Assembly: GCA_004321915.1 (NCBI GenBank)
Contig: SCQE01000005.1
Coordinates: 1 to 64,000, forward strand
Reading direction: 5' to 3'
Source: Nitrospirota bacterium
GTDB lineage: Bacteria > Nitrospirota > Thermodesulfovibrionia > Thermodesulfovibrionales > Dissulfurispiraceae
DNA: 64,000 nucleotides
Positions 1 through 64,000 of this stretch are shown piece by piece. The notes under the pieces were generated by a model. The model was not told the origin of the DNA, did no database searches, and worked only from the letters and a program-made list of their open reading frames with translations. How positions within the stretch are numbered: position 1 is the first letter of the stretch; each line of letters starts with the position of its first letter. Made by a program: the position numbers and the translations under genes.

Positions 1-154
1 CGACACGTTGAAGACCGGCGCAGACAATTTGACACTGGCCGACATGAACGAAGAAGGCGCCAACATGCTTATGCTCCAGACACGTCAGTCTCTGGGCATC
101 ACTTCGTTGAGCCTTGCTTCACAGGCGGCGCAGTCAGTATTAAGGATGTTCTAA
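1..154 (+). CDS. Flagellin, C-terminal end (5' end outside the window)
   Basis: The frame open from base 2 to the TAA at 152-154 encodes about 50 residues ending in a typical flagellin C-terminal D0 helix. It contains NMLMLQTRQSLGITSLSLAS and then QAAQSVLRMF. This amphipathic helix packs in the filament core and carries the export and polymerisation surface. Only the end is visible, so the surface-exposed D2/D3 region, where glycosylation sites would lie, cannot be inspected. flbT and flaF follow on the same strand, a standard arrangement next to flagellin genes. Confidence 0.9.
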   Translation, partial: DTLKTGADNLTLADMNEEGANMLMLQTRQSLGITSLSLASQAAQSVLRMF

Positions 155-167
155 CAACAGTATCATG

Positions 168-199
168 CACGGTGGAAGTGGGGAACCTCTTCCACCGTG
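168..199 (+). terminator. Stem-loop between flagellin and flbT
   Basis: A perfect 11-bp inverted repeat (CACGGTGGAAG at 168-178, CTTCCACCGTG at 189-199) encloses a 10-nt loop. No T-run follows, so it is not a classic intrinsic terminator. It could stabilise the flagellin mRNA 3' end, partly terminate transcription, or be a regulatory structure. It lies just before flbT, whose family controls flagellin mRNA stability and translation. Confidence 0.6.
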
Positions 200-218
200 T
201 CCTTAAACTCTACCCACA

Positions 219-644
219 ATGGCATTAAAATTAACTCTTAAACCATACGAACGGCTAATCGTTGGCGGGGCCGTAATTGCCAACGGGAGGCATAAAGCAG
301 AACTCTTCATAGAGAACAAAGCCCTTGTTCTGCGTGAAAAAGAGATCATGACCTCACAGAATGCCGACACGCATTGCAAAAAACTTTACCTGACCATTCA
401 GCTTATGTACATAGATGAGAAGAACGTGGCAGACTATTACAAAACTTACTGGGAGCTTGTCCACGAGCTTCTCGATGCTGCGCCAAGCCTTATCGTAATT
501 ATAGACAAGATTAACGAACACATTGTTTCCGGCAGGTATTATCCCGCCTTGAAGCTCGCAAAAGAATTAATACATTTCGAAGAGGAGGTATTAAATGGAC
601 TCAAAGGGCCCGTCATCGACAAGCAACAGCCAATCGGGGCGTGA
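219..644 (+). CDS. flbT: Flagellin post-transcriptional regulator FlbT
   Basis: The 141-residue protein matches the FlbT family in length and pattern: an LKLTLKPYERLIVGGAVI start, then basic and charged strands including LVLREKEIMTSQNADT. In Caulobacter and related bacteria FlbT acts on the flagellin mRNA leader to limit translation or stability until the hook is finished. The ATG at 219 has no visible Shine-Dalgarno sequence (TACCCACA precedes it), so translation may depend on coupling or mRNA structure. The gene overlaps flaF by 50 bases. The family call is confident; the direction of regulation in this organism is inferred. Confidence 0.85.
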   Translation: MALKLTLKPYERLIVGGAVIANGRHKAELFIENKALVLREKEIMTSQNADTHCKKLYLTIQLMYIDEKNVADYYKTYWELVHELLDAAPSLIVIIDKINEHIVSGRYYPALKLAKELIHFEEEVLNGLKGPVIDKQQPIGA

Positions 645-963
645 GGTAGAGGCTTCCGTTCTCGAAAAAGCGGCGGCCATGCTTAAAGACTGCAAAGAGA
701 GATGGAACGAGCAGGGACTTGAAACAAGGCTTAATGATGCTTTAGGGTTCAACAACCTGATCTGGAGCATTTTTAAAAGTGAGATTTCCAAAGGCACCAC
801 ACCGATTCCTGTTGAGATCAGACAAAATCTTTTGCAGCTTTCGGATTTTATAGATAAACGCTCCGAAGAGATAAAGAAGGCGCCGTCTGCGGATAAAATG
901 GATATTTTAATAAATATCAATTTGAATATCGCGTCCGGGTTAAAAGGGGTCCCTTCGGATTAA
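595..963 (+). CDS. flaF: Flagellar biosynthesis regulator FlaF
   Basis: This 122-residue helical protein fits FlaF: an N-terminal region with EVEASVLEKAAAMLKDCKER, a central NNLIWSIFKSEI segment, and a C-terminal helix where LRQNL-type residues are conserved in the family. FlaF is needed for flagellin synthesis and works against FlbT in alphaproteobacteria. A strong ribosome-binding site, GAGGAGG at 582-588, lies inside the end of flbT and fixes the ATG at 595. The overlap points to translational coupling with flbT. The N-terminal 15 or so residues are Ser/Gln-rich and look unstructured. Confidence 0.75.
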   Translation: MDSKGPSSTSNSQSGREVEASVLEKAAAMLKDCKERWNEQGLETRLNDALGFNNLIWSIFKSEISKGTTPIPVEIRQNLLQLSDFIDKRSEEIKKAPSADKMDILININLNIASGLKGVPSD

Positions 964-973
964 ACAGGGCTGA

Positions 974-2620
974 ATGAGCAGCGATGACCTTTTACAAAAT
1001 GCTTTAGAACATCATAAAAGCGGTGATTTTCATAAAGCCATAGAGATATATTACAAGCTGCTCGAAAAAACAGCCGATCCCAAAATACTCAATTTTCTTG
1101 CGCTTGCCCTTAAAGACATTGGCGATTACAAATCTGCCTTAGAACATATACACAAAGCCTTAGCGCTGGCGCCCGGCTTTGTAGAAGCTATCGTCAACTC
1201 GGGCATCATAATGAATGCCATGGGCGATACCGAAAAGGCCATTAAGGCCTATCAAAAAGCGATCAGCCTTGAGCCAGCATTGTCCACCGCTTATTTCAAT
1301 CTTGCCAATGTGTTCAACAACAAAAAAGATTATGACAAGGCCATTGTATGCTACAAAAAGGCGCTTGAGCTTGACCCGTTACTGCATGATACATACAGGA
1401 ACCTCGCCCAAATATACGCAACAAAGAAAATGCCTTCTCAGGCGATAGAATTTTATCTGAAAGCCATCGGGTCATCGCCCTCAAATGCTGAACTGCACAA
1501 CAATCTCGGGGTGGTCCTGTTCGAAACGGACAATATAGATGAAGCTATCGAATGTTACAGAAAGGCCCTTACGCTTGACCCTGATTATGCCGCGGCCTAT
1601 TACAACCTAGGCAATGCCCTGCGCGCAGACGGAAATATCGAAGAAGCGATAGATTGTTACAAGCATTCCGTCAAGAACGATAACTCGCTTTCCTATGCGC
1701 ACTGGAATCTGGCCATACTGCTTTTGCTTACAGGCAGGTTTGATGAGGGCTGGCAGGAATACGAATGGCGCTGGGAACTGAAAAATTATATTACAAAACG
1801 CGATTTTGCCCGGCCGCTCTGGGACGGGACGGATTTGAACGGGAAGACCATCCTGCTCCACACAGAGCAGGGATTCGGAGACGCCATACAATTTATAAGG
1901 TATGTCCCTTTAATAGAGCAGCGGGGGGGCCGTATAATAATCGAGTGCCAGAAAGAACTCATCTCTCTTTTCAGTTCCATAAAAGGGATAGCGGACTTCA
2001 AAGCTCAAGGAGAAGGGCTTCCACCGTTCGACCTCCACTGCCCTTTCCTGACCATTCCATATATTTTCAAGACGACAAATGAAAATATACCCTCAAAAAC
2101 TCCTTATTTAACGGTAAATAATTCTTTGGTGCAAAAATGGACGGAGTCGGCAGGAATAGACCGGAGCAGATTCAATATCGGCATAGTTTGGGCGGGCAAT
2201 CCCAGAAATTTAAACGACAGACAGCGTTCGTTATCCTTAGACCTATTCTCCGCTTTTTCCGGGCTTAAGAACATTCAGCTTTACAGCCTCCAGAAGGGGC
2301 CTGCCTCGGAACAGATAAATTCGAGCGCCATCCCCATTAAAGATCCGACTGCGGAAATAAAAGATTTTTCCGATACTGCCGCATTAATAATGGGCTTAGA
2401 CTTGGTCATATCTGTCGACACCGCCGTAGCGCACCTTGCGGGGGCCCTTTCCAGACCGGTCTGGCTGCTCATCCCGCCGATACCTGATTGGAGATGGCAG
2501 CTAAACAGGGAAGACAGTCCATGGTATCCTACAATGAGGCTGTTTCGGGGGACCAAAAACGGACAGTGGAATGATGTCATCGAAAGAATAAAGAACGAAC
2601 TTTTATGCAGACAGGAATGA
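974..2620 (+). CDS. TPR protein with GT9-like (heptosyltransferase-fold) C-terminal domain
   Basis: Residues 1-265 are about seven TPR repeats with the usual A-x-x-x-Y-N-L/G pattern and PDYAAAYYNLGNAL-type helices. Residues 290-548 resemble ADP-heptose:LPS heptosyltransferases (GT9): LLHTEQGFGDAIQFIRY near 295-310, NIGIVWAGNP near 401-410, and the nucleotide-binding VDTAVAHLAG at 481-490. TPR-GT9 fusions often lie beside flagellin genes and are presumed to modify flagellin. It begins 10 bases after flaF, so it is probably co-transcribed with flagellin, flbT and flaF. Its 3' end overlaps the convergent double-OGT gene by 18 bases, with no visible terminator between them. Confidence 0.8.
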   Translation: MSSDDLLQNALEHHKSGDFHKAIEIYYKLLEKTADPKILNFLALALKDIGDYKSALEHIHKALALAPGFVEAIVNSGIIMNAMGDTEKAIKAYQKAISLEPALSTAYFNLANVFNNKKDYDKAIVCYKKALELDPLLHDTYRNLAQIYATKKMPSQAIEFYLKAIGSSPSNAELHNNLGVVLFETDNIDEAIECYRKALTLDPDYAAAYYNLGNALRADGNIEEAIDCYKHSVKNDNSLSYAHWNLAILLLLTGRFDEGWQEYEWRWELKNYITKRDFARPLWDGTDLNGKTILLHTEQGFGDAIQFIRYVPLIEQRGGRIIIECQKELISLFSSIKGIADFKAQGEGLPPFDLHCPFLTIPYIFKTTNENIPSKTPYLTVNNSLVQKWTESAGIDRSRFNIGIVWAGNPRNLNDRQRSLSLDLFSAFSGLKNIQLYSLQKGPASEQINSSAIPIKDPTAEIKDFSDTAALIMGLDLVISVDTAVAHLAGALSRPVWLLIPPIPDWRWQLNREDSPWYPTMRLFRGTKNGQWNDVIERIKNELLCRQE

Positions 2621-5600
2621 TTTATAGTATTGTTCAACCTTACGGGTAAACCCTGAGGCGTTCATCAACGGAGAATCCATCAATGTATTGCGTAATGTTC
2701 TGCGAAGTGTCTTTAGTTTCTCCTTATCTTCAGCAAGCCTGACAGCAATATTCACATATTCATCGACGCTCTTGGCGATAAATTCTTGAAGCCCTAGATT
2801 GGAAAGCAGGCTGACACCTACCCTTGACCTGTGATCATTTCCCTCCAGTGCGATCAAGGGCACTCCCATCCAGATCGATTCGCAAGTAGTAGTGGTCCCA
2901 TTATACGGGAAGGTATCTAAAGCTATGTCCACCTGAGAGTATATTTTCAAATGCGCGGCCGTCTCCTTTTCAAAGGGGGCTATCCGGACCCGTTCACTCG
3001 GTATTCCTTTAGAGCCGAACAAAGAAATAATCCTGTTTGTAAGGGTGGCATCATCCAGATATCGGGCTTTAAGCAGAAGCTTGGAACCGGGCGTCCGTTT
3101 CAATATTTCGGACCAGACTTCCACTACATAAGCGTTTATTTTAGATGTTAAATTAAACGAGCCGAAAGTCATACACCCATGTTCAGACACCGCAACATCA
3201 GGACTTTCCCTGTCCGGCAGGTAACATAGAAAACTGTCAGGCATCCTGATCAATTTCTCGGTGTTGTAGCCGTCGGTCAGGCCTTCAGGGTCGGTATATT
3301 TATCGACCAGCCTATAGTCCATTGTGCTCAAACCGGTTGTATTGGGGTATCCTATCCAACTTACCTGAACAGGCGCTGGTTTTCTCAAAAAAACGTTCAT
3401 ACTGTTAAATCCGGTATGCCCTGCGAGGTCAACCAATATGTCTATCCCATCGCCCTTAATCAGGTCTTCCGCATCTCCTGCGTCCATTTTATATATGTTG
3501 CGCCAGTGTTCGGCCGATTGTCTTATTCGTACGGTTGTCCCGTCCGACAGGAAGCCGTTAGAATAACAAAAGATCTCGAACTCTCCCTTGTCATGATTTC
3601 TCAGCACCGGCTCAAAGAAATAGCTGACAGAGTGCCGCCTGAAGTCGGCCGAAACATAACCGACCCTGATCCTTCTGCCGCGCATATCGGGAATAGATAA
3701 AGGCCTTTTTTGATGGGCGGGAACCCCGAAATGCTTCTCGTATTTCAGGTGTTCGACAAACATCTCCTGCAGCGTAATATCGGGATTGAAATTCTTCAGA
3801 TACAGAATATTGCTCCATAAATGCGGCAAATTCGGGTTTGCTTCGATCGCTTTTCTGAAAAACCTCTCCGACGCATCGAACATTCCCAGTTCCCTATAAA
3901 CATTTCCAAGATTATTAAGGGCGTCCACATGGTCGGGCTCGGCATCGATAACTTGTGAAAAACAGATAAGCGCCTCGCTGAGTTTGCCGAACAAAAACAG
4001 GGTCACTCCAAAATTAAAAGAGGCCAGAGTATAGTCGGGCTTTAACGCCAAGGCCTTTTTGTAGCACTCTACCGATTCGGGGAATTTATTAAGCTCCTGA
4101 TAAGATAACGCTATATTTAGAAATGTCTCGGCACGCCCCGGTTCAAAGCGGGCCGAAGTATTAAAACTCTTTATCGCTTCCTCAAAATGTTTTTGCTTGA
4201 ACTGGATCGTACCGATATTAAAGTAGGACTGCGCGGGGTTCAGGTCTAAATCTATGGCCTTCCTGTAACAAATCCGGGCCTTGTCAAAGTCTTCTGCGGA
4301 GAGATGGAGATTGGCGAGGTTGAAATACGCCGCGCCGAAATCCGGCTCAAGACTTATCGCTTTCTCATAATGGTCCTCGGCGGCGTCTTTCAATCCCATG
4401 CCTGCAAAGATATTTGCCAGACTGAAGTAAAACAAGGCGGAAGAAGGGTCGAGTTCTATCGCCCTTGAAATAAGCTCCACGGCAGCCCTATATTCCTTCA
4501 GTTGAAACTTGAGCGTTCCGAGCAGGTGCAGGGCGTCGGCATTATCGGGCTCGACTTTCAAAATATCCTTGTACCCGTTCTGCGCATAATAAAGTTTTCC
4601 GGCGTTATGCAGTTGGACTGCAGCGGCCATCTCTTCCTGAACAACCACGTTGTTTCGTCCGACATCCTTACAATAACGTCCCCAGACACCCCTATAGACA
4701 TTTTCTATCTCCCGGGTAAATGTCATATAATCGAACAACGGCGATCCCTTCATCAGTCCCCGAATGCCAAGCCTCGTTTCTGCAAGAGCATTCAGGTCCG
4801 ATGCAAGGGATACGGCAATATTTATATACTCTTCATCATTTGCGGCTATGAGCCGATGGAGTTTAATATTGGACAGAATGCTTACGCCTACCAGTGCGGC
4901 GTGCGTATGCCCTTTCATGACTATTACCGGCACTCCCATCCAGAGGGCTTCGCAAGTGGTTGTGGTCCCATTATAAGGAAAGGAATCGAGAGCGATGTCC
5001 ACAGTGTTGTAAACTTCAAGATGGCTTGCCGTATCCGGGGTCCTAGACATAAAAACAATCCGGCTGCCATCTACCCCATGCCCCGCAAACATGGCGGCGA
5101 TTTTGGCCTTCATATCCTTCTCATCGAGGCCTCTGGCCTTCAATAAAAGTCTGGAATTTTCTACACGTTTCAGTATTGACGCCCACAAAGCAACGGCCCT
5201 CGGGGTTATTTTAGAGATTTTATTAAATGAGCCGAAGGTTATATGTCCTTTATCTAAAGCGGGCAGCGGCCCCACTCCACCGCTTGCACTGTTAGGCAGA
5301 TAACAAAGAAAACCGTTTCTAAGCCTTATAAGCTCCTCTGTGTAATACGGATCAGTCATGCCCTCCGGATCTGTATACCCGTCCACTATGCGGTAATCCA
5401 TGGTCTTCAGGCCTGTTGTGTTCGGATATCCTATCCAGCTTATCTGCACCGGCGCAGGCTTCCTCGCAAAAACGAGTATGCGATTGTATCCTGTATGTCC
5501 TGCAAGGTCAACCAGTATATCGATACTGTCGCTCCGTATCCGTTCGGACACTTCTTCGTCGCTCATCCCGCATATGTCGACCCAAGCTGTCGCATAGCCT

Positions 5601-6427
5601 TCTATTCTCCGGGTGACATCGTCAGGAACAGCCACATCCGAGTAACAATATATGTCGAAACTTTCCTTGTTATGGTTCATCAGCACAGGCTCTATGAAAA
5701 AACCTACGGAATGACACCTGAAATCAGGGGAAATGTAAGCGATGCGCAGCTTTCGTCCCTCTGTAGGCCTGCACCGATAAGGCAAAATGTCTTTACTCAA
5801 CGGCCCCGCATGGACCGCGGCAAATCTAAGATGTTCCTCGAACACTTCTTCCGGTGTCTTTGAGTCGATATAATTCAGGGCCAGCAACATATTACTGTGC
5901 GCTATGACATAATCTTCCTTTATAGACAAGGCCTTTGCGTAATATTCGATCGCCGTCTCGACATCCCCCGTCTCTTGCAGCACCCCTGCCATTCCATTGT
6001 ACGCATAAGCAAAATCAGGGCTAAGCCTTAAAACAGCGGAATAGTTCTCCAAGGCCTGACTTAACTTCCCCATCTCTTTCTGTACATTGGCCAGATTATT
6101 GATTGCCTCGATATAATCGGCCTTGCTCTGTACGGCACGCTTAAAACATGCCTCGGCAGCATTCATCCTTCCTTTTTCAACATAAATAATTCCCAAATTG
6201 TAATGGGCTTCGGCAGCATCGGGCATTATCGAAAGAGCCCTGCCGTAACTTATAACAGCCTCATTCAATCTTCCGAGAGACTGAAGCGCCATGCCGCGGT
6301 TGAAATGAGCCTCGTATGAGTCCGGAAACAAATTCAGGGCTTCGCCGTAAGCCGTTACCGCATCCTCAAAACGTCCTGCTTTATGAAGCTTAAAGGCCCT
6401 CTTCAATGCCGTCTCAGCAGGTCCCAT
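2603..6427 (-). CDS. Tandem double SPINDLY/OGT-type TPR glycosyltransferase (GT41)
   Basis: The 1274-residue protein holds two full TPR-plus-OGT units: TPR about 1-200, OGT about 226-590, TPR about 600-880, OGT about 918-1274. Both catalytic halves keep the family signatures: RCHSVGFF and RRHSVSYFF (catalytic-site His 239 and 932), LAGHTG, FGSFNKISKITP and FGSFNLTSKINA (UDP-contacting Lys 406 and 1096), and FPYNGTTTTCE followed by WMGVP. OGT/SPINDLY enzymes transfer a sugar from a nucleotide donor to Ser/Thr of proteins that the TPR superhelix recognises. Single-unit proteins are usual; this duplication is not. It is the last gene of the minus-strand island and lies nearest flagellin, so it is the best candidate for direct flagellin glycosylation. 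The donor sugar is unknown. Confidence 0.88.
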   Translation of the reverse strand: MGPAETALKRAFKLHKAGRFEDAVTAYGEALNLFPDSYEAHFNRGMALQSLGRLNEAVISYGRALSIMPDAAEAHYNLGIIYVEKGRMNAAEACFKRAVQSKADYIEAINNLANVQKEMGKLSQALENYSAVLRLSPDFAYAYNGMAGVLQETGDVETAIEYYAKALSIKEDYVIAHSNMLLALNYIDSKTPEEVFEEHLRFAAVHAGPLSKDILPYRCRPTEGRKLRIAYISPDFRCHSVGFFIEPVLMNHNKESFDIYCYSDVAVPDDVTRRIEGYATAWVDICGMSDEEVSERIRSDSIDILVDLAGHTGYNRILVFARKPAPVQISWIGYPNTTGLKTMDYRIVDGYTDPEGMTDPYYTEELIRLRNGFLCYLPNSASGGVGPLPALDKGHITFGSFNKISKITPRAVALWASILKRVENSRLLLKARGLDEKDMKAKIAAMFAGHGVDGSRIVFMSRTPDTASHLEVYNTVDIALDSFPYNGTTTTCEALWMGVPVIVMKGHTHAALVGVSILSNIKLHRLIAANDEEYINIAVSLASDLNALAETRLGIRGLMKGSPLFDYMTFTREIENVYRGVWGRYCKDVGRNNVVVQEEMAAAVQLHNAGKLYYAQNGYKDILKVEPDNADALHLLGTLKFQLKEYRAAVELISRAIELDPSSALFYFSLANIFAGMGLKDAAEDHYEKAISLEPDFGAAYFNLANLHLSAEDFDKARICYRKAIDLDLNPAQSYFNIGTIQFKQKHFEEAIKSFNTSARFEPGRAETFLNIALSYQELNKFPESVECYKKALALKPDYTLASFNFGVTLFLFGKLSEALICFSQVIDAEPDHVDALNNLGNVYRELGMFDASERFFRKAIEANPNLPHLWSNILYLKNFNPDITLQEMFVEHLKYEKHFGVPAHQKRPLSIPDMRGRRIRVGYVSADFRRHSVSYFFEPVLRNHDKGEFEIFCYSNGFLSDGTTVRIRQSAEHWRNIYKMDAGDAEDLIKGDGIDILVDLAGHTGFNSMNVFLRKPAPVQVSWIGYPNTTGLSTMDYRLVDKYTDPEGLTDGYNTEKLIRMPDSFLCYLPDRESPDVAVSEHGCMTFGSFNLTSKINAYVVEVWSEILKRTPGSKLLLKARYLDDATLTNRIISLFGSKGIPSERVRIAPFEKETAAHLKIYSQVDIALDTFPYNGTTTTCESIWMGVPLIALEGNDHRSRVGVSLLSNLGLQEFIAKSVDEYVNIAVRLAEDKEKLKTLRRTLRNTLMDSPLMNASGFTRKVEQYYKSFLSA

Positions 6428-9400
6428 CGGTTTCCCTCCCGCATTTGGTCAAAAGCTCTTTTACCCGGTCATCGGCATCGCCGTTGTCAACAATTGCAAA
6501 AAGAAGCGCTCCGGCATAATCGGGTCTGCCTGCGGACAACAAGCTTTCTGCAAAAGCATGAAATTGAGAGGCATAATTCAGTCCGGAACCATTAAATAGT
6601 CTTGCATGTTCAAGGCCGGCTTCTCTGTTTCGGGTTATATAAAAAAGCGCTGAAAGCATCAGGTGGAAATTGGGGTAGTCCGGATTTTCCTTAAACGCCT
6701 TGTCGACGATGGAAATGACCCCGTCCAACCCGTCATCTCCGGCATGCAATTCTGCAAGCGCATAATTTACAATCATCTCTTTATGACCTGAAGCAAGATT
6801 TATCCCCTTTTTAGCTGCTGCAAGCGCCTCTTTATAGCTTCCGGTCTTCAGACAAATTGCAACGAGATTGCAATATGCATAAACCATATCGGGGGCCAAG
6901 ATTAAAATCCGCTCGAACAACCCCTTGGCCTCCTCGTACTTCCGGAGCCCTGCGGCTATGAGGGCAAGCTCGATCATAGCGTTCACATTTTCCGGCTCTT
7001 TCTCAAGCTTTGATTTGCCGTACCGGTAATATAACAGGCTCTTATTCTGCTCCTGCCCCGAATCGACAAAGCCATAATGATGGACGGGTAAATCCGCTAT
7101 TTCCATCCGGCAGCCTATATCTTTTAAGGAATCTTCAACCAGTTCATGAACGGGATGCTTAAAAAATATCCTTTCATCATTGGGGAAAAGACGGACCTTG
7201 AGTGTCGGGAACCAACCGGTCCCGGCCTCTTCCTTATACCAGCCGTCGTTCGGTTGCCAGCCGAACAAATTAATATTGGACACATAATTCCTTGTAACAA
7301 ACTGGTACGCCAAGTCCCCGTCATTAAGGAGCATTGCCTCCAATACATTGAAGTCCCGCTTGGAAATGACCTCATCGGCATCGAGAACAAATATATAATC
7401 CCCTCGGGCAAAAGACAACGAGCAGTTCCGGGCATCCGAAAAATTGTCATTCCAGCCAAAATCAAATACCTTGGCGCCGAACACTTCCGCTATGGCTTTT
7501 GTTCGGTCCGACGAACCCGTATCCACCACGATAATCTCGTCAGCCACAGACTTAATGCTGTTAAGGCATCTCCCGATATTCATCTCTTCGTTCTTCACTA
7601 TCATGCATAAAGAGAGTGTTTTTCTTTTGCCGGGATTTCCTGTTATATTTTTGGGGCCTATCTGTTTTCTGATACGCAAGCCCATAGAGATCATTTCATT
7701 CTCGTAATAGTTATCGACCAGTAAATTCTCGATCTCATCCATCGCAAGGCCATGCTTATTCCGCCTGAGAAGCAGATCGATATGAAAAGCAAGAAGGTTC
7801 CTGTTGTTATAAAAAATCCGCCTCGCGTTCCTGACAATGTCTTCGGCCCTCTCAAGCCTGCCGGTCAAATTGATTGCGCTGCGATAATTCCCGGCAATAC
7901 GCCTTACCAAAGGCGAAAGTATGAAGCCCCGCTCCGCAAGCCCGTATCCTTTATCAAGCTCTCCCCTTTCACACAACAGCATTCCAAGGTTCGAATACGC
8001 CTCTCCGTCGCTCCTGTCCGCATCCATCGCTGCGACAAAAAAGCGCTCCGCTTCGTCATGACCGCTTCTCTTCAGGGCAAGTCTACCTTTCAAATTAAGT
8101 GCCCGAACACTTTTATTCCCGGATGAGAGTATTCTGTCGGTGCACTGCACTGCCTCATCGTCAATGTTGATACCCTCTTTGCAATACCCCATCAGTTCGA
8201 GCCGCCTTGCATCGAACATGCCGACGGTCATCGTATCCAGCAGATTGATCCCTGCCTTGTACTGTCCCGAATCCAAAAGATATAAGGCAAGCCTGTAATA
8301 AAGCTCTTTGTTGTAAGGCAACGACTTGATGCATTCGCTCAGCGCTTCAACATATTTGCCTGTTTTCCCTTTTTGAAAAAAAGTGTCGGAAAGCTCTAAA
8401 ATCTGAAGAGCAATGAGCTTCTTGCCGAGTTCGCTAAGCGCGCTGAGTCCGGACCATTTGTCGCTCAAAAAGGCTTTAGGGGCAGTATTCCATTCGACTT
8501 CCGCAGCATCCAGAAAAACAGCGGCAAAGAAAGATCTGAACCCCCGGAGGGAAGCCCTGAGACAGAAATCAGAAGAGAACTCCGCCGTATTCAGGTCTGC
8601 ATCGAATAAGCCTATTTTCTCCGGAAGGCTGCGCCTGAACAGCATACAAAGTCCCGACATTTTCGAAGTCTCAATACGTCTGAAACGGTTTCTTTCCGAA
8701 AAGAACAGGGCGAACTCGTCTATCCCCTGAAATCCCTCCTCCAGATAGTCCTGCGACCCCTGAATCCCTTGCGCGCCGCCCAACATCGCCCCCACAATAC
8801 ACTCTTCACCCGTGCTTTCAAGACATTCCAGCATTGCATCCAACCACCCTCCGGTGACCTTTACCCCGGCACAGATTGCAACGATATTTTTCCCTCTTGA
8901 TGCAGTTATCCCATGATTAAAGGCTTCGGCAAGACTACAACCGGGACCTATAGTCACAAGCGAAATGTCAGCACCTCGCTCCGGAAGAAAGGAAAGCGCC
9001 GGAGAACCCTTTTCCACAACAAAAATAGTCTCATGTCCGGTTACGGTGTGAAGGGTCATCCTGTCCCAAAAGTCCTTAAACCGGGACGGACCGCAGAGGC
9101 CCGGCACTGCGATTACTATAGATGTATCGAAATCATACGATGAAAGACCGGACAGTTTGACCGAAGCAAGCTTTTTATCGTATATCGAGAGGTCATCCTC
9201 GATCCATGCCGTCCTTTGGACCCACCAATCTGTTTGTCGCAAAATTTTTCCGGTCATGAACTTTACAGCCCCTTCTCTATTTTCATTCTGCAAAAGATCA
9301 TGGTCCGCACAACTCATATAGGGGGCCGAAAACGAAAAATCCGGTCCGTTCCCGTGATCCGCCTTTTCTAAAGGCCTGAATTTAACGAGTGTCCCTTCCT

Positions 9401-10136
9401 CTGCAGCGGTCCGGTACATTGAGATTACCCGGTAATCCTCCATTTCTTTTGTTTTTTCGTTGCTGTGCTCGATGCTATACGGAGATTTCAGATAAAGTCC
9501 GAGCGGTATTTTTATATGCATGAAATCGAAAGTTTGCGATATGCGAAGCCAAAATTCATAATCGCCCGAGACCGTTAAGGATTCGTCGAAAAATCCGTAA
9601 ATATCATGGACAGCGCGTCGCCAGACCGGTTGAGGGCCTATAAAACACCCTTTGTCCAAAAGCATGTTCCTGCTCCAATCGCTCCATGCATATTCATCCG
9701 ATTTTGTGTGCCTGTCAAATGTTTCATTCTCGCATTCGGTCACTATCAGGTCCGCATAGGCAAGCGCGATTTCGGGATGGTCATCGAGCGCACCGCACAT
9801 TATCTCGAAAGCATCCTTGCGATGACGATCATCTGTATTGGCGTTTGTAAGATACCTGCCGTGCGCAGCGCGAATTCCCCTGTTCCATGCGGCATAAACG
9901 GTCTCACGCGTTTCTGTTCGCAGATATGCGATGTTAGGATGAGTGCGCTGAAACTCCCTTACAATGGCGCCTTCATTTTCGGTGGAACCGCTGTCAACAA
10001 CGATAATTTCAAGGCGGGAAGCGATAGTCTGAGATAGAAGGTCTTCGAGGCAGCCCCTAAGGAAACGCCCCGAATTATAGGTTGAAACTATAGCGGATAT
10101 CAGATATGAAGGTATTGAGGCCCCGGACAAAGACAA
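6414..10136 (-). CDS. Multidomain glycosyltransferase: three GT2-fold domains with TPR repeats
   Basis: The 1240-residue protein has GT2 domain 1 (about 10-255, ISAIVSTYNSG start, NTDD at 100-103), a degenerate GT2-like domain 2 (about 337-560) with no clear DXD, TPRs (about 575-780), GT2 domain 3 (about 840-1030, LSLCMIVKNEE and LDADE with DAD at 919-921), and further TPRs to the end. Domain 3 resembles the SunS/TPR-GT2 group. It could add two successive sugars to a protein-bound glycan in the cytoplasm. The only start in range is TTG at 10136 (a second TTG follows two codons later), and neither has a good ribosome-binding site. The 3' end overlaps the double-OGT gene by 14 bases, which suggests coupled translation. 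Confidence 0.8.
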   Translation of the reverse strand: MSLSGASIPSYLISAIVSTYNSGRFLRGCLEDLLSQTIASRLEIIVVDSGSTENEGAIVREFQRTHPNIAYLRTETRETVYAAWNRGIRAAHGRYLTNANTDDRHRKDAFEIMCGALDDHPEIALAYADLIVTECENETFDRHTKSDEYAWSDWSRNMLLDKGCFIGPQPVWRRAVHDIYGFFDESLTVSGDYEFWLRISQTFDFMHIKIPLGLYLKSPYSIEHSNEKTKEMEDYRVISMYRTAAEEGTLVKFRPLEKADHGNGPDFSFSAPYMSCADHDLLQNENREGAVKFMTGKILRQTDWWVQRTAWIEDDLSIYDKKLASVKLSGLSSYDFDTSIVIAVPGLCGPSRFKDFWDRMTLHTVTGHETIFVVEKGSPALSFLPERGADISLVTIGPGCSLAEAFNHGITASRGKNIVAICAGVKVTGGWLDAMLECLESTGEECIVGAMLGGAQGIQGSQDYLEEGFQGIDEFALFFSERNRFRRIETSKMSGLCMLFRRSLPEKIGLFDADLNTAEFSSDFCLRASLRGFRSFFAAVFLDAAEVEWNTAPKAFLSDKWSGLSALSELGKKLIALQILELSDTFFQKGKTGKYVEALSECIKSLPYNKELYYRLALYLLDSGQYKAGINLLDTMTVGMFDARRLELMGYCKEGINIDDEAVQCTDRILSSGNKSVRALNLKGRLALKRSGHDEAERFFVAAMDADRSDGEAYSNLGMLLCERGELDKGYGLAERGFILSPLVRRIAGNYRSAINLTGRLERAEDIVRNARRIFYNNRNLLAFHIDLLLRRNKHGLAMDEIENLLVDNYYENEMISMGLRIRKQIGPKNITGNPGKRKTLSLCMIVKNEEMNIGRCLNSIKSVADEIIVVDTGSSDRTKAIAEVFGAKVFDFGWNDNFSDARNCSLSFARGDYIFVLDADEVISKRDFNVLEAMLLNDGDLAYQFVTRNYVSNINLFGWQPNDGWYKEEAGTGWFPTLKVRLFPNDERIFFKHPVHELVEDSLKDIGCRMEIADLPVHHYGFVDSGQEQNKSLLYYRYGKSKLEKEPENVNAMIELALIAAGLRKYEEAKGLFERILILAPDMVYAYCNLVAICLKTGSYKEALAAAKKGINLASGHKEMIVNYALAELHAGDDGLDGVISIVDKAFKENPDYPNFHLMLSALFYITRNREAGLEHARLFNGSGLNYASQFHAFAESLLSAGRPDYAGALLFAIVDNGDADDRVKELLTKCGRETDGTC

Positions 10137-10155
10137 TAGCAGGGAAACAGCGCTG

Positions 10156-10656
10156 TTAAGCCTTTTGCAAGGCTTCGAGGTTGTCCATCGCCGTCAGGTT
10201 CCACGGCTCTATCTCAAGCACTTTATTGTAAAAAACAGCTGCGTCCTCTTTCTTGCCTAAAACCGCCGCAATGTTCCCGATTATAAGAAATGTATCGACA
10301 TCCTCATCATTTAACGACAAGAGCTTAAGATATATCTTCATCGCCTCTTCGATAAGGCCCTGCTCGCCGTAATAATAATCGGCAAGGTTCTTAAGGAAAG
10401 TGGCGTTCCCGGGCTCAAGTTCTACGGCCTTTTGATAATGGGCAAGGGCCTTTTCCTTATCGCCGATCTCGTAATAAAGAACGCCGAGATTGTTTTGGGC
10501 TACGGCATAATCAGGATTGGCTTCTACAAATTTTTCGAGGGCCATCAACGCCTCGGCCTTCTTGCCGTCCTTAAAGAGTTGATGGATAATTTGATAAACA
10601 GGCCAACGCTCGTCACCCGCGTTTTTTGTCTGGTCCCTCTTGATGTAAAGTGCCAT
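10156..10656 (-). CDS. Small stand-alone TPR protein
   Basis: The 166-residue protein has four consecutive TPRs: a divergent first, then NPDYAVAQNNLGVLYYEIGD, EPGNATFLKNLADYY, DVDTFLIIGNIAAVLGK and EPWNLTAMDNL. It has no catalytic domain, signal peptide or membrane segment. Its ATG follows AAGGAG. It lies between two TPR-fused glycosyltransferases. It probably acts as an adaptor or partner, for instance by pairing with TPR arrays of neighbouring enzymes or with flagellin. That role is inferred from position only. Confidence 0.7.
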   Translation of the reverse strand: MALYIKRDQTKNAGDERWPVYQIIHQLFKDGKKAEALMALEKFVEANPDYAVAQNNLGVLYYEIGDKEKALAHYQKAVELEPGNATFLKNLADYYYGEQGLIEEAMKIYLKLLSLNDEDVDTFLIIGNIAAVLGKKEDAAVFYNKVLEIEPWNLTAMDNLEALQKA

Positions 10657-10690
10657 GTTAACTCCTTGTCAAGCTGATTTAAGCGATTTC

Positions 10691-10715
10691 ATTATATTTA
10701 TGTTCGTGGCAAAAA
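10691..10715 (-). promoter_or_regulatory. Possible internal promoter before the small TPR gene
   Basis: On the minus strand a perfect TATAAT -10 box lies at 10696-10691, in an AT-rich gap of 78 bases between two genes. The matching -35 region (around CTTTTT) is poor. It could give extra transcription of the last three genes of the island. Weak evidence. Confidence 0.3.
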
Positions 10716-10734
10716 GTATTTTCTTTAAACATTA

Positions 10735-12408
10735 TTATAACTGATTTAAAAGCCCAAAAACCTCATTGTCTTCGGGACAATGACGCATATAATCACCAAG
10801 CAGATCCCTAGCGTCTTCGCGTTTGCCGGTCGCGCTTAAAACAGCCGCACGGTTCATAACGGAATCTCTGTCATACGGGTCCACCTTTAATGCCTTCAAG
10901 AAATATTCCGTTGCTTTATCGCTGTCGCCCCTGTTCCAGTAAATCACTCCAAGGTTGTTCAAGGGTTTTACGTATTCGTCGCATAATTCGAGGACCTGAA
11001 TAAAAACTTCCTCAGCGCCTTCGCTGTAGCCTTGAGAAAAAAGCCTTTCCCCCATGGCATTAAGTTTTTCGAGCCGCTGCAATAATTCTCTCAACGACTC
11101 CAAGGAATTCCGGGCTTTAGCGTTATTTTTTATTCTGTACTCATAACGTTCTAAAACTTTCATTGCGCTAAATTGTTTCTTGATGTAGATAAGAATATTA
11201 CAATAATAAAGTATAGTATTGCTGTCGGAATGATCGTCAACCTCAATCTTATCGGCCAAATATTCGAACAAGTTGACTGCATGGAAATTTGCCCCATCTT
11301 CGACATAAACATCTTCTTTGATTGTTTCCCAAAACTCTGAAAAATCCTTGCCTTTGAAAGCCCCGATATCCCCAAGCGAATAAGGATAAAAATATTTCTG
11401 AGATGGAATAAAGCTTAATACTTCATCAAGTTTTGGCAAAGCAATCAGTTCAATTAAATAACTTAAACCCAGAAAAAGTGTTTTTTCTCTGTATTGGATT
11501 TTATCAGGATGTAATATCCCGGTTGCCGGCAAATAAAATTTTGTTACATCTTCGTTTGCATTACCATTGAATAATTCACGCGTAACAGATCTGTAGCTTT
11601 CCGGCAGTAAAACGGTCCATCCTCTATTAAAGCCACTTTTTTTAAGATAAGCTAAAATATCACCCGCTTTTATAGGAAGAGGCGCATCCAATGGTGTTAT
11701 CGAATTTTCCCTGTAAAAATTCCTTTCACGGGCAACGATGCTCTCGGCTTCATCACAATATTTATCCAATGCCAGATAAGTTTTTTGTGAACCGCCATAA
11801 AACCTGAAGCCGCCTATAAAAGGATCCACCGAATACAACTGCTCATAACGAAAAAATCTTGCCCACAACTCCATATCGCCGGCTAAAGAATAATCCGTAG
11901 ATATGAAACCGCCGGCTTTTTCCCACAAACTCCTGCGCCAGAAGATCGACTCCTGTTGTATGAACCTATAATCACCGTTCAGATACCTTTGTGCAAACCA
12001 TCTATATTTACCATCTTCAATATGTGACATTGCTCCATTCTCATCCCACTGTGTGGGATGTCCCAGTATCCACGCAACATCATTTCTGGCATCAAAAATT
12101 GCAGCAATTATATTCAAAGATGAAATATGCAGTTTGTCGTCAGAATTAAGCCAGCCCATAATTTCACCCGAAGTCCTCTTGAAACCCTCGTTCAAGGCTG
12201 CATATTGGCCGCCATCAGGCCTGCTCTGCCAATACGCAAGATGTTTTTCATATTTTTTGATTATTTCGACCGAATTATCAGTGCTTCCTCCGTCCATAAT
12301 TATATACTCAAGATTAGGGTAATTCTGGCTCAGGATAGAATCGATACATTCCTCAAGAAAACGGCCTTGATTGTAAGAGGGGGTGACTATGGAGATTTTG
12401 GGAAGCAT
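10735..12408 (-). CDS. GT2 glycosyltransferase with C-terminal TPR module
   Basis: Residues 1-230 form a standard GT-A fold family 2 transferase: ISIVTPSYNQGRFLEECIDS, MDGGSTD near 38-44, and LNSDD at 87-91 for metal and nucleotide binding. The middle (about 240-430) is not recognised. The last 110 residues are a TPR module (GERLFSQG, NNLGVIYWNRGD, DPYDRDSVMNRAAVL) that also occurs on three neighbouring transferases with unrelated catalytic heads. The ATG overlaps the stop of the upstream gene by one base (TAATG), indicating translational coupling. It is likely cytoplasmic and adds one sugar of the flagellin glycan; the donor is unknown. Confidence 0.82.
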   Translation of the reverse strand: MLPKISIVTPSYNQGRFLEECIDSILSQNYPNLEYIIMDGGSTDNSVEIIKKYEKHLAYWQSRPDGGQYAALNEGFKRTSGEIMGWLNSDDKLHISSLNIIAAIFDARNDVAWILGHPTQWDENGAMSHIEDGKYRWFAQRYLNGDYRFIQQESIFWRRSLWEKAGGFISTDYSLAGDMELWARFFRYEQLYSVDPFIGGFRFYGGSQKTYLALDKYCDEAESIVARERNFYRENSITPLDAPLPIKAGDILAYLKKSGFNRGWTVLLPESYRSVTRELFNGNANEDVTKFYLPATGILHPDKIQYREKTLFLGLSYLIELIALPKLDEVLSFIPSQKYFYPYSLGDIGAFKGKDFSEFWETIKEDVYVEDGANFHAVNLFEYLADKIEVDDHSDSNTILYYCNILIYIKKQFSAMKVLERYEYRIKNNAKARNSLESLRELLQRLEKLNAMGERLFSQGYSEGAEEVFIQVLELCDEYVKPLNNLGVIYWNRGDSDKATEYFLKALKVDPYDRDSVMNRAAVLSATGKREDARDLLGDYMRHCPEDNEVFGLLNQL

Positions 12409-13598
12409 TAATTGGAGATTACCGTCATTAATGCGTTTCGAAGCTGAATGCCTATTTCGTCTTTCTCGGGGTAACGCTCCAGAAGTCTCATCGCCGTAGT
12501 GTAATCCTTTTTAGAAATCAAATACCCCATGCACCTGATAAAAAAAAGTTTCTCCGCCTGATCATACTTTGCGGTCTCATTAAAACTTAGGATGATCGAG
12601 TCCCAATCCTCTTTGCATATGTCGAGAAACAGCTTGCAGGCGTTTTTGTAATAAGACTTCCGTTTAAGAAGGTCTCCTGCCGCTGGTCCCGTTTCATTAT
12701 CGTCCCCGTTACCTTTCGCTTCTTCCGCCTGATCTTTCCCATCATAGTAAGGAAATGCGACTGTCTTGTAATGCTCGCGGCATTTGAAATTCTCCATGCT
12801 CAAGTTTATTCCCGGTTTTTCGTATTTTATTTTTGAAGAATGCTCGATAATAAACTTCAACCCTGCGGAACCCACATAATTTATCGCGGAGTATAAAGGG
12901 TGTTCATTGGCTGCTTGAAGCGGGGCTATTGCATCGTATAGTTCTTTATTTACATGTTTAAGAAGTTTTTTGGCAAAACCGTACCAGTGATCGGGAGAAT
13001 AATTGAATTCATGCTTGACGTGAAAAGCTATGGGCGATACCAGTTCTTTAAGAAGCTTTCCCTGCAAGATAGGCGTACTAAGCATCCAGTAGTCCCACCA
13101 AGGGGCCCCGATACAGAAATCTTCGGAAGGATAACAATCAAGTACCGAAATGTCGAAGAAAAAATAATCGAACCCGTAAACGTAAAACTCGCCCTTTGCG
13201 GAATCCAAAGCATCAACATCTACCCGTGCCCCGAAAACAAGAGAGTCACGGGCCTGTTCCATAAGAAAAGCCGCGAACCCCTGATCTGCGCGGAAATGGA
13301 TGTCAGAGTTTACTATGCCGCAAATCTTTGAGCCGCAGCCCTTCAGATAATCGATAAGCTCGTTTATAAAAACAAGCGGCCGTCCGGCCAGATATTCGGC
13401 GCTCCGCGCTGCCCTTATAAACATGACGTCAGGGAAATGGCCGGCAAGTCTTGGAATTTCCTCCGCTATATTGAGGGACACTACACGAAAGCCGAGGTCC
13501 GTCCAGCTTGCTACGGCAGCCTGTTGAGCCCCGATATTATTAGGGGCGATGCTTGTAGCTATAACGATACCCGGCGTTTTATACGCTTCCGCCGGCAT
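12408..13598 (-). CDS. Unrecognised protein, possible GT-A-fold glycosyltransferase
   Basis: I do not recognise this 396-residue protein with certainty. Its N-terminal half has an alternating beta/alpha pattern. IVNSDIHFRAD near 105-115 could be a DXD-like metal site, and GFDYFFFD and APWWDYW are conserved-looking aromatic motifs. This is reminiscent of nucleotide-diphospho-sugar transferases. Residues 290-396 are charged and helical and may be a degenerate TPR tail. It sits between two glycosyltransferase genes: its stop overlaps the next start, and its ATG lies directly after the stop of the upstream GT4 gene. No signal peptide or membrane helix is visible. Confidence 0.55.
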   Translation of the reverse strand: MPAEAYKTPGIVIATSIAPNNIGAQQAAVASWTDLGFRVVSLNIAEEIPRLAGHFPDVMFIRAARSAEYLAGRPLVFINELIDYLKGCGSKICGIVNSDIHFRADQGFAAFLMEQARDSLVFGARVDVDALDSAKGEFYVYGFDYFFFDISVLDCYPSEDFCIGAPWWDYWMLSTPILQGKLLKELVSPIAFHVKHEFNYSPDHWYGFAKKLLKHVNKELYDAIAPLQAANEHPLYSAINYVGSAGLKFIIEHSSKIKYEKPGINLSMENFKCREHYKTVAFPYYDGKDQAEEAKGNGDDNETGPAAGDLLKRKSYYKNACKLFLDICKEDWDSIILSFNETAKYDQAEKLFFIRCMGYLISKKDYTTAMRLLERYPEKDEIGIQLRNALMTVISN

Positions 13599-15335
13599 TC
13601 AGTCCGCTTTCTCTGTAGCTTGCTTTCTGATATTTTCAAGCCTTACCAGCAGTTCGCGCACCTCTTCATCGTCAGGCATTCCGCTCAGATAATTTTTGAG
13701 GACTTTCACGGCGTTCTCGATCCTTCCCAACTCGGCCAATACATTGCAGAAGTTGAGCACCAACGCCCTGTCAAACGGGTCGCCCGCCAAGGCCCGCTCA
13801 AAATATTTCAATGAGGTATCGATTTCTCCGGTTTCCCAGTACAAGACCGCAAGGTTGTTGCAAGCCGAAGTAGAGTCGGTGCATATATCCATGACCGACA
13901 GAAAGGCATTCTTGGCGCCGTCGATATCTCCTGAAGAGAAGAGATCTTCTCCGATATGGTTCGCCCTTTTTACCTCGGCAAGGACCGACTCAATATTTCT
14001 CAGCAGCTCCATCATTTTAGGATCGGCGTTCACCATGTCCATATGTTTATCTAGGAGGTCCTTAATCCTCTTGAATTCCTTAAGATGGATGAAATAATTC
14101 GTATAACTTATCAATGACTCTTTATCCAAGACATTTTTTACGTTGACCTTCTCCGGAATCGGGTACTTATACGCATTTTCCCCGCTCCAGCAGCGTCTGA
14201 TAAACTCAAACTCGTCAAGGAGCGACATTACTCTTTTTATATAACCCTCAGGCTGTAAGGCTGAGGCCTTCTCATACCCGCGCTCTACAAGCATCCGGCG
14301 AAGGTCCTTATTCTCATGAAGATCCTTGACCGCATCGGCTATTTCCATCTCGCTCTTTGGATTTATCAGGACAGCCGCATCTCCAAGTTGTTCCCGGGCC
14401 CCGGGCACATCGGCTGCAATAACAGGACATCCCAAGGCAAACGCTTCAAGCGGAGGCAGATTGTCGGGGCCGAAGAAAGAAGGGAAAACCAAAGCAAAGG
14501 CATTTTTATACAATTGGATCAATAAACTGGAGGAAACAAATCCCAAGAAGTATATATATTCCGACAGCTCCAGCTCCATAGTCTTTTCCTTGATATACCC
14601 TTTATTGCCGTGGTCCGCCCCGATGAACACAACATAAAAATCGAGACCGTATTTCTCTCTTACTATCTTCAAGGCCAACAGAACAGCGATATGATTTTTA
14701 TGGGGCCAGAACTGTGCAGGGAAAAACAGATATCTTTTCCTGTTCTCACCGAAAAGTTTCGAGTATTTAAGCATATACGCCCGGTCGTCTTCGGAAATAT
14801 CATTCTTGGCATATATTTGGGAAGGGACAACAAGAGGGATTACCTTTATCCTTTCATTAGGTATCCTGTAAAACTGATTTATCTCGCTGCGCCCTGCATT
14901 AGTGCCTGTAATGATATAAGCCGCACGCGGCAGAATTTCGCGGTAGAAGTTCTCCCTGCTTTCCCAGTTCCACCCGGCAATGCTGACCTCAGGGAAATAA
15001 GGCTGGAGCCGGTGCTGAAGGTCCCAGACCGGCATTATGTACGGGATCTCGATCTTCTCGTCCAAGATCATAACCGAAAGAAACCATACAACCTCTATCT
15101 TATGCCGTCTAAGAACTTCTGAAAGAGAAATCTTTGTTTTTCCATCACGGGAAGCTTTATCGAGATCAACAAACTCGAATCCGCTATTTGGCTCCAAGTT
15201 TCTTGTTCCGCTCGTAAATATGACAAGTTCGTGTCTGCTTTCAGTTTGTAAAAAAGCCTCGAGAATGGTTTCTGTAAAAGTATGCCCTCCGCCCACCAAG
15301 GGGCTAATTTTAGGTACAATAATGCCGACTTTCAT
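13599..15335 (-). CDS. GT4 glycosyltransferase with C-terminal TPR module
   Basis: The 578-residue protein starts with a GT-B fold family 4 domain: MKVGIIVPKISPLVGGGHTF, RYLFFPAQFWPHKNH at 201-215, IYFLGFVSSSLLIQLYKNA, and the donor-site FGPDNLPPLEAFALGCPV at 288-305 with conserved Glu 297. After a linker, residues 461-575 are the TPR module shared with neighbouring transferases (GEDLFSSGDIDGAKNAF, NNLAVLYWETGE, DPFDRALVLNFCNVL). It probably transfers a hexose-type sugar in the cytoplasm. The ATG at 15335 begins a run of tightly packed genes. Confidence 0.87.
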   Translation of the reverse strand: MKVGIIVPKISPLVGGGHTFTETILEAFLQTESRHELVIFTSGTRNLEPNSGFEFVDLDKASRDGKTKISLSEVLRRHKIEVVWFLSVMILDEKIEIPYIMPVWDLQHRLQPYFPEVSIAGWNWESRENFYREILPRAAYIITGTNAGRSEINQFYRIPNERIKVIPLVVPSQIYAKNDISEDDRAYMLKYSKLFGENRKRYLFFPAQFWPHKNHIAVLLALKIVREKYGLDFYVVFIGADHGNKGYIKEKTMELELSEYIYFLGFVSSSLLIQLYKNAFALVFPSFFGPDNLPPLEAFALGCPVIAADVPGAREQLGDAAVLINPKSEMEIADAVKDLHENKDLRRMLVERGYEKASALQPEGYIKRVMSLLDEFEFIRRCWSGENAYKYPIPEKVNVKNVLDKESLISYTNYFIHLKEFKRIKDLLDKHMDMVNADPKMMELLRNIESVLAEVKRANHIGEDLFSSGDIDGAKNAFLSVMDICTDSTSACNNLAVLYWETGEIDTSLKYFERALAGDPFDRALVLNFCNVLAELGRIENAVKVLKNYLSGMPDDEEVRELLVRLENIRKQATEKAD

Positions 15336-15406
15336 TATCCCCCCGAAACATCTGTGATATGTACGGTTTCATTTTGAACGATTACCCCCATTTAGCATCA
15401 GCCATT

Positions 15407-16162
15407 TCAATTTGCCCTGCAAATAACGCTAACATACCACGAAGCCGTGCTAGGTTCGTTTTGGGATAGCCACTCAAACTGATTTGCAAGTGAAAAATTG
15501 GTTTGATCGCACAGCAAAGCAATCTCGGGCAGAAACAGATAGCGAACAGAATGATTCTCTTCAAATTCCGATAGTGTTCCCTTGACAAGGTCTCTTGCAA
15601 ATATCCGGAAGCAGACATCCACTACATTCTTGTTGACATGTAATGTTGGCTGAGCAATACGCGTTATTGCATAAAGTTCATCTTTCATCTCTTTAATTCG
15701 TATTTTAGGTGAATCAGTTAATACAGCAGGCCCATACCAAAAATCAAATATAAAAATACCGCCGGAGTTGAGATGAGAATGGGCTGTTGTGAAAGCGGCT
15801 TTAAGATCATTATTTGTTACTTGATACCCGATAGCATGAAATAATGAAACTACAACATCATATTTTTCCCCAAGCCTAACGGTTCGAATATCTCCATTAT
15901 GATATTCTAGAGCATCGCACTCAGAGCTTCCCTGACGGGCGGCTGCAAGCATATCATCAGAAAAATCCACCCCGGTAACCTTATAACCAAGCTTCACAAA
16001 TTCTCTATCATGCCTGCCGGAACCGCATCCAATATTGAGAATTGACCGTGCTCCGGAACAGCGCTGCTGAATTAGGTTATGAACATAAACTGCTTCACCG
16101 GCATAATCCTTGTCCTTGTAAAGCAGGTCATAATAGAGGGCATACTTATTAAATACGGTCAT
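15407..16162 (-). CDS. Class I SAM methyltransferase, DesVI/TylM1-like (probable sugar N-methyltransferase)
   Basis: The 251-residue enzyme has a Rossmann methyltransferase core: ILNIGCGSGRHDREFVKLGY for SAM binding, then VTGVDFSDDMLAAARQ and GDIRTVRLGEKYDVVVSLF. The start ALYYDLLYKDKDYAGEA resembles TDP-aminosugar N-methyltransferases such as DesVI and TylM1. With the cupin and aminotransferase upstream, it would methylate the amino group of a deoxy-aminosugar. Its ATG overlaps the aminotransferase stop by one base, so the two are probably translated together. A different methyl acceptor, such as a sugar hydroxyl, cannot be excluded. Confidence 0.72.
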   Translation of the reverse strand: MTVFNKYALYYDLLYKDKDYAGEAVYVHNLIQQRCSGARSILNIGCGSGRHDREFVKLGYKVTGVDFSDDMLAAARQGSSECDALEYHNGDIRTVRLGEKYDVVVSLFHAIGYQVTNNDLKAAFTTAHSHLNSGGIFIFDFWYGPAVLTDSPKIRIKEMKDELYAITRIAQPTLHVNKNVVDVCFRIFARDLVKGTLSEFEENHSVRYLFLPEIALLCDQTNFSLANQFEWLSQNEPSTASWYVSVICRAN

Positions 16163-17289
16163 TAGGCAACGGTGGAGCTAATTATTTTCTTAAGCTTATC
16201 TGCAATATACGCAATGTCGTCGTCTTTAATAATCGGTCCGGACGGCAAATAAAAACCTTTATAGGCAACATCATTGGCGACAGGGCAGTCATCTTTTTTA
16301 ATGCTCGGATTAAGCGGTAAGTTTTCCTGCAAATTATATGGAATAAATGTCTCCCTTGTTTCTATGCCTTCCAGTGCAAGACTGCGCATAATTTCTGAAC
16401 GTCGTTCTGAGACATTACCCCGAAGCACAACATGATACATCCAATACACATTACGAGCATACGGCTTTTCATCCGGCAGCTGCAAATAGTCGCAATCATG
16501 CAATAAGGCATTATACTTATGCGCCATTGAACGTTTCATATCTATGATATCCGAAATTTTCTCAAGTTGAGCGCATCCGATGGCAGCTTGGATATTGGTC
16601 ATTCTATAATTAAAGCCGATATCGCTATGCATAAATTTATTGCTTTTGCCGAATGCCAACGATTTAAGAGAACTTATTTTATTGGCAATAACAGGATCAT
16701 TTGTGGTGCACATACCACCCTCACCGGTGGTAATGATTTTGTTGGCATAAAAACTGAAACACCCGATTGAACCTAAACCACCAACCTTCTTGCCTTTGTA
16801 TTGGGCGCCGTGGGCTTCAGCACAATCCTCAATTACAAAAAGATTATGTTTGCAGGCAATTTTATTTACCGGGTCCATGTCAACAGGGTGACCGAAAAGA
16901 TGTACAACTATAACAGCTTTTGTCTTAGTTGTTATTTTATCTTCAATTAACAGCGGATTAATATTTAGAGTATCTGCTTCTATGTCTATAGGAACCGGTA
17001 CAGCTCCAAGATAGTGCACTGCAAAAAACGTTGCCATATTTGTCATTGTGGCAACAATGACTTCGTCCCCCTGTTTTACTCCTATGGCAGCCAAAGCAAT
17101 ATGCAGGGCAGCTGTTCCGCTTGACACTGCCACGGCATGAGAACAACCGCAATATTCGGCAAAGTTCTTTTCAAACAGCTCAATATAAACGCCATAAAAA
17201 CCGGAAATGGCCCCATCGTGCAGCGCTTTCAAAACATTGCTAATTTCTTGCTCTTCTATAATTGGCTGAGCAACGGCTATTTTCTTCAT
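16162..17289 (-). CDS. DegT/DnrJ/EryC1 sugar aminotransferase
   Basis: This PLP-dependent type I fold enzyme of 375 residues starts at ATG 17289 (MKKIAVAQPIIEEQEI); the frame extends further upstream but would overlap the cupin gene. Motifs are VAVSSGTAALHIALAAIGV, IEDCAEAHGAQYKGKKVG and FSFYANKIITTGEGGM, with the PLP-binding lysine in YANK. Such enzymes put an amino group on a keto-deoxy-sugar nucleotide. The cupin 4 bases upstream and the methyltransferase downstream suggest a 3-amino-3,6-dideoxyhexose route like FdtA/FdtB. The exact position and stereochemistry are inferred. Confidence 0.88.
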   Translation of the reverse strand: MKKIAVAQPIIEEQEISNVLKALHDGAISGFYGVYIELFEKNFAEYCGCSHAVAVSSGTAALHIALAAIGVKQGDEVIVATMTNMATFFAVHYLGAVPVPIDIEADTLNINPLLIEDKITTKTKAVIVVHLFGHPVDMDPVNKIACKHNLFVIEDCAEAHGAQYKGKKVGGLGSIGCFSFYANKIITTGEGGMCTTNDPVIANKISSLKSLAFGKSNKFMHSDIGFNYRMTNIQAAIGCAQLEKISDIIDMKRSMAHKYNALLHDCDYLQLPDEKPYARNVYWMYHVVLRGNVSERRSEIMRSLALEGIETRETFIPYNLQENLPLNPSIKKDDCPVANDVAYKGFYLPSGPIIKDDDIAYIADKLKKIISSTVA

Positions 17290-17293
17290 TTTT

Positions 17294-17683
17294 CTAAGCG
17301 CATTTCGGGAGACAGAGAGGGACCTCAACACGGAATGTGTCCGTTTCGTATTCTGATCCCATACGCGGTCCCTGACAGCAAGCAAGCAAAACTGAGTCTT
17401 CCAAGGCCTCAAAGGCATGGCTTTCCATCGGAGGCGAAATAACCAGATCGCCTTTTGCAATTATTACCTCTTTAGTTTCCTCATTGGGCGCTTGGGCGTA
17501 ATATCTAAAAGAGCCCTCGATGACATATGTGTATTGAGTTGTTTCTTTATGGTAATGGTTGGCTCGAACATATCCTTTTTTTGTGTTGAGAATGGTGATA
17601 GAATTTACAGATGTGTTTTCAATAATATCCGTTATCTCTCCTCTTTCATCGACAAAATTGGGTTTTTTATTAGCAACTATCAT
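17294..17683 (-). CDS. Cupin-fold sugar isomerase-like protein (FdtA/WxcM-type)
   Basis: The 129-residue single cupin has DERGEITDIIEN, HYHKETTQYTYVIEGSFRYY and GDLVISPPMESHAFEAL, which form the beta-barrel with a His pair. Related small cupins (FdtA, QdtA, Tyl1a) convert TDP-4-keto-6-deoxyglucose to the 3-keto sugar before transamination. Position just before a DegT aminotransferase supports that role. The ATG at 17683 is preceded by AAAGGAG. A plain binding-protein role is possible, since many cupins in sugar clusters are uncharacterised. Confidence 0.65.
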   Translation of the reverse strand: MIVANKKPNFVDERGEITDIIENTSVNSITILNTKKGYVRANHYHKETTQYTYVIEGSFRYYAQAPNEETKEVIIAKGDLVISPPMESHAFEALEDSVLLACCQGPRMGSEYETDTFRVEVPLCLPKCA

Positions 17684-17710
17684 AATATCTCCTTTTGCAG
17701 CCTTATTTTA

Positions 17711-18931
17711 CTATACAATTGTTAACGAAGGAATGGGGATTATGAATTTGCCGCCGCGTTTTTTATATTCGTCTAGGTTTAACATTATTTCTTTAGCGAA
17801 GTTCCATGCCAGCAGCAATGCATAGTCCGGAATTTGTTCCAGCAGTTTTGCATCCGAATATACAGGAATATGTGTTCCCGGAGTATATCGCCCTATCTTG
17901 AGTGTTGATTTTTCGGTGATATAATCTAATGTTTCTGTGCCGATACGGCAGTAATTGAGCAGTGTCATGCCCTTTGCCGGCGCACTAACAGCAACAATTC
18001 TTTTGCCTTCATGTTTTAATTTGTGCAGTAACCACACAAGAGATTGTCGGTTTTCTTCCACGGCAATTGCAAACTTTTTTAGGACCGAGAGGTCATAAAT
18101 ACCAAAATCTTCTTCTTTTTTCAGCATTTGTTCGACTATCGGCAAGACTTCCTGTCGTCCCTTCCGCGCCACATACACTCTAAAGGAGCCTCCATGTATA
18201 TCCCTCTCCTCAATGTCAAAAACCTCCATTCCAAATTTACCGAAAAACGAGATCAGCGGTTTTACAGAAAGGTAGGAAAGATGCTCATGATAAATCGTGT
18301 CGTACTCGAATTTCTTTATAAGATTAACAAAATAAGGGGCTTCAAATATGAAGACGCCTTTCTCATTCAGCAATATGTCTATAGCTTTCATGAAGTCATC
18401 CAGATTGTCAACATGGGCAAAGACATTTGTGGCCGTTATTACGGACGCTTGCCCCTTACTGCTTATGATCTGGCGGGCCACATCCACACTAAAAAATTCA
18501 TTTAAGGTTTCAACACCTCGCTTTAATGCAATAAGGACTACATTGCCGGCGGGGTCTACTCCCAGTGTTCGCATGCCATTATCACTAAATGCTTTCAGCA
18601 AAACACCGACATTGCTTCCCACATCAACAACGAGGTCTTCCCGATCAAGATTCAATCTATCAACCGTCGTCTTGGCAAATTCCGTCCAGTGAATCTGACC
18701 TGTTTGTGTAATCGAAGATTCGTATGGATAATCATGTCTGTATAAAACTTCCGGAGAAACAACATAGCTGAGCTGGGCCAAACCGCAGTCTTGGCAAAGC
18801 ATTACTTCCAAGGGATAATGGATAGACGGTTCGCGCAGCTGTTCGCTGCGACGAAACTCATCTGCCGGGGGGTGAAAGCCAAGATCTAGGAATTTGTACA
18901 AATTATCTTTCTTGCACATTCTGCATACCAT
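17711..18931 (-). CDS. Sugar C-methyltransferase, NovU/TylCIII type
   Basis: The 406-residue protein has the three-part layout of deoxysugar C-methyltransferases. An N-terminal zinc knuckle has CRMC (C3, C6) and CQDC (C46, C49). A SAM-binding core has DLVVDVGSNVGVLLKAF near 99-115 and EAPYFVNLIKKFEYDTIYHE. A C-terminal Methyltransf_14-like Rossmann domain has KRIVAVSAPAKGMTLLNYC. These enzymes methylate carbon 3 (or 5) of keto-deoxysugar nucleotides through an enolate. It heads the four-gene aminosugar set, so the product may be a branched, methylated aminosugar. The ATG is preceded by AAAGGAG at a long spacing. Confidence 0.82.
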   Translation of the reverse strand: MVCRMCKKDNLYKFLDLGFHPPADEFRRSEQLREPSIHYPLEVMLCQDCGLAQLSYVVSPEVLYRHDYPYESSITQTGQIHWTEFAKTTVDRLNLDREDLVVDVGSNVGVLLKAFSDNGMRTLGVDPAGNVVLIALKRGVETLNEFFSVDVARQIISSKGQASVITATNVFAHVDNLDDFMKAIDILLNEKGVFIFEAPYFVNLIKKFEYDTIYHEHLSYLSVKPLISFFGKFGMEVFDIEERDIHGGSFRVYVARKGRQEVLPIVEQMLKKEEDFGIYDLSVLKKFAIAVEENRQSLVWLLHKLKHEGKRIVAVSAPAKGMTLLNYCRIGTETLDYITEKSTLKIGRYTPGTHIPVYSDAKLLEQIPDYALLLAWNFAKEIMLNLDEYKKRGGKFIIPIPSLTIV

Positions 18932-18998
18932 TGGGGTTTGCTCCTTTTGGAATTATAGATTTGTATTAAGACAAACAGACATATCGCATTTTCCGGGG

Positions 18999-21410
18999 CT
19001 AATACAAGCGGCTCTTCAGAATATGCGCGGTCTGTTTCATTCGCTTTGCAATACAGTGTTCATCAAGGGTCCGTTTTTGCCCGGCTTTTGCAATCCCTTC
19101 GGCTTCATGGGGGTTTGCAAGATAATATCTGATAAGGTCAGCGCACTCTTCAGGAGAACGATACGCCACGACCTCTTTGCCTATTTCGAACAACTCATTC
19201 AAATTATCTTTATATTCGGTAACAAGCAATGCGCCGCAACCGGTAGCCTCAAAAAGACGCATATTATTGGCATAATTTTCCGAAACATCAATGTGTCTAT
19301 TTACAGCTATTCGGGATTGGCTTAAAATTTCAAACATATCCAGCCCCCACGCTTCTCCATGATGTTGCCTGCGAATCGGCGAATCTGCGGGAAGGCTTTC
19401 AGCGCCGTAGCCCCAAAAATCAATAGGCACAAGGTGCGCAAGCTGTTCAAGAAACTGCGTGCCCTTACCGTGAGCCATTGAAACCCCTCCGACAAATGTC
19501 GCAGCATATTTCCGTTCGTTAAAACTTACGTAAGCATTCAACCTGCCCAGCACACGCGGTTCAAATGACAGCGGTTGATAATACGCGTTTATGCCTGCTT
19601 TACGAAATCTTTCAACAAAATGAGGGAATGAAGAGAAAATAATATCAATGTCCAACAAACTCGCTTGTGGAGGCACGGGTGAAGCTATTTGCCCAACAAT
19701 CAGTTTCGTGTAAGGACGGACTATTGAGATAAATTCTTTTGTTGCAACACTCAGATCCTGCAAATATATGACATCCGGTTTTGCCCTACGAATTTGCTCA
19801 ACTGCTATACTAAAACCCTCTCCATCATAATTGTTTTCTATTGCCCATGCTTTTTGCAGCGGCCAACAATTTATTATCAGATCTTCAGCGTCCCAACCAG
19901 CCGCCTTCAGTCCTTCGGAATAGAAATCACAATCGCCAAAACATCTTCCATGAAGAGATTCTTTCTGTTTTTGATAGTTATCACGTGCCAACTGAGGATG
20001 TCTTCGATAATGTTCGATCATAAATGCTTGGTAATAAACATTAATGAAAAGACAGAAACCTCTTTCTTTTTCGGAAAGATCCGGAACAGCAGCAGTACTG
20101 ATATTTATTTTACGTATCACCGAGCTGTAAGCATCCAAGATTATTCTATCATCCGAATATCTCGTCAAATAAAGCTCATAAAGATTTTTCGCTTCGTAAA
20201 ACTGTCCTGTTTCGGTTAATATGTTGCCGAGATTTATTACCAAATCCCGATTATAAGCATCTACGGCAAAGCCCCTTGTAAGACAGTCTATGGATTTTTG
20301 TATCTGGCCTGTTTGCCAATAAACAACTCCGAGGTTGTTGTAAGTCGTGATAAAATCCGGCGCAACAATGAGAGCACTATTGAATTTCTCTAACGCTCCG
20401 GCCATATCGCCGTTGTTGAAAAACTCCTCGCCCTGCTGATTCAGCAACGCGGCTTCTTCTACGGCACAATTATCTAGTGCAAAAAGCGAATAAACCTGCA
20501 TGAAATCCGAATAGAACGGATTTGAACGGTGAAGAAAGGAAGATAAAATATTCTCAGACTGTCTGTATTCATCCTCATCGGCAGCCTGCGATGCCTTTTC
20601 CATGGCGCACGCCAGTTCCCGCTCGATAGATTCTTGTCCGGCAGGGGACACCACACCTTGTTTCATAAAGACAGGGACCCCCTTTTCTTTTAGGGCCTTC
20701 AGATACAAGGGCATGTGCCTGCTATGTTCGAGACAGAATAAAGGGGCAACATGCTCCTCATCATCCTGCAGCAATATCAAGTACAGACATTCGAGTTCTT
20801 TTATTTTCCCATGCAATAAAAGCATCGCGGACGGAACCAAACAGTCATTCGGGCCAAACTTGATATCCTGCAATGCCTGTCGCCATAACGCAGTCCTGAA
20901 AACCAAACCTGTAAGCGCATAAGGTCTTTGCAGGTAGGAAGCCCAACGCCCAAACGCATCTTCATGGTCGAGATTGGGTAAATGCAGATACCGGGCCTTC
21001 TTAATACGGCCGTCGGAGTTTGAACGCATATGGATTATACTCCCGCCGGCAGCGCTATAATCCATATGGGATTCAAGAAACCCGCAGCATTTTATAAGTG
21101 CATTGGGGACAACAATTTCGTTATCGTTCGAATATACCGCATAAGGCGTTGTGATCATACTCATTAGCAGTGTCATTTGTTCGCCGTGTTCAAAATCCAT
21201 ACAATTTAACAAACTGCGATACGCAATTTTCAACACATCCCGGTACGATTGTATAATCTGTTGGTTTATGTCACAAAGTTCAGGGGCGCTCGAATCGCAA
21301 ATAACAAGCGTCCCTCTGAAAGCAACTGCTGCATAGTATTGCAAGGTTTTTCTTAATTTTTGAGGTCTGTTTTCTATTGCAATCAGTATACTGACTTTTG
21401 CATCAGGCAT
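18999..21410 (-). CDS. Bifunctional glycosyltransferase: GT2-like head, TPR module, CgeB-type GT
   Basis: Counting from the ATG at 21410, residues 1-240 resemble the TIGR00180-type GT2-like domain (VSILIAIENRPQKLRKTL, TTPYAVYSNDNEIV). Residues 315-435 are the TPR module shared in this island. Residues 445-800 are a CgeB-like GT-B domain: LIINCWPLQKAWAIENNYDG, KPDVIYLQDLS, FVGGVSMAHGKG and MRLFEATGCGALLVTEY. The alternative ATG at 21425 is also possible; GGGGGAT before 21410 favours the shorter form. Two transferase activities on one TPR scaffold suggest sequential sugar addition. The TPR part is nearly the same at DNA level as that of the gene upstream. Confidence 0.78.
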   Translation of the reverse strand: MPDAKVSILIAIENRPQKLRKTLQYYAAVAFRGTLVICDSSAPELCDINQQIIQSYRDVLKIAYRSLLNCMDFEHGEQMTLLMSMITTPYAVYSNDNEIVVPNALIKCCGFLESHMDYSAAGGSIIHMRSNSDGRIKKARYLHLPNLDHEDAFGRWASYLQRPYALTGLVFRTALWRQALQDIKFGPNDCLVPSAMLLLHGKIKELECLYLILLQDDEEHVAPLFCLEHSRHMPLYLKALKEKGVPVFMKQGVVSPAGQESIERELACAMEKASQAADEDEYRQSENILSSFLHRSNPFYSDFMQVYSLFALDNCAVEEAALLNQQGEEFFNNGDMAGALEKFNSALIVAPDFITTYNNLGVVYWQTGQIQKSIDCLTRGFAVDAYNRDLVINLGNILTETGQFYEAKNLYELYLTRYSDDRIILDAYSSVIRKINISTAAVPDLSEKERGFCLFINVYYQAFMIEHYRRHPQLARDNYQKQKESLHGRCFGDCDFYSEGLKAAGWDAEDLIINCWPLQKAWAIENNYDGEGFSIAVEQIRRAKPDVIYLQDLSVATKEFISIVRPYTKLIVGQIASPVPPQASLLDIDIIFSSFPHFVERFRKAGINAYYQPLSFEPRVLGRLNAYVSFNERKYAATFVGGVSMAHGKGTQFLEQLAHLVPIDFWGYGAESLPADSPIRRQHHGEAWGLDMFEILSQSRIAVNRHIDVSENYANNMRLFEATGCGALLVTEYKDNLNELFEIGKEVVAYRSPEECADLIRYYLANPHEAEGIAKAGQKRTLDEHCIAKRMKQTAHILKSRLY
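20098..20462. repeat. Direct repeat copy A (TPR-coding segment)
   Basis: About 365 bases coding for the TPR module of the CgeB-type transferase are clearly alignable without gaps to 21510-21874. Runs of identity include TGCTGATTCAGCAACGC. This marks a fairly recent duplication of the module inside two adjacent genes. Confidence 0.7.
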
Positions 21411-21464
21411 TATTTTATCCCCCATCAATATCCCACACCTTTATCAAATCCACAAGAAAAGACA

Positions 21465-22979
21465 TCAGGCGCCCTCTTCCTTTTTGGGGCCATCCGAAAC
21501 AACCTCGGTCATAATACTTATTTTACGCATAAATGAATTATATGCATCCAAGATTATTCTATCACTTGGATATCCCGCCAAATAATGCTCATAAAGGCCC
21601 TTCGCTTCCTTATGCCGTTCTGTTTCGGTCAATACCTGTCCGAAATTTATTATTAAATCCCGGTTATGCGGCTCTAAAGACAGTCCTTCCGTAAAATATT
21701 CAATGGACCGTTGGGCCTGACCGGTTTGCCAATAAACGACCCCTAGGTTGTTGTAAGTCGCCGCAAAATCAGGCGCAACAGTGCGCGCTCTAATGAATCG
21801 CTCTAAAGCTCCGGACACATCACCGTTATTGAAAAGCTCCTCACCCTGCTGATTCAGCAACGCAGCTTCTTTCAGCAGTGCCGACATAGCGGGTTGTTGA
21901 TCGACATTCCGGCCAACATCAGGAGAGGTTGCAGTGGCATCACGGTTTGGCAAAATTTCCATCAGTTCTTCGGAAATATCATCGAGCGCTGCATTAACAG
22001 TTATCTTAAACAGGTACCAATGGAGATCTTCATTCTTCTTGCTGTCAAAAACAAGCATCTTGGACAAGGTAAATTTTCTGCCGCTGACCTGAGTCGCAAG
22101 CGTCAAGGAATTAAACCCATATATTTCCGGGTAGTCATGCACTAAAAGTTCGGCGGGGAAATACTTGGGAAGCACCAAAACCTTGTCTTCCAGCGCTGTG
22201 CCAACCAGAGAATGTCCGTTTAATCTTTCGTCATAATGCGGTTTTAAATGGATCTCTTTGCCGAGCTGAATAAGTTTTGATAAAAATCCCACTACACGGT
22301 CTCTCGATATGTCAATATTCAATCCCTGAAATACTTCCATAGGGCCGTCTACAAACAAAACGGTATTATGCGATATATGCGGCTTTTTCCATGAAAATAT
22401 TTCATCTAACTTTTCCCAAGAATGTGGAATTATTGCATTATCCTTATATTCGTCTCCCAACCCGATATCCACCCATAGCGGGAATTTATACACATAGAGG
22501 TTGCAGCCTATTTTCCTCTTGAGGTTTTGCAAATGCATCAGATGAGGCAAAGACAAGGAATGTTCGGCAATCCGTTCAATCCCCTTAGCGAATGATGGGG
22601 GTACGAGATTGATATATTCGATATCCAAGCCTCTTTTCTTCAGATCGGAGATCAGAATGAAGAAATGCGGCGTATTGTACTTGGAAAAAAAATAAATTTT
22701 CGTAGGAGGCCCTATATCAAACAATATATCACGGTATTGCTTGCACCACTCATCTATTTGTAAAAGTTGCATGTCAAACTCTCCTGCACTTGGAAAGTAA
22801 TTTATGGGGATACGTGGAACAATGCGCCTGATTTGATCCGGTAAAACGTCTTGAAAGAAGGCCTCAAGGGTTTTGTCATCGGACATTACAATCAAATTTG
22901 ATTCTTCGGGACGGTATAAAGTGAGGAAGTAATTTATTGCAAAGACCTTATCAATCACATATACTTTGTCGTAAGGCAT
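21465..22979 (-). CDS. Unrecognised transferase-like protein with C-terminal TPR module (possible sialyltransferase-type)
   Basis: Residues 1-345 form an alpha/beta domain I cannot assign firmly. KEIHLKPHYDERL near 241-253 and YPEIYGFNSLTLATQ near 283-297 recall the K-P-H and Glu/Ser motifs of GT52 and polysialyltransferase-like enzymes. Residues 370-490 are the shared TPR module (QGEELFNNGDVSGALERF, YNNLGVVYWQTGQ). The nonulosonate genes lie directly upstream, so a transferase using a CMP-nonulosonate donor is a reasonable guess. No membrane helix is seen. The ATG at 22979 has GAAGGGG upstream. Confidence 0.5.
   Translation of the reverse strand: MPYDKVYVIDKVFAINYFLTLYRPEESNLIVMSDDKTLEAFFQDVLPDQIRRIVPRIPINYFPSAGEFDMQLLQIDEWCKQYRDILFDIGPPTKIYFFSKYNTPHFFILISDLKKRGLDIEYINLVPPSFAKGIERIAEHSLSLPHLMHLQNLKRKIGCNLYVYKFPLWVDIGLGDEYKDNAIIPHSWEKLDEIFSWKKPHISHNTVLFVDGPMEVFQGLNIDISRDRVVGFLSKLIQLGKEIHLKPHYDERLNGHSLVGTALEDKVLVLPKYFPAELLVHDYPEIYGFNSLTLATQVSGRKFTLSKMLVFDSKKNEDLHWYLFKITVNAALDDISEELMEILPNRDATATSPDVGRNVDQQPAMSALLKEAALLNQQGEELFNNGDVSGALERFIRARTVAPDFAATYNNLGVVYWQTGQAQRSIEYFTEGLSLEPHNRDLIINFGQVLTETERHKEAKGLYEHYLAGYPSDRIILDAYNSFMRKISIMTEVVSDGPKKEEGA
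21510..21874. repeat. Direct repeat copy B (TPR-coding segment)
   Basis: Second copy of the 365-base TPR-coding segment at 20098-20462, in the same orientation, about 1.4 kb away. Recombination between the copies would fuse the two genes into one chimera and delete the CgeB head's N-terminal half. Confidence 0.7.
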
Positions 22980-23021
22980 GCAATTAGCCCCTTCTTTTTT
23001 TCAGTCGAACCATCTTCTTAC

Positions 23022-24410
23022 TTATGACTGCCGGAACCCTCTAAAAGTTGTATCTTTCTCATAGTACAGCTTCCGCGCATTTTCTATATTTTTCTCAACT
23101 TGGGACTTGCCGTAATGCTCTATAAGTATTTTATTTGCCTTAAAAAGTTCATCATGGAATTCGTAATCCGTTAAATCAGTGAAGTTCACAGTTAACAGGT
23201 CAGAATTTAAATGCTTATTCTCGTAAAAATCTTCACAGTCTTTCAGCAGCCCCTTTTCTATTGCATAGTGATATAATGGGGAACCGGGATAGGGGGTGAC
23301 AGGGCGTATCGTCCTCAGTTGAGCATGATCATCATACCTAAGCAAAAAGTCCACCCCCAGCCTTAAAGATTCGGCGGTTTCTCCAATATTGCCGAATATT
23401 ATATTAAAGCCGGGACTAATACCGGCGGCCAATGTATTTTCTATGCCTTCTGTTATCTGCTTCACTGTCAGCCCCTTTTTCATTGTACGCAAAGCCTTTT
23501 CGTCCAGCGATTCGATGCCGTAATTTATAAAAACACAACCCGCTTCCTTCATCAATTTTAAAACATCGGCTTTAGCATAATTCAATCTTCCACTGCACCA
23601 CCATTTGAATTTGAGCTTAGAGCGAATGAAGGCTTCGCATAATTCAACTGTTTTTTCGACTGAACTCATCAGCAATTCGTCCTGAAAATCAACATAGGTA
23701 ATATGGTAATCCTGCTGTAATTTCCTTATCTCTTCAATAATGCTATCACTGGATCTCGCCCGATACCCATCACTCATCCGATAACAAAAATTACACCTGA
23801 AAGTGCATCCCCTTCCGGACAGAACTATCATGCACCGATCGCTGTTCTTTATATTAGGCTCTCTCAGCAGCACATAGTGCTCCATCGGAAAAAGGTCCCA
23901 TGCAGGAAACGGGATATCGTCGATATTTTGATTTAGCGCTCTATGAGGAGTTTGCGTGCAAACCCCGTCACGAATAAAAGCTATGCCATCTACGCATGAG
24001 AGGTCTTTTTTGTCTTCCAGTGCCCTTAAGAGGTCTAAAACTGTATCTTCCCCCTCGCCAATTACCGCTGCGTCAGCCCCGGTTTTTCTCAAGAAATATT
24101 CAGGTTCCGGCGAGGGACCATGCCCCCCTATGATATAAAAGGGCCTACTATCGGCCTTATTTATTGCTTCAGAAATCTTTAGCAGTTTCCTATATTGGTA
24201 ATATCCACCAATTACACCTACGCCGATCACATCGAAAAACTCTCTGTTCAATAGGTCCGTCAGACGCTCTTCCGGCCAATGATAGACATCCTGATTGTAT
24301 ATTTTCACTTCATGTCCGGCATTCCTGCATACGGAGGCGATGTAAGCCAGTCCCATAGGAAAATAAGATATGTAAGAATTGTTATCATAAACTACAAGTA
24401 GAATTTTCAT
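23022..24410 (-). CDS. Cobalamin-binding-type radical SAM protein (rSAM-1)
   Basis: The 462-residue protein has an N-terminal B12-binding-like Rossmann domain (about 1-135: ILLVVYDNNSYISYFPMGLA, YIIGGHGPSPEPEYFL, GEGEDTVLDLL). A radical SAM core follows with GRGCTFRCNFCYRM, cysteines 202, 206 and 209 in CX3CX2C. The core continues through VDFQDELLM and FINYGIESLDEKALRTMKKG. Family members (BchE-like, class B) do methylations or C-C and C-O rearrangements at unactivated carbons. It lies next to neuB, so a nucleotide-sugar or glycan substrate is likely. The substrate is unknown. Confidence 0.85.
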   Translation of the reverse strand: MKILLVVYDNNSYISYFPMGLAYIASVCRNAGHEVKIYNQDVYHWPEERLTDLLNREFFDVIGVGVIGGYYQYRKLLKISEAINKADSRPFYIIGGHGPSPEPEYFLRKTGADAAVIGEGEDTVLDLLRALEDKKDLSCVDGIAFIRDGVCTQTPHRALNQNIDDIPFPAWDLFPMEHYVLLREPNIKNSDRCMIVLSGRGCTFRCNFCYRMSDGYRARSSDSIIEEIRKLQQDYHITYVDFQDELLMSSVEKTVELCEAFIRSKLKFKWWCSGRLNYAKADVLKLMKEAGCVFINYGIESLDEKALRTMKKGLTVKQITEGIENTLAAGISPGFNIIFGNIGETAESLRLGVDFLLRYDDHAQLRTIRPVTPYPGSPLYHYAIEKGLLKDCEDFYENKHLNSDLLTVNFTDLTDYEFHDELFKANKILIEHYGKSQVEKNIENARKLYYEKDTTFRGFRQS

Positions 24411-24485
24411 TTTTCAAACCTCGCAAACGGGATGATAGCGCTGAGGGGGATAAGGCACAATAACAAGATAAGGCGTTTCACGAAT

Positions 24486-25361
24486 TTAATAGCCTCTTAG
24501 TTTCTTTCTGATCTCAATCTCTTTTTCACTAAGCTTTTTAATTCCGTCTCCTAAAAACACACCAATATCTTTAACTCTTTTATGCAACATGCCCATCCCA
24601 TGCACTTCAATACTTGCGAAGTGATCAGACCCCCACATATTATGATCAAGTGTCACATGACGTTCGATAATGCTCGCCCCTAACGCGACGGCAACAACTG
24701 TAGGTTCCAAATCATATTCATGTCCGCTATAGCCAATAATGCAGTTATAACGCTCCTTAAGAAAGCCTATCACCCTTAAATTAAGGTCCTCCTTAGGAGC
24801 AGGGTACGTAGAGTTGGTATGCATAAGTGCATAGCTGCCTTTTGCATGTTTTTCGAGGATATTAACAACAGCGTCAATCTCCTCTATCGTGCTCATGCCG
24901 GTTGAAAGTATCAGCGGTTTACCGGATTTAGACGCTTCAATAATATATTCGTGCTCTGTTAATTTGGCCGATGGAATTTTAATAAATGGAACATCATAAC
25001 CTATCAGAAATTCGAGGCTCTTCATATCCCAGATGGAAGCAGTCCATGAAATCGGCTTTTCTTTACAGTATTTGTCGATACGATCATACTGCTCTTTTTC
25101 AAACTCCACTTTGTATCTGTACTCCAAATAGGTTATCCTGCCCCAAGGCGTATCGCGCATAACGTTTTTTTGGTGCTCCGGCACGCATATTTCAGGAGTA
25201 CGTTTCTGAAATTTCACGCAGTCCCAGTTCGTTGCAAAAGCCGCATCTATAAGCTTTTTGGCAATCTGCATATCGCCGTTGTGATTCAGACCAATTTCTG
25301 CTATCATGTATACCGGTTGTTGCTCTCCAATTATTCGTCCGTCGATCTTAATAGTTTTCAT
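24486..25361 (-). CDS. neuB: NeuB/SpsE-like nonulosonate synthase lacking the SAF domain
   Basis: Counted from ATG 25361 (AGGGAG upstream), the protein has 291 residues and is a complete NeuB TIM barrel: AEIGLNHNGDMQIAKKLID, DCVKFQKRTPE, KIPSAKLTEHE, LILSTGMSTIEEID, GYSGHE and WGSDHFASIE. It condenses phosphoenolpyruvate with an N-acyl hexosamine or its phosphate to give a nine-carbon acid. Typical NeuB is about 345 residues with a C-terminal antifreeze-like SAF domain that closes over the active site of the partner subunit; here the protein stops just after the barrel. The nearby KdsC-like phosphatase and SpsF-like cytidylyltransferase complete a route to a CMP-nonulosonate. Confidence 0.85.
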   Translation of the reverse strand: MKTIKIDGRIIGEQQPVYMIAEIGLNHNGDMQIAKKLIDAAFATNWDCVKFQKRTPEICVPEHQKNVMRDTPWGRITYLEYRYKVEFEKEQYDRIDKYCKEKPISWTASIWDMKSLEFLIGYDVPFIKIPSAKLTEHEYIIEASKSGKPLILSTGMSTIEEIDAVVNILEKHAKGSYALMHTNSTYPAPKEDLNLRVIGFLKERYNCIIGYSGHEYDLEPTVVAVALGASIIERHVTLDHNMWGSDHFASIEVHGMGMLHKRVKDIGVFLGDGIKKLSEKEIEIRKKLRGY

Positions 25362-25401
25362 GTGAAATCTCCCTTCAGAATATGGTTCATTAACGCTGCT
25401 A

Positions 25402-26460
25402 TTACTGCAAAAACTGCCCGACAACCTTCATATCGCAACGCTCTAGACATTTCATGCCTTTTTTCGCGGCAATGTGGTCTTTCCTGAACTGATGGTATTT
25501 TTCCCCGTTCCATATTTCATATAAAGACTCTTTTCTTGCATCTCCCAGTATGATTTCATTGTTAAAGTCTTCCATGCACATTGCAACCTCGCCGTTGGAC
25601 TTTATCGTCATCGACATCCACGGATGCTTGCACACCTCGGACCAATGAATGGAACAGGTGCCATGAAAATCCTTGCGATACCATTGCTGGTCTTCGCTCT
25701 TGAGATAAATATATACATCAAGTCCTTCAAAGGCCTTTCTCAAATTTGCATACTCTTCCAACTGGTTCGGGCTGTTCAAATCAAGCATCGTAATAATAAT
25801 CGTTGTCTTATATTTTCGCGCTTTCTTTATGTCGAGAAGCTTAACTATTTTTTCATAACTGTGGCTGAAATTAGACGCCTCTCCGCGTATCTGTTTATGG
25901 ACATTGTCATCCACGCTCTCTATGGAATACTTGATATAATCAAGGCCGTTTTCGAACATTTTAACGGTCTTTTCAATATTGATATTCGAGGGATTGCAAC
26001 TAAAATATGAAGCGAACCCTTTTGAGTTCAGAAGCGCGATATAATCGGCCATGTTTCTATCGAGCAGAGGATCTCCGTATCCGTGCAGCTGTATTACACG
26101 CGGGATGATGTGGAGGAAAAAATGGTTTTCGCTCATGGCGTCTTTGGATATCCCATATTCGCTTTCGACAAAAGCTTCCCATCTATTCCACAGTTCCGGA
26201 GAATGGGGCTCTATTTGCTCTACAATACGCCTGAACAACTCCGGAGACATTGTTTCTACAGGGCGTGTCATCATTGTTGTGCGGGGACACATTTTGCATC
26301 TCATGTTGCATGCGTTTGTCGTTTCTATGTTGTAGATGACCGGTTTTTTATTTCGTACCGCCTCAAATGCCTCAGAAACAATTTGCTTGTCCTTTATTTC
26401 TCCGCACGCAAGCCGTTTCTTCAATTCATTCACCTTCATATAAAAAGCGATATCAAACAT
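25402..26460 (-). CDS. Radical SAM protein with SPASM-type C-terminus (rSAM-2)
   Basis: The 352-residue protein has a radical SAM core with NIETTNACNMRCKMCPR (Cys 51, 55, 58). The C-terminal Cys-rich region (CSIHWSEVCKHPW, GEVAMCMEDF, MKCLERCDM) fits a SPASM or twitch auxiliary cluster domain. No B12 domain is present. SPASM enzymes modify peptides or sugars, including dehydrogenation of aminoglycosides and sugar epimerisation. It lies between neuB and a DegT aminotransferase, so it may act on the nonulosonate precursor. The substrate is not known. Confidence 0.85.
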   Translation of the reverse strand: MFDIAFYMKVNELKKRLACGEIKDKQIVSEAFEAVRNKKPVIYNIETTNACNMRCKMCPRTTMMTRPVETMSPELFRRIVEQIEPHSPELWNRWEAFVESEYGISKDAMSENHFFLHIIPRVIQLHGYGDPLLDRNMADYIALLNSKGFASYFSCNPSNINIEKTVKMFENGLDYIKYSIESVDDNVHKQIRGEASNFSHSYEKIVKLLDIKKARKYKTTIIITMLDLNSPNQLEEYANLRKAFEGLDVYIYLKSEDQQWYRKDFHGTCSIHWSEVCKHPWMSMTIKSNGEVAMCMEDFNNEIILGDARKESLYEIWNGEKYHQFRKDHIAAKKGMKCLERCDMKVVGQFLQ

Positions 26461-26489
26461 ATGCCTACCTCGTTATGACTGCCCCGCCA

Positions 26490-27713
26490 TCAAGACGAGA
26501 ACCTTTTGATTACCTTTAGTAGGATTTCGGCTTTCTTTTCGGCAAGCGTCAAATCGCGATAATTGGTCTTGAACTGCATAATCTTCGGCTGTATGCTCTC
26601 GGCCACAGGGCATATGCCCTCGCTGTAGCTTATCTTTTCGTACACCCAAGGGCAGCGTTTAACAAACCGGCGGGTTGCGACCATAGGCTCAAGATACGGC
26701 ACGCTCCAAGCCCCATAAATGCCGTCACCGCCCGCCTCGACATACGCCTTCCTGAAGTCTTCCCATTTTACCCCGATACTATCCAGCCCTTCGTATATAA
26801 CTCCGAGCGTGTAGTACGAATTTACATACCCGTCAGGCACCTGCTGGGGTATAAGATAGTCGCATGTTTTCATTGCATCGATAAAAAAACCAGCCGACTT
26901 CTTGCGCAACTCGACCAGCTCTTCGATTCTCTCCAGTTGGGCCAACGCTATTGCCGAATTAAACTCCGACAGTCTATAGTTCCATCCAAGGACATCGTGC
27001 CTTTTATAATGCGGGTTCTGAAACACCTCCATATTAAGCCTGATCCGCCCTTCATCGGCGCGCAGGTTCTTAAAACCATGTCCGCCTATTTTCCTGACCG
27101 TTTCCGCATATCCCTCGTTATTCGTAACAATCATACCGCCTTCTCCGCAGGAGATATGTTTAGTGTTCTCAAAGCTGAAACTCGCCATATCCCCGATAGT
27201 GCCGAGAATCCTGCCTTTGTAATAGCTGAGAACGGCCTGCGCATTGTCCTCTATAACAGGGATGTTTTTCGCCCTTGCGAGTTCCATTATGGGAGACATG
27301 TCCGGCGATAGTCCATAGAGCGCCACCGTGATTATGGCTTTTGTCCGAGGGGTGATTTTCCTCGCCAAATCCCCGGGGTCCATAGTAAACGTCCTCGGAT
27401 CGACATCCGCATATACCGGCACGGCATTTGCGTGAAAGGTAGCGGTAGTGTCCATGATAACGGTCATTGCCGGGGATATTACCTCATCCCCGGGGCCGAC
27501 ACCTGCGGCTTCAAGCGCTGCATGCAGCGTTGAAGTCCCGGAGTTAAAGGCGATCCCGTATTTCACGCCGATTTTCTCGGCAAAAGCGCGCTCGAGACCG
27601 ATTGTCCAGCTCCCTCCAGTTGCCGACCAAGATTCCGCATTCAGCACTTTTCCCAAATACGTCAGTTCATTGCCAAGGTACTTACTCGGGTTATTCATAG
27701 CTTTTGTATTCAT
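26490..27713 (-). CDS. DegT/DnrJ/EryC1 sugar aminotransferase (second copy)
   Basis: The 407-residue PLP enzyme has AFNSGTSTLHAALEAAGVGPGD, VIEDNAQAVLSYYKGRILG and FSFENTKHISCGEGGM (PLP lysine in NTKH). It differs from the DegT enzyme of the aminosugar set. It would install an amino group on a keto sugar precursor of the nonulosonate or on a separate residue. Its ATG overlaps the cytidylyltransferase stop (ATGA at 27713-27710), so translation is coupled. Confidence 0.88.
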   Translation of the reverse strand: MNTKAMNNPSKYLGNELTYLGKVLNAESWSATGGSWTIGLERAFAEKIGVKYGIAFNSGTSTLHAALEAAGVGPGDEVISPAMTVIMDTTATFHANAVPVYADVDPRTFTMDPGDLARKITPRTKAIITVALYGLSPDMSPIMELARAKNIPVIEDNAQAVLSYYKGRILGTIGDMASFSFENTKHISCGEGGMIVTNNEGYAETVRKIGGHGFKNLRADEGRIRLNMEVFQNPHYKRHDVLGWNYRLSEFNSAIALAQLERIEELVELRKKSAGFFIDAMKTCDYLIPQQVPDGYVNSYYTLGVIYEGLDSIGVKWEDFRKAYVEAGGDGIYGAWSVPYLEPMVATRRFVKRCPWVYEKISYSEGICPVAESIQPKIMQFKTNYRDLTLAEKKAEILLKVIKRFSS

Positions 27714-28492
27714 ATCATAGCCTCATCACCTGCTTTAGATTTGTTCACTCCCTCTTTACGCTTGATATGGTTGTTCATCCGCATAATTTCAGGGTGCGTT
27801 TCGAGCAAGCGCAAAATATCGTCTTGCAAAAAAACAGGATTTTTTTCATAAAGATAGTCATAAACAGTTCTTGTCATCTCGTAATCGCACATATAGTCGA
27901 TGGTCCAACGCAGGTATGAATAGTCTTTTGCCTGTTTAAAGACAATTATCTTAAATTCTTCCGGGTGGTTCTGGAAATAAGGGAATACATGCTCACGTTC
28001 GGACAACAGCCGCGCTTCTCCCCATGCCTTCTCCAATGCCTCTATTGAATAAACCTCTATATCAAGTCCTTCCGGAAAGGTCGGCTCAAAATGGTTATTC
28101 ACAAAATCTACAGAACTGTCCTTGAAGATCGTAATAGCGCGATCAATAATTTCATGATCAACAAAAGGATCGTCAGGGGTTGCCCTGACCACTACATCAG
28201 CATGGTATTTCTTTGCACACCGGTAATATCGATCCAGCAAATCATTCTCGCTTCCGCGAAAACAGTCTATTCCGATATGCTTTGCCAATTCCTCGATGCT
28301 GTTATCTCCGGCATTTTCCGTGGTGGCTATTACTATTTTGTCTATCAGCCGGCTTTTCCTCACCCGGTTAACATAAAGCTCCAATAATGTTTTGTCCTTG
28401 ATCTTCAGCAAGACCTTATTGGGCAGTCGGGACGACCCGGTACGGGCCTGTATAATTGCGACGATCACCGCGCTGTTAATCCTTCCATGCAT
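27710..28492 (-). CDS. spsF: SpsF/NeuA-type cytidylyltransferase
   Basis: The 260-residue protein begins VIVAIIQARTGSSRLPNKVL, the nucleotide-binding signature of SpsF and CMP-acylneuraminate synthetases. CFRGSENDLLDRYYRCAKKY and VVRATPDDPFVDHEI follow. It would join CMP to the acid made by the NeuB-like synthase, giving the donor for a sialyltransferase-type enzyme. The start may be ATG 28492 or the GTG at 28468, which has GGAAGG upstream. SpsF also pairs with the NeuB-like SpsE in Bacillus spore-coat loci, a good precedent for this pairing. Confidence 0.82.
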   Translation of the reverse strand: MHGRINSAVIVAIIQARTGSSRLPNKVLLKIKDKTLLELYVNRVRKSRLIDKIVIATTENAGDNSIEELAKHIGIDCFRGSENDLLDRYYRCAKKYHADVVVRATPDDPFVDHEIIDRAITIFKDSSVDFVNNHFEPTFPEGLDIEVYSIEALEKAWGEARLLSEREHVFPYFQNHPEEFKIIVFKQAKDYSYLRWTIDYMCDYEMTRTVYDYLYEKNPVFLQDDILRLLETHPEIMRMNNHIKRKEGVNKSKAGDEAMI

Positions 28493-28499
28493 TGCATTT

Positions 28500-29888
28500 T
28501 CAGCCCGCCTTAAACACCAAGGAATTGAATTGATAATATAACTCTTCCAGTCTCGCTTTTGAGAGTTGCGGCATTTCCAGAATGGTGGAGTAGTTTACCG
28601 ATATATCTTCATAATACCGGTCTTTTATAAAACCTTCCCTGACGCATAGGTCATGCAGTATCGATCCGTGGTAGGGCGCAAATATCGATATTGCAAGGCT
28701 ATGCGCTTTGAGTTCCCGGCAAAAAGCCGCTGACCGCAATATATCCTCTTCCGCTTCATAGGGCAAGCCTATCATGATATATGCCGTTGTTCTGATATCG
28801 CAGGCATTACAATTATCAAAGGCCTTTATGTACACCTTATCGGAAGCCTTTTTGTTCAACACCATGGCCCGCACCTTTTCGCTTCCGCTCTCAACGCCTA
28901 TGCCGATAGTCGCACAACCGCACTCTTTCAGCCTATGGACTTTTTCGAGGTCCAGCAGGGTATCGGCCCTTGTCTGGATAAAAAATGGCAGATTGATACG
29001 TTCCTTATAGCCGGTCAGGAATTCGTCAAGCCGGTCCTTCGACATCATCAGAAAATTTTCGTCATTAAAGAAAATCAATTCTAAAGAATACTTCGCCTTC
29101 ATATGCTCTATTTCCTTGATGCAATACTCAACAGGCTTTTCGCGATGATATTTTCCTAAAGAACTGAACAGCTTCTGATATATATGGTTAGCGCAGTATG
29201 TGCAACTGAATGGGCAGCCTCTGGACAACTCAAAAAATCCGGTCTTCCATACCTTACCCATAAACGGCTTGTACAGGTGTCTCTGATCGAATATATCAAA
29301 ATCTTGGTATGTCAGAGGTTCCCAATCGTAATATTTCGGGAAGCTGTTTTTAATTATATTGCCGCCATTTTTGATTATGAGCGAGGGGACAGAAGATATG
29401 TCTTCCCTGTTATCCAATTTATCCGCCAGTTCCAATAAGGGATATTCGCCTTCACCCATGCATATAATATCGACATTCCCGTCCTCTATAAAAAACTGGG
29501 GGGCTACTGTCGGAAATATTCCGCCCACAATTATGGGCTTCTTCGTAACCTCTTTTGCGGCTTTAAAAAGTTCTCTTGCGCAGCCATAGTTATTTTCAAC
29601 AATTGAAAAGGCGATAAGGTCCGGATTAAAAGACGCTATCTTGTCTTTAAACCCCTTTATAATATCTTTTTCCTCGGCAGTCCCCCAGTAATCACTCACA
29701 TTTACCTTCGAGACAACACCGGTATTTTCCCTCGCTTTATGGTCCAGCCTTTCAGGCACCATAAATGTGATGTCGAAAACTTCTACAGTATGATGTTCTC
29801 TCTTTAGAATACCCGCTAAAACGGATATCCCCAAAGGGATTATAGGATAACCTTCTTTATTTGGATATACAAACAGGACCCTACACAA
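28500..29888 (-). CDS. Cobalamin-binding-type radical SAM protein (rSAM-3)
   Basis: The 462-residue protein has an N-terminal B12-like domain (VLFVYPNKEGYPIIPLGISV, KKPIIVGGIFPTVAPQF, DIICMGEGEYPLLELAD) and a radical SAM core with LSRGCPFSCTYCANHIY (Cys 225, 229, 232). The core runs on through FFNDENFLMMSKDRL and IGIGVESGSEKVRAMVLNKK. The start is TTG 29888, preceded by GAGAGG. It sits between the KdsC-like phosphatase and the cytidylyltransferase, which ties it to the nonulosonate block. The chemistry could be methylation or ring rearrangement; the sequence does not decide. Confidence 0.85.
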   Translation of the reverse strand: MCRVLFVYPNKEGYPIIPLGISVLAGILKREHHTVEVFDITFMVPERLDHKARENTGVVSKVNVSDYWGTAEEKDIIKGFKDKIASFNPDLIAFSIVENNYGCARELFKAAKEVTKKPIIVGGIFPTVAPQFFIEDGNVDIICMGEGEYPLLELADKLDNREDISSVPSLIIKNGGNIIKNSFPKYYDWEPLTYQDFDIFDQRHLYKPFMGKVWKTGFFELSRGCPFSCTYCANHIYQKLFSSLGKYHREKPVEYCIKEIEHMKAKYSLELIFFNDENFLMMSKDRLDEFLTGYKERINLPFFIQTRADTLLDLEKVHRLKECGCATIGIGVESGSEKVRAMVLNKKASDKVYIKAFDNCNACDIRTTAYIMIGLPYEAEEDILRSAAFCRELKAHSLAISIFAPYHGSILHDLCVREGFIKDRYYEDISVNYSTILEMPQLSKARLEELYYQFNSLVFKAG

Positions 29889-29918
29889 ATTAACACCTCT
29901 CGGATAGCATTATGTGTC

Positions 29919-30380
29919 CTACCGCTTTTCCATGTAGTTTAATAATGCCCTGACAACGCCGTCGCCGCCATTAACGGGAATAACAAATTTCGCTGCGGTT
30001 CTGGCTTCCGGATACGCATCTTGCGGGCAAAAAGAATAACCGACAATATTCATAACATCAACATCATTGATGTCATTCCCGATATACGCTACATCTTTGA
30101 GAGCAATTGAATTTTTTTCGCAATACCTACTGAGAATATCCTTTTTGTTATCAACTCCCCAAAGAACCGGTATTTTCAGTTTTTTTGCCCTTCTAACAAC
30201 AACTTTATTTTTTTCCTTCGACAAAATGAGTTGTCGAATGCCCAATTTCTTTATGATTTCCACAGCCAATCCATCCGATCTGTTGACAATTACACTCTCA
30301 AGCCCATCTTCACGCAAAACCACTTTGTTATCAGTCATTACACCGTCGAAATCATATACTATAAGCTCAATGTCTTTCAT
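29919..30380 (-). CDS. KdsC-like HAD phosphatase (nonulosonate/KDO phosphate phosphatase type)
   Basis: The 153-residue HAD protein without a cap domain has ELIVYDFDGVMTDNKVV (catalytic Asp pair), QLILSKEKNKVVVRRAKKL and DVAYIGNDINDVDVMNIVG. KdsC-family enzymes remove the phosphate from KDO-8-phosphate or from nonulosonate-9-phosphates. Here the substrate is probably the product of the NeuB-like synthase. I chose ATG 30380; a GTG two codons earlier is possible. The palindromic repeat lies directly upstream, so its leader may be structured. Confidence 0.8.
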   Translation of the reverse strand: MKDIELIVYDFDGVMTDNKVVLREDGLESVIVNRSDGLAVEIIKKLGIRQLILSKEKNKVVVRRAKKLKIPVLWGVDNKKDILSRYCEKNSIALKDVAYIGNDINDVDVMNIVGYSFCPQDAYPEARTAAKFVIPVNGGDGVVRALLNYMEKR

Positions 30381-30391
30381 ATGCACCGAAT

Positions 30392-30541
30392 TATTAACGG
30401 TCTCATAATAATAACGACATCCGTCATTCCCGCAGTGCGTTGAGCGGGAATCCAGAAGTCTTTGTATTTTTTACTGGATGCCCGATAAAAAACTTCGGGC
30501 ATGACAAAATAAATGTGCAGTCTATAATGAGACCGTTAATA
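30392..30541. repeat. 150-bp palindromic element (REP/MITE-like), copy 1
   Basis: Two 19-base arms (30392-30410 and 30523-30541) are inverted repeats with one mismatch and carry the core ATTAACGGTCTCAT. Between them is a dispersed-repeat core, CGTCATTCCCGC to GCGGGAATCCAG, then GGATGCCCGA to TCGGGCATGAC (30422-30505), which forms two hairpins. It fills the gap between two genes of the island. A related core occurs at 55583-55656, so this looks like a mobile REP or MITE family. It may also attenuate or stabilise the transcript. Confidence 0.75.
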
Positions 30542-30545
30542 GTTT

Positions 30546-31430
30546 TTAATTTGACCATGAAATGACGCGCAGCAATTCATTTCCAAGCCCCCAATTCTCA
30601 CCGTTTGGCGCATAGCTCGTGGGCATGATCTGAGGGTTCATTTTATGGGGCGATTCGTTGATACCCTCCGGGCGGGTTGTGGAATAGTGGTTCAAGTGAT
30701 AGAACCGCATGCCGTACAGGTCCATATCCGAAATTGCATACCGGCTTATGATCCTGTAATGAAGTTCTATATCTGACCAACCCCAGTATATGAATCGCTC
30801 GTCTAATCCGCGACATCCGTCCCAGATAGATTTCTTTACTAAAAAAGCCCCTGCGCCGCCGAGGAAATTGGCCAGATCAACTATACGGTGTTCGATATCC
30901 TGCGTGTGGTCCTCAATGTATCGGTCCAAGACCTCGGAGGATGGGTTCGCAGAATGATAGTCCTTGGGAATATGGTAGCGCGATCCCCAGAAAAATGTCC
31001 GCTCATACGAATAACCGGCGATTGATTCCATCTTGAGACTTTCGTATAGAGTACGCATGGTATCGAAAGGGACATAATTATCGGTATCGGAAAAGAGCAA
31101 ATATTTTCCGCGGGCCCGTCTGGAGATTGTATTCATCGCATGGACCGCGGAATAACGGGAATCAGCGTCATATTTCGCTGCGGTTGCGGGTGGAACGATT
31201 ACGACCCGCAGCAGCGTCTTAGTGATGTCCGCGAGATCGAGCTCTTCGATTAGAGGGTCCCGGCTGCCCCAATCGCAAAAGACGATCTCGATCTCTTGTT
31301 CGGCCCCAAGCATATATATGGCATGGGCCAATTTATTGAGACAGGTTGTCATGCGCCAAGAAAAATTGCCCATATAGCCGTCGTTTCGTCCGTGCATAAG
31401 AATCGATAATCTCAGCGGGGTGTCCGTCAT
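30546..31430 (-). CDS. GT-A fold glycosyltransferase (Glyco_transf_7C/GT2-like)
   Basis: The 294-residue protein has LSILMHGRNDGYMGN, YLLFSDTDNYVPFD with a DTD metal motif, and FIYWGWSDIELHYRI. The last resembles the GWGxED-type donor/acceptor motif of galactosyl- and N-acetylgalactosaminyltransferase-like GT-A enzymes. It has no TPR tail, unlike most transferases in this island. It lies between the heptose kinase and the palindromic element and may attach the heptose-derived residue. That assignment is from position only. Confidence 0.72.
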   Translation of the reverse strand: MTDTPLRLSILMHGRNDGYMGNFSWRMTTCLNKLAHAIYMLGAEQEIEIVFCDWGSRDPLIEELDLADITKTLLRVVIVPPATAAKYDADSRYSAVHAMNTISRRARGKYLLFSDTDNYVPFDTMRTLYESLKMESIAGYSYERTFFWGSRYHIPKDYHSANPSSEVLDRYIEDHTQDIEHRIVDLANFLGGAGAFLVKKSIWDGCRGLDERFIYWGWSDIELHYRIISRYAISDMDLYGMRFYHLNHYSTTRPEGINESPHKMNPQIMPTSYAPNGENWGLGNELLRVISWSN

Positions 31431-31469
31431 GGATGTTTTCTCACCGGCTGGCCGGCGGCAGTAATTCTT

Positions 31470-32459
31470 TCATTGGACCGCATAATAGATCACTTGGCTT
31501 CCCAGCGTGTCAAAGCGGAAAGGCACATGCAGCAGCGGAGAAAGTGCGGATTTAAGTTGTTCCTGCTTCTCGGGGACTATGTAGAAAAGAATAAAACCGC
31601 CTCCGCCGGCCCCCAGTATTTTCCCGCCCAAGGCCCCGGCCGTCATCGCCTTGGCATATATGTCATCTATCTGCGAGGTGGAAACTTTGTCCGAAAGGTT
31701 TTTTTTCAATAACCAGCTTTCATGAAGCAGCCTTCCAAAGTCATCATACCCGTTGACACCGTCGTTGAGAATATCGACGGCGGACTCGACCATACGCTGC
31801 ATGGACCTGAGTTCGTGTTTCTTGTTGCCGAGGTTCCGGATCTTCTCCTTTTCGATCTCTACGGCAAAACGCGGGAACCCGGTAAAGAAAAGCATGAGGT
31901 GGCTATGCAGGTGAGCAAGGTTGTCGCTCGAAATAGTCACCGGATTGACTTCAATGTTGTTTGCCGAGAAGACTATCTTGTTGAACCCGCCGAAAGACAC
32001 GGCAATCTGGTCCTGAGAGCCTACCGCTTCTTTGATCATCTCCTGTTCGACATGGATGGCCTCCAACGCCAGCCTTTTCTTGTTGACCATCTTCCCTTGC
32101 AAGGCGTAAAGGGCATTGAGGAGGCCCACCGTAAAGGCGGAACTGGAGCCCAGCCCGGAATGAGAGGGGAGGTCTCCGTCATGCTGCACCAATAATCCTT
32201 CGTTAACATTCATGAAACGATACGTTTCGCGTACGGCGGGATGTACGATCTCGTCGATATCGTTGAAATCCTCATGCTTGGAAAAAAATACTACTTTATG
32301 CTTATGGTCAAAAAACGGCGGCAGCTTTCGGCAATGAATATAAGAGTATTTGTCTATGGTTGTAGAAAGCACGGCCCCCCCATGTTCCCGGTACCATGCA
32401 GGGAAATCGGTCCCGCCTCCAAAAAAAGATACTCTAAACGGTGTTCTTGTTATTATCAT
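31470..32459 (-). CDS. hddA: GHMP kinase, D-glycero-alpha-D-manno-heptose 7-phosphate kinase type
   Basis: The 329-residue GHMP kinase has RTPFRVSFFGGGTDFPAWY, the ATP loop LPSHSGLGSSSAFTVGLLNA, and GALGGKILGAGGGGFILFY near the end. It is typical of HddA, which phosphorylates C1 of D-glycero-D-manno-heptose 7-phosphate. With HddC, a GMD-like dehydratase and Fcl further up the transcript, it supports a GDP-(6-deoxy)-heptose route. GmhA isomerase and GmhB phosphatase are not in this window and may be elsewhere on the chromosome. A related role as a fucose- or other sugar kinase is less likely. Confidence 0.85.
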   Translation of the reverse strand: MIITRTPFRVSFFGGGTDFPAWYREHGGAVLSTTIDKYSYIHCRKLPPFFDHKHKVVFFSKHEDFNDIDEIVHPAVRETYRFMNVNEGLLVQHDGDLPSHSGLGSSSAFTVGLLNALYALQGKMVNKKRLALEAIHVEQEMIKEAVGSQDQIAVSFGGFNKIVFSANNIEVNPVTISSDNLAHLHSHLMLFFTGFPRFAVEIEKEKIRNLGNKKHELRSMQRMVESAVDILNDGVNGYDDFGRLLHESWLLKKNLSDKVSTSQIDDIYAKAMTAGALGGKILGAGGGGFILFYIVPEKQEQLKSALSPLLHVPFRFDTLGSQVIYYAVQ

Positions 32460-32483
32460 CCCGACACCTCATAAAATGGATTA

Positions 32484-33428
32484 TTAATACTTAGGCGCAT
32501 CCGCTTGGCGAAAATGCCAAGCACCCAGTGAATGCAGTCGCCGATCATCTTTTTGTAACATCTTGAATCCAAAATAACTTTTAAATCCGGGCCTGAAGCC
32601 GGAATCCTCAAGCACCTTTCTCAAACAACTTCCGGGCGTTGCCCAAGTAGCTATTTTATTAGCGCCGCTTCGCACCAAGTGCGAGACCGTAATTGCCGTT
32701 AATTCTCTTATTGCATCCGCATCATCGGCTTGGCATTCTAAGTCCACAATATCGCCGTACATCCCGATACCGCCATGTATCGGGATTGTCTTTACGATTG
32801 CAAAGACATTATCGGACAACATCACCTTGCGGTACCTGTACACAGGCGTCTTTGCAAAACGCCACAAACGGAACTCCCGGGTAGCGGCAAGACCGACCCT
32901 GTCGCCGTGAATGTAACTGACGGACGGGAAAGCGGTATCGAGCGTCACGTCCTCCACGGCAATATCAGGCTTCACAGCCGGCCCCGCAGTGTCCGTTTCC
33001 ATTGCCCCTATCGGGTCCGGGAAAAACAATCCCAACGCCGCCTCACAGGGTTTTACGGATTTTTCATTGTGCGTAAAAATACAAACAAAATCGAGGTCGC
33101 CGAAAAATGAAAGGGCCGGAGCGGATATCTTCTTCAGGAGTCCTTTGCCGACCCAATCAGGATGAATATTCATGCTGATTATCTGACCCGCAGTCTGACC
33201 GGTAGTAGCAGGCCTCTTCTGCACACCGAACATACCCACCAATGTCTCGCCGGCGAAAGCGCCGAAACAAACGGTCGGGAAAACATTCTCGAACAACTGC
33301 CATTCAAAGTAGCCGGCATGCCGTTTGTTCTCATAAATCGCGCCGATCAGGTCGACACACCCGGGAATATCCTTGTGTTCCAACCGCCTGACAATAATAT
33401 CTTCAGCTATGTTACGCGGTTGTCCCAT
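32484..33428 (-). CDS. GNAT-like acyltransferase A
   Basis: The 314-residue protein carries an N-terminal GNAT-like region: VRRLEHKDIPGCVDLI, CFGAFAGETLVGMFGVQKRP, and IISMNIHPDWVGKGLLKKI with a G-x-G-L-L pattern of the acetyl-CoA loop. A C-terminal half with DIVDLECQADD and NKIATWATPGS follows. It is clearly paralogous to the protein at 36392-37315. It may acetylate a sugar amino or hydroxyl group on a nucleotide sugar. The ATG overlaps the upstream radical SAM gene by 17 bases. Confidence 0.65.
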   Translation of the reverse strand: MGQPRNIAEDIIVRRLEHKDIPGCVDLIGAIYENKRHAGYFEWQLFENVFPTVCFGAFAGETLVGMFGVQKRPATTGQTAGQIISMNIHPDWVGKGLLKKISAPALSFFGDLDFVCIFTHNEKSVKPCEAALGLFFPDPIGAMETDTAGPAVKPDIAVEDVTLDTAFPSVSYIHGDRVGLAATREFRLWRFAKTPVYRYRKVMLSDNVFAIVKTIPIHGGIGMYGDIVDLECQADDADAIRELTAITVSHLVRSGANKIATWATPGSCLRKVLEDSGFRPGFKSYFGFKMLQKDDRRLHSLGAWHFRQADAPKY

Positions 33429-35376
33429 TTATCGAATAAATATAGTCGCCTTTTTTATATCCGTACCAGACCACCTGCCTGCACCAGTCCTGCCAGTTGT
33501 TCCAGCGTTGAGATGAACTGTCTATCGTGTAGCAGACCTCCGCTTTTTTTACCGAATATTCGTCCCCTTTCAAGACCGCCTGATAAACGTCCCAAAGATT
33601 GTAATCCGCTCTTACAGTAATGTCCGTATTAACAAAGGGTTGTTTTAACAGCTTATGATTAAAGTTAACGGCCTGAGAAATCAACTGCGGGTAATCCGGC
33701 TCCAGCCTGTCCGAAAAAACCTTTAGACGGTCCTCCGCTTCCCTATAAAAGTCGTCCAGCAGCCCCTCGGTACACAATTTAATGTAGGCCAGTTCGTCCG
33801 AATGCCACGTTATGTTGAGCCAATCTTTCGATGGACTGAATTCACCGCTTCCGTTCCGGATCTCCCGGGCCTTCTCCTCGAACGCCGCTACGATTCCGGT
33901 CAAAACAGGGTGCCCATGGTCTTTTATTGCAAATGCCTCGATAAGTTCACGGTATGGCGCCTTGCCCAATTCATGAAGGAAAATAAAAGGCAACTGCAAC
34001 AGTTTGCCGAAATGCATAAGCGATGCCGTCCATGCGAACAGTTTGGCTTTTATCCAATCCTCTTCCGGCATTGCGGACGTGGCAACGACCAGAGAATGGG
34101 TCTCGCAAACTTCATCCTTCTCTTTGAGCAAGGTGTGATGCGATTCGAAATTGGCCTTTACCGTTTTCATTCCGTATCGGCTTTGGTACGCCTCGTTCGC
34201 CATTTCGGTGTTTTCAAGGATCACCAAATTGCCGAATTGTATTCTGTTGTGCTGCCCGTTATGTATAATTTCCGATATGCCGTCCGCATACGAATCATAG
34301 GTCTCTCCCGGCAACCCTAAAAGAATGTCGGTAAAAGTCATGATATTGCTTTTGGTGAACATGCTTTGAAGTTCGGTGTAGGTTTTGTTGTCTATATTGC
34401 TTCTTTCTACGAATTTCAGCGTCTGCTCATTAAGCGATTGCAAAGCCAAGTTGACCCCTTTTTGAAGGCCGGACTCGTTTAATATCCGATATAGATCGAA
34501 GATTTTCTTTTTCGAATTTTTGGTGTTTTGCACAGAAAACGCGTTGGGATACTTGAACCGCTTTTTATTCTCGACCACTTTCCGGACGATTTCGAAATCT
34601 CTGTCCAGAATCCCAAAATTGGCGTCGCAACAAAAAACAAACTCGACTTTATTATCGCTAAACCAGTCGATTTCCTGAAAAACCCTCTCGATGCTGAATG
34701 TTTTTACCGCTCTTTTGGTCTTTTTGCCCCAGTAGCAGAAGGCGCAGGTGTGCGGACATCCACGGTTCGTTTCCAACAATCCCTGCCATTTCTCGCCGGG
34801 GTTAAGCTGTAATAATTTGTCGAACACTCCGGAAAGGTAAGGGGATGGGATATCATCCAAACCCGGGACCTCTTCCGCTGGCCAAGTAAAAACAAAATCA
34901 CCATGCTTTCCGATAAACCCGGCTGATGGAAGAGCGGCCCGGTCTCCACCCCTGAAATGTTCAAGCACCCTCAAAAAAGGAAGCTCCCCTTCGCCGTAAC
35001 TAACAATATCTACAAACGACATCTCGCGGAGAAAAGCCTCCATTCTCTCCGGTTTTTCGGGGATCTGCGGCCCCCCGAAAACATTAATGGTTTTGGGGTT
35101 TCCTGATTTGATCCTCCGGGCTATCTCGAGACTGATCCGATAATTCCACAAATATGTGCTATAAAAGACTATGTCCGCGCCGTAAAGGTCTTTCTCTATA
35201 TCGCCCATTGCGGACCGCTTATAAATTATGGGCGCAAACTCATATGCGTCCGGATTCGGCAAGTTCTTCTCCGCATACGCCTGCAGCAGTCCGGCAGAAT
35301 AGGGAAAATAATATTGGCCGCCGAATGAATCGCCTATCTGGACCAGCCCGACTTTTGTCCTGCTCACCTTAAGCAA
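33412..35376 (-). CDS. Cobalamin-binding-type radical SAM protein, long form (rSAM-4)
   Basis: The 654-residue protein has an N-terminal B12-like domain (VGLVQIGDSFGGQYYFPYSAG, KTINVFGGPQIPEKPERM, IVSYGEGELPFL) and a radical SAM core with ETNRGCPHTCAFCYWGKKTK (Cys 207, 211, 214). NLALQSLNEQTLKFVERSNI is also in the core. The extra 200 residues at the C-terminus are unusual and unassigned. The start is probably TTG 35376, which overlaps the epimerase by 13 bases; a GTG at 35367 is an alternative. Its neighbours are an epimerase and an acyltransferase, so the three may act on one sugar. Confidence 0.82.
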   Translation of the reverse strand: MLKVSRTKVGLVQIGDSFGGQYYFPYSAGLLQAYAEKNLPNPDAYEFAPIIYKRSAMGDIEKDLYGADIVFYSTYLWNYRISLEIARRIKSGNPKTINVFGGPQIPEKPERMEAFLREMSFVDIVSYGEGELPFLRVLEHFRGGDRAALPSAGFIGKHGDFVFTWPAEEVPGLDDIPSPYLSGVFDKLLQLNPGEKWQGLLETNRGCPHTCAFCYWGKKTKRAVKTFSIERVFQEIDWFSDNKVEFVFCCDANFGILDRDFEIVRKVVENKKRFKYPNAFSVQNTKNSKKKIFDLYRILNESGLQKGVNLALQSLNEQTLKFVERSNIDNKTYTELQSMFTKSNIMTFTDILLGLPGETYDSYADGISEIIHNGQHNRIQFGNLVILENTEMANEAYQSRYGMKTVKANFESHHTLLKEKDEVCETHSLVVATSAMPEEDWIKAKLFAWTASLMHFGKLLQLPFIFLHELGKAPYRELIEAFAIKDHGHPVLTGIVAAFEEKAREIRNGSGEFSPSKDWLNITWHSDELAYIKLCTEGLLDDFYREAEDRLKVFSDRLEPDYPQLISQAVNFNHKLLKQPFVNTDITVRADYNLWDVYQAVLKGDEYSVKKAEVCYTIDSSSQRWNNWQDWCRQVVWYGYKKGDYIYSINGTTA

Positions 35377-36368
35377 CCCATATTTTCATTGAAATAGTTT
35401 AATTTTTCTTTGTGTTCTTCCGGATGTGAGATAAACCATTCCCACGTTTTCCGCAAGCCGGAGAGCAAATCCGTAACAGGCTCGAACCCCAATGTCCTGC
35501 GCGCCTTTGATATGTCCATTATTCTCCGGGGAGCCCCTGAAGGCTTGGTCGCATCAAACCTGAAATCGAAATCTATAAACGATCGCAAGGCTGTAATAAC
35601 TTCACGGATTGCAGTCCCTTTACCGCTCGCGATGTTGACAAATTCCCCGTCAGTGCCGAAGTATAATGCCCGGATGATGCCTTCGGCAGCGTCGGAGCTG
35701 TATAGAAAATCCCGCACGGCATTCCCGTCACCCCAAACCACCACCGGATTTTCTTTGTGGTAGATGCGCGAAATCAACGCAGGAACGACCATTGCAGTGG
35801 CCTGATCAAAGTTATCGCCCGGACCGTAAATGTTGCCTAATCGCACCAACGAATAACCTCTTATATCGTACTGTTTTTTGTATGCATATATCTGGAGTTC
35901 GGCCATTCTCTTTGCCCAGCCTGCAAAAGCCATAGGTGAGCTTTCTATTCTATAATTCTCTTCCGAAAGAAGCTCGCCTTCCGCATACGCGCCTATAGAA
36001 CTGGCATAGACCAGCTTTTGCACCTTGTTCTGCCTGCTTGCTTCGAGTATGCAGGAACTCATCATCAGTGTAGGCACGAAATGGCTGGCCATTTTCGATG
36101 CGGATGTTTGGACCGTCCCTTGTACCCCGGCAAGATGGCATACAAAGTCCATCCCTCTGGTTACCTCCTTGCAGTAATCGAAGCCTGTAAGGTCTCCGAT
36201 AACATGTTCGGCCCTTTCATGCACCTTCAACCGGTCCAGTGAAACGACTTTCACCGCAGCACCGGCACTGCAAAAGATATCAACAACCTGCCTGCCTATC
36301 AGTCCTGTCCCGCCGGTCACCAGCACATTTTTGCCTGCGAATCCGGTAAGTATTTTATCGTTCAACAT
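35364..36368 (-). CDS. NAD(P)-dependent SDR epimerase/dehydratase-like protein A, catalytic Tyr replaced
   Basis: This extended SDR of 334 residues has VLVTGGTGLIGRQ for the cofactor, YASSIGAY near 121-128, and LVRLGNIYGPGDNF. The YxxxK active site is altered: MAFAGWAKRMAEL has Lys 153, but Ala 149 stands where the catalytic Tyr belongs. Two paralogues nearby show the same loss. The protein could use another residue, bind a sugar without redox chemistry, or do an isomerisation not needing Tyr. The upstream acyltransferase and downstream radical SAM genes suggest a shared sugar substrate. Confidence 0.78.
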   Translation of the reverse strand: MLNDKILTGFAGKNVLVTGGTGLIGRQVVDIFCSAGAAVKVVSLDRLKVHERAEHVIGDLTGFDYCKEVTRGMDFVCHLAGVQGTVQTSASKMASHFVPTLMMSSCILEASRQNKVQKLVYASSIGAYAEGELLSEENYRIESSPMAFAGWAKRMAELQIYAYKKQYDIRGYSLVRLGNIYGPGDNFDQATAMVVPALISRIYHKENPVVVWGDGNAVRDFLYSSDAAEGIIRALYFGTDGEFVNIASGKGTAIREVITALRSFIDFDFRFDATKPSGAPRRIMDISKARRTLGFEPVTDLLSGLRKTWEWFISHPEEHKEKLNYFNENMGCLR

Positions 36369-36391
36369 TGTCTTTCAGCGCCATACGATGC

Positions 36392-37315
36392 TTAATAGTT
36401 GGTCGCATCCGCCTGCCTGAAATACCAGTAATCAAGCGAATAGGGGTTCCCATCAAGTTCTCTCATACTCCTTAAACCAAACTGCGTTTTGGCCCCAATC
36501 GTAAAACCGATACTTGCGCACTCTTCGGCAAGTTCGGTCCCCGGCAAAGCCCATGTTGTAATTACTTTTGCCCCGTCTTTAATAAGCCCGGAACATGCGC
36601 CGTGCAACAAATCAGCCAGCCCATGACGATCATCGGGCGGACACTCCAAGTCCACAATATCCCCAACGCCCGCCCCCCCTTCAGGGGGGTGGAACATCTT
36701 TACCACCGCAAACCTGTACTCGTCCAAGGACAATTTTTGGTACCGGTGATACGGTGATTGCGAGTACCGCCAGTTCCGGAAATCCCTCCCGCACAAAAAC
36801 GCGGTGCGTTGGCCGTGGCTTAAACTTTTAAGAGGGAAAAGCGTACCATGGTCGATCCATTCAGACGAAAGCCCAATCGAACGCACTTTAGCGTGAACGC
36901 TCAATTCCAAGGCAGCGATCGGTGCGGTATAAACAAGACCGAACGCCGCCTTGCACGGTTCGACCGCTTTTTCATTCGAAAAAATGAACACCATATCAAG
37001 GTCGTTGAAAGAACCTATGGCTTTGTCGCCCATTCCTTTAAGCAACCCCTTGCCTCTCCATCCGGCCCCGATGTTGACCCCAGTCATTTGTCCTGCAATC
37101 AAACCGTTGGTGAGAACACGTTTTTGAATGCCGAAGATCCCGGCCAATTCTTCCCCGTCAAAGGCGCCCCAGAAAATAGTGGGGTGGACATTATCGAATA
37201 ACTGCCAACTAAAAAATTCAGGTGGACGCCGGATTTTGTAAAGAGGCCCGATCAACGAAACGACCGCGCCCAAGTCACGTCTGTCTAACGCGCGAAAGGA
37301 AAAACCTTCACCCAC
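36392..37315 (-). CDS. GNAT-like acyltransferase B
   Basis: The 307-residue paralogue of acyltransferase A shares ENVFPT/DNVHPT-type, FGIQKRV, GQMTGVNIGAGWRGKGLLKGM and EPCKAAFGLVY segments. The acetyl-CoA loop RGKGLLKG fits GNAT. The start is GTG 37315 (GTGGGTGAAGG); no ATG is available in frame nearby. Neighbours on both sides are Tyr-less SDR proteins, so it belongs to a repeated SDR-acyltransferase unit. The acyl group and acceptor are unknown. Confidence 0.65.
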   Translation of the reverse strand: MGEGFSFRALDRRDLGAVVSLIGPLYKIRRPPEFFSWQLFDNVHPTIFWGAFDGEELAGIFGIQKRVLTNGLIAGQMTGVNIGAGWRGKGLLKGMGDKAIGSFNDLDMVFIFSNEKAVEPCKAAFGLVYTAPIAALELSVHAKVRSIGLSSEWIDHGTLFPLKSLSHGQRTAFLCGRDFRNWRYSQSPYHRYQKLSLDEYRFAVVKMFHPPEGGAGVGDIVDLECPPDDRHGLADLLHGACSGLIKDGAKVITTWALPGTELAEECASIGFTIGAKTQFGLRSMRELDGNPYSLDYWYFRQADATNY

Positions 37316-37356
37316 ACCGGATACCGTTTGACCATGCCATTTGATTCCATTAATCG

Positions 37357-38346
37357 CTATTTCCGCCCCGACAACAGTCTGTTTTTATACCAAGTCATCG
37401 TCTTCCTCAAGCCCTCCTCCAATGAGGTCTTTGCTTGGAACCCGACAAGCTGTTTTGCGAGCGACGCATCGATCATCCTCTTCGGGATCATTGTGGGTTT
37501 GGTTGCGTCGAAAACAATTTCAGCATCATCGTAGTTGTCCAATCTTAGAAGGGTATCAATAACCTCTTTCACGGAACACGGATGTCCGGCAGAGATATTT
37601 ATCGGCTGGAATTTTTCCAACTTCTCCATTACCAGCAATAACCCGTCAATAAAATCCTGAATGTAAATAAACTCTTTGATGTCGGTCCCGTCGCCCCAGA
37701 CTTCCAGCGGCCTATGCCGCTCGACAACCTTTCGGATAAGGGCCGGTATAACGTGGGAGGTTTCCCAATCGAAATCATCATACTCCCCGAAAATATTGGC
37801 GGGTCTCACGACAAGGGTCGTCATCGGTCTCTTTATTTTAGTCGCATACATCTCGCAGGTAAGCTCATTGAACCGCTTTACCCACCCCGCGATAAAATAT
37901 TTGTGGAAAAACTCATTGGTAACATCAGACTCCTTGACAGGATAATCCGTAAGCGGATAAACAACATTGCTGCTTATCATCAAAAACTTTTTCACGTCCG
38001 CCTCGTATGCCGCCTCCATAATCGATAAATTCATGATTACATTCGGCGTAAGATGGACAAGGGGGGTCTTCTCTATGACAGCCGCCCCCGATGTATTAGC
38101 GGCGCACATGAACAGATAGTCAATACCCTCGACCGCCTTTTTGCAGTCGTCGGCAAGCCGAAGGTCCGCTTTGATATATTGCACACGGGCATCGTTCCAA
38201 ACCGCAGGCTTTTCGTGTAACGTCGCGCGAACATCGGCGCCCGAATCCAAAAGACGTTTTACCAGATTGCTTCCGACGAAGCCTGCGCCGCCGGCCACTA
38301 AAATTTTTTTCCCATCGAAAAAATTACGCGGCACGGGGTTATCCAT
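37357..38346 (-). CDS. NAD(P)-dependent SDR epimerase/dehydratase-like protein B, catalytic Tyr replaced
   Basis: The 329-residue extended SDR has KILVAGGAGFVGSNLV, MISSNVVYPLTDYPVKESD and VVRPANIFGEYDDFD. In the active-site helix FIAGWVKRFNEL, Lys 157 is present but Ala 153 replaces Tyr. The same motif change is in the SDRs at 35364 and 41595. Its ATG overlaps the downstream radical SAM stop region, where the two genes share 8 bases. Epimerase or dehydratase activity is the family default but may not hold here. Confidence 0.78.
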   Translation of the reverse strand: MDNPVPRNFFDGKKILVAGGAGFVGSNLVKRLLDSGADVRATLHEKPAVWNDARVQYIKADLRLADDCKKAVEGIDYLFMCAANTSGAAVIEKTPLVHLTPNVIMNLSIMEAAYEADVKKFLMISSNVVYPLTDYPVKESDVTNEFFHKYFIAGWVKRFNELTCEMYATKIKRPMTTLVVRPANIFGEYDDFDWETSHVIPALIRKVVERHRPLEVWGDGTDIKEFIYIQDFIDGLLLVMEKLEKFQPINISAGHPCSVKEVIDTLLRLDNYDDAEIVFDATKPTMIPKRMIDASLAKQLVGFQAKTSLEEGLRKTMTWYKNRLLSGRK

Positions 38347-39829
38347 TTTCCGGGGGCGAAGGCGCTTGCCCTTTTACGCGGTATGTATGGTGGAACATGC
38401 CCTTGGATTCAAGTTTCTTCTTGACCATAACATCCAGCAATTCATCCACTTTTTTGCGAAAGTCAAACAGCTCTTCCATCGTCAGGTTATAAGGCTTAAG
38501 ATAGAAATTCTTATTCCCTACGACGTGAAAGGCCTCCATTTTCCAGATGTTATCCAAATCGACATTGTTAAGGAACAACCCGTCTTTAAGGGCCTGCTCA
38601 AAAAGCAATGTGCCGGGGAAAGGCATAATATTGTTCACATACGGTTCATCCACATCAATTTCTTTGATCATTTCATATGTTTCCATCAATGTTTCCATTG
38701 TATCTTCAGGCATGCCGATAATGAAAAATGCTTTAACGTATATCTTGTCTTTATACTTTTTGGTGATTCGTACCGCATTTATTATGCTCTCCCGGGACAA
38801 ACGTTTTCCCATGACCTTGTTGCGGATAAAATCAGACCCGCTTTCGATGGCCAACCCGATCCTAGTCAATCCCGCTCCAACCATGGCCTCCATCACCTCA
38901 TCATCGATTGTTGCGGTCGCTACATTAGGGGTCTCGAACTGAAGCTTAAGGTTTCTCTTGTTGATCTCGTTGCAGATTTCCAATACACGGGACTTCTTAA
39001 AAGTAAAATTATCATCGATGAATGAGAAATGACGATGATTATGCTTGTTGTAAAAATACTCTATCTCGTCGACTATGTTATGAACGGACCTATACCGCCA
39101 ACCACGCCCCATTATGTTGACCGCCACACAAAAGTTACAAAGGTTCGGACAACTCCTGCTTGACAGTATAGGGACCGTTGCATTGATCGGCATGTTCCTC
39201 GGGTTAAACCAGCCGGACGTATCATGGTAATAGTCTTTTATGTCAACCAGTTCATAGGCCGGAAACGGAATGCCGTCAAGGTCCTTAATGTAGTGGGTCC
39301 TTTTGGTCGTCACCACCTTGCCGTCCTGCCTATATGTTATTCCTTCGATTTTTTCAATACCTGCCGGATAAAAGCCTTCGCCGCTTTCCAATGTCCCGAC
39401 AAGTTCGACAAGCGATTTCTCACCCTCGCCCAATACAACATAATCTACGGAACCGCAATTTTGTAATATCTGGGCGGAATAAAGCGTAGGATGGATCCCG
39501 CCGATCACAATCGGGATGTCGGGAAATCTTTTCCTTATTTTCTGCGTATATTCCAAAACCACAGGAAAGCTGCCCGAAAACATACAACCTATTCCAATAA
39601 GCCCCGGCTTGCTGTCCGCTATTTTGTCTTCTATAAGAGATTGACAATAGGTGGAGCTGACGCTGTCGTCACCCTTCAGCCATGGTTTGTATACATTAAG
39701 GTCTAATATTTCAGGGCCATGCCCTGCGGCCTTTAAAGCTCCGGCAAGATACAGAAGATTTAGTGGAAGAATGAATTCTTTGTTTACTATCCAGCCCGGA
39801 TAGTGCGGATTAATCAATAATACTTTCAA
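38339..39829 (-). CDS. Cobalamin-binding-type radical SAM protein (rSAM-5)
   Basis: The protein has a B12-like N-terminal domain (VLLINPHYPGWIVNKEFILP, IPIVIGGIHPTLYSAQIL, YVVLGEGEKSLVELV) and a radical SAM core with LSSRSCPNLCNFCVAVN (Cys 227, 231, 234 counted from my start). FIDDNFTFKKSRVLEI and GLAIESGSDFIRNKVMG follow. I chose TTG 39829, which has AAGGAG nine bases upstream; the open frame runs six codons further. It follows the split transketolase and precedes an SDR. It could methylate or rearrange the same sugar. Confidence 0.84.
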   Translation of the reverse strand: MKVLLINPHYPGWIVNKEFILPLNLLYLAGALKAAGHGPEILDLNVYKPWLKGDDSVSSTYCQSLIEDKIADSKPGLIGIGCMFSGSFPVVLEYTQKIRKRFPDIPIVIGGIHPTLYSAQILQNCGSVDYVVLGEGEKSLVELVGTLESGEGFYPAGIEKIEGITYRQDGKVVTTKRTHYIKDLDGIPFPAYELVDIKDYYHDTSGWFNPRNMPINATVPILSSRSCPNLCNFCVAVNIMGRGWRYRSVHNIVDEIEYFYNKHNHRHFSFIDDNFTFKKSRVLEICNEINKRNLKLQFETPNVATATIDDEVMEAMVGAGLTRIGLAIESGSDFIRNKVMGKRLSRESIINAVRITKKYKDKIYVKAFFIIGMPEDTMETLMETYEMIKEIDVDEPYVNNIMPFPGTLLFEQALKDGLFLNNVDLDNIWKMEAFHVVGNKNFYLKPYNLTMEELFDFRKKVDELLDVMVKKKLESKGMFHHTYRVKGQAPSPPENG

Positions 39830-39910
39830 TGTGATCGTCTCCTTCAAAAAGTTGATAGTCTTCGGGCTTTAAATTTCTGGAAACCATACCGGGTTGTTCT
39901 TTTATAGACA

Positions 39911-40777
39911 TCAAAGCAATTTTTTTCGTAACATTTCCTTAATGGAAATTACATCCAGCCCTATGTCCTCTCGAATCGCTTCAAAGGTCCCGTAGGTATC
40001 ACAAAACCGGTCTTTCGGAAGACCGTAATAGGTTGCCGAAAGTCCCGCAGTTTCGCAAACAGCCTCGAATAAGCCAAAGGCGTCGTGAATAATCACAATG
40101 TCCGTGTTCCTGAACTTTTCGATAATTTCTTTATCTATCGGCTTAATAGTGTGGAAATAAACAAGGTTGACCTGCAGGTCTTTACATGCCTCAAAGACAT
40201 TGCCTAGTATCGGGCCGGCTGTCATAACAGTCACTTTTCCGCTGCAATCCTTTAGTATCTCGGCCCTGCCGAATTTGACCGGCAGATCGATGGTGTGAGG
40301 CTTGTCGGACAAACGATAATAAGTGACCTTGCCGTTATCGTACTGGGACCTCAGCAGAACATCCAGTTCCTTGCGCGACCCGGGCTGTATCACTTCGACA
40401 TCCGGCAACATACGCAGGATTGCAAGGTCCGTGTAGGACTGATGTGTAGCGCCGTCCCACGCATAATCGAAAGATGCGCCGCAAGTCACGATATTACCGC
40501 CAAACCGGTTGTAGCACATATCGAGTTTTATCTGCTCATAACTTCGCTCTGTCAGGAACGGGTTGATAGTATGAACAAACGGATAAAATCCTTGGGAGGC
40601 CAGTCCGGCTGACACGCTTATAAGAGTATTTTCACAAATCCCCATATTATAAAACCTATCGGGATACTTGTCTTGAAATTCCTTGAACAGATAAACACTC
40701 ACGTCCCCCAGCACCATCACGAGTTTATCGTCCCCTGCGGACAGGCCCATTACAGTGTCTTTAAACTGTCGTCTCAT
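39911..40777 (-). CDS. Transketolase, C-terminal subunit (pyrimidine plus C domains)
   Basis: This is the C-terminal half of a split transketolase, 288 residues from ATG 40777. It has the family start MRRQFKDTVMGLSAGDDKLV, MGICENTLISVSAGLASQGF with the cofactor-activating Glu, and the C-domain KVTVMTAGPILGNVFEA. ATG 40801 is an alternative; both have ribosome-binding sites. It pairs with the upstream N-terminal subunit and overlaps it by 17 bases, so the two are made together. Transketolase can produce sedoheptulose 7-phosphate, the precursor of the heptose made by HddA and HddC. A two-carbon branching reaction on a keto sugar is the alternative. Confidence 0.85.
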   Translation of the reverse strand: MRRQFKDTVMGLSAGDDKLVMVLGDVSVYLFKEFQDKYPDRFYNMGICENTLISVSAGLASQGFYPFVHTINPFLTERSYEQIKLDMCYNRFGGNIVTCGASFDYAWDGATHQSYTDLAILRMLPDVEVIQPGSRKELDVLLRSQYDNGKVTYYRLSDKPHTIDLPVKFGRAEILKDCSGKVTVMTAGPILGNVFEACKDLQVNLVYFHTIKPIDKEIIEKFRNTDIVIIHDAFGLFEAVCETAGLSATYYGLPKDRFCDTYGTFEAIREDIGLDVISIKEMLRKKLL

Positions 40778-41546
40778 CCAACTCCCGTAATAATATTTCA
40801 TATTCCTGTTCGCAGGGAGATCTCCGGTGCCATTCATAATGGTTGTCAATCATCGTCTTGCACCCAAAACCCTTTTTTGTATCAGCTATGATTACCTTTA
40901 ACGTATCATGCCGGGCAAGATACTCGCTCTTTAGCGCCTCCACATCATGGCCGTTCACTTCGACAACCTCGGCCCCGAACGATCTGAACCGGTCGCCGGG
41001 ATTGCATATCTGCAAGCCCCGCCGGTGAGACATGTTGTTGTCGTACACCACCTTAAGGTTGTTCAGCTTCAAATTCACTGCCACCATTATCGCTTCCCAA
41101 ACAGTCCCCTCGTTCGATTCACCGTCGCCGATGATTACAACAACTCTGCGTTCCGACTTTTGTATTTTAAACGCGAGCGCCATCCCCACGGCAAGCCCTA
41201 TGCCGTGGCCGAGCGAACCGGTAGAGGCCTCCACGCCGCGCACTTTCAGCCTGTCAGCGTGACAACCGAAAACCGATTTAAAGGAACCGAAAGTCTCCAC
41301 GTCTTTTATGTCAAAATATCCGAATTTCGACATTACGACGTATTGGGCAAGCGCGGCATGACCTTTACTCAGTATAAAAATGTCTCTTTCATCCCAAGAC
41401 GGGTTGGCCGGGTCATGTTTCATGGCCTCGTAAAACGCATAAATAGCTTCTATAACGGAAAAACAGGTGGGGATGTGGCCGTGGCCGCTTATTTTCGAAA
41501 TCCTGAGTATGTCTTTCCTTATGTCCTTAAATACCGGTTGCATCAT
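40761..41546 (-). CDS. Transketolase, N-terminal (thiamine diphosphate-binding) subunit
   Basis: The 261-residue protein from ATG 41546 (AGCAGGA upstream) has the transketolase PP domain: SGHGHIPTCFSVIEAIYAFY, GHAALAQYVVM, EASTGSLGHGIGLAVGMAL, and the diphosphate/Mg motif IIGDGESNEGTVWEA ending in DNN. Split transketolases are common in archaea and in secondary sugar loci. It is placed among sugar-nucleotide genes, not pentose-phosphate genes. The subunit stop overlaps the C-terminal partner's start. Confidence 0.87.
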   Translation of the reverse strand: MMQPVFKDIRKDILRISKISGHGHIPTCFSVIEAIYAFYEAMKHDPANPSWDERDIFILSKGHAALAQYVVMSKFGYFDIKDVETFGSFKSVFGCHADRLKVRGVEASTGSLGHGIGLAVGMALAFKIQKSERRVVVIIGDGESNEGTVWEAIMVAVNLKLNNLKVVYDNNMSHRRGLQICNPGDRFRSFGAEVVEVNGHDVEALKSEYLARHDTLKVIIADTKKGFGCKTMIDNHYEWHRRSPCEQEYEILLRELDETTV

Positions 41547-41594
41547 TTTTCCTGCTATGTTACTTTGTCCAAGCCCGTAAACGAACAAACCCCG

Positions 41595-42566
41595 CTATTT
41601 CTTCCAAGTAAGCCTGTTTTCACGCCACCACTCAACGGTCTTGCGTATTCCATCCAACGGCGTAAATTCCGGCTTCCATCCTATCACTTCATTGATCTTC
41701 GAGCAATCCAGTATTCTGGCCTTAGTTGTCGCATGAGAGCTCTCTTTATATATCACCTTCGACGGCTTAAAATCAGCGGCCAAAAGCACAGTATCAACCA
41801 CAGAGCCGACCGTTACCGGCCGGCCATAGCCGAGATTGAATATATCGTACTTTATCTCTACTGCATTATGAAGGGCCAAAACCGCTCCGCCGAAATCCTC
41901 CGAATAGATAACGTCGCGCGTAATATCGGGACTTCCCCACAATTCAAAAGGGTCCATGCCGTCGACCGCTTTCCTTATGATGGCAGGAATGAAGTTAGAT
42001 CTGGCCGGGTCGAATTTCGCAAAAGGTCCGTAAATGTTTGAAGACCGGGCTATCACGATCTCCATGCCGTGCGTTTTGTTCCAGAACCAGCAAAGCTTTT
42101 CGGCGGCCCGCTTGGCCCAAGCCACTCCGGCATAGGTTGGGTGAGGATCTTGGTTAAGATCAAGCATATCCTCCCTAACACTCCCTTCCATGTCTTGATA
42201 GACTGTGGCGCTGGATATATATACGACACGCGCAACCCCGGCATCATGCATCGCTTCCAGCATAAGGGTGTCCATCACAAGGTTGTCGGTCACTTGGTGT
42301 CCTTGATTGACCATTGCCGACGCAATACCTCCGCCGTTGGCAGCAACCATAATGGCTGAACTGCACCCCTTTACCGCTTCTCTGCACCCGTCACGTGTGG
42401 TCAGATCGGCCTTGACCCATGAAACAAGCGGAAACTGCAGACTTGGAGCAGTTCTGTTATAGGTCGCCGTTACAGGTGTGTCCGGCATTTTTTCATGTAT
42501 GGCTTTCAAGACGCTTAACCCGGCAAGACCGCTCGCCCCGGCCACCAAAACTCGATTATTTGCCAT
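41595..42566 (-). CDS. NAD(P)-dependent SDR epimerase/dehydratase-like protein C, catalytic Tyr replaced
   Basis: The 323-residue extended SDR from ATG 42566 has RVLVAGASGLAGLSVL, YISSATVYQDM and IARSSNIYGPFAKFD. The active-site helix TYAGVAWAKRAAEKL keeps Lys 152, but Val 148 replaces the catalytic Tyr; Tyr 145 is three residues away and might partly substitute. It lies directly upstream of the split transketolase. It is paralogous to the SDRs at 35364 and 37357. Confidence 0.78.
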   Translation of the reverse strand: MANNRVLVAGASGLAGLSVLKAIHEKMPDTPVTATYNRTAPSLQFPLVSWVKADLTTRDGCREAVKGCSSAIMVAANGGGIASAMVNQGHQVTDNLVMDTLMLEAMHDAGVARVVYISSATVYQDMEGSVREDMLDLNQDPHPTYAGVAWAKRAAEKLCWFWNKTHGMEIVIARSSNIYGPFAKFDPARSNFIPAIIRKAVDGMDPFELWGSPDITRDVIYSEDFGGAVLALHNAVEIKYDIFNLGYGRPVTVGSVVDTVLLAADFKPSKVIYKESSHATTKARILDCSKINEVIGWKPEFTPLDGIRKTVEWWRENRLTWKK

Positions 42567-42628
42567 CACGTAGTTCCATCTGCATGCTATTTAATTTTAG
42601 CATTTGCCGACACCGGCCTGTAAATACA

Positions 42629-43645
42629 TTATCTGTTTAAAAACACCCTTCCCGATTTTACCCGTTCACGCCAATATTCAAGCAGGTCCTTCATAGTCTT
42701 TTCAAATGGTATCTCCGGTTCCCATCCGGTATGTGCCTTGAACTTTGCCGTATCAGGCACCTGCAAATCGGCATCCAACGGTCTCATCCTTTCCGCATCC
42801 TGCTCGATCTTAATACGGTCTTTATGCGTTGATAATGAAATTAGGAATGCGAGCATGTCTCCCACCGTGCAGGAATATGTGCCCCCGATATTATATGATT
42901 CACCGGGCACGGGATTTACCGTCACCAGCATGTAATAGGCACGCACTGCGTCTCTTACATCAGACCATGTTCTGAGCGATTCGAGATTCCCGGTCTTGAC
43001 CACAGGAGGGATCAATCCATTTTCTATCATGGCTATCTGTTTGGCAAAAGTGGATTCGGCAAATACATCACCCCTGCGGGGACCGGAATGCGTGAACATC
43101 CGTGTTATAACAACCTTCTGCCCGTATGCTTCGGCATGAAATCTTCCAACCAGATCGGTCCCGATTTTGGAAATGGCGTAAGGCGAGGCCGGATGGAAAG
43201 GACAATCCTCGTTTATAGGCAGTTTTTCTCTCGGCACCCTGCCGAAGACTTCAGATGATGAACATACGTGGATGACCGGAGCGATTTCCTTACATCCTCT
43301 TAATGCCTCGAGCAATCGCAAAGTACCGAGGATATTCGTGTCCAGCGTATGAATGGGCGAACTGAAACTCGTCTTCGGATAGCTCTGCGCGGCCAAGTGA
43401 AATACGTAGTCCGGCTTGGCTTCATTTACAGCGTTCTGAAGAGATATAAAGTCGCAAAGGTCTCCATCGATAAAAAAAAGCCTGTCCTTTTTATTCGCGC
43501 GGTCCAGCAAATGCGCCACATTATCCAGAGGACTGCGCCAGCGGCACATGCCGAATATGTCCCAGTCGGTATTTGCCAATAAGAAATCTGCCAGATGTGA
43601 GCCGACCATGCCGGTAATGCCTGTAATAAGGGCTTTTTTCTTCAT
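42629..43645 (-). CDS. GDP-mannose 4,6-dehydratase-like SDR (probable GDP-heptose 4,6-dehydratase)
   Basis: The 338-residue extended SDR has KKALITGITGMVGSHLADFL, VCSSSEVFGRVP and SPYAISKIGTD with the intact YxxxK. GMD signatures SFSSPIHTLDTN and LRTWSDVRDAVRAYYML are present. It removes water from a GDP-sugar to give the 4-keto-6-deoxy form. HddC and HddA in the same island suggest GDP-D-glycero-D-manno-heptose as substrate, as in DmhA of 6-deoxyheptose routes; GDP-mannose is the alternative. The start overlaps the HddC stop (ATGA). Confidence 0.82.
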   Translation of the reverse strand: MKKKALITGITGMVGSHLADFLLANTDWDIFGMCRWRSPLDNVAHLLDRANKKDRLFFIDGDLCDFISLQNAVNEAKPDYVFHLAAQSYPKTSFSSPIHTLDTNILGTLRLLEALRGCKEIAPVIHVCSSSEVFGRVPREKLPINEDCPFHPASPYAISKIGTDLVGRFHAEAYGQKVVITRMFTHSGPRRGDVFAESTFAKQIAMIENGLIPPVVKTGNLESLRTWSDVRDAVRAYYMLVTVNPVPGESYNIGGTYSCTVGDMLAFLISLSTHKDRIKIEQDAERMRPLDADLQVPDTAKFKAHTGWEPEIPFEKTMKDLLEYWRERVKSGRVFLNR

Positions 43646-44385
43646 CGATTGTCACTCCTGCCTTTCTCTGCAGCAACAAATTTACCAATCTTCACAAAGA
43701 ACGTTTCAGCTTCTTTATAAGAGCTTGGCGTGCCGATATCTATAAGTTTTGCCTCTTGAGGAAATGCAAAGAACCTCTTGCCGATCAGGGTCGGGAATAA
43801 ATCTTTCTCGAGTGAAATATTCATGTCCGCGGGCAAAGTCTCTATCAATTCGCGTTCCATGCAATAAATACCGGCATTGATCCAGCCGCTTTCCCCGGCG
43901 GGCTTTTTCTCGCTAAATGAAGTTACCGCGCAGTTCGAGTCAAAGTTGACGCTGCCGTATCTGCTTATGTCCTGCATTTTTACAAGCGCCAACGTGCATG
44001 ATGAATTTTTTACGGAATGCCATGACAATAAGTCTTGCGGGTCAATATCGCAATACGAGTCCCCGTTAAAAACCAGTACCGTATCGGACTTTATAAAGGG
44101 AAGGGCCAGTCGCAATGCGCCCGCCGTTCCCAAAGGTGCGGCCTCATGGGAATAGGCAAGCGACATATCACCATAATTTTTCCCCATAGACTTGCTGACC
44201 TTTTCGCCCATATAGCCGGTGCATAAAACAGTATGCCTGATACCGGAGTTCCTGAGCTGGTCCAGCAGGTAAGTCAAAAATGGCCGTCCACCCACCTCGG
44301 CCAGCACTTTGGGCCGGTCTGACACCGCTTCGCGCAGGCGTGTGCCAAAACCGCCCGCGAGAACCACAGCCGAAATATCATGCAA
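43642..44385 (-). CDS. hddC: D-glycero-alpha-D-manno-heptose 1-phosphate guanylyltransferase
   Basis: The 247-residue nucleotidyltransferase has ISAVVLAGGFGTRLREAVSD followed by RPKVLAEVGGRPFL, then DTVLVFNGDSYCDI and ERELIETLPADMNISLEKD. It matches HddC-type enzymes that join GMP to heptose 1-phosphate. The start is TTG 44385 (CGGAAA upstream); the only ATG nearby is out of frame. With HddA, the GMD-like dehydratase and Fcl it supports GDP-heptose as the pathway intermediate. A general sugar-phosphate nucleotidyltransferase role cannot be excluded. Confidence 0.8.
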   Translation of the reverse strand: MHDISAVVLAGGFGTRLREAVSDRPKVLAEVGGRPFLTYLLDQLRNSGIRHTVLCTGYMGEKVSKSMGKNYGDMSLAYSHEAAPLGTAGALRLALPFIKSDTVLVFNGDSYCDIDPQDLLSWHSVKNSSCTLALVKMQDISRYGSVNFDSNCAVTSFSEKKPAGESGWINAGIYCMERELIETLPADMNISLEKDLFPTLIGKRFFAFPQEAKLIDIGTPSSYKEAETFFVKIGKFVAAEKGRSDNR

Positions 44386-44436
44386 TTTCCGGATGCCTCG
44401 AATACTTTTCTATGGGGATAACTTCTCTCAAGAAGG

Positions 44437-45372
44437 TCAGTACGTTTCCCGATACCATTGATAGGTCTTTGCTATGCCTTCCGGTAACCCTGTTTGAGCT
44501 TTCCATCCAAGCCTGTTAATTCTGGTCACATCCATTACCTTCTTCGGCATGCCGTCAGGCTTGGTCGCATCCCAGCGTATTTCGCCCGTGTACCCTACTA
44601 TGCCGGCAAGGAGCTCTCCCAATTCTTTTATTGTGATGCCGCTGCCGGTCCCGATGTTGACGAACTCGCCGATCGCCGCCGCATCATATTTTTCCATTAT
44701 GAAAACAAGCGCATGGGCCAAGTCATCGACGTACAAAAACTCCCTGATAGGACTGCCTGTGCCCCATATCTCCATATGGGCCGCGCCGCTACGTTTGGCT
44801 TCGTGAAATTTGCGCAGCAATGCAGGCAGTACGTGCGAGGTTTCCAGATCAAAGTTATCGTACGGCCCGTAAAGATTGGTAGGTATGACCGAAACGAAAT
44901 TGGTCCCGTATTGCTTGTTATACGAACTGCAAAGCTTTATAGCTGCGATCTTGGCTATGGCATAGGCCTCGTTGGTAGGTTCGAGGGTATTGGTCAGCAG
45001 ATACTCTTCCTTCAGCGGTTGCCGGGCGTGTCTGGGATAGATACAGGAAGAACCGGGGTTGAGGAGCTTTTTGACATGATTTCGATAACTGGCGTTGATT
45101 ATGTTAGCGCTGATCATCAAATTTTCATAACTGAACTGTGCCACGTAGGTGCTGTTTGCCAATATGCCGCCTACCTTGGCGGCGCAGAGAAACACGTATT
45201 CCGGCCGCTCTTCGGCAAAAAAATCATCTACGTTCTGCTGACGTGTAAGATCGAGTTCGGCATGTGTGCGGGTGCATAGGTTGGTGTAACCTTGCTCTTT
45301 GAGCCTTCGTATAACGGCTGACCCCACCAGACCTTTATGACCGGCAACAAAAATTTTCGAATCTTTATTCAT
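44437..45372 (-). CDS. fcl: GDP-L-fucose synthase-like epimerase/reductase
   Basis: The 311-residue SDR has KIFVAGHKGLVGSAVIRRL, LCAAKVGGILANSTY, NPGSSCIYPRHARQPLKEE and NEAYAIAKIAAIKLC with an intact YxxxK. GPYDNFDLETSHVLPALL also matches. Fcl does the 3,5-epimerisation and 4-reduction of GDP-4-keto-6-deoxy sugars; in heptose routes related enzymes finish GDP-6-deoxyheptose. It is the first gene of the minus-strand island, with AAAGGGAG before ATG 45372. Confidence 0.87.
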   Translation of the reverse strand: MNKDSKIFVAGHKGLVGSAVIRRLKEQGYTNLCTRTHAELDLTRQQNVDDFFAEERPEYVFLCAAKVGGILANSTYVAQFSYENLMISANIINASYRNHVKKLLNPGSSCIYPRHARQPLKEEYLLTNTLEPTNEAYAIAKIAAIKLCSSYNKQYGTNFVSVIPTNLYGPYDNFDLETSHVLPALLRKFHEAKRSGAAHMEIWGTGSPIREFLYVDDLAHALVFIMEKYDAAAIGEFVNIGTGSGITIKELGELLAGIVGYTGEIRWDATKPDGMPKKVMDVTRINRLGWKAQTGLPEGIAKTYQWYRETY

Positions 45373-45637
45373 ACCGCTCCCTTTATCACTGATGTCTTTT
45401 ATCTGTATCTCGAGAACTATCTGAAATGCAATGAATTTACAGGCTTTATTTTGCCTTGCTTCTCACTGCTCCGCCCTCTCGGTCACAAATCTCAACCTGA
45501 ATAAGCAACCCGATATCGTCAGTATTGATTTACCTTAAGTTTGGGCCATAAACAAGTATTTAGCCGCCCATCACCTGTTTTCTGTTATCGTGATATTATT
45601 ATAAACGTTTATGCTATAGTTATGAAACGGAGACGCT
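45373..45637. other. Divergent intergenic region between the island and the phosphoesterase
   Basis: This 265-base AT-leaning gap must hold the promoter for the island (minus) and one for the phosphoesterase (plus). On the minus strand the best sigma-70-like guess is TTGCAT with TACAGA about 18 bases downstream, which is weak. I see no clear sigma-28 or sigma-54 flagellar promoter. No small gene, RNA or repeat is evident. Confidence 0.4.
45591..45620 (+). promoter_or_regulatory. Probable promoter of the phosphoesterase gene
   Basis: An extended -10 element (TG one base before TATAGT, 45612-45620) lies 17 bases before the ATG at 45638. The -35 region (TGATAT near 45591) is weak, as is common with extended -10 promoters. 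GGAG at 45629-45632 is the ribosome-binding site. Confidence 0.45.
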
Positions 45638-46795
45638 ATGAAACGCTATATTACCATCGCAATACTTATTTTCCTGAGCATCGATCCGGCCGCAGCCGTA
45701 ACAGACCGGTCTTTCACCGATATTAACGGGGCGGTCATCTCCAGCGCGGCCGGAGATGAGTTCTCTTTCGCAGTATGGGGAGACTTCAGGACGGCAAGGC
45801 GTGACAGCCCGTATCATCAGGCGTTCGAATCCATAACCGAAGACCTTAAGATAATAGCCCCGCACTTCATCATCAGTACAGGCGACGCATACTACGGTTA
45901 CGGCGGCCCTATGCAACGGTTTAAAAATGAAATCGACTACTTCGTCAGCAAGGCCCAAAAACTGCCGTCGCCGTTTTTCAACATAATCGGAAACCATGAG
46001 ATCGGAGGCACGGCAGAACGGGAAAAGTTCGTCAAGGAACGCTTCGGCAACTTTTACGGCTCGTTCGATTTCGGCAATTCGCATTTCGTAATGTTAAACA
46101 CCGAAGAACCCGGACGTGAAGGCACGATATCCGGCGAGCAGCTTTCTTGGTTGGAAAAAGACCTTGAAGCCAACAAAACAGCCGCCAATATATTTATATT
46201 CCTGCACAGACCGCTGTTTTCGGCTGTCGATCCGCTGCTTATGTCAGGAAAATCCTTTAAAGACAAGGCAAACCGCGATAACCTGCACAGCCTATTCAAA
46301 AAGTATAAAGTAAAAACGGTCTTTGCAGGACACGAACATCTTTTTAACGACACCTCAAAAGAGGGGGTACGCTATCTCATAACAGGCGGGGGAGGGGCTC
46401 CGCTGTATGAAGCTCCATCCAAAGGCGGGTTCTTTCATTACATGATCGTAAAGGTAAAAGGAGCGGAAGCGACCATAGAAACACTTGCGCCGAACAGCCT
46501 TCAAAAAAGGACCATTTCCGGCAATGACGGGTTTGAAGCGAAGGCCGAAGTCGAACTCGTAAACATCTCTCATACCGCTTTACGGGTCCGGAACCTTTAT
46601 TTTCTTATGCCTGCTGCGGACGCCTCAAAATTTAAAGCAAAGGCCTTTAGCGTATCGAAAAAAGGAGTGCAGAAAGAATATCCTGCAAAGATATATAAAG
46701 TAACCAAGAACACCGACGGGACCTCGACTGTAGGCGTGGAGGTCGAGCTGCACGGAAACGGCAGCCTCAGGATAATTCTGGAAACCGATATCTAA
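45638..46795 (+). CDS. Secreted metallophosphoesterase (calcineurin-like)
   Basis: The 385-residue protein starts with a signal peptide ([20 protein letters not shown]) and has the full metallophosphoesterase set: [39 protein letters not shown] and FAGHEHLF. It would act in the periplasm on phosphomono- or diesters. The C-terminal 100 residues form an uncharacterised beta-rich domain. It overlaps the convergent chemoreceptor gene by 4 bases. Confidence 0.85.
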
Positions 46796-48738
46796 CCGCA
46801 CTCCCCTTTTATCTTATCGAGATAATCGACTATCTGCCTTGAAACCTCCTCCATCTCCCTGAAGGTGCTCTCGGCCTTCCTGTTGTCGCCTGCCTTGTGC
46901 GCTTTTATAATATCCTTTGCAAGCTGATGGATCTTTTCGTGCGGCGGTACTATCGCTTTAAAACTCGATAAATCTCCGCATATTATAGTGCCTTCTTTGT
47001 CATACCATTTCCCGAATCTGCAGGTGTGATGGTCAGGCAATTTGTCCGGCTCGAGGTCTATCTCGCCTCTCATGCAGGCCGCTACTTTGCCCACAAATCC
47101 TCGGTGGTCGCTCTTTGCGAGTTCGAGCATAACCATGGCGCTGCCCCTTGTTCTTACGCTTGCTGTGGTGGTCCTTAATTCTTCGGCGATTGTAGAAAGC
47201 TTAAGCACCTCCTGAAGGACCTTGCCGGACATGTCTTCCATGGCTTTTGCCTCGTTTAACGTCTCTTCGATATTTCTGGAAACCTCATCGGAAGCCGAAG
47301 ACTGCCTGCTGACCGAAGCCGAAATCTGGGCTATCTGGTCTTTAACTCCGCTTACCGAACTGAAAATATTATTCAAGGAATCCCCAACCTGTCTAATGTA
47401 ATCCGTAGATTTGGAGACCTCGGAAGTCGCATCAGCCATTGACCGGGTGGTGCGTTCCGACTCGGACTGGACAGCCTGAATTTTATCGGAGATCTCGGTC
47501 GTGGCCTTTATCGTCCTTTCGGCCAACTTTCTTACCTCGTCGGCAACCACCGCAAACCCCCTGCCCTGCTCTCCAGCCCTCGCAGCTTCTATCGCGGCGT
47601 TCAAGGCAAGAAGGTTTGTCTGATCGGCTATGTCCTTAATGACCGTTACGATCGTTCCTATTTCGGCCACCCTGCCGTTCAGTTTGTCTATCATCCCTGC
47701 AAGCTCGCCTGTTGACGCATGCACTCTGTTTACCGTATCTACGGCCCCGTCGGCAACCTCTTTGCCTTTTGCGGCGCTGTCCATCGCTTCGGTCGAAGTG
47801 TCCGAAGCGGCCGAGGTGCTGTTGGCTATTTCCGCGATTATGCTGCCCATTTCGGAACTTGCCGAAGTTATATGCGAGGCTTGGGCCGCCTGTTTCTTTG
47901 AGCCTACCGAGGTCTTTTCGGCCATGTTCTTCAGAACATCGACTATAGGAAGTATCTTGCTCGTCGCTATCATTATGTTGTTAATCATGTCGTTGAAGTA
48001 TAGGATAAGCTTCCCGACATTTTGGGCCACGGATCCGACCTCGTCTTTGCCCACAAATTCGATCTTCAGCTCGAGATGCTTATCTGTGGTGTCTTTTAAC
48101 TTTTCGGTCAGTATTTCGAGCGGTTTATGTGTGAACTTAACGACAAGGAGAATAATGGTTATTATCCCCAATATCCCGGCAAGCCCGAGACCCATGAACA
48201 GATACTGCACATCTCTTATCCGGCCGACAGAATCTTTAAGGGAAACCGTAATACTGATAGCGCCCAAGACCGTACCGTCAGCCACCTTATGACACGAAAG
48301 GCAGTTCTTGCCCATAAAGTTTGACTTCGCAATATAAGGATAAACCCCCCGCACAAAATCGTCTCCGGCAACAACCTTTTGAACACCCTTCGATATGACC
48401 TCTTTTTCTATCTCATCCTTCGCATAGTGGTCGGCATCTCTTTTACCGTACTCTTTATCGAGCGATTCGGCCCTTATCACCCGAATGTCGCCTATGTGCT
48501 TCATTTGCTCGATAAAAAGTTTCTCCGACTCTTTATAATTTCCGCCGACCATAAATGTGGTAAGCGCGTTAATGACTGTATCGCTGTACGCGGGGTTGGT
48601 TGCGCGTTTAACCTCTTCAAGAACGATCTCCCTCGCAAAATGGCCTGTGACTAGGATCGTGATCACAAGCATCGCCACGTTCGCAATAATAATAGGAATT
48701 GCGGTCTTCCATTTAATCGATATGTCCCTCAGGTCCAT
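46792..48738 (-). CDS. Methyl-accepting chemotaxis protein with CXXCH heme motif and CZB domain
   Basis: The 648-residue receptor has a TM helix (about 13-35), a periplasmic DUF3365-like sensor with [15 protein letters not shown] (CXXCH at 146-150), a second TM (about 178-200), HAMP, and a signalling hairpin ([40 protein letters not shown]). It ends in a CZB domain ([38 protein letters not shown]). Heme binding suggests redox, oxygen or NO sensing; CZB domains bind zinc and can sense hypochlorous acid or zinc. A strong AAGGGGGAAG site precedes the ATG. It probably signals to the flagellar motor. Confidence 0.88.
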
Positions 48739-48772
48739 TCTTCCCCCTTTTGTATTTGTATCACAATACAGG

Positions 48773-49585
48773 CTATTGGTATCTTGTTATAAGCACGTTG
48801 TAGCCCTCATCGGCAAGCTTGCCGCCTATTTTCCGGGCATCATCCTTGCTGCTGAACTTACCGATCCGGACCCTATGATACTGCACTCCGTCAACATTCG
48901 CCTTCGTTATATAAACATCCTTGTAATTCAGCTCCAAGGCCATTTTCAGGCGTGAGGCATTCGTCTCCTCCCTGAATGCTCCGGCCTGAATCGTAAGCAC
49001 CCCCGATGTAGAGTCATATCTTATATATTTAACGTATTTCATGTCCCTGCCGAGCGGTTCTATTATCACAGGCGCGGTCCCGGGGCCGATCATATCGATG
49101 CTCTTTGCGGCTGCGTATGAGAGATCGAGGTCCCTTCCTGCAATAAACGGCCCCCTGTCATTCACTATGCAGTCAATGTCCTTGTTGCTCAGTGTGCTTA
49201 AAACCTTGAGTTTGGTGCCGAACGGGTATTCCTTATGAGCGCAGGTGAGGTCGTACATATTGAATATCTCGCCCGAAGCCGTCGGCTTGCCGTGAAAATC
49301 TTTTCCGTACCATGAGGCTACGATCTGTTTCTTTTCCCCTCGAAGCTCCTGAAATCCTGTTGAGGGTTTGTCGTCAGGTTTGACAGAAGGCCTGTCTGAA
49401 GGCTTTGAGGGGACTGATTTATCGTCACGCACGGAAAAGTATTTTGTCGAGCATGAAGAGAGAAGAGTGAATAGTACCAAGAAGACGCATGCGCCCCCAA
49501 AAGCCGCCCTCCGCTTTAAGCGCCTATAGAATATATTTACTGAGATCTTGGTCTTTAACGATATCGGAAAGCTTGCCATTGACAT
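48773..49585 (-). CDS. rlpA: RlpA-family septal/peptidoglycan lipoprotein with SPOR domain
   Basis: The 270-residue protein has a hydrophobic signal segment ending in the lipobox LLSSC, a Ser/Pro/Lys-rich linker, a double-psi RlpA domain ([39 protein letters not shown]) and a C-terminal SPOR domain ([20 protein letters not shown]). RlpA cleaves denuded glycan at division sites; SPOR targets it there. The likely ATG at 49585 lies 62 bases inside the end of hslU, so the N-terminal extension before the KRR-rich signal region is uncertain. Confidence 0.87.
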
Positions 49586-50870
49586 GTCCTTTGTCTATTT
49601 TTACAGACTGCCCCTTCATTTCCGGGGCATCAAACGATATATCGTCGAGGAGCCGCTCAAGCACCGTGTGCAGCCTGCGGGCCCCTATATTTTCGGTCTT
49701 CTCATTTACCGCAGCCGCAATCTCAGCAATTTCGGATATCGCATCGTCTCCGAAACGGAGAGTTACCTCCTCTGTATCGAGCAACGCTATGTATTGCTTT
49801 ATAAGGGCGTTGTGAGGTTCGGTAAGAATACGCACGAATTCATCCTTGCCGAGGGAATCGAGCTCTACCCTTATCGGGAAGCGCCCCTGAAGCTCCGGTA
49901 TCAGGTCGGACGGCTTGGCCGTATGGAAAGCACCCGCAGCTATGAACAACACATGGTCGGTCCTGACAGGGCCGTGCTTTGTGGAAACCGTCGAACCTTC
50001 CACAATAGGAAGCAGATCGCGCTGGACCCCCTCCCGCGATACATCGGGGCCGTGACTGTGTCCCCTGCTCGCCACCTTGTCGATCTCGTCTATAAAAACT
50101 ATTCCGGTCTGCTCAACCCTTTCCCTTGCCTCTTTAGTGACCTTTTCCATGTCTATCAACTTGCCCGCCTCTTCCTGAGTAAGCATGGCGACAGCTTCGG
50201 GTATCTTGACCTTCTTCCTTTTGGACTTTTCCGGCAAAAGCCCGCCGAGCATATCCTTCAGGTTTATTTCGAGCTCTTCGAGTCCTACATTGGATATCAC
50301 CCCAAACGGCATCGTCTTTTCTTTTACCTCTATGTCCACATAGCGGGAATCGAGCTTGCCCTCCCTCAATTGGGTCCTCAAGCGCTCCCGCGTATCTACG
50401 TTATGCTCCCTGTCCGTCTCGACCTCATCCGGAATCAATGTCTTGGGCTGCCGCGGCGGAGGCAAAAGCAGGTCGAGCACCCTGTCTTCTGCGATAGACT
50501 TGGCCCTTTCCTGCACCCTTTCTATATGTTCGGTTTTTACCATGCCGAGCGCTATCTCCATCAGGTCTCGTATCATAGACTCCACATCCCGGCCTACATA
50601 TCCGACCTCTGTGAACTTGGAGGCCTCGACCTTTATGAACGGCGCGCCTGCAAGCCGCGCAAGCCTCCTCGCTATCTCTGTCTTACCCACTCCTGTAGGG
50701 CCGATCATGATTATGTTCTTTGGCAGCACCTCGTCCTTAAGGTCCGACGATATATTCTGCCGCCTCCACCTGTTCCTGAGCGCAATAGCCACAGCGCGCT
50801 TTGCCTTGTTCTGTCCGATAATGTATTTATCGAGCTCTTCTACTATCCTTCTGGGTGTAAGATTATGCAT
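49524..50870 (-). CDS. hslU: ATP-dependent protease ATPase subunit HslU
   Basis: The 448-residue AAA+ unfoldase starts at ATG 50870 (GAGGAG upstream), [19 protein letters not shown]. It has [18 protein letters not shown] (Walker A), the pore loop [28 protein letters not shown] (Walker B) and the C-terminal sensor [20 protein letters not shown]. It unfolds substrates for HslV. The start overlaps the hslV stop by 8 bases, a typical coupled pair. Confidence 0.96.
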
Positions 50871-51396
50871 CAAGCTCCTCGATCGTAATGTTCTTGTTGC
50901 TGTATATGCAGATGTCGGCTGCAATCTCCATCGCCTTTTGCACTATCTCGTTTGCCGGTAATTCGGTGTTTTCGTATAACGCCCTTGCGGCTGCCTGAGC
51001 AAACGGGCCTCCCGAGCCTATGGCGGACACTCCGCTTTCGGGTTCTATCACATCTCCCGTGCCCGAAATTATAAAGGTATGGTCGGTGTCCGCAATGATC
51101 AGCAAGGCCTCAAGCCTTCTTAACACCTTGTCCGTACGCCAGTCTTTCGCAAGCTCGACCGCAGCCCTCGTTATGTTCCCCCTGTAAGATTCGAGTTTCG
51201 ACTCGAATTTCTCAAACAGAGTGAAAGCGTCTGCGGTGGCCCCTGCAAATCCGGCCAAAACTTTATTATTATACATTTTCCTCGTCTTTTTGGCATTGTG
51301 TTTCAGTATGGTATTGCCCATCGTAACCTGCCCGTCGCTCGCAATAGAAACCCGTCCGTTTCTCCTAACGCAAAGTATTGTGGTGGCATGAAACAT
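50863..51396 (-). CDS. hslV: HslV peptidase subunit
   Basis: The 177-residue beta-type proteasome-like peptidase has [32 protein letters not shown], and [20 protein letters not shown]. The catalytic Thr is in the N-terminal TT; a four-residue MFHA stretch must be removed, as seen in many lineages. The order xerC-hslV-hslU is conserved in several phyla. Confidence 0.95.
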
Positions 51397-51413
51397 TCTT
51401 ATATCCCTCCTTG

Positions 51414-52334
51414 TCAGTCCTTGTTTTCGGTATTGCCGGACATTGGATGGGCCTTGTCATAAACATCCATCAAATGCCCCAGATCGAGATGCGTATATTT
51501 TTGTGTTGTCGAAAGCGAAGAGTGTCCGAGCAGTTCCTGAATGGTCCTCAAGTCCGCCCCCCCTGTCAGAAGGTGCGTAGCAAACGAATGCCTGAGAGTA
51601 TGCGGCCCGATCTGCCCTTCTATGCCTATGGCGCGCGCATACTTGACCACCATGCCGCGTATCTGCCTGTCGGAAATCCTTCTTCCCCTCCTGTCGATGA
51701 AAAAGGGGGCCTCGTCATTTCCACTCGGAAAATCCTTCATAAGCCCCGCGCGCTCCGAAAGGTATGCTTCAAGCGCCTTGAGCGCCTTTTTGCCTATAGG
51801 CAATATCCGCTCTTTTTTGCCTTTGCCCATGACCTTTACAAGCCCTTCACGAAGATTGACATCTCCATCATTAAGACCGGCAGCCTCGCTTACACGAAGC
51901 CCGCTCGAGTATATCAGCTCAAGCAGGGCATGGTCCCGCGCCGGAATCGCGCCTTCTCCGGTCGGCTTTTCAACAAGTGTGAAGGCATCGTCCACCGACA
52001 AAAAATTCGGAAGATGTTTGGCAATTTTCGGCGAGGGGACAAGCTTTGCCTGATTTATCTTCACAAACCCTTCGCGGTAAAGCCAGTTAAAAAAAGAACG
52101 CAGCGTGGCCAGTCTTCTCGACACCGTTGTCTTGGATTTTTTGCTCATGATCTGCTCCGACACAAAACCCCTTATGTCGAGCATCTCTATTTCTGACGGG
52201 ATTTTATCGCAGGAATTTTGAAATTCCAGCAGGTCGCCTGCATAGGCACGGAGCGTATGCGGAGACATCCCCCTTTCAACATCGAGATGGCGCAAGAATT
52301 TGTCGATATGCTCTTTAAGTCCTGTGTTTTCCAT
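51414..52334 (-). CDS. xerC: Tyrosine recombinase XerC
   Basis: The 306-residue protein has the N-terminal SAM-like DNA-binding domain ([20 protein letters not shown]) and a catalytic domain with all required residues: [11 protein letters not shown] (Arg), [12 protein letters not shown] (Lys), [12 protein letters not shown] (His and Arg), [13 protein letters not shown] (His and Tyr). It resolves chromosome dimers at dif. It sits upstream of hslV with a 17-base gap, so it is housekeeping and not a phage integrase. Confidence 0.93.
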
Positions 52335-52366
52335 AAGCCGGATCGTTTTTAGTATATCAGATGGCG

Positions 52367-52810
52367 TTATTGTTTTGAATGCGTAGGCAGAACTTCGAAC
52401 ACAGCCAGAGATGAGCTTTTATCTAGCGCCCTGAGCTTGGTGTATGAAATCAGCGAGGCGGCTACCATGGCCCCGAAACCCGCAATCACATCAAGGTTCC
52501 TTATCGCCATTCGCTCAGAAAAAATATTGCCCGCTATCGCACCTGCCAAAAGCGCAAAGAGCGGTATCACAAATGAGAACAGATAACCTTTTCTTCTCAC
52601 GCGCCCGTCAAGCCCCACCTTCACAGTGTCTCCGGGCTTGGCTGCCGCCCTGTTTTCCGCCTTTAAGAAACGGGCGTTCCCTCCCGGATTGCAGAGACCC
52701 ATTTTACCTGCCCCGCAGCCCTTGCAGGCATGGCCGCCGTCAAGCATTACGACCGCTTTAAGGCCTTCAATCCTTACAACAGTGCCTGTTTCCGGAATAG
52801 ACGGTTTCAT
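52367..52810 (-). CDS. rseC: RseC/MucC-family membrane protein
   Basis: The 147-residue protein has an N-terminal cysteine-rich domain (ACKGCGAGKMGLCNPG) and two membrane segments (about 78-97 and 105-125: FVIPLFALLAGAIAGNIF and VIAGFGAMVAASLI). This is the RseC/SoxR-reducing layout. The family takes part in sigma-E control or in electron delivery for SoxR in enterobacteria; the role here is not established. A 32-base gap separates it from xerC downstream on the transcript. Confidence 0.82.
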   Translation of the reverse strand: MKPSIPETGTVVRIEGLKAVVMLDGGHACKGCGAGKMGLCNPGGNARFLKAENRAAAKPGDTVKVGLDGRVRRKGYLFSFVIPLFALLAGAIAGNIFSERMAIRNLDVIAGFGAMVAASLISYTKLRALDKSSSLAVFEVLPTHSKQ

Positions 52811-52826
52811 TATTTAAGCTTAACCT

Positions 52827-52856
52827 GAAAAAACAGAAGCTGTGTATGACACAGCT
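52827..52856 (-). terminator. Rho-independent terminator after the response regulator
   Basis: Read on the minus strand, an 8-bp stem (AGCTGTGT, loop CAT, ACACAGCT; 52856-52838) is followed by TCTGTTTTTT. It lies 33 bases after the response-regulator stop and would end that transcript before rseC. Confidence 0.75.
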
Positions 52857-52888
52857 CATAAGGGAGGAGCATATATATAAACGTGTCT

Positions 52889-54226
52889 TCAGGCCTGCTC
52901 TATTCCGTACTTCTTAAGTTTAAGGTAAAGGGTTTTTCTGTCGATGCCGAGTATCTGGCTCGCCTTGGATTGATTGCCGCCGGTATCCTTCAGCACCTTC
53001 AGAATATGGTCCCTCTCCATCTCTTCGAGAGATAAATAGGGTTTCTCTTTTTTAGATTTGCCGGTCCCTGAAATCGAAAGGTCTTCCAGCCCTATAACGC
53101 TGGAATCGCAAAGTATGACCGCCCTTTCTATGACATTTTCGAGTTCACGCACATTACCCGGCCAATCATACGAATTAAGGGCGGCTGCGGCTGCAGCAGT
53201 CATGCCGGTGATGTCTTTCGACATTTTTTTGCCGTATTTCGACATAAAGAATTTCGAAAGCTCGGGAACATCCTCTTTCCGCTCCCTCAAGGCTGGCATT
53301 GTCAGATTTATCACATTAAGCCGATAAAAAAGGTCCTGCCTGAACGCGCCTGATTCGACCGCTTCAGTAAGGTCCTTATTGGTTGCAGCTATCACGCGCA
53401 CATCGACCTTCAGGTTTTTGTTTCCGCCCACCCTCCGGAACTCGCCCGAATCAAGAAACCTCAACAGCTTGGACTGAAGGTTGAGCGGCATGTCCCCTAT
53501 TTCATCCAGAAAAAGCGTGCCTTTGTCAGCCACCTCGACAATGCCGTATTTTGTCTGGTAGGCGCTCGTAAACGCGCCTTTCTCATGCCCGAAAAGCTCC
53601 GACTCCATCAGGTTTTCGGAAAATGTGGCGCAATTGAGAGCGGTAAACGGCCCGTGATTTCTTCTGCTGTAATGCCAGATGGCATTGGCCACCATTTCCT
53701 TGCCTGTGCCGCTTTCTCCCTGAACAAAAACCGACGAGTCTGTGGGGGCGATCTTCTTTATAAGGGCCAGCAATTCCATAAACGGCCTGCTCCTTCCCAC
53801 AAACTCGGGCATAGATTCCTTGCGGGCAAGCTCCTGTTCGAGAAGCCGGTTTTTGATCTTAAGCTGCCTGTACTCGAAAGCCCTGTGAATGATAATGACA
53901 AGTTCATCGAGCTTGTAAGGTTTGGACAGGTAGTCATAGGCCCCGTGCTTCATGGCATCGACAGCCGTCTCGACCGTGGCCCTGCCGGTAAGCACCACTA
54001 TAGAAGGCATTGCCGAGTCTTTGCTTATTTTTTTCATGAAAGATATGCCGTCAATACCGGGCATAACAACATCGAGAAGTACAACGTCGTATGCGTTGTT
54101 CTTCAAAAGTGCAAGCGCAGTTTCTCCGTCAGGCGAGGTCTCGACATAAAACCCCTTCCGCTTCAACTCCCTGTCCAGAAGCCGTCTGAAAGGCTCTTCG
54201 TCGTCAACAACCAAGACCCTGATCAT
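52889..54226 (-). CDS. NtrC-family sigma-54-dependent response regulator
   Basis: The 445-residue protein from ATG 54226 has a receiver domain (MIRVLVVDDEEPFRRLL, phospho-acceptor Asp 52), an AAA+ domain with GESGTGKEMVANAI and the sigma-54 contact loop GAFTSA, and a Fis-type helix-turn-helix end (GGNQSKASQILGIDRKTLYL). It activates sigma-54 promoters on phosphorylation. The likely partner kinase at 55697 is separated by a small accessory patch. A terminator follows the stop. Confidence 0.93.
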   Translation of the reverse strand: MIRVLVVDDEEPFRRLLDRELKRKGFYVETSPDGETALALLKNNAYDVVLLDVVMPGIDGISFMKKISKDSAMPSIVVLTGRATVETAVDAMKHGAYDYLSKPYKLDELVIIIHRAFEYRQLKIKNRLLEQELARKESMPEFVGRSRPFMELLALIKKIAPTDSSVFVQGESGTGKEMVANAIWHYSRRNHGPFTALNCATFSENLMESELFGHEKGAFTSAYQTKYGIVEVADKGTLFLDEIGDMPLNLQSKLLRFLDSGEFRRVGGNKNLKVDVRVIAATNKDLTEAVESGAFRQDLFYRLNVINLTMPALRERKEDVPELSKFFMSKYGKKMSKDITGMTAAAAAALNSYDWPGNVRELENVIERAVILCDSSVIGLEDLSISGTGKSKKEKPYLSLEEMERDHILKVLKDTGGNQSKASQILGIDRKTLYLKLKKYGIEQA

Positions 54227-54354
54227 ATTAAAATAGAGCCATTGAGGCCTTCTGTTTTGTAAGTTTCCCAAACTCCATTATATCTTTCACCGACGCCCCC
54301 TTGTCCCTTAAACTGCAAAAAACCGTTTCTCCAAGAAGCACATAGCTCTTTTAA

Positions 54355-54684
54355 TCATAGACCTTCTCTTCTGTGCGCTTCCAGCGCTTCCGAAGAAAAA
54401 ATATCAGCCTGTTTTTGTGCAGTATTCAGCAACTTGTCTACATTATGTTTTGACCTCGAATTCTGATCGAAAATCCTACCTAAGGCAACAAAAAATGCTG
54501 TTTGTAAGGCGCCAATGTTCGTACGCCAAAAAAGCGGTGTCCGGTTAACCAAATCAAGGGCTTTTTTATCCTTGGAGAGAACAGCATTAAATGTGAGGAA
54601 TGCATAAAAAAACTGTATTGCAGATTCAATCTCTGTCCTGAAAATTTCAAGCTCTTGTGTAAACATATCTTCTTTTGTTTTCAT
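54355..54684 (-). pseudogene. AbiU2-like HEPN protein, probably truncated
   Basis: The 109-residue product resembles the N-terminal part of AbiU2-like HEPN domain proteins: AIQFFYAFLTFNAVLSKDKK, NRTPLFWRTNIGALQTAFFV, and LGRIFDQNSRSKHNVDKLL. Homologues I recall continue well past FSSEALEAHRREGL, where a stop occurs. The ATG at 54684 has no good ribosome-binding site. It looks like an accessory, defence-type gene in decay. An intact short protein is possible. Confidence 0.45.
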
Positions 54685-54712
54685 TCTTTATTAGCTCAAA
54701 TTGTTCTTTAAG

Positions 54713-54804
54713 TCAGTTTGTTAGCCTTTCCATCATCCTCTCGACCTCTTTCCCTCCCGCTGCAACAATCTTCGGCAGTTGTTCTATTAGAGTCTCAGAC
54801 ATCC
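54713..54804 (-). pseudogene. Frameshifted remnant of a DNA-methyltransferase-like gene start
   Basis: From ATG 54804 the minus strand reads MSETLIEQ, then a frame change gives LPKIVAAGGKEVERMMERLTN and a stop. From memory this pattern opens site-specific DNA methyltransferases, which begin ETLI-LPKIVA-GKKEVE-ILERL. Only about 30 codons remain, and a single-base indel breaks the frame. It overlaps the toxin gene's 3' end. The identification is tentative. Confidence 0.3.
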
Positions 54805-55223
54805 GGAATATCCTTAACCCACATTATCAGTTTTTTCAAAGACCCGCTTTTTAGGGCATTGTAAAGTTTGAGATCAGCCGTCACCATTGGGCAATTCCGT
54901 GTTTGTGCAATCGCTATATAGACGCTGTCATAAAAGCTTCTCTGGTGCTTACATGCGATATTCAAGGTGTTCGACATTAGAGACTGAGAGCTTACAATAT
55001 TGAAAGAAACATCATTAACAGCGGCAATTATAGTCATGGCTTTTTCGTGGGACAATTCATCTTTTATTCTGCGTTTCCATAGGATATTACCGATTTCTGA
55101 AAACAAGAGATCTGGAACATAAAGTTCAAATTTCGGACTAAGCAACCGGAAGGCCTCCTCGCTATGAACTTCCGGCATATACCATTTTATCGCTACGCTC
55201 GCATCGACAACAAACTTGCTCAA
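54795..55223 (-). CDS. vapC: VapC/FitB-type PIN-domain toxin
   Basis: The 142-residue PIN protein has FVVDASVAIKWYMPEVHSEE (first acidic residue), a central Glu in LLFSEIGNILWKRR, SFYDSVYIAIAQTRN (Asp) and MVTADLKLYNAL (Asp). PIN toxins cut RNA. It starts at TTG 55223, overlapping the antitoxin stop by 4 bases (TTGA). A standard type II toxin-antitoxin pair. Confidence 0.87.
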   Translation of the reverse strand: MSKFVVDASVAIKWYMPEVHSEEAFRLLSPKFELYVPDLLFSEIGNILWKRRIKDELSHEKAMTIIAAVNDVSFNIVSSQSLMSNTLNIACKHQRSFYDSVYIAIAQTRNCPMVTADLKLYNALKSGSLKKLIMWVKDIPDV

Positions 55224-55459
55224 CGCTCTCTATCCTCTCTTATGAGTTCAGCGCTGTCCGAAAATGTTTTCCCTGTAGCCGCTAATTTCTTTCTAATCCT
55301 TTCAGCAATAGTCCTCGACTCCTCTATAGATATTTTCTGTGCTGCCTGTTCAAGAATCAGCTTTGCCTCGCCCTGCAGCGAACGGTGATGGCGACTTGCC
55401 CTTTGTTTAAGACGTTCAACGGTTTCAGTTTCCAGCCCTCTTACAAGCAATTGAGCCAT
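55220..55459 (-). CDS. FitA-type ribbon-helix-helix antitoxin
   Basis: The 79-residue protein opens AQLLVRGLETETVERLKQRA, typical of FitA-like Arc/MetJ antitoxins, with HHRSLQGEAKLILEQA in the second helix. The C-terminal 30 residues are charged and would cover the PIN toxin active site. GGAGG precedes ATG 55459. It normally represses its own operon. Confidence 0.87.
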   Translation of the reverse strand: MAQLLVRGLETETVERLKQRASRHHRSLQGEAKLILEQAAQKISIEESRTIAERIRKKLAATGKTFSDSAELIREDRER

Positions 55460-55582
55460 TTCAAGCCTCCGAAATTAGTGATAGCATAATGATAGCATAT
55501 ATACGAAAAAGTCTCTACATCGTAAAGGGGACAGAGTCAATCCCTTTGATACTCATTAAGGCCCTAAGTAAGACCCCATGTG

Positions 55583-55656
55583 CCGTTATTCCCGCGAAGG
55601 CTGGGACCCAGTGTTTTCAAGGTGTTCTGGATTGCCCTATCAAGTCGGGCAATGAC
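55583..55656. repeat. Dispersed palindromic repeat (REP/MITE-like), copy 2
   Basis: CCGTTATTCCCGCGAAGGC near the left end and CTGGATTGCCC to GGGCAATGACA near the right end match the core of the element at 30422-30505. The rest of the 237-base gap between the antitoxin and the kinase (55460-55696) holds nothing I can assign. Confidence 0.65.
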
Positions 55657-55696
55657 AATGAATGCGGCTTTAGTAACGGTCTTCTTAGTAAGAGCA

Positions 55697-57799
55697 TCAA
55701 AAGCTCCCGCTCCTTACCGGCAATTTTATCGTGAAAACCGTTCCCGCGCCCGTGCTGCTCTCCACATCTATCGTGCCGCCGTGTTCTTCGGCTATCTTAT
55801 GGCATATCGAAAGTCCGAGCCCGGTGCCGTCCCCCACAGGTTTTGTGGTGAAGAAAGGGTCGAAGATCTTAGGCAAGTCCGTAGTATTAATTCCGCATCC
55901 GGTATCGCTTATCGAGACCTTTATAGCATCGTCAGGCGGGTAAATAGAAGCGTTTTCGCTTTTTGAAGTCCTTATCACTATCCTGCCGCCTTCAGGAGTG
56001 AAATACATCGAATTGATGATTATATTCATGAAAAGCTGCCTGAGCTTGCCCGGCTCGGCCTGTATCTTCGGCAGGTCGCCGACCAGATCGAGATCGATCC
56101 GGTGCCTCAACCGCTTTGCCTTGTGGTTGACGAGCAGAATGACCTCTTTAATGAGTTCGTTAATGTCTATGCGGCGTATAATCCCCGCAGCAGGCCTTGC
56201 AAATTCAAGCAAAGTGGCGAGTATGTCCTTGCACCTGAATATTTCGTTATGTATGGTCTGGAGATATTCCGGGAAATCCTGAAACGCCTCGCTCCCGGCA
56301 AGCGCAGGGTCTCCGCAACGTTCGAGCAGGGCCTCGGAATATCCGGCAATAATACCCAAGGGGTTGTTTATCTCGTGGGCGATGCCTGCCACAAGCGTGC
56401 CGAGTGAGGCAAGCTTGTCGGTCCTGACAAGCTGCTGTTCAAGGCGTCTCTGGGCCGTAACTTCCCTCAGATAATGGACGGAAGCGTACAGATTGCCGTC
56501 GTCGTTCAATAAGGGATATGACCAAAAATAAAATATGCCCCCCCCGGCCCCTCTGATTTCGGCAAAGCCGGGGTCTATGACCTTCAGGGGGGCATCGTCC
56601 GCCGCGCCTATCAGCCTGAAAATGTCCTTTCTTGTCTTGCCCGAAAGATCGACCGCAGAGAGGCCTACGGACCTAAGTAAAGATTCGTTAGCCCGCATTA
56701 CCCGCTGCTTGTCGTCCTCTATCCAGAGCATATCGGTTATGGCATCGAAGGTCTTCACCCATTCTTTCTTTTCTCTCGATATCTCCTCGAAAAGCAGCGC
56801 GTTCTCCAAGGCGATGGAAATATGTTTGGTGACAGGAAACAGCACCTTCAGGTCTTTTTCCGAATACTTCGAGGCGATCATGCTGTCCAGATTAAACACG
56901 CCCAAAAGCTTGTCCTGAAAAAGCGGCATGCTGACGGTTGAGCGTATCCCCTCGCTCAGGAGCTTTTGGTCGAGATGGAAATTTATGTCCCTCGACAGAT
57001 CGTAGTTTATCCACGGCCGGTTGTTTCTGATGACCCATCCCGCGCTGGTGCCCTCGATCGGGGCCTTTACGCCTTTTGTCATTACGGTTTTCATTTCGGT
57101 ATCGAGCGCAAAGATTATCAGCTTGTTTTTCTTGTCGTCGAACAGAAGAAGGCTTGCCCTGTCATAGTCTATAAGCTTCTTTATCTCCGAGGCCATTATC
57201 TTGAAGATGGCCCCGATGCTGAGGCTCGAATTTATCATGCCGCTGATTTCGCTTATAAGCTCTATCTGCGCCATCTTTTCCTGAAGCTGCGTTATCAGCT
57301 TCATGTTCTGTATCTCCACTCCGAGCTGTCCGCCGATTGTGGACAGAAGTCTTATATCTACAGCGCCGAAACACGATCCGCCCCCGCAGCCTATGCCGAG
57401 CACCCCGATGACCCTGCCTCTCGACGATATCGGAACGCCTGCCATACGCATGATTTCAGGGTCTCGATAAAGCACCCTCGGATCATCCGCAGCATTTTCC
57501 ACAAGCAACGCTTCGCCCAGTCCGAACACTTTGCCGGCAAAACACTCGCCCGATTTGAGTCTCCATACGCGCTGAAGAAACTGGGGAAGAAAGCCTCTAT
57601 GCGCCACAAGCTGCAACTCTCCATACGTTTCATCAAAAAGATATATCCAGCCCCTGTCCGCATTCATCTGCGTCACAAGCATATCCAGCGTATCCTGAAC
57701 TACGCCCTCAGGCGTATTGTGCCTTCCGAGAATGTCCGCAAACGCGTTGAAGACCGCCAGCTCTTTGGCTATCTGATAGGTGTTGTCCCGAAGGTCCAT
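55697..57799 (-). CDS. Soluble GAF-GAF-PAS sensor histidine kinase
   Basis: The 700-residue kinase has two GAF domains (about 20-165 and 190-345), a PAS domain (about 350-450), a HisKA domain (LASLGTLVAGIAHEINNPLG, His 475) and a HATPase domain (NIIINSMYF, SDTGCGINTTDLPKIFDPFF, DGTGLGLSICHKIAEEHGG). There is no membrane helix, so it senses a cytoplasmic signal; GAF 1 has a CGGGSC cluster that might bind a metal or redox ligand. It is the probable partner of the NtrC-type regulator at 52889-54226. Confidence 0.92.
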   Translation of the reverse strand: MDLRDNTYQIAKELAVFNAFADILGRHNTPEGVVQDTLDMLVTQMNADRGWIYLFDETYGELQLVAHRGFLPQFLQRVWRLKSGECFAGKVFGLGEALLVENAADDPRVLYRDPEIMRMAGVPISSRGRVIGVLGIGCGGGSCFGAVDIRLLSTIGGQLGVEIQNMKLITQLQEKMAQIELISEISGMINSSLSIGAIFKIMASEIKKLIDYDRASLLLFDDKKNKLIIFALDTEMKTVMTKGVKAPIEGTSAGWVIRNNRPWINYDLSRDINFHLDQKLLSEGIRSTVSMPLFQDKLLGVFNLDSMIASKYSEKDLKVLFPVTKHISIALENALLFEEISREKKEWVKTFDAITDMLWIEDDKQRVMRANESLLRSVGLSAVDLSGKTRKDIFRLIGAADDAPLKVIDPGFAEIRGAGGGIFYFWSYPLLNDDGNLYASVHYLREVTAQRRLEQQLVRTDKLASLGTLVAGIAHEINNPLGIIAGYSEALLERCGDPALAGSEAFQDFPEYLQTIHNEIFRCKDILATLLEFARPAAGIIRRIDINELIKEVILLVNHKAKRLRHRIDLDLVGDLPKIQAEPGKLRQLFMNIIINSMYFTPEGGRIVIRTSKSENASIYPPDDAIKVSISDTGCGINTTDLPKIFDPFFTTKPVGDGTGLGLSICHKIAEEHGGTIDVESSTGAGTVFTIKLPVRSGSF

Positions 57800-57831
57800 G
57801 CTTTTTCATTCTATCACAGGTCCCGATGCTG

Positions 57832-57859
57832 TTCACAGGGCAGGATTGTCGGGTATAAT
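57832..57859 (+). promoter_or_regulatory. Sigma-70-type promoter for the Tim44-like gene
   Basis: TTCACA at 57832-57837 and TATAAT at 57854-57859 are spaced by 16 bases, close to consensus. The start codon is at 57891 with GGGAGGAAA upstream. Confidence 0.65.
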
Positions 57860-57890
57860 AAAAGACAATGTTTTTCCGGGAGGAAATCAA

Positions 57891-58871
57891 ATGAAAAAAA
57901 TATTCGTGCTTTTAACGCTTGTTGTGTTTTTCTCGGCTTATCTGGAGGAAAGCTCCTTCGCGCGGGCAGGCGGGGGCAGCAGAGGCTCGTCAAGCTACGG
58001 CAGCAGGGGCTCCAGAACTTACGCGCCGCCTGCGCGGCAGGCGCAGCAGCAAAACCAGATGCAAAGACAACAGGCGCAACCTCAGCAACAGCATATTCCG
58101 CCGGCCGCGCCTCAGCCTTCGCGTTGGGGCGGAGTACTCGGAGGACTTGCAGGCGGACTTATGGGAGGAATGCTGGCCACGATGCTCTTCCGGGGCCTCG
58201 GCTTCGGCGGAATGGGCTCAGGCGGTTTCGGCGGCGGCATAGGTATGATCGAGATAATATTGATCGGACTTATCATCTTTGTTATCTACAAGATGGTCAA
58301 ATCAAAAAAAGAACAGGCGGCAATGGCCACTTCTCAAGGCTACGGCCGGTATAACAGCCCTGAACCGCAACAGAATTATCAGTATCAAGGCAATGCGGGC
58401 GGACAGACCGCATACACCCAGCAAGACGACCTCTCGGCAGGCCTTTCGTATATAAGACAGTTCGATTCCACATTCGACGAAAACAGATTCAAAGAAACCG
58501 CAGGCGATATATTCTTTAAAGTACAGGCGGCATGGATGCAGAGGGACATCGGTCAGGTCGGCAATATCCTCGCCCCTGAAATTGCGGACCAGATGAGGAA
58601 AGACGCGGCCCAGTTGAGGGCCGACGGCAAAATAAACAGGCTCGAAAATATAGCGATGAGAAACGTCTCAATAAGCGAAGCATGGCAGGAGGAAGGCAAG
58701 GACTTCATCACCGTAGAGTTCACGGCCAATGTGCTCGATTATGTTACGGACGAGGCAGGCAGGATACTCGAAGGCAGCAATAAAGAGCCTGTGAAGTTCG
58801 TGGAATACTGGACTTTCATGAGGAAGATCGGGACTACAAACTGGCAGCTTTCGGCGATACAGCAGGATTAG
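57891..58871 (+). CDS. Tim44-domain membrane-associated protein
   Basis: The 326-residue protein starts at ATG 57891 with a signal/anchor (MKKIFVLLTLVVFFSAYLEE). A Gly/Ser/Gln-rich low-complexity stretch follows, then a membrane helix (MIEIILIGLIIFVIYKMVK). The C-terminal Tim44-like domain has FKVQAAWMQRDIGQVGNILA, VSISEAWQEEGKDFITVEF and EYWTFMRKIGTTNWQLSAI. The family is widespread in bacteria with no firm role; import or membrane-protein quality control is suggested by the domain name only. Confidence 0.82.
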   Translation: MKKIFVLLTLVVFFSAYLEESSFARAGGGSRGSSSYGSRGSRTYAPPARQAQQQNQMQRQQAQPQQQHIPPAAPQPSRWGGVLGGLAGGLMGGMLATMLFRGLGFGGMGSGGFGGGIGMIEIILIGLIIFVIYKMVKSKKEQAAMATSQGYGRYNSPEPQQNYQYQGNAGGQTAYTQQDDLSAGLSYIRQFDSTFDENRFKETAGDIFFKVQAAWMQRDIGQVGNILAPEIADQMRKDAAQLRADGKINRLENIAMRNVSISEAWQEEGKDFITVEFTANVLDYVTDEAGRILEGSNKEPVKFVEYWTFMRKIGTTNWQLSAIQQD

Positions 58872-58888
58872 ATCCAAAACCAAACAAA

Positions 58889-58915
58889 AAAGGGGCATGA
58901 AATTCATGCCCCTTT
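58889..58915. terminator. Bidirectional terminator between the Tim44-like gene and rpoC
   Basis: A perfect inverted repeat with arms AAAGGGGCATGAA and TTCATGCCCCTTT is centred at 58902. A-rich and T-rich flanks lie on both sides. It sits between two convergent genes and would terminate both. Confidence 0.85.
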
Positions 58916-58936
58916 AAATACCTTTCTCTTTATTTA

Positions 58937-61900
58937 CTATTCTTCGACTTCGACTGTTTCCTCTTCTTTTTTGAGCTGCATTTCATAAAAATCACCCATT
59001 ATAAAGGAGTCCCTGTACATAGGCGTGCCCGAACCTGCAGGTATGACCCTGCCCATTATAACATTCTCCTTGAGACCTTCCAGTTGGTCCACCTTGCCGC
59101 TGAGAGACGCCTCGGTAAGGACCCTTGTGGTCTCTTGGAACGATGCGGCCGAAACCCAGCTGTCGGTGGCCAAAGACGCCTTGGTTATACCGAGAAGCAT
59201 AGGCTTGCCCTGCGCGGGCTTTCCGCCCTTCTGCTTTGCAGCATCGTTTGCGTCTACAAAGATCGGCCTGTCGATCTCGTCGCCGATAAGGAATTCTGTG
59301 TCTCCGGGGTCTTCTATCTTGACCTTCCTCATCATCTGTCGCACGATTATCTCTATGTGCTTGTCGCTGATCGTAACGCCCTGAAGCCTGTAAACCTTCT
59401 GCACTTCATCGACAAGATAACGCTGAAGCTCCTTGGGGCCGAGAATGTCGAGAATGCTGTGAGGATTCACGGAACCGTCCATCAAGGGCTCTCCGGCCTT
59501 TACCCAGTCGCCTTCGTGAACTGTAACATGCTTGCCTTTCGGTATCATGTATTCCCTAGACTCATCGCCGCCCTTTACAACTACGACACGCATTCCTTTG
59601 TGCGCCCCCCTGAACTCGACGATACCGTCTATTTCGCTTACAATCGCCTGCTCTTTCGGTTTCCTCGCCTCGAACAATTCTGCAACCCTCGGCAGACCGC
59701 CGGTTATGTCCTTGGTCTTTGTCGTCTCTCTCGGCATCTTTGCGAGTATGTCGCCCGGATGCACCGCCTCGTTCTTTTCAACGAGTATATGCGCGCCGGC
59801 CGGCAGCAGATAACGGGCCTGCTGGTTGGTGCCGGGGATTTTCGCGGTGCGGTTATGGTCGTCCTTGATCGATATTCTGGGCCTCATGTGGCCCGGGTAA
59901 TCGATTATGACCTTATGCGCAAGGCCCGTAGTCTCGTCAACCTCTTCCTTTACTGTGACCGACTCGACTATATCTCCGAACGCGATCTTTCCGCCGAGTT
60001 CCGTAAGAATAGGGGTCGAGTAAGGGTCCCACTCGACGAGCTTCTGGTTCGCCTCCACCCTTTGTTTGTCATCGACGAAGATACGGGCGCCGTAAACAAG
60101 GTTGTATTTCTCCTTTTCCCTTCCCGCCTTGTCCACAATAGCTATCAAGGCGTTCCTGTTAAGGACTATTAAAACACCTTCCTTGTTCTTGACCGCATTC
60201 AAGTCGATGAACTTTACAAAGCCGGAGTTCTTTGACATCAGCACCGCCTGCTCTATGACCTTGGTCGCCGCGCCTCCGATATGGAAGGTCCTCATCGTAA
60301 GCTGCGTGCCCGGCTCGCCGATCGACTGGGCGGCTATTATACCGACAGCTTCGCCTATCTCGATAACGTCGCCCCTCGCAAGGTCTCTTCCGTAGCATTT
60401 GCCGCACACGCCTATTTTTGCGGTGCAGGTCAGCACCGACCTGATTTTGATCTTGTCGATTCCGGAATCGATTATCTTTTTCGCGAGCTGCTCGTCAACG
60501 TCTTGGTTCCTGCTCGCTATTATCTCGTTCGTAGCAGGGTCTTTTATGGTCTCGGCAAGGGTCCTGCCGAAAATCCTGTCTTCGAGGGGCTGTATTATTT
60601 CCCCGCCTTCTATCAACGCGGTCACGGTTATACCGTCCCTCGTTCCGCAATCCACTTCCTGCAGGTTGACATCCTGAGCAACGTCAACAAGCCTTCTGGT
60701 AAGGTAACCTGCATTTGCGGTCTTTAATGCCGTATCGGCCAGACCTTTTCTTGCGCCGTGGGTCGAGATGAAGTATTGCAGCGGAGTCAACCCCTCTCTG
60801 AAATTGGCGGTGATCGGCGTCTCCATGATCTCACCCGAAGGTTTTGCCATAAGACCTCTCATTCCTGCAAGCTGCCTTATCTGGGCCGCGCTTCCCCTTG
60901 CTCCGGAGTCGGCCATCATGAAGATGCTGTTAAAAGAGCGTCTCTCTTTGAGGTCTTCTTCGGACAGGTCTTTTCCTTCCTCTGCTCCGAGTTCGCTCAT
61001 CATCTCTTCCGCCACTTTTTCGGTCACATTGGCCCAGATATCGATGACTTTATTGTAGCGTTCGCCCTGAGTTATCAGACCGTCGGCGTACTGCCTCTGC
61101 ACCTCTATGGCCTCCGCTTCCGCTTCGTTTATCAGTTCGTCTTTTTTGGAAGGCACATGCATATCGTCGATGCAGATGGAGATCCCTGACTTTGTGGCGA
61201 ATTCAAAACCGAGCCTCTCGATCCTGTTAAGGAACATGACCGTTTCGCGTCTGCCCGAGGTCTTGTGAATATACTCTATCAGTTTGCCGAGCTCTTTCTT
61301 GGTCATTTCCTTGTTGGCCATCGAAAACGGAATATTTGCAGGGAGTATCTCGCTTAACAGTATGCGGCCTGCGGTCGTCTCCACATGCCCGATGTCCATC
61401 CTGACTTTTATCGCCGCATGCTCATCGATGACTCCGGCGTCATAAGCGCACCTGACGTCTTCGCAATCGGAAAATATTTTGCCTTGACCCCGCGCGTCCC
61501 TCTTGAGCTTGGTAAGGTAATAAATACCCAATACCATGTCCTGCGTCGGGACCACTATGGGCTTTCCGTTGGCCGGGGACAACAGGTTGTTCACGGACAT
61601 CATAAGCACCCTGGCCTCTATCTGCGCTTCTATCGAAAGCGGCACGTGCACAGCCATCTGGTCGCCGTCAAAGTCTGCGTTGAAAGCTGTGCATACAAGA
61701 GGGTGAAGGGTGATGGCCCTGCCTTCGACAAGTATCGGATCGAAGGCCTGAATGCCGAGCCTGTGCAGAGTAGGCGCACGGTTTAGCAGCACCGGATGCT
61801 CGTGAATGACCTCTTCGAGCGCGTCCCAGACTTCATGCCTCTCTTTTTCAACAAGCCTTTTCGCCTGCTTTATGGTTGTAGCGTAGCCCTTTTCTTCAAG

Positions 61901-63055
61901 CTTGTTGAATACAAAAGGCTTGAAAAGTTCAAGCGCCATCCTCTTTGGAAGCCCGCACTGATTGAGCTTAAGCTCGGGGCCGACAACGATGACCGAACGT
62001 CCGGAATAGTCGACCCTCTTTCCTAAAAGGTTCTGCCTGAACCTGCCCTGTTTGCCCTTTATCATATCGCTCAGGGATTTGAGCGCCCTCTTGCCTCCGG
62101 CCTTCAAGACCTTGGCCTTTTTGCTGTTGTCGAACAGGGCGTCCACCGCCTCCTGCAGCATTCTCTTCTCGTTTTTGAGAATAACGCTCGGGGCCTTAAG
62201 TTCCATAAGACGTTTAAGCCTGTTGTTCCTGTTTATTATGCGCCTGTACAGATCGTTGAGGTCCGAGGTCGCAAAACGGCCTCCGTCAAGGGGCACAAGC
62301 GGCCTTAGGTCAGGCGGAAGAACGGGGATAATGTCGAGGATCATCCACTCGGGCTTGTTCTCGGACTTCAAAAACGCCTCGACTATTCTCAATCTTTTAG
62401 TGAGCCTTTTCTTCACCCCTATCGAAGACGCATCATCTATCTTCTGTTTAAGCTCTTTGCCGAGAGAAGGCAGGTCGACCTTTCTGAGAAGCTCACGAAC
62501 GGCCTCAGCCCCCATTCCGGCCTTAAACCTGTTGCCGTATTCGGCGAACTTCTTTTTGTACTCCTCCTCCGAAAGCAGGTCCTTCTCCTTAAGAGGCGTA
62601 TCTCCGGGATCTATTACGATGTGTTCTTCAAAATAGAGGACCCTCTCAAGATGCCTGATAGTCATATCGAGCAATGTCCCTATGCGGCTTGGTACCCCGC
62701 GCAGAAGCCAGACATGCGCAACCGGCGTAGCGAGCTCTATATGCCCCATACGCTCTCTCCGGACCTTGGATTGTATGACCTCCACCCCGCACTTGTCGCA
62801 TATGACCCCGCGGTGTTTCATCCTCTTATATTTGCCGCACAGGCATTCCCAGTCTTTTACCGGACCGAAGATCTTTGCGCAGAAAAGACCGTCGCGTTCG
62901 GGTTTAAACGTACGGTAGTTGATGGTTTCGGGCTTTTTGACTTCGCCGTAAGACCACTCGCGTATCTTTTCGGGAGACGCCAGTTTTATCCTTATAGCGT
63001 CAAAGTCCTTAGGGTTTTTCGGCTTTTGGAAAAGCGAATAAATGTCTTCTATCAA
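58937..63055 (-). CDS. rpoC: DNA-directed RNA polymerase subunit beta'
   Basis: The 1372-residue protein has the zinc motif [20 protein letters not shown], the clamp and [18 protein letters not shown], the catalytic [12 protein letters not shown] with three Mg-binding Asp, and a second zinc site [15 protein letters not shown]. The C-terminus ends in an acidic tail. The start is TTG 63055, preceded by GGGAGG that lies at the end of rpoB; no ATG is near. rpoB directly precedes it. Confidence 0.97.
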
Positions 63056-63056
63056 G

Positions 63057-64000
63057 CTATTCCTCCCTCGTTCTCTTTTTCTCCAGAAGCTCTATGTCCA
63101 GACCTAAGCTCTGAAGTTCTTTTATTAATACATGGAAGGATTCGGGGATGCCCGGCTCCAGCACCGGATCACCCTTTACGATAGCCTCGTACATATGAGA
63201 CCTTCCGCTAATATCGTCGCTCTTGACCGTGAGAAACTCCTGCAGCGTATGCGCTGCGCCGTAAGCCTCCAGCGCCCAGACTTCCATCTCTCCGAGCCTC
63301 TGTCCGCCGAACTGGGCCTTGCCGCCGAGCGGCTGCTGGGTAACAAGCGAGTATGGGCCGATCGAGCGGGCGTGTATCTTGTCCGCAACCAGATGGTGCA
63401 GTTTGAGCATATACATGCACCCTACAGTCACAGGCCTCTCGAAAGCCTCACCTGTCTTTCCGTCATGAAGAATTACCTGAAGAGAGTTCGACTCGAAACA
63501 TTTACGGCCCAACACCCTGCCGTCATGCAGTTCAAAGCCGTCCGATTTTTGCTGACCGGCCTTCTTCAGAAGCTCCTTGATCTCCTTTTCCTTGGCGCCC
63601 TCAAAGACCGGCGTGGAAACATGCAGACCCAGCGCCATTGCCGCCCACCCGAGATGCGTTTCGAGGATCTGCCCAACGTTCATTCTCGATGGGACGCCGA
63701 GCGGGTTCAAAACAATGTCCACAGGCGATCCGTCAGGAAGATACGGCATGTCCTCTTCTGGAAGTATCATCGAAACAACACCTTTGTTACCGTGACGGCC
63801 CGCCATTTTGTCGCCTATCTGTATCTTCCTCTTCATGGCTATATAAACCTTGACCGTCTTGTTTACGCCGGGCGCCATTTCATCGCCTTTTTTGACCCTT
63901 TCGGTCCTCTCCTGATAAACGGCCTGCAGGTCTTTTATGCTTTGACTTATCTCCGCCTTGACCTCTTCCATCTTGGCGAGCACGCTGATGTCCTCGACCC
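63057..64000 (-). CDS. rpoB: DNA-directed RNA polymerase subunit beta, C-terminal part (continues beyond the window)
   Basis: The frame runs open to the window edge and ends 1 base before the rpoC start. It has [19 protein letters not shown], the active-site region with [40 protein letters not shown] and [19 protein letters not shown]. The catalytic N-terminal two thirds lie outside. Confidence 0.97.

Follow-up and report, generated by a model that had tools for sequence, protein, structure and literature searches.

The 6-deoxy heptoses of Campylobacter are, as far as is known, made by epimerisation and reduction only, and most known B12-dependent radical SAM methylases belong to antibiotic pathways. 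For transketolases (TKs), ketone acceptors have been proposed only in a few Streptomyces clusters, the split-gene TKs of miharamycin and amipurimycin are proposed to branch keto sugars, and the 13 split-gene TK candidates in a review are all from Streptomyces (PMC12247030). An engineered E. coli TK (S385Y/D469T/R520Q) takes non-phosphorylated aromatic acceptors (PMC10787763). Here, a window of 64,000 nucleotides of a Nitrospirota genome was analysed, which contains a split TK, a candidate radical SAM C-methyltransferase and GDP-heptose genes in a single operon.

Gene content of the operon

The region 31470-45372 forms one tight operon on the minus strand, in which the open reading frames are long and overlap or abut. 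The following genes were assigned:

31470-32459, minus strand: HddA-type GHMP kinase, D-glycero-D-manno-heptose 7-phosphate 1-kinase family (PDB 4n3o, E=3.3e-36; 4usk, E=3.7e-36)
32484-33428, minus strand: GNAT1, tandem-GNAT acyltransferase, accessory (Acetyltransf_1, E=0.004, under the cut-off)
33412-35376, minus strand: TOK, putative methylcobalamin-dependent radical SAM C-methyltransferase of the TokK/CysS/KedN5 class, core (7kdx TokK, E=1.2e-80)
35364-36368, minus strand: SA, Tyr-less GW-type extended SDR, core (directly 5′ of TOK, 13 nt overlap)
36392-37315, minus strand: GNAT2, tandem-GNAT acyltransferase, accessory (Foldseek to tandem GNATs 7q3a and 2wpx)
37357-38346, minus strand: SB, Tyr-less GW-type SDR of the AGWVKR type
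38339-39847, minus strand: BchE/P-methyltransferase-like B12-binding radical SAM protein, accessory (PF02310, 7e-20; PF04055, 1.2e-19)
39911-40849, minus strand: TKC, C-terminal chain of the split TK (6yaj, E=7e-29)
40761-41588, minus strand: TKN, N-terminal ThDP-binding chain of the split TK (6yak, E=4.5e-49)
41595-42569, minus strand: SC, Tyr-less GW-type SDR (VAWAKR)
42629-43645, minus strand: GMD, GDP-D-glycero-D-manno-heptose 4,6-dehydratase family (PDB 7us5, E=4.9e-114)
43642-44385, minus strand: HddC-type sugar-1-phosphate guanylyltransferase (PF00483, 1e-31; NF052502, 174 bits; NF049965 HddC, 161 bits)
44437-45372, minus strand: GMER, canonical GDP-fucose-synthase-type epimerase/reductase (NF047922, 468.7 bits; YAIAK motif)

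A first-pass annotation of this DNA had delimited a sugar-tailoring module at 32484-42566. Every family that it listed was recovered in place on the minus strand; its limits were too narrow, as the operon extends to the HddA gene (31470) at one end and through the GMD, HddC and GMER genes (42629-45372) at the other. It had also stated that it could name no standard pathway for the block. Among open-licence PMC articles, no description of a cluster in which GDP-heptose genes are combined with a split TK and a methylase of the TokK class was found, and the module is GDP-heptose-linked. An Rfam search of the window gave no match. A nonulosonate-like gene set with its own radical SAMs is also located in the window, as are separate methyltransferase genes at 15407-18931.

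The link to GDP-heptose was read from the genes at the two ends. The best solved relative of the dehydratase is the Campylobacter GDP-heptose 4,6-dehydratase (7us5), with 384 bits compared to at most 147 bits for GDP-mannose dehydratases (E. coli GMD, E=2.6e-41); the YxxxK motif is retained as YAISK, which places the protein among the GDP-heptose dehydratases. The kinase misses the NCBIfam equivalog threshold by far (NF049969, 154 bits; cut-off 600), its top PDB relatives being heptose kinases nonetheless. As GMER lies under the 500-bit cut-off of the GDP-L-fucose synthase equivalog, it is designated GMER-like. Homologues of GmhA and GmhB are encoded elsewhere in the genome, and in another locus (L028) gmhA- and gmhB-like genes adjoin the module. 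Judged from sequence, we consider it slightly more probable than otherwise that the operon contributes the tailoring steps to a GDP-heptose pathway leading to a C-branched, C-methylated deoxyheptose-derived sugar.

A split transketolase with altered phosphate-binding positions

TKN and TKC are both intact; they correspond to the N and the C chain, respectively, of the split TK solved from Carboxydothermus. The TTG starts listed for them are probably too far upstream, ATG codons near 41546 (TKN) and near 40801 or 40777 (TKC) being likelier. TKN keeps the equivalents of H26, H66, H100, H261, G154, D155 and N185, and TKC those of E411, D469, H473 and R358, so that the ThDP motif and the catalytic His and Glu of transketolases are present. 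H461 and R520 (E. coli transketolase numbering), two ligands of the substrate phosphate, are lost from every close module TK whose C-half could be aligned, with G in place of H461 and D (10) or N (1) in place of R520. The ordinary split TKs L127 and L130, used together with E. coli TktA as ordinary-TK control for the residue table, retain H and R at these positions; the S385 region could not be aligned in this table. The module TKs do retain R358, so that some anion binding may remain. The module split TK is thus predicted to work like a transketolase, and a sugar-phosphate TK function is not claimed. It is not the sole TK of the genome, in which a separate housekeeping split TK is encoded (G000:C82).

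Two functions had been suggested for the TK in the first-pass annotation, namely supply of sedoheptulose 7-phosphate (S7P) and addition of a two-carbon branch. Under the former, the split TK would be an ordinary ketol-transfer enzyme from which GDP-heptose synthesis obtains its S7P, the role of TOK and the SDRs being limited to methylating and epimerising the heptose ring. S7P is a GDP-heptose precursor, the HddA, HddC and GMD genes share the operon and R358 is retained, all of which fit this reading; however, H461 and R520 are lost in the module TKs and kept in ordinary split TKs, a housekeeping enzyme is present, and most loci with TOK and HddA genes have no TK. Supply of S7P is therefore regarded as improbable, and the replaced ligands, the conserved ThDP-binding and catalytic residues and the housekeeping TK together favour the better of the two suggestions, the two-carbon addition to a keto sugar such as GDP-4-keto-6-deoxyheptose, with radical C-methylation as the next step.

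Radical SAM proteins, Tyr-less SDRs and acyltransferases

TOK combines the features of the TokK/CysS class, i.e., B12-binding and radical SAM domains with a CxxxCxxC motif and a Trp at the position of TokK W76. PF04055 was matched, and PF02310 scored 28.0 bits, just under its cut-off of 32.1. The CxxxCxxC cysteines are invariant across 6 relatives, as is the YVWN/YLWN motif, which is shared by CysS; W77 of TOK aligns with W76 of TokK. With 244 bits, TOK scores below the curated cut-off of 700 for the KedN5 subfamily NF033712. The methylation that had been suggested for the radical SAM enzymes fits the TokK-class protein. Both radical SAM proteins are of the B12 type, as annotated, but they differ in kind, one belonging to the TokK/CysS class and the other (38339-39847) being generically BchE/P-methyltransferase-like, with a TIGR02026 score of 195 bits that is under the cut-off.

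CysS (9n1b, E=6.7e-53) is the second closest solved relative of TOK, and a CysS-like activity, in which an O-methyl group on the sugar would be extended to an O-ethyl or O-isopropyl ether instead of methylation of a ring or side-chain carbon, was therefore considered. Class-I or TylF-like methyltransferases are encoded in several TK or TOK loci, and the methyltransferase genes of the window could serve such a route. On the other hand, TokK is clearly closer in the profile search (E=1e-113 compared to 5e-80 for CysS) and the operon itself is devoid of an O-methyltransferase gene, so that ether extension appears unlikely and methylation of a carbon atom is the preferred reading.

As had been noticed before, the three SDRs lack the Tyr of the YxxxK motif of the classical triad, which is replaced by A-G-W-A-K, A-G-W-V-K and V-A-W-A-K; the Rossmann motif GxxGxxG is present in SA, SB and SC. 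Among 102 homologues of the GW type, the Trp is invariant (102/102) and the Tyr is replaced in 89. The missing Tyr is a family trait, and the GW-type SDRs form a coherent family. The model of SA (pLDDT 85.5) is closest in fold to nucleotide-sugar epimerases including GDP-mannose 3,5-epimerase; no Tyr-less relative of known function is among these fold matches, an absence to which no weight was given. SC is commoner in TK-positive loci (7/13) than in TK-negative ones (4/76). The SB subtype of the window (AGWVKR) differs from the YGWMRR-type SB adjoining the TK in other loci; therefore, one-to-one orthology of all three SDRs across loci was rejected.

GNAT1 and GNAT2 are 42% identical, and a Pfam search with both gave no significant match, only sub-threshold GNAT hits. 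Their assignment to the tandem-GNAT fold comes from the GNAT2 model (pLDDT 66), which matches tandem-GNAT structures with a Foldseek E-value of 3.9e-11 and a TM-score of about 0.6. No GNAT homologue beyond the own genome was found among 60 relatives, which argues against the GNATs as core components. Among TK loci, only 2 others encode a GNAT, one at 26% identity, and locus L022 carries a 60% relative of GNAT1. For the second radical SAM protein, just 2 of the 76 TK-negative loci contain a relative with at least 40% identity. The GNATs and this protein are local accessories outside the conserved core, and their inclusion as module members had been an over-reading.

Linkage across phyla and the proposed pathway

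Gene content, family membership, active-site residue patterns and cross-phylum linkage were observed directly, the gene content of other loci by means of tblastn maps. Close TK orthologues are accompanied by the methylase gene and by GDP-heptose genes in Nitrospinota, Desulfobacteraceae, Syntrophaceae, Geobacter, Elusimicrobia, Thermodesulfovibrio, Bradyrhizobium and on an Azospirillum plasmid. The linkage does not depend on the choice of a single query. Starting from the TK, only 3 other genomes of the phylum were found to encode a close TKC orthologue, at 60-65% identity, the best of the remaining matches reaching 41%; TOK is present in all three, compared to 5 of 291 others with TOK at high identity (p ~2.5e-6, relatedness ignored). 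Of 72,556 plasmids, a single one encodes an orthologue-grade TKC (59.8%). The best TOK is found on this plasmid as well, at a distance of 7 kb and surrounded by GMD, SDR, RmlC and kinase genes. Starting from SA, TOK was present in 4 of 5 genomes with SA orthologues, adjacent every time. RmlC and O-methyltransferase genes are common in other TK loci and absent from the operon of the window. The first-pass annotation had proposed a search for all five families elsewhere, with rare co-occurrence counting against a module. The core families do recur together, so this objection does not apply; the acyltransferases and the second radical SAM protein are not among them.

In another reading there is no single pathway, and the TK, TOK, SDR and heptose genes would be neighbours only through transfer into glycan-island hotspots, each serving a different sugar. 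The nonulosonate-like set with its own radical SAMs lies in the same window, the composition differs between loci, and a genome of the same genus has no TOK, which indicates that the island is mobile or patchy. Nevertheless, the order SC-TKN-TKC-SB-SA-TOK is retained across phyla, 16 of 20 SA-TOK pairs overlap or abut, and TKN and TKC are always found together, which leaves independent functions with little likelihood compared to a common pathway. TOK has a much broader distribution than the TK, which is missing from most TOK loci; given this distribution, the TK step of the common pathway may be dispensable or belong to a separate branch. In one genome (G083), about 55 kb separate the TK from TOK.

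With regard to substrates, reaction order, product and acceptor protein, we infer the following route. GmhA and GmhB together with HddA and HddC would yield GDP-D-glycero-D-manno-heptose, which the dehydratase would convert to GDP-4-keto-6-deoxyheptose. With a non-phosphorylated donor, the split TK would add a ketol (two-carbon) unit to the ketone of this intermediate, forming a tertiary-alcohol branch, and TOK with its partner SA would methylate an unactivated carbon one or more times. The remaining GW-type SDRs and the canonical GMER could epimerise, rearrange or reduce the product, to which the two tandem GNATs and the second B12 radical SAM protein may add local decorations in this genome. 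In full, the scheme, i.e., a TK without phosphate anchor adding to GDP-4-keto-6-deoxyheptose to give a nine-carbon branched sugar that is C-methylated by a B12 radical SAM protein and a Tyr-less SDR, encoded by a multi-phylum operon family, is put forward tentatively, as one possibility of modest probability. We know of no branched, C-methylated heptose from any host found.

The product sugar would probably decorate flagellin in this organism and exported polysaccharide elsewhere. Flagellin sugars had been named as the target before, and FlbT, FlaF and OGT-like TPR glycosyltransferases are indeed encoded on the contig; the flagellin genes are located on other contigs, none on this one, and other loci carry ABC-2 polysaccharide exporters. 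The case for flagellin is thus circumstantial.

Comparison with known systems

The scaffold is shared with the GDP-heptose pathway of Campylobacter jejuni (HddA, HddC, 4,6-dehydratase, RmlC-type epimerase, GMER-type reductase), as the dehydratase is nearest to 7us5, the kinase is nearest to 4n3o and a GMER-type reductase is present. The window differs in encoding a methylase of the TokK class, the split TK and the Tyr-less SDRs in addition, and it is devoid of RmlC. TOK shares its sequence class, the cobalamin and CxxxCxxC domains and the Trp at W76 with TokK/ThnK (carbapenem) and CysS (cystobactamid); unlike these, it is located in nucleotide-sugar operons of many phyla instead of antibiotic clusters, and its similarity to TokK ends near residue 480. 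YerE (yersiniose), for which we know of no radical SAM partner, differs in belonging to the ThDP-dependent decarboxylase class and in using pyruvate and a CDP sugar. It has in common with the present proposal the ThDP-dependent two-carbon branching of a nucleotide keto-deoxysugar for surface glycans (PMC12247030). The split TKs of miharamycin and amipurimycin are also encoded beside sugar oxidoreductases, and ketol transfer to a keto sugar is proposed for them (PMC12247030), whereas the present set is GDP-heptose-linked and occurs in several Gram-negative phyla and cultured alphaproteobacteria. The split TK of Carboxydothermus hydrogenoformans (6yak, PMC7661550) has the two-chain architecture and the ThDP site in common with the module TKs, but keeps the His and Arg that these have lost.

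The present TK set is large and phylogenetically broad, includes cultured Azospirillum and Bradyrhizobium and comes with a definite candidate acceptor, and a close class of B12 radical SAM methylases is now placed in common surface-glycan operons. Mass spectrometry of cultured hosts offers a way to look for the predicted product. If the proposal is true, the module TK would be the first natural transketolase known to us that accepts a ketone, and TOK the first radical SAM methylase known to us to act on a nucleotide sugar of surface glycans.

Operon layout and base sugar

The block under study is located on contig C102 (70.7 kb; genome 3.63 Mb in 145 contigs), inside minus-strand genes that are tightly packed from 45372 to 31470 and in which the families named by the first-pass annotation were confirmed. 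The transcription order is GMER (epimerase/reductase), HddC (guanylyltransferase), GMD (4,6-dehydratase), SC, TKN, TKC, the B12 radical SAM gene at 38339, SB, GNAT2, SA, TOK, GNAT1 and HddA (kinase), with the central genes as follows:

41595-42569, minus strand: SC, Tyr-less GW-type SDR
40761-41588, minus strand: TKN, N-terminal chain of the split transketolase (TK)
39911-40849, minus strand: TKC, C-terminal chain of the split TK
38339-39847, minus strand: BchE-like radical SAM
37357-38346, minus strand: SB, GW-type SDR
35364-36368, minus strand: SA, GW-type SDR
33412-35376, minus strand: TOK, B12 radical SAM methylase

Neighbouring genes frequently overlap or abut; the SA/TOK overlap is 13 nt and that of TKN/TKC about 14-40 nt, depending on which TKC start is true. 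GMD is nearest to the Campylobacter GDP-D-glycero-D-manno-heptose 4,6-dehydratase 7us5 (384 bits; GDP-mannose dehydratases at most 147 bits), HddA is nearest to solved heptose-7-phosphate 1-kinases with a score far under the NCBIfam equivalog cut-off, and GMER (468.7 bits) falls just short of the GDP-fucose synthase cut-off of 500. Due to these matches, and to GmhA- and GmhB-like genes elsewhere in the source genome, outside the operon, the base sugar is most probably GDP-heptose.

Active sites of the core enzymes

TKN and TKC each match one chain of the Carboxydothermus split transketolase structure. Alignment with E. coli TktA shows that the ThDP motif and residues H26, H66, H100, H261, E411, D469 and H473 are retained in the module TKs. 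The C-terminal half was aligned for 11 close TKCs (window, L017, L022, L023, L024, L028, L036, L038, L048, L057 and L098; the ten non-window sequences at 55-72% identity), where H461 is replaced by Gly in 11/11 and R520 by Asp in 10/11 and by Asn in L017. Both positions, which contact substrate phosphate in E. coli TK, keep His and Arg in the ordinary split TKs L127 and L130. R358 is kept in the module TKs, and the S385 region lies outside the alignable part. An engineered S385Y/D469T/R520Q TK takes non-phosphorylated acceptors (PMC10787763). The supply of sedoheptulose 7-phosphate, one role initially offered for this transketolase, is disfavoured by the predicted active site because H461 and R520 are replaced and a housekeeping split TK is present in the source genome (G000:C82), although the retained R358 and the non-alignable S385 region qualify this.

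TOK was assigned by match to the TokK/CysS class of methylcobalamin radical SAM methylases (7kdx, E=1.2e-80; 9n1b, E=6.7e-53), and across six relatives its cluster cysteines are invariant, as is the Trp that corresponds to TokK W76. The description of the SDRs as Tyr-less was correct and applies to the whole family: a GW motif replaces YxxxK in 102 of the 166 SDR sequences drawn from the loci, with Trp invariant, Tyr replaced in 89 and Lys kept in 76. In the tree, GW-motif SDRs group almost together (106 tips, support 0.68). The SA model (pLDDT 85.5) predicts an extended SDR fold, nearest to nucleotide-sugar epimerases and GDP-fucose synthase.

Co-occurrence in other genomes

A TOK-first scan of 84,980 species genomes yielded at least 559 relatives, of which the best 80 were mapped. 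A close TKC was found in 12 loci outside the window, together with TOK in 11 (a count biased because 10 of the 12 loci were TOK-selected), SB in 11, HddA and GMD in 9 each, HddC in 8, a TylF-like methyltransferase in 7, and SA, SC and RmlC in 6 each. Nitrospinota (L022), Thermodesulfovibrio (L057) and Syntrophaceae (L024) share the core order SC-TKN-TKC-SB-SA-TOK, and Desulfobacteraceae (L023) and genome G099 (L017) have it with SC missing; variant orders occur in Geobacter (L036), Elusimicrobia (L038, L048), Bradyrhizobium frederickii (L098) and the possibly misbinned Methanoperedens-labelled bin L028.

Searches that were not conditioned on TOK covered 291 further genomes from the phylum, and only 3 of them had TKC orthologues at 60-65% (next best 41%). 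Each of these carries TOK, which at high identity is present in only 5/291; the hypergeometric p of ~2.5e-6 is no clean probability, since two of the three genomes belong to one genus. The distance between TK and TOK in G083 is ~55 kb. A scan of 72,556 plasmids found one orthologue-grade TKC (59.8%) and one orthologue-grade TOK (41.6%); they are 7 kb apart on Azospirillum sp. TSA2s p2, in a cluster that also holds GMD, two SDRs, methyltransferases, RmlC and a kinase. Starting from SA, TOK directly adjoins it in 4/5 genomes; when all loci are counted, 16 of 20 SA genes have TOK no more than 150 nt away.

Core families (TK, TOK, SDRs and GDP-heptose genes) are thus found together in other genomes. 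The proposal of all five families as one module holds for TK, SDRs and TOK; the GNATs, putative acyltransferases by a moderate model (pLDDT 66) matching tandem-GNAT structures, recur in just two further TK loci (at 60% and 26% identity) and the 38339 radical SAM in hardly any, so that neither is core. TOK without TK is common (many loci, L023-L101), often with an aldo/keto reductase beside it (48/76 TK-negative loci), which suggests a broader TOK and GDP-heptose pathway with TK as one branch.

Several loci showed peculiarities. In L028 (7944-9122) and L036, SB and TOK are separated by a MiaB-like radical SAM (UPF0004 + Radical_SAM), which gives the module one more radical enzyme in some hosts. 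L019 (7783-12119, G083) carries a tandem SA-TOK-SA-TOK, apparently a recent duplication, in which the first TOK is truncated to ~228 aa, and in L021 (10638-12573, G174) TOK is split over two frames around a 48-aa inverted segment, either as a pseudogene or through an assembly fault. The TylF-like homologue at L138 22709-23464 (Azospirillum sp. TSA2s) is annotated, probably wrongly, as crotonobetainyl-CoA--carnitine CoA-transferase.

Glycan target and proposed pathway

The contig starts with the following features:

219-963: FlbT (E=3.7e-41) and FlaF (E=1.7e-25)
2603-10136: TPR + GT41 protein (OGT-like, 1274 aa) and tandem GT2 + TPR protein (1240 aa)

The two long TPR proteins are likely protein glycosyltransferases. 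Because FlbT/FlaF are followed on the contig by these TPR/OGT-like and GT2 glycosyltransferases, flagellin is, on gene content, the likely glycosylation target in the source organism. The earlier mention of flagellin sugars has circumstantial support from the FlbT, FlaF and OGT-like genes, although no flagellin gene was found on this contig and the Flagellin_N matches lie on C13 and C68. In other hosts the same sugar probably goes onto polysaccharide, since L028 and L098 carry ABC-2 exporter genes.

In Azospirillum TSA2s a GT2-GT41 fusion occurs near the module. The window also contains a nonulosonate-like block (23022-30386) with NeuB, a PseC/LegC-type aminotransferase, CMP-sugar synthetase, KdsC-like phosphatase, a SPASM radical SAM and two more B12 radical SAMs; in L061 (Sulfopaludibacter MAG) a compact set of this kind (NeuB 59%, DegT 70%, SPASM, KdsC, CMP-synthetase) adjoins TOK.

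For the pathway, we infer all substrates and the step order as follows. GMD would convert GDP-heptose to GDP-4-keto-6-deoxyheptose, onto whose ketone, most simply at C4, TKN/TKC would transfer a ketol to give a tertiary alcohol branch. TOK together with SA would perform radical C-methylation, SB, SC and GMER could catalyse finishing steps, and the GNATs may add acyl caps. The sugar-tailoring reading as a whole is partly supported: the gene families, residues and linkage of the module are observed, while sedoheptulose 7-phosphate supply is not borne out. The enzyme combination is unusual and testable, and we regard the module as a new form of nucleotide-sugar biosynthesis rather than a separate category of system. 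In the literature it comes nearest to the split-gene TK branching proposed for miharamycin and amipurimycin, a candidate activity with 13 candidates, all from Streptomyces (PMC12247030).
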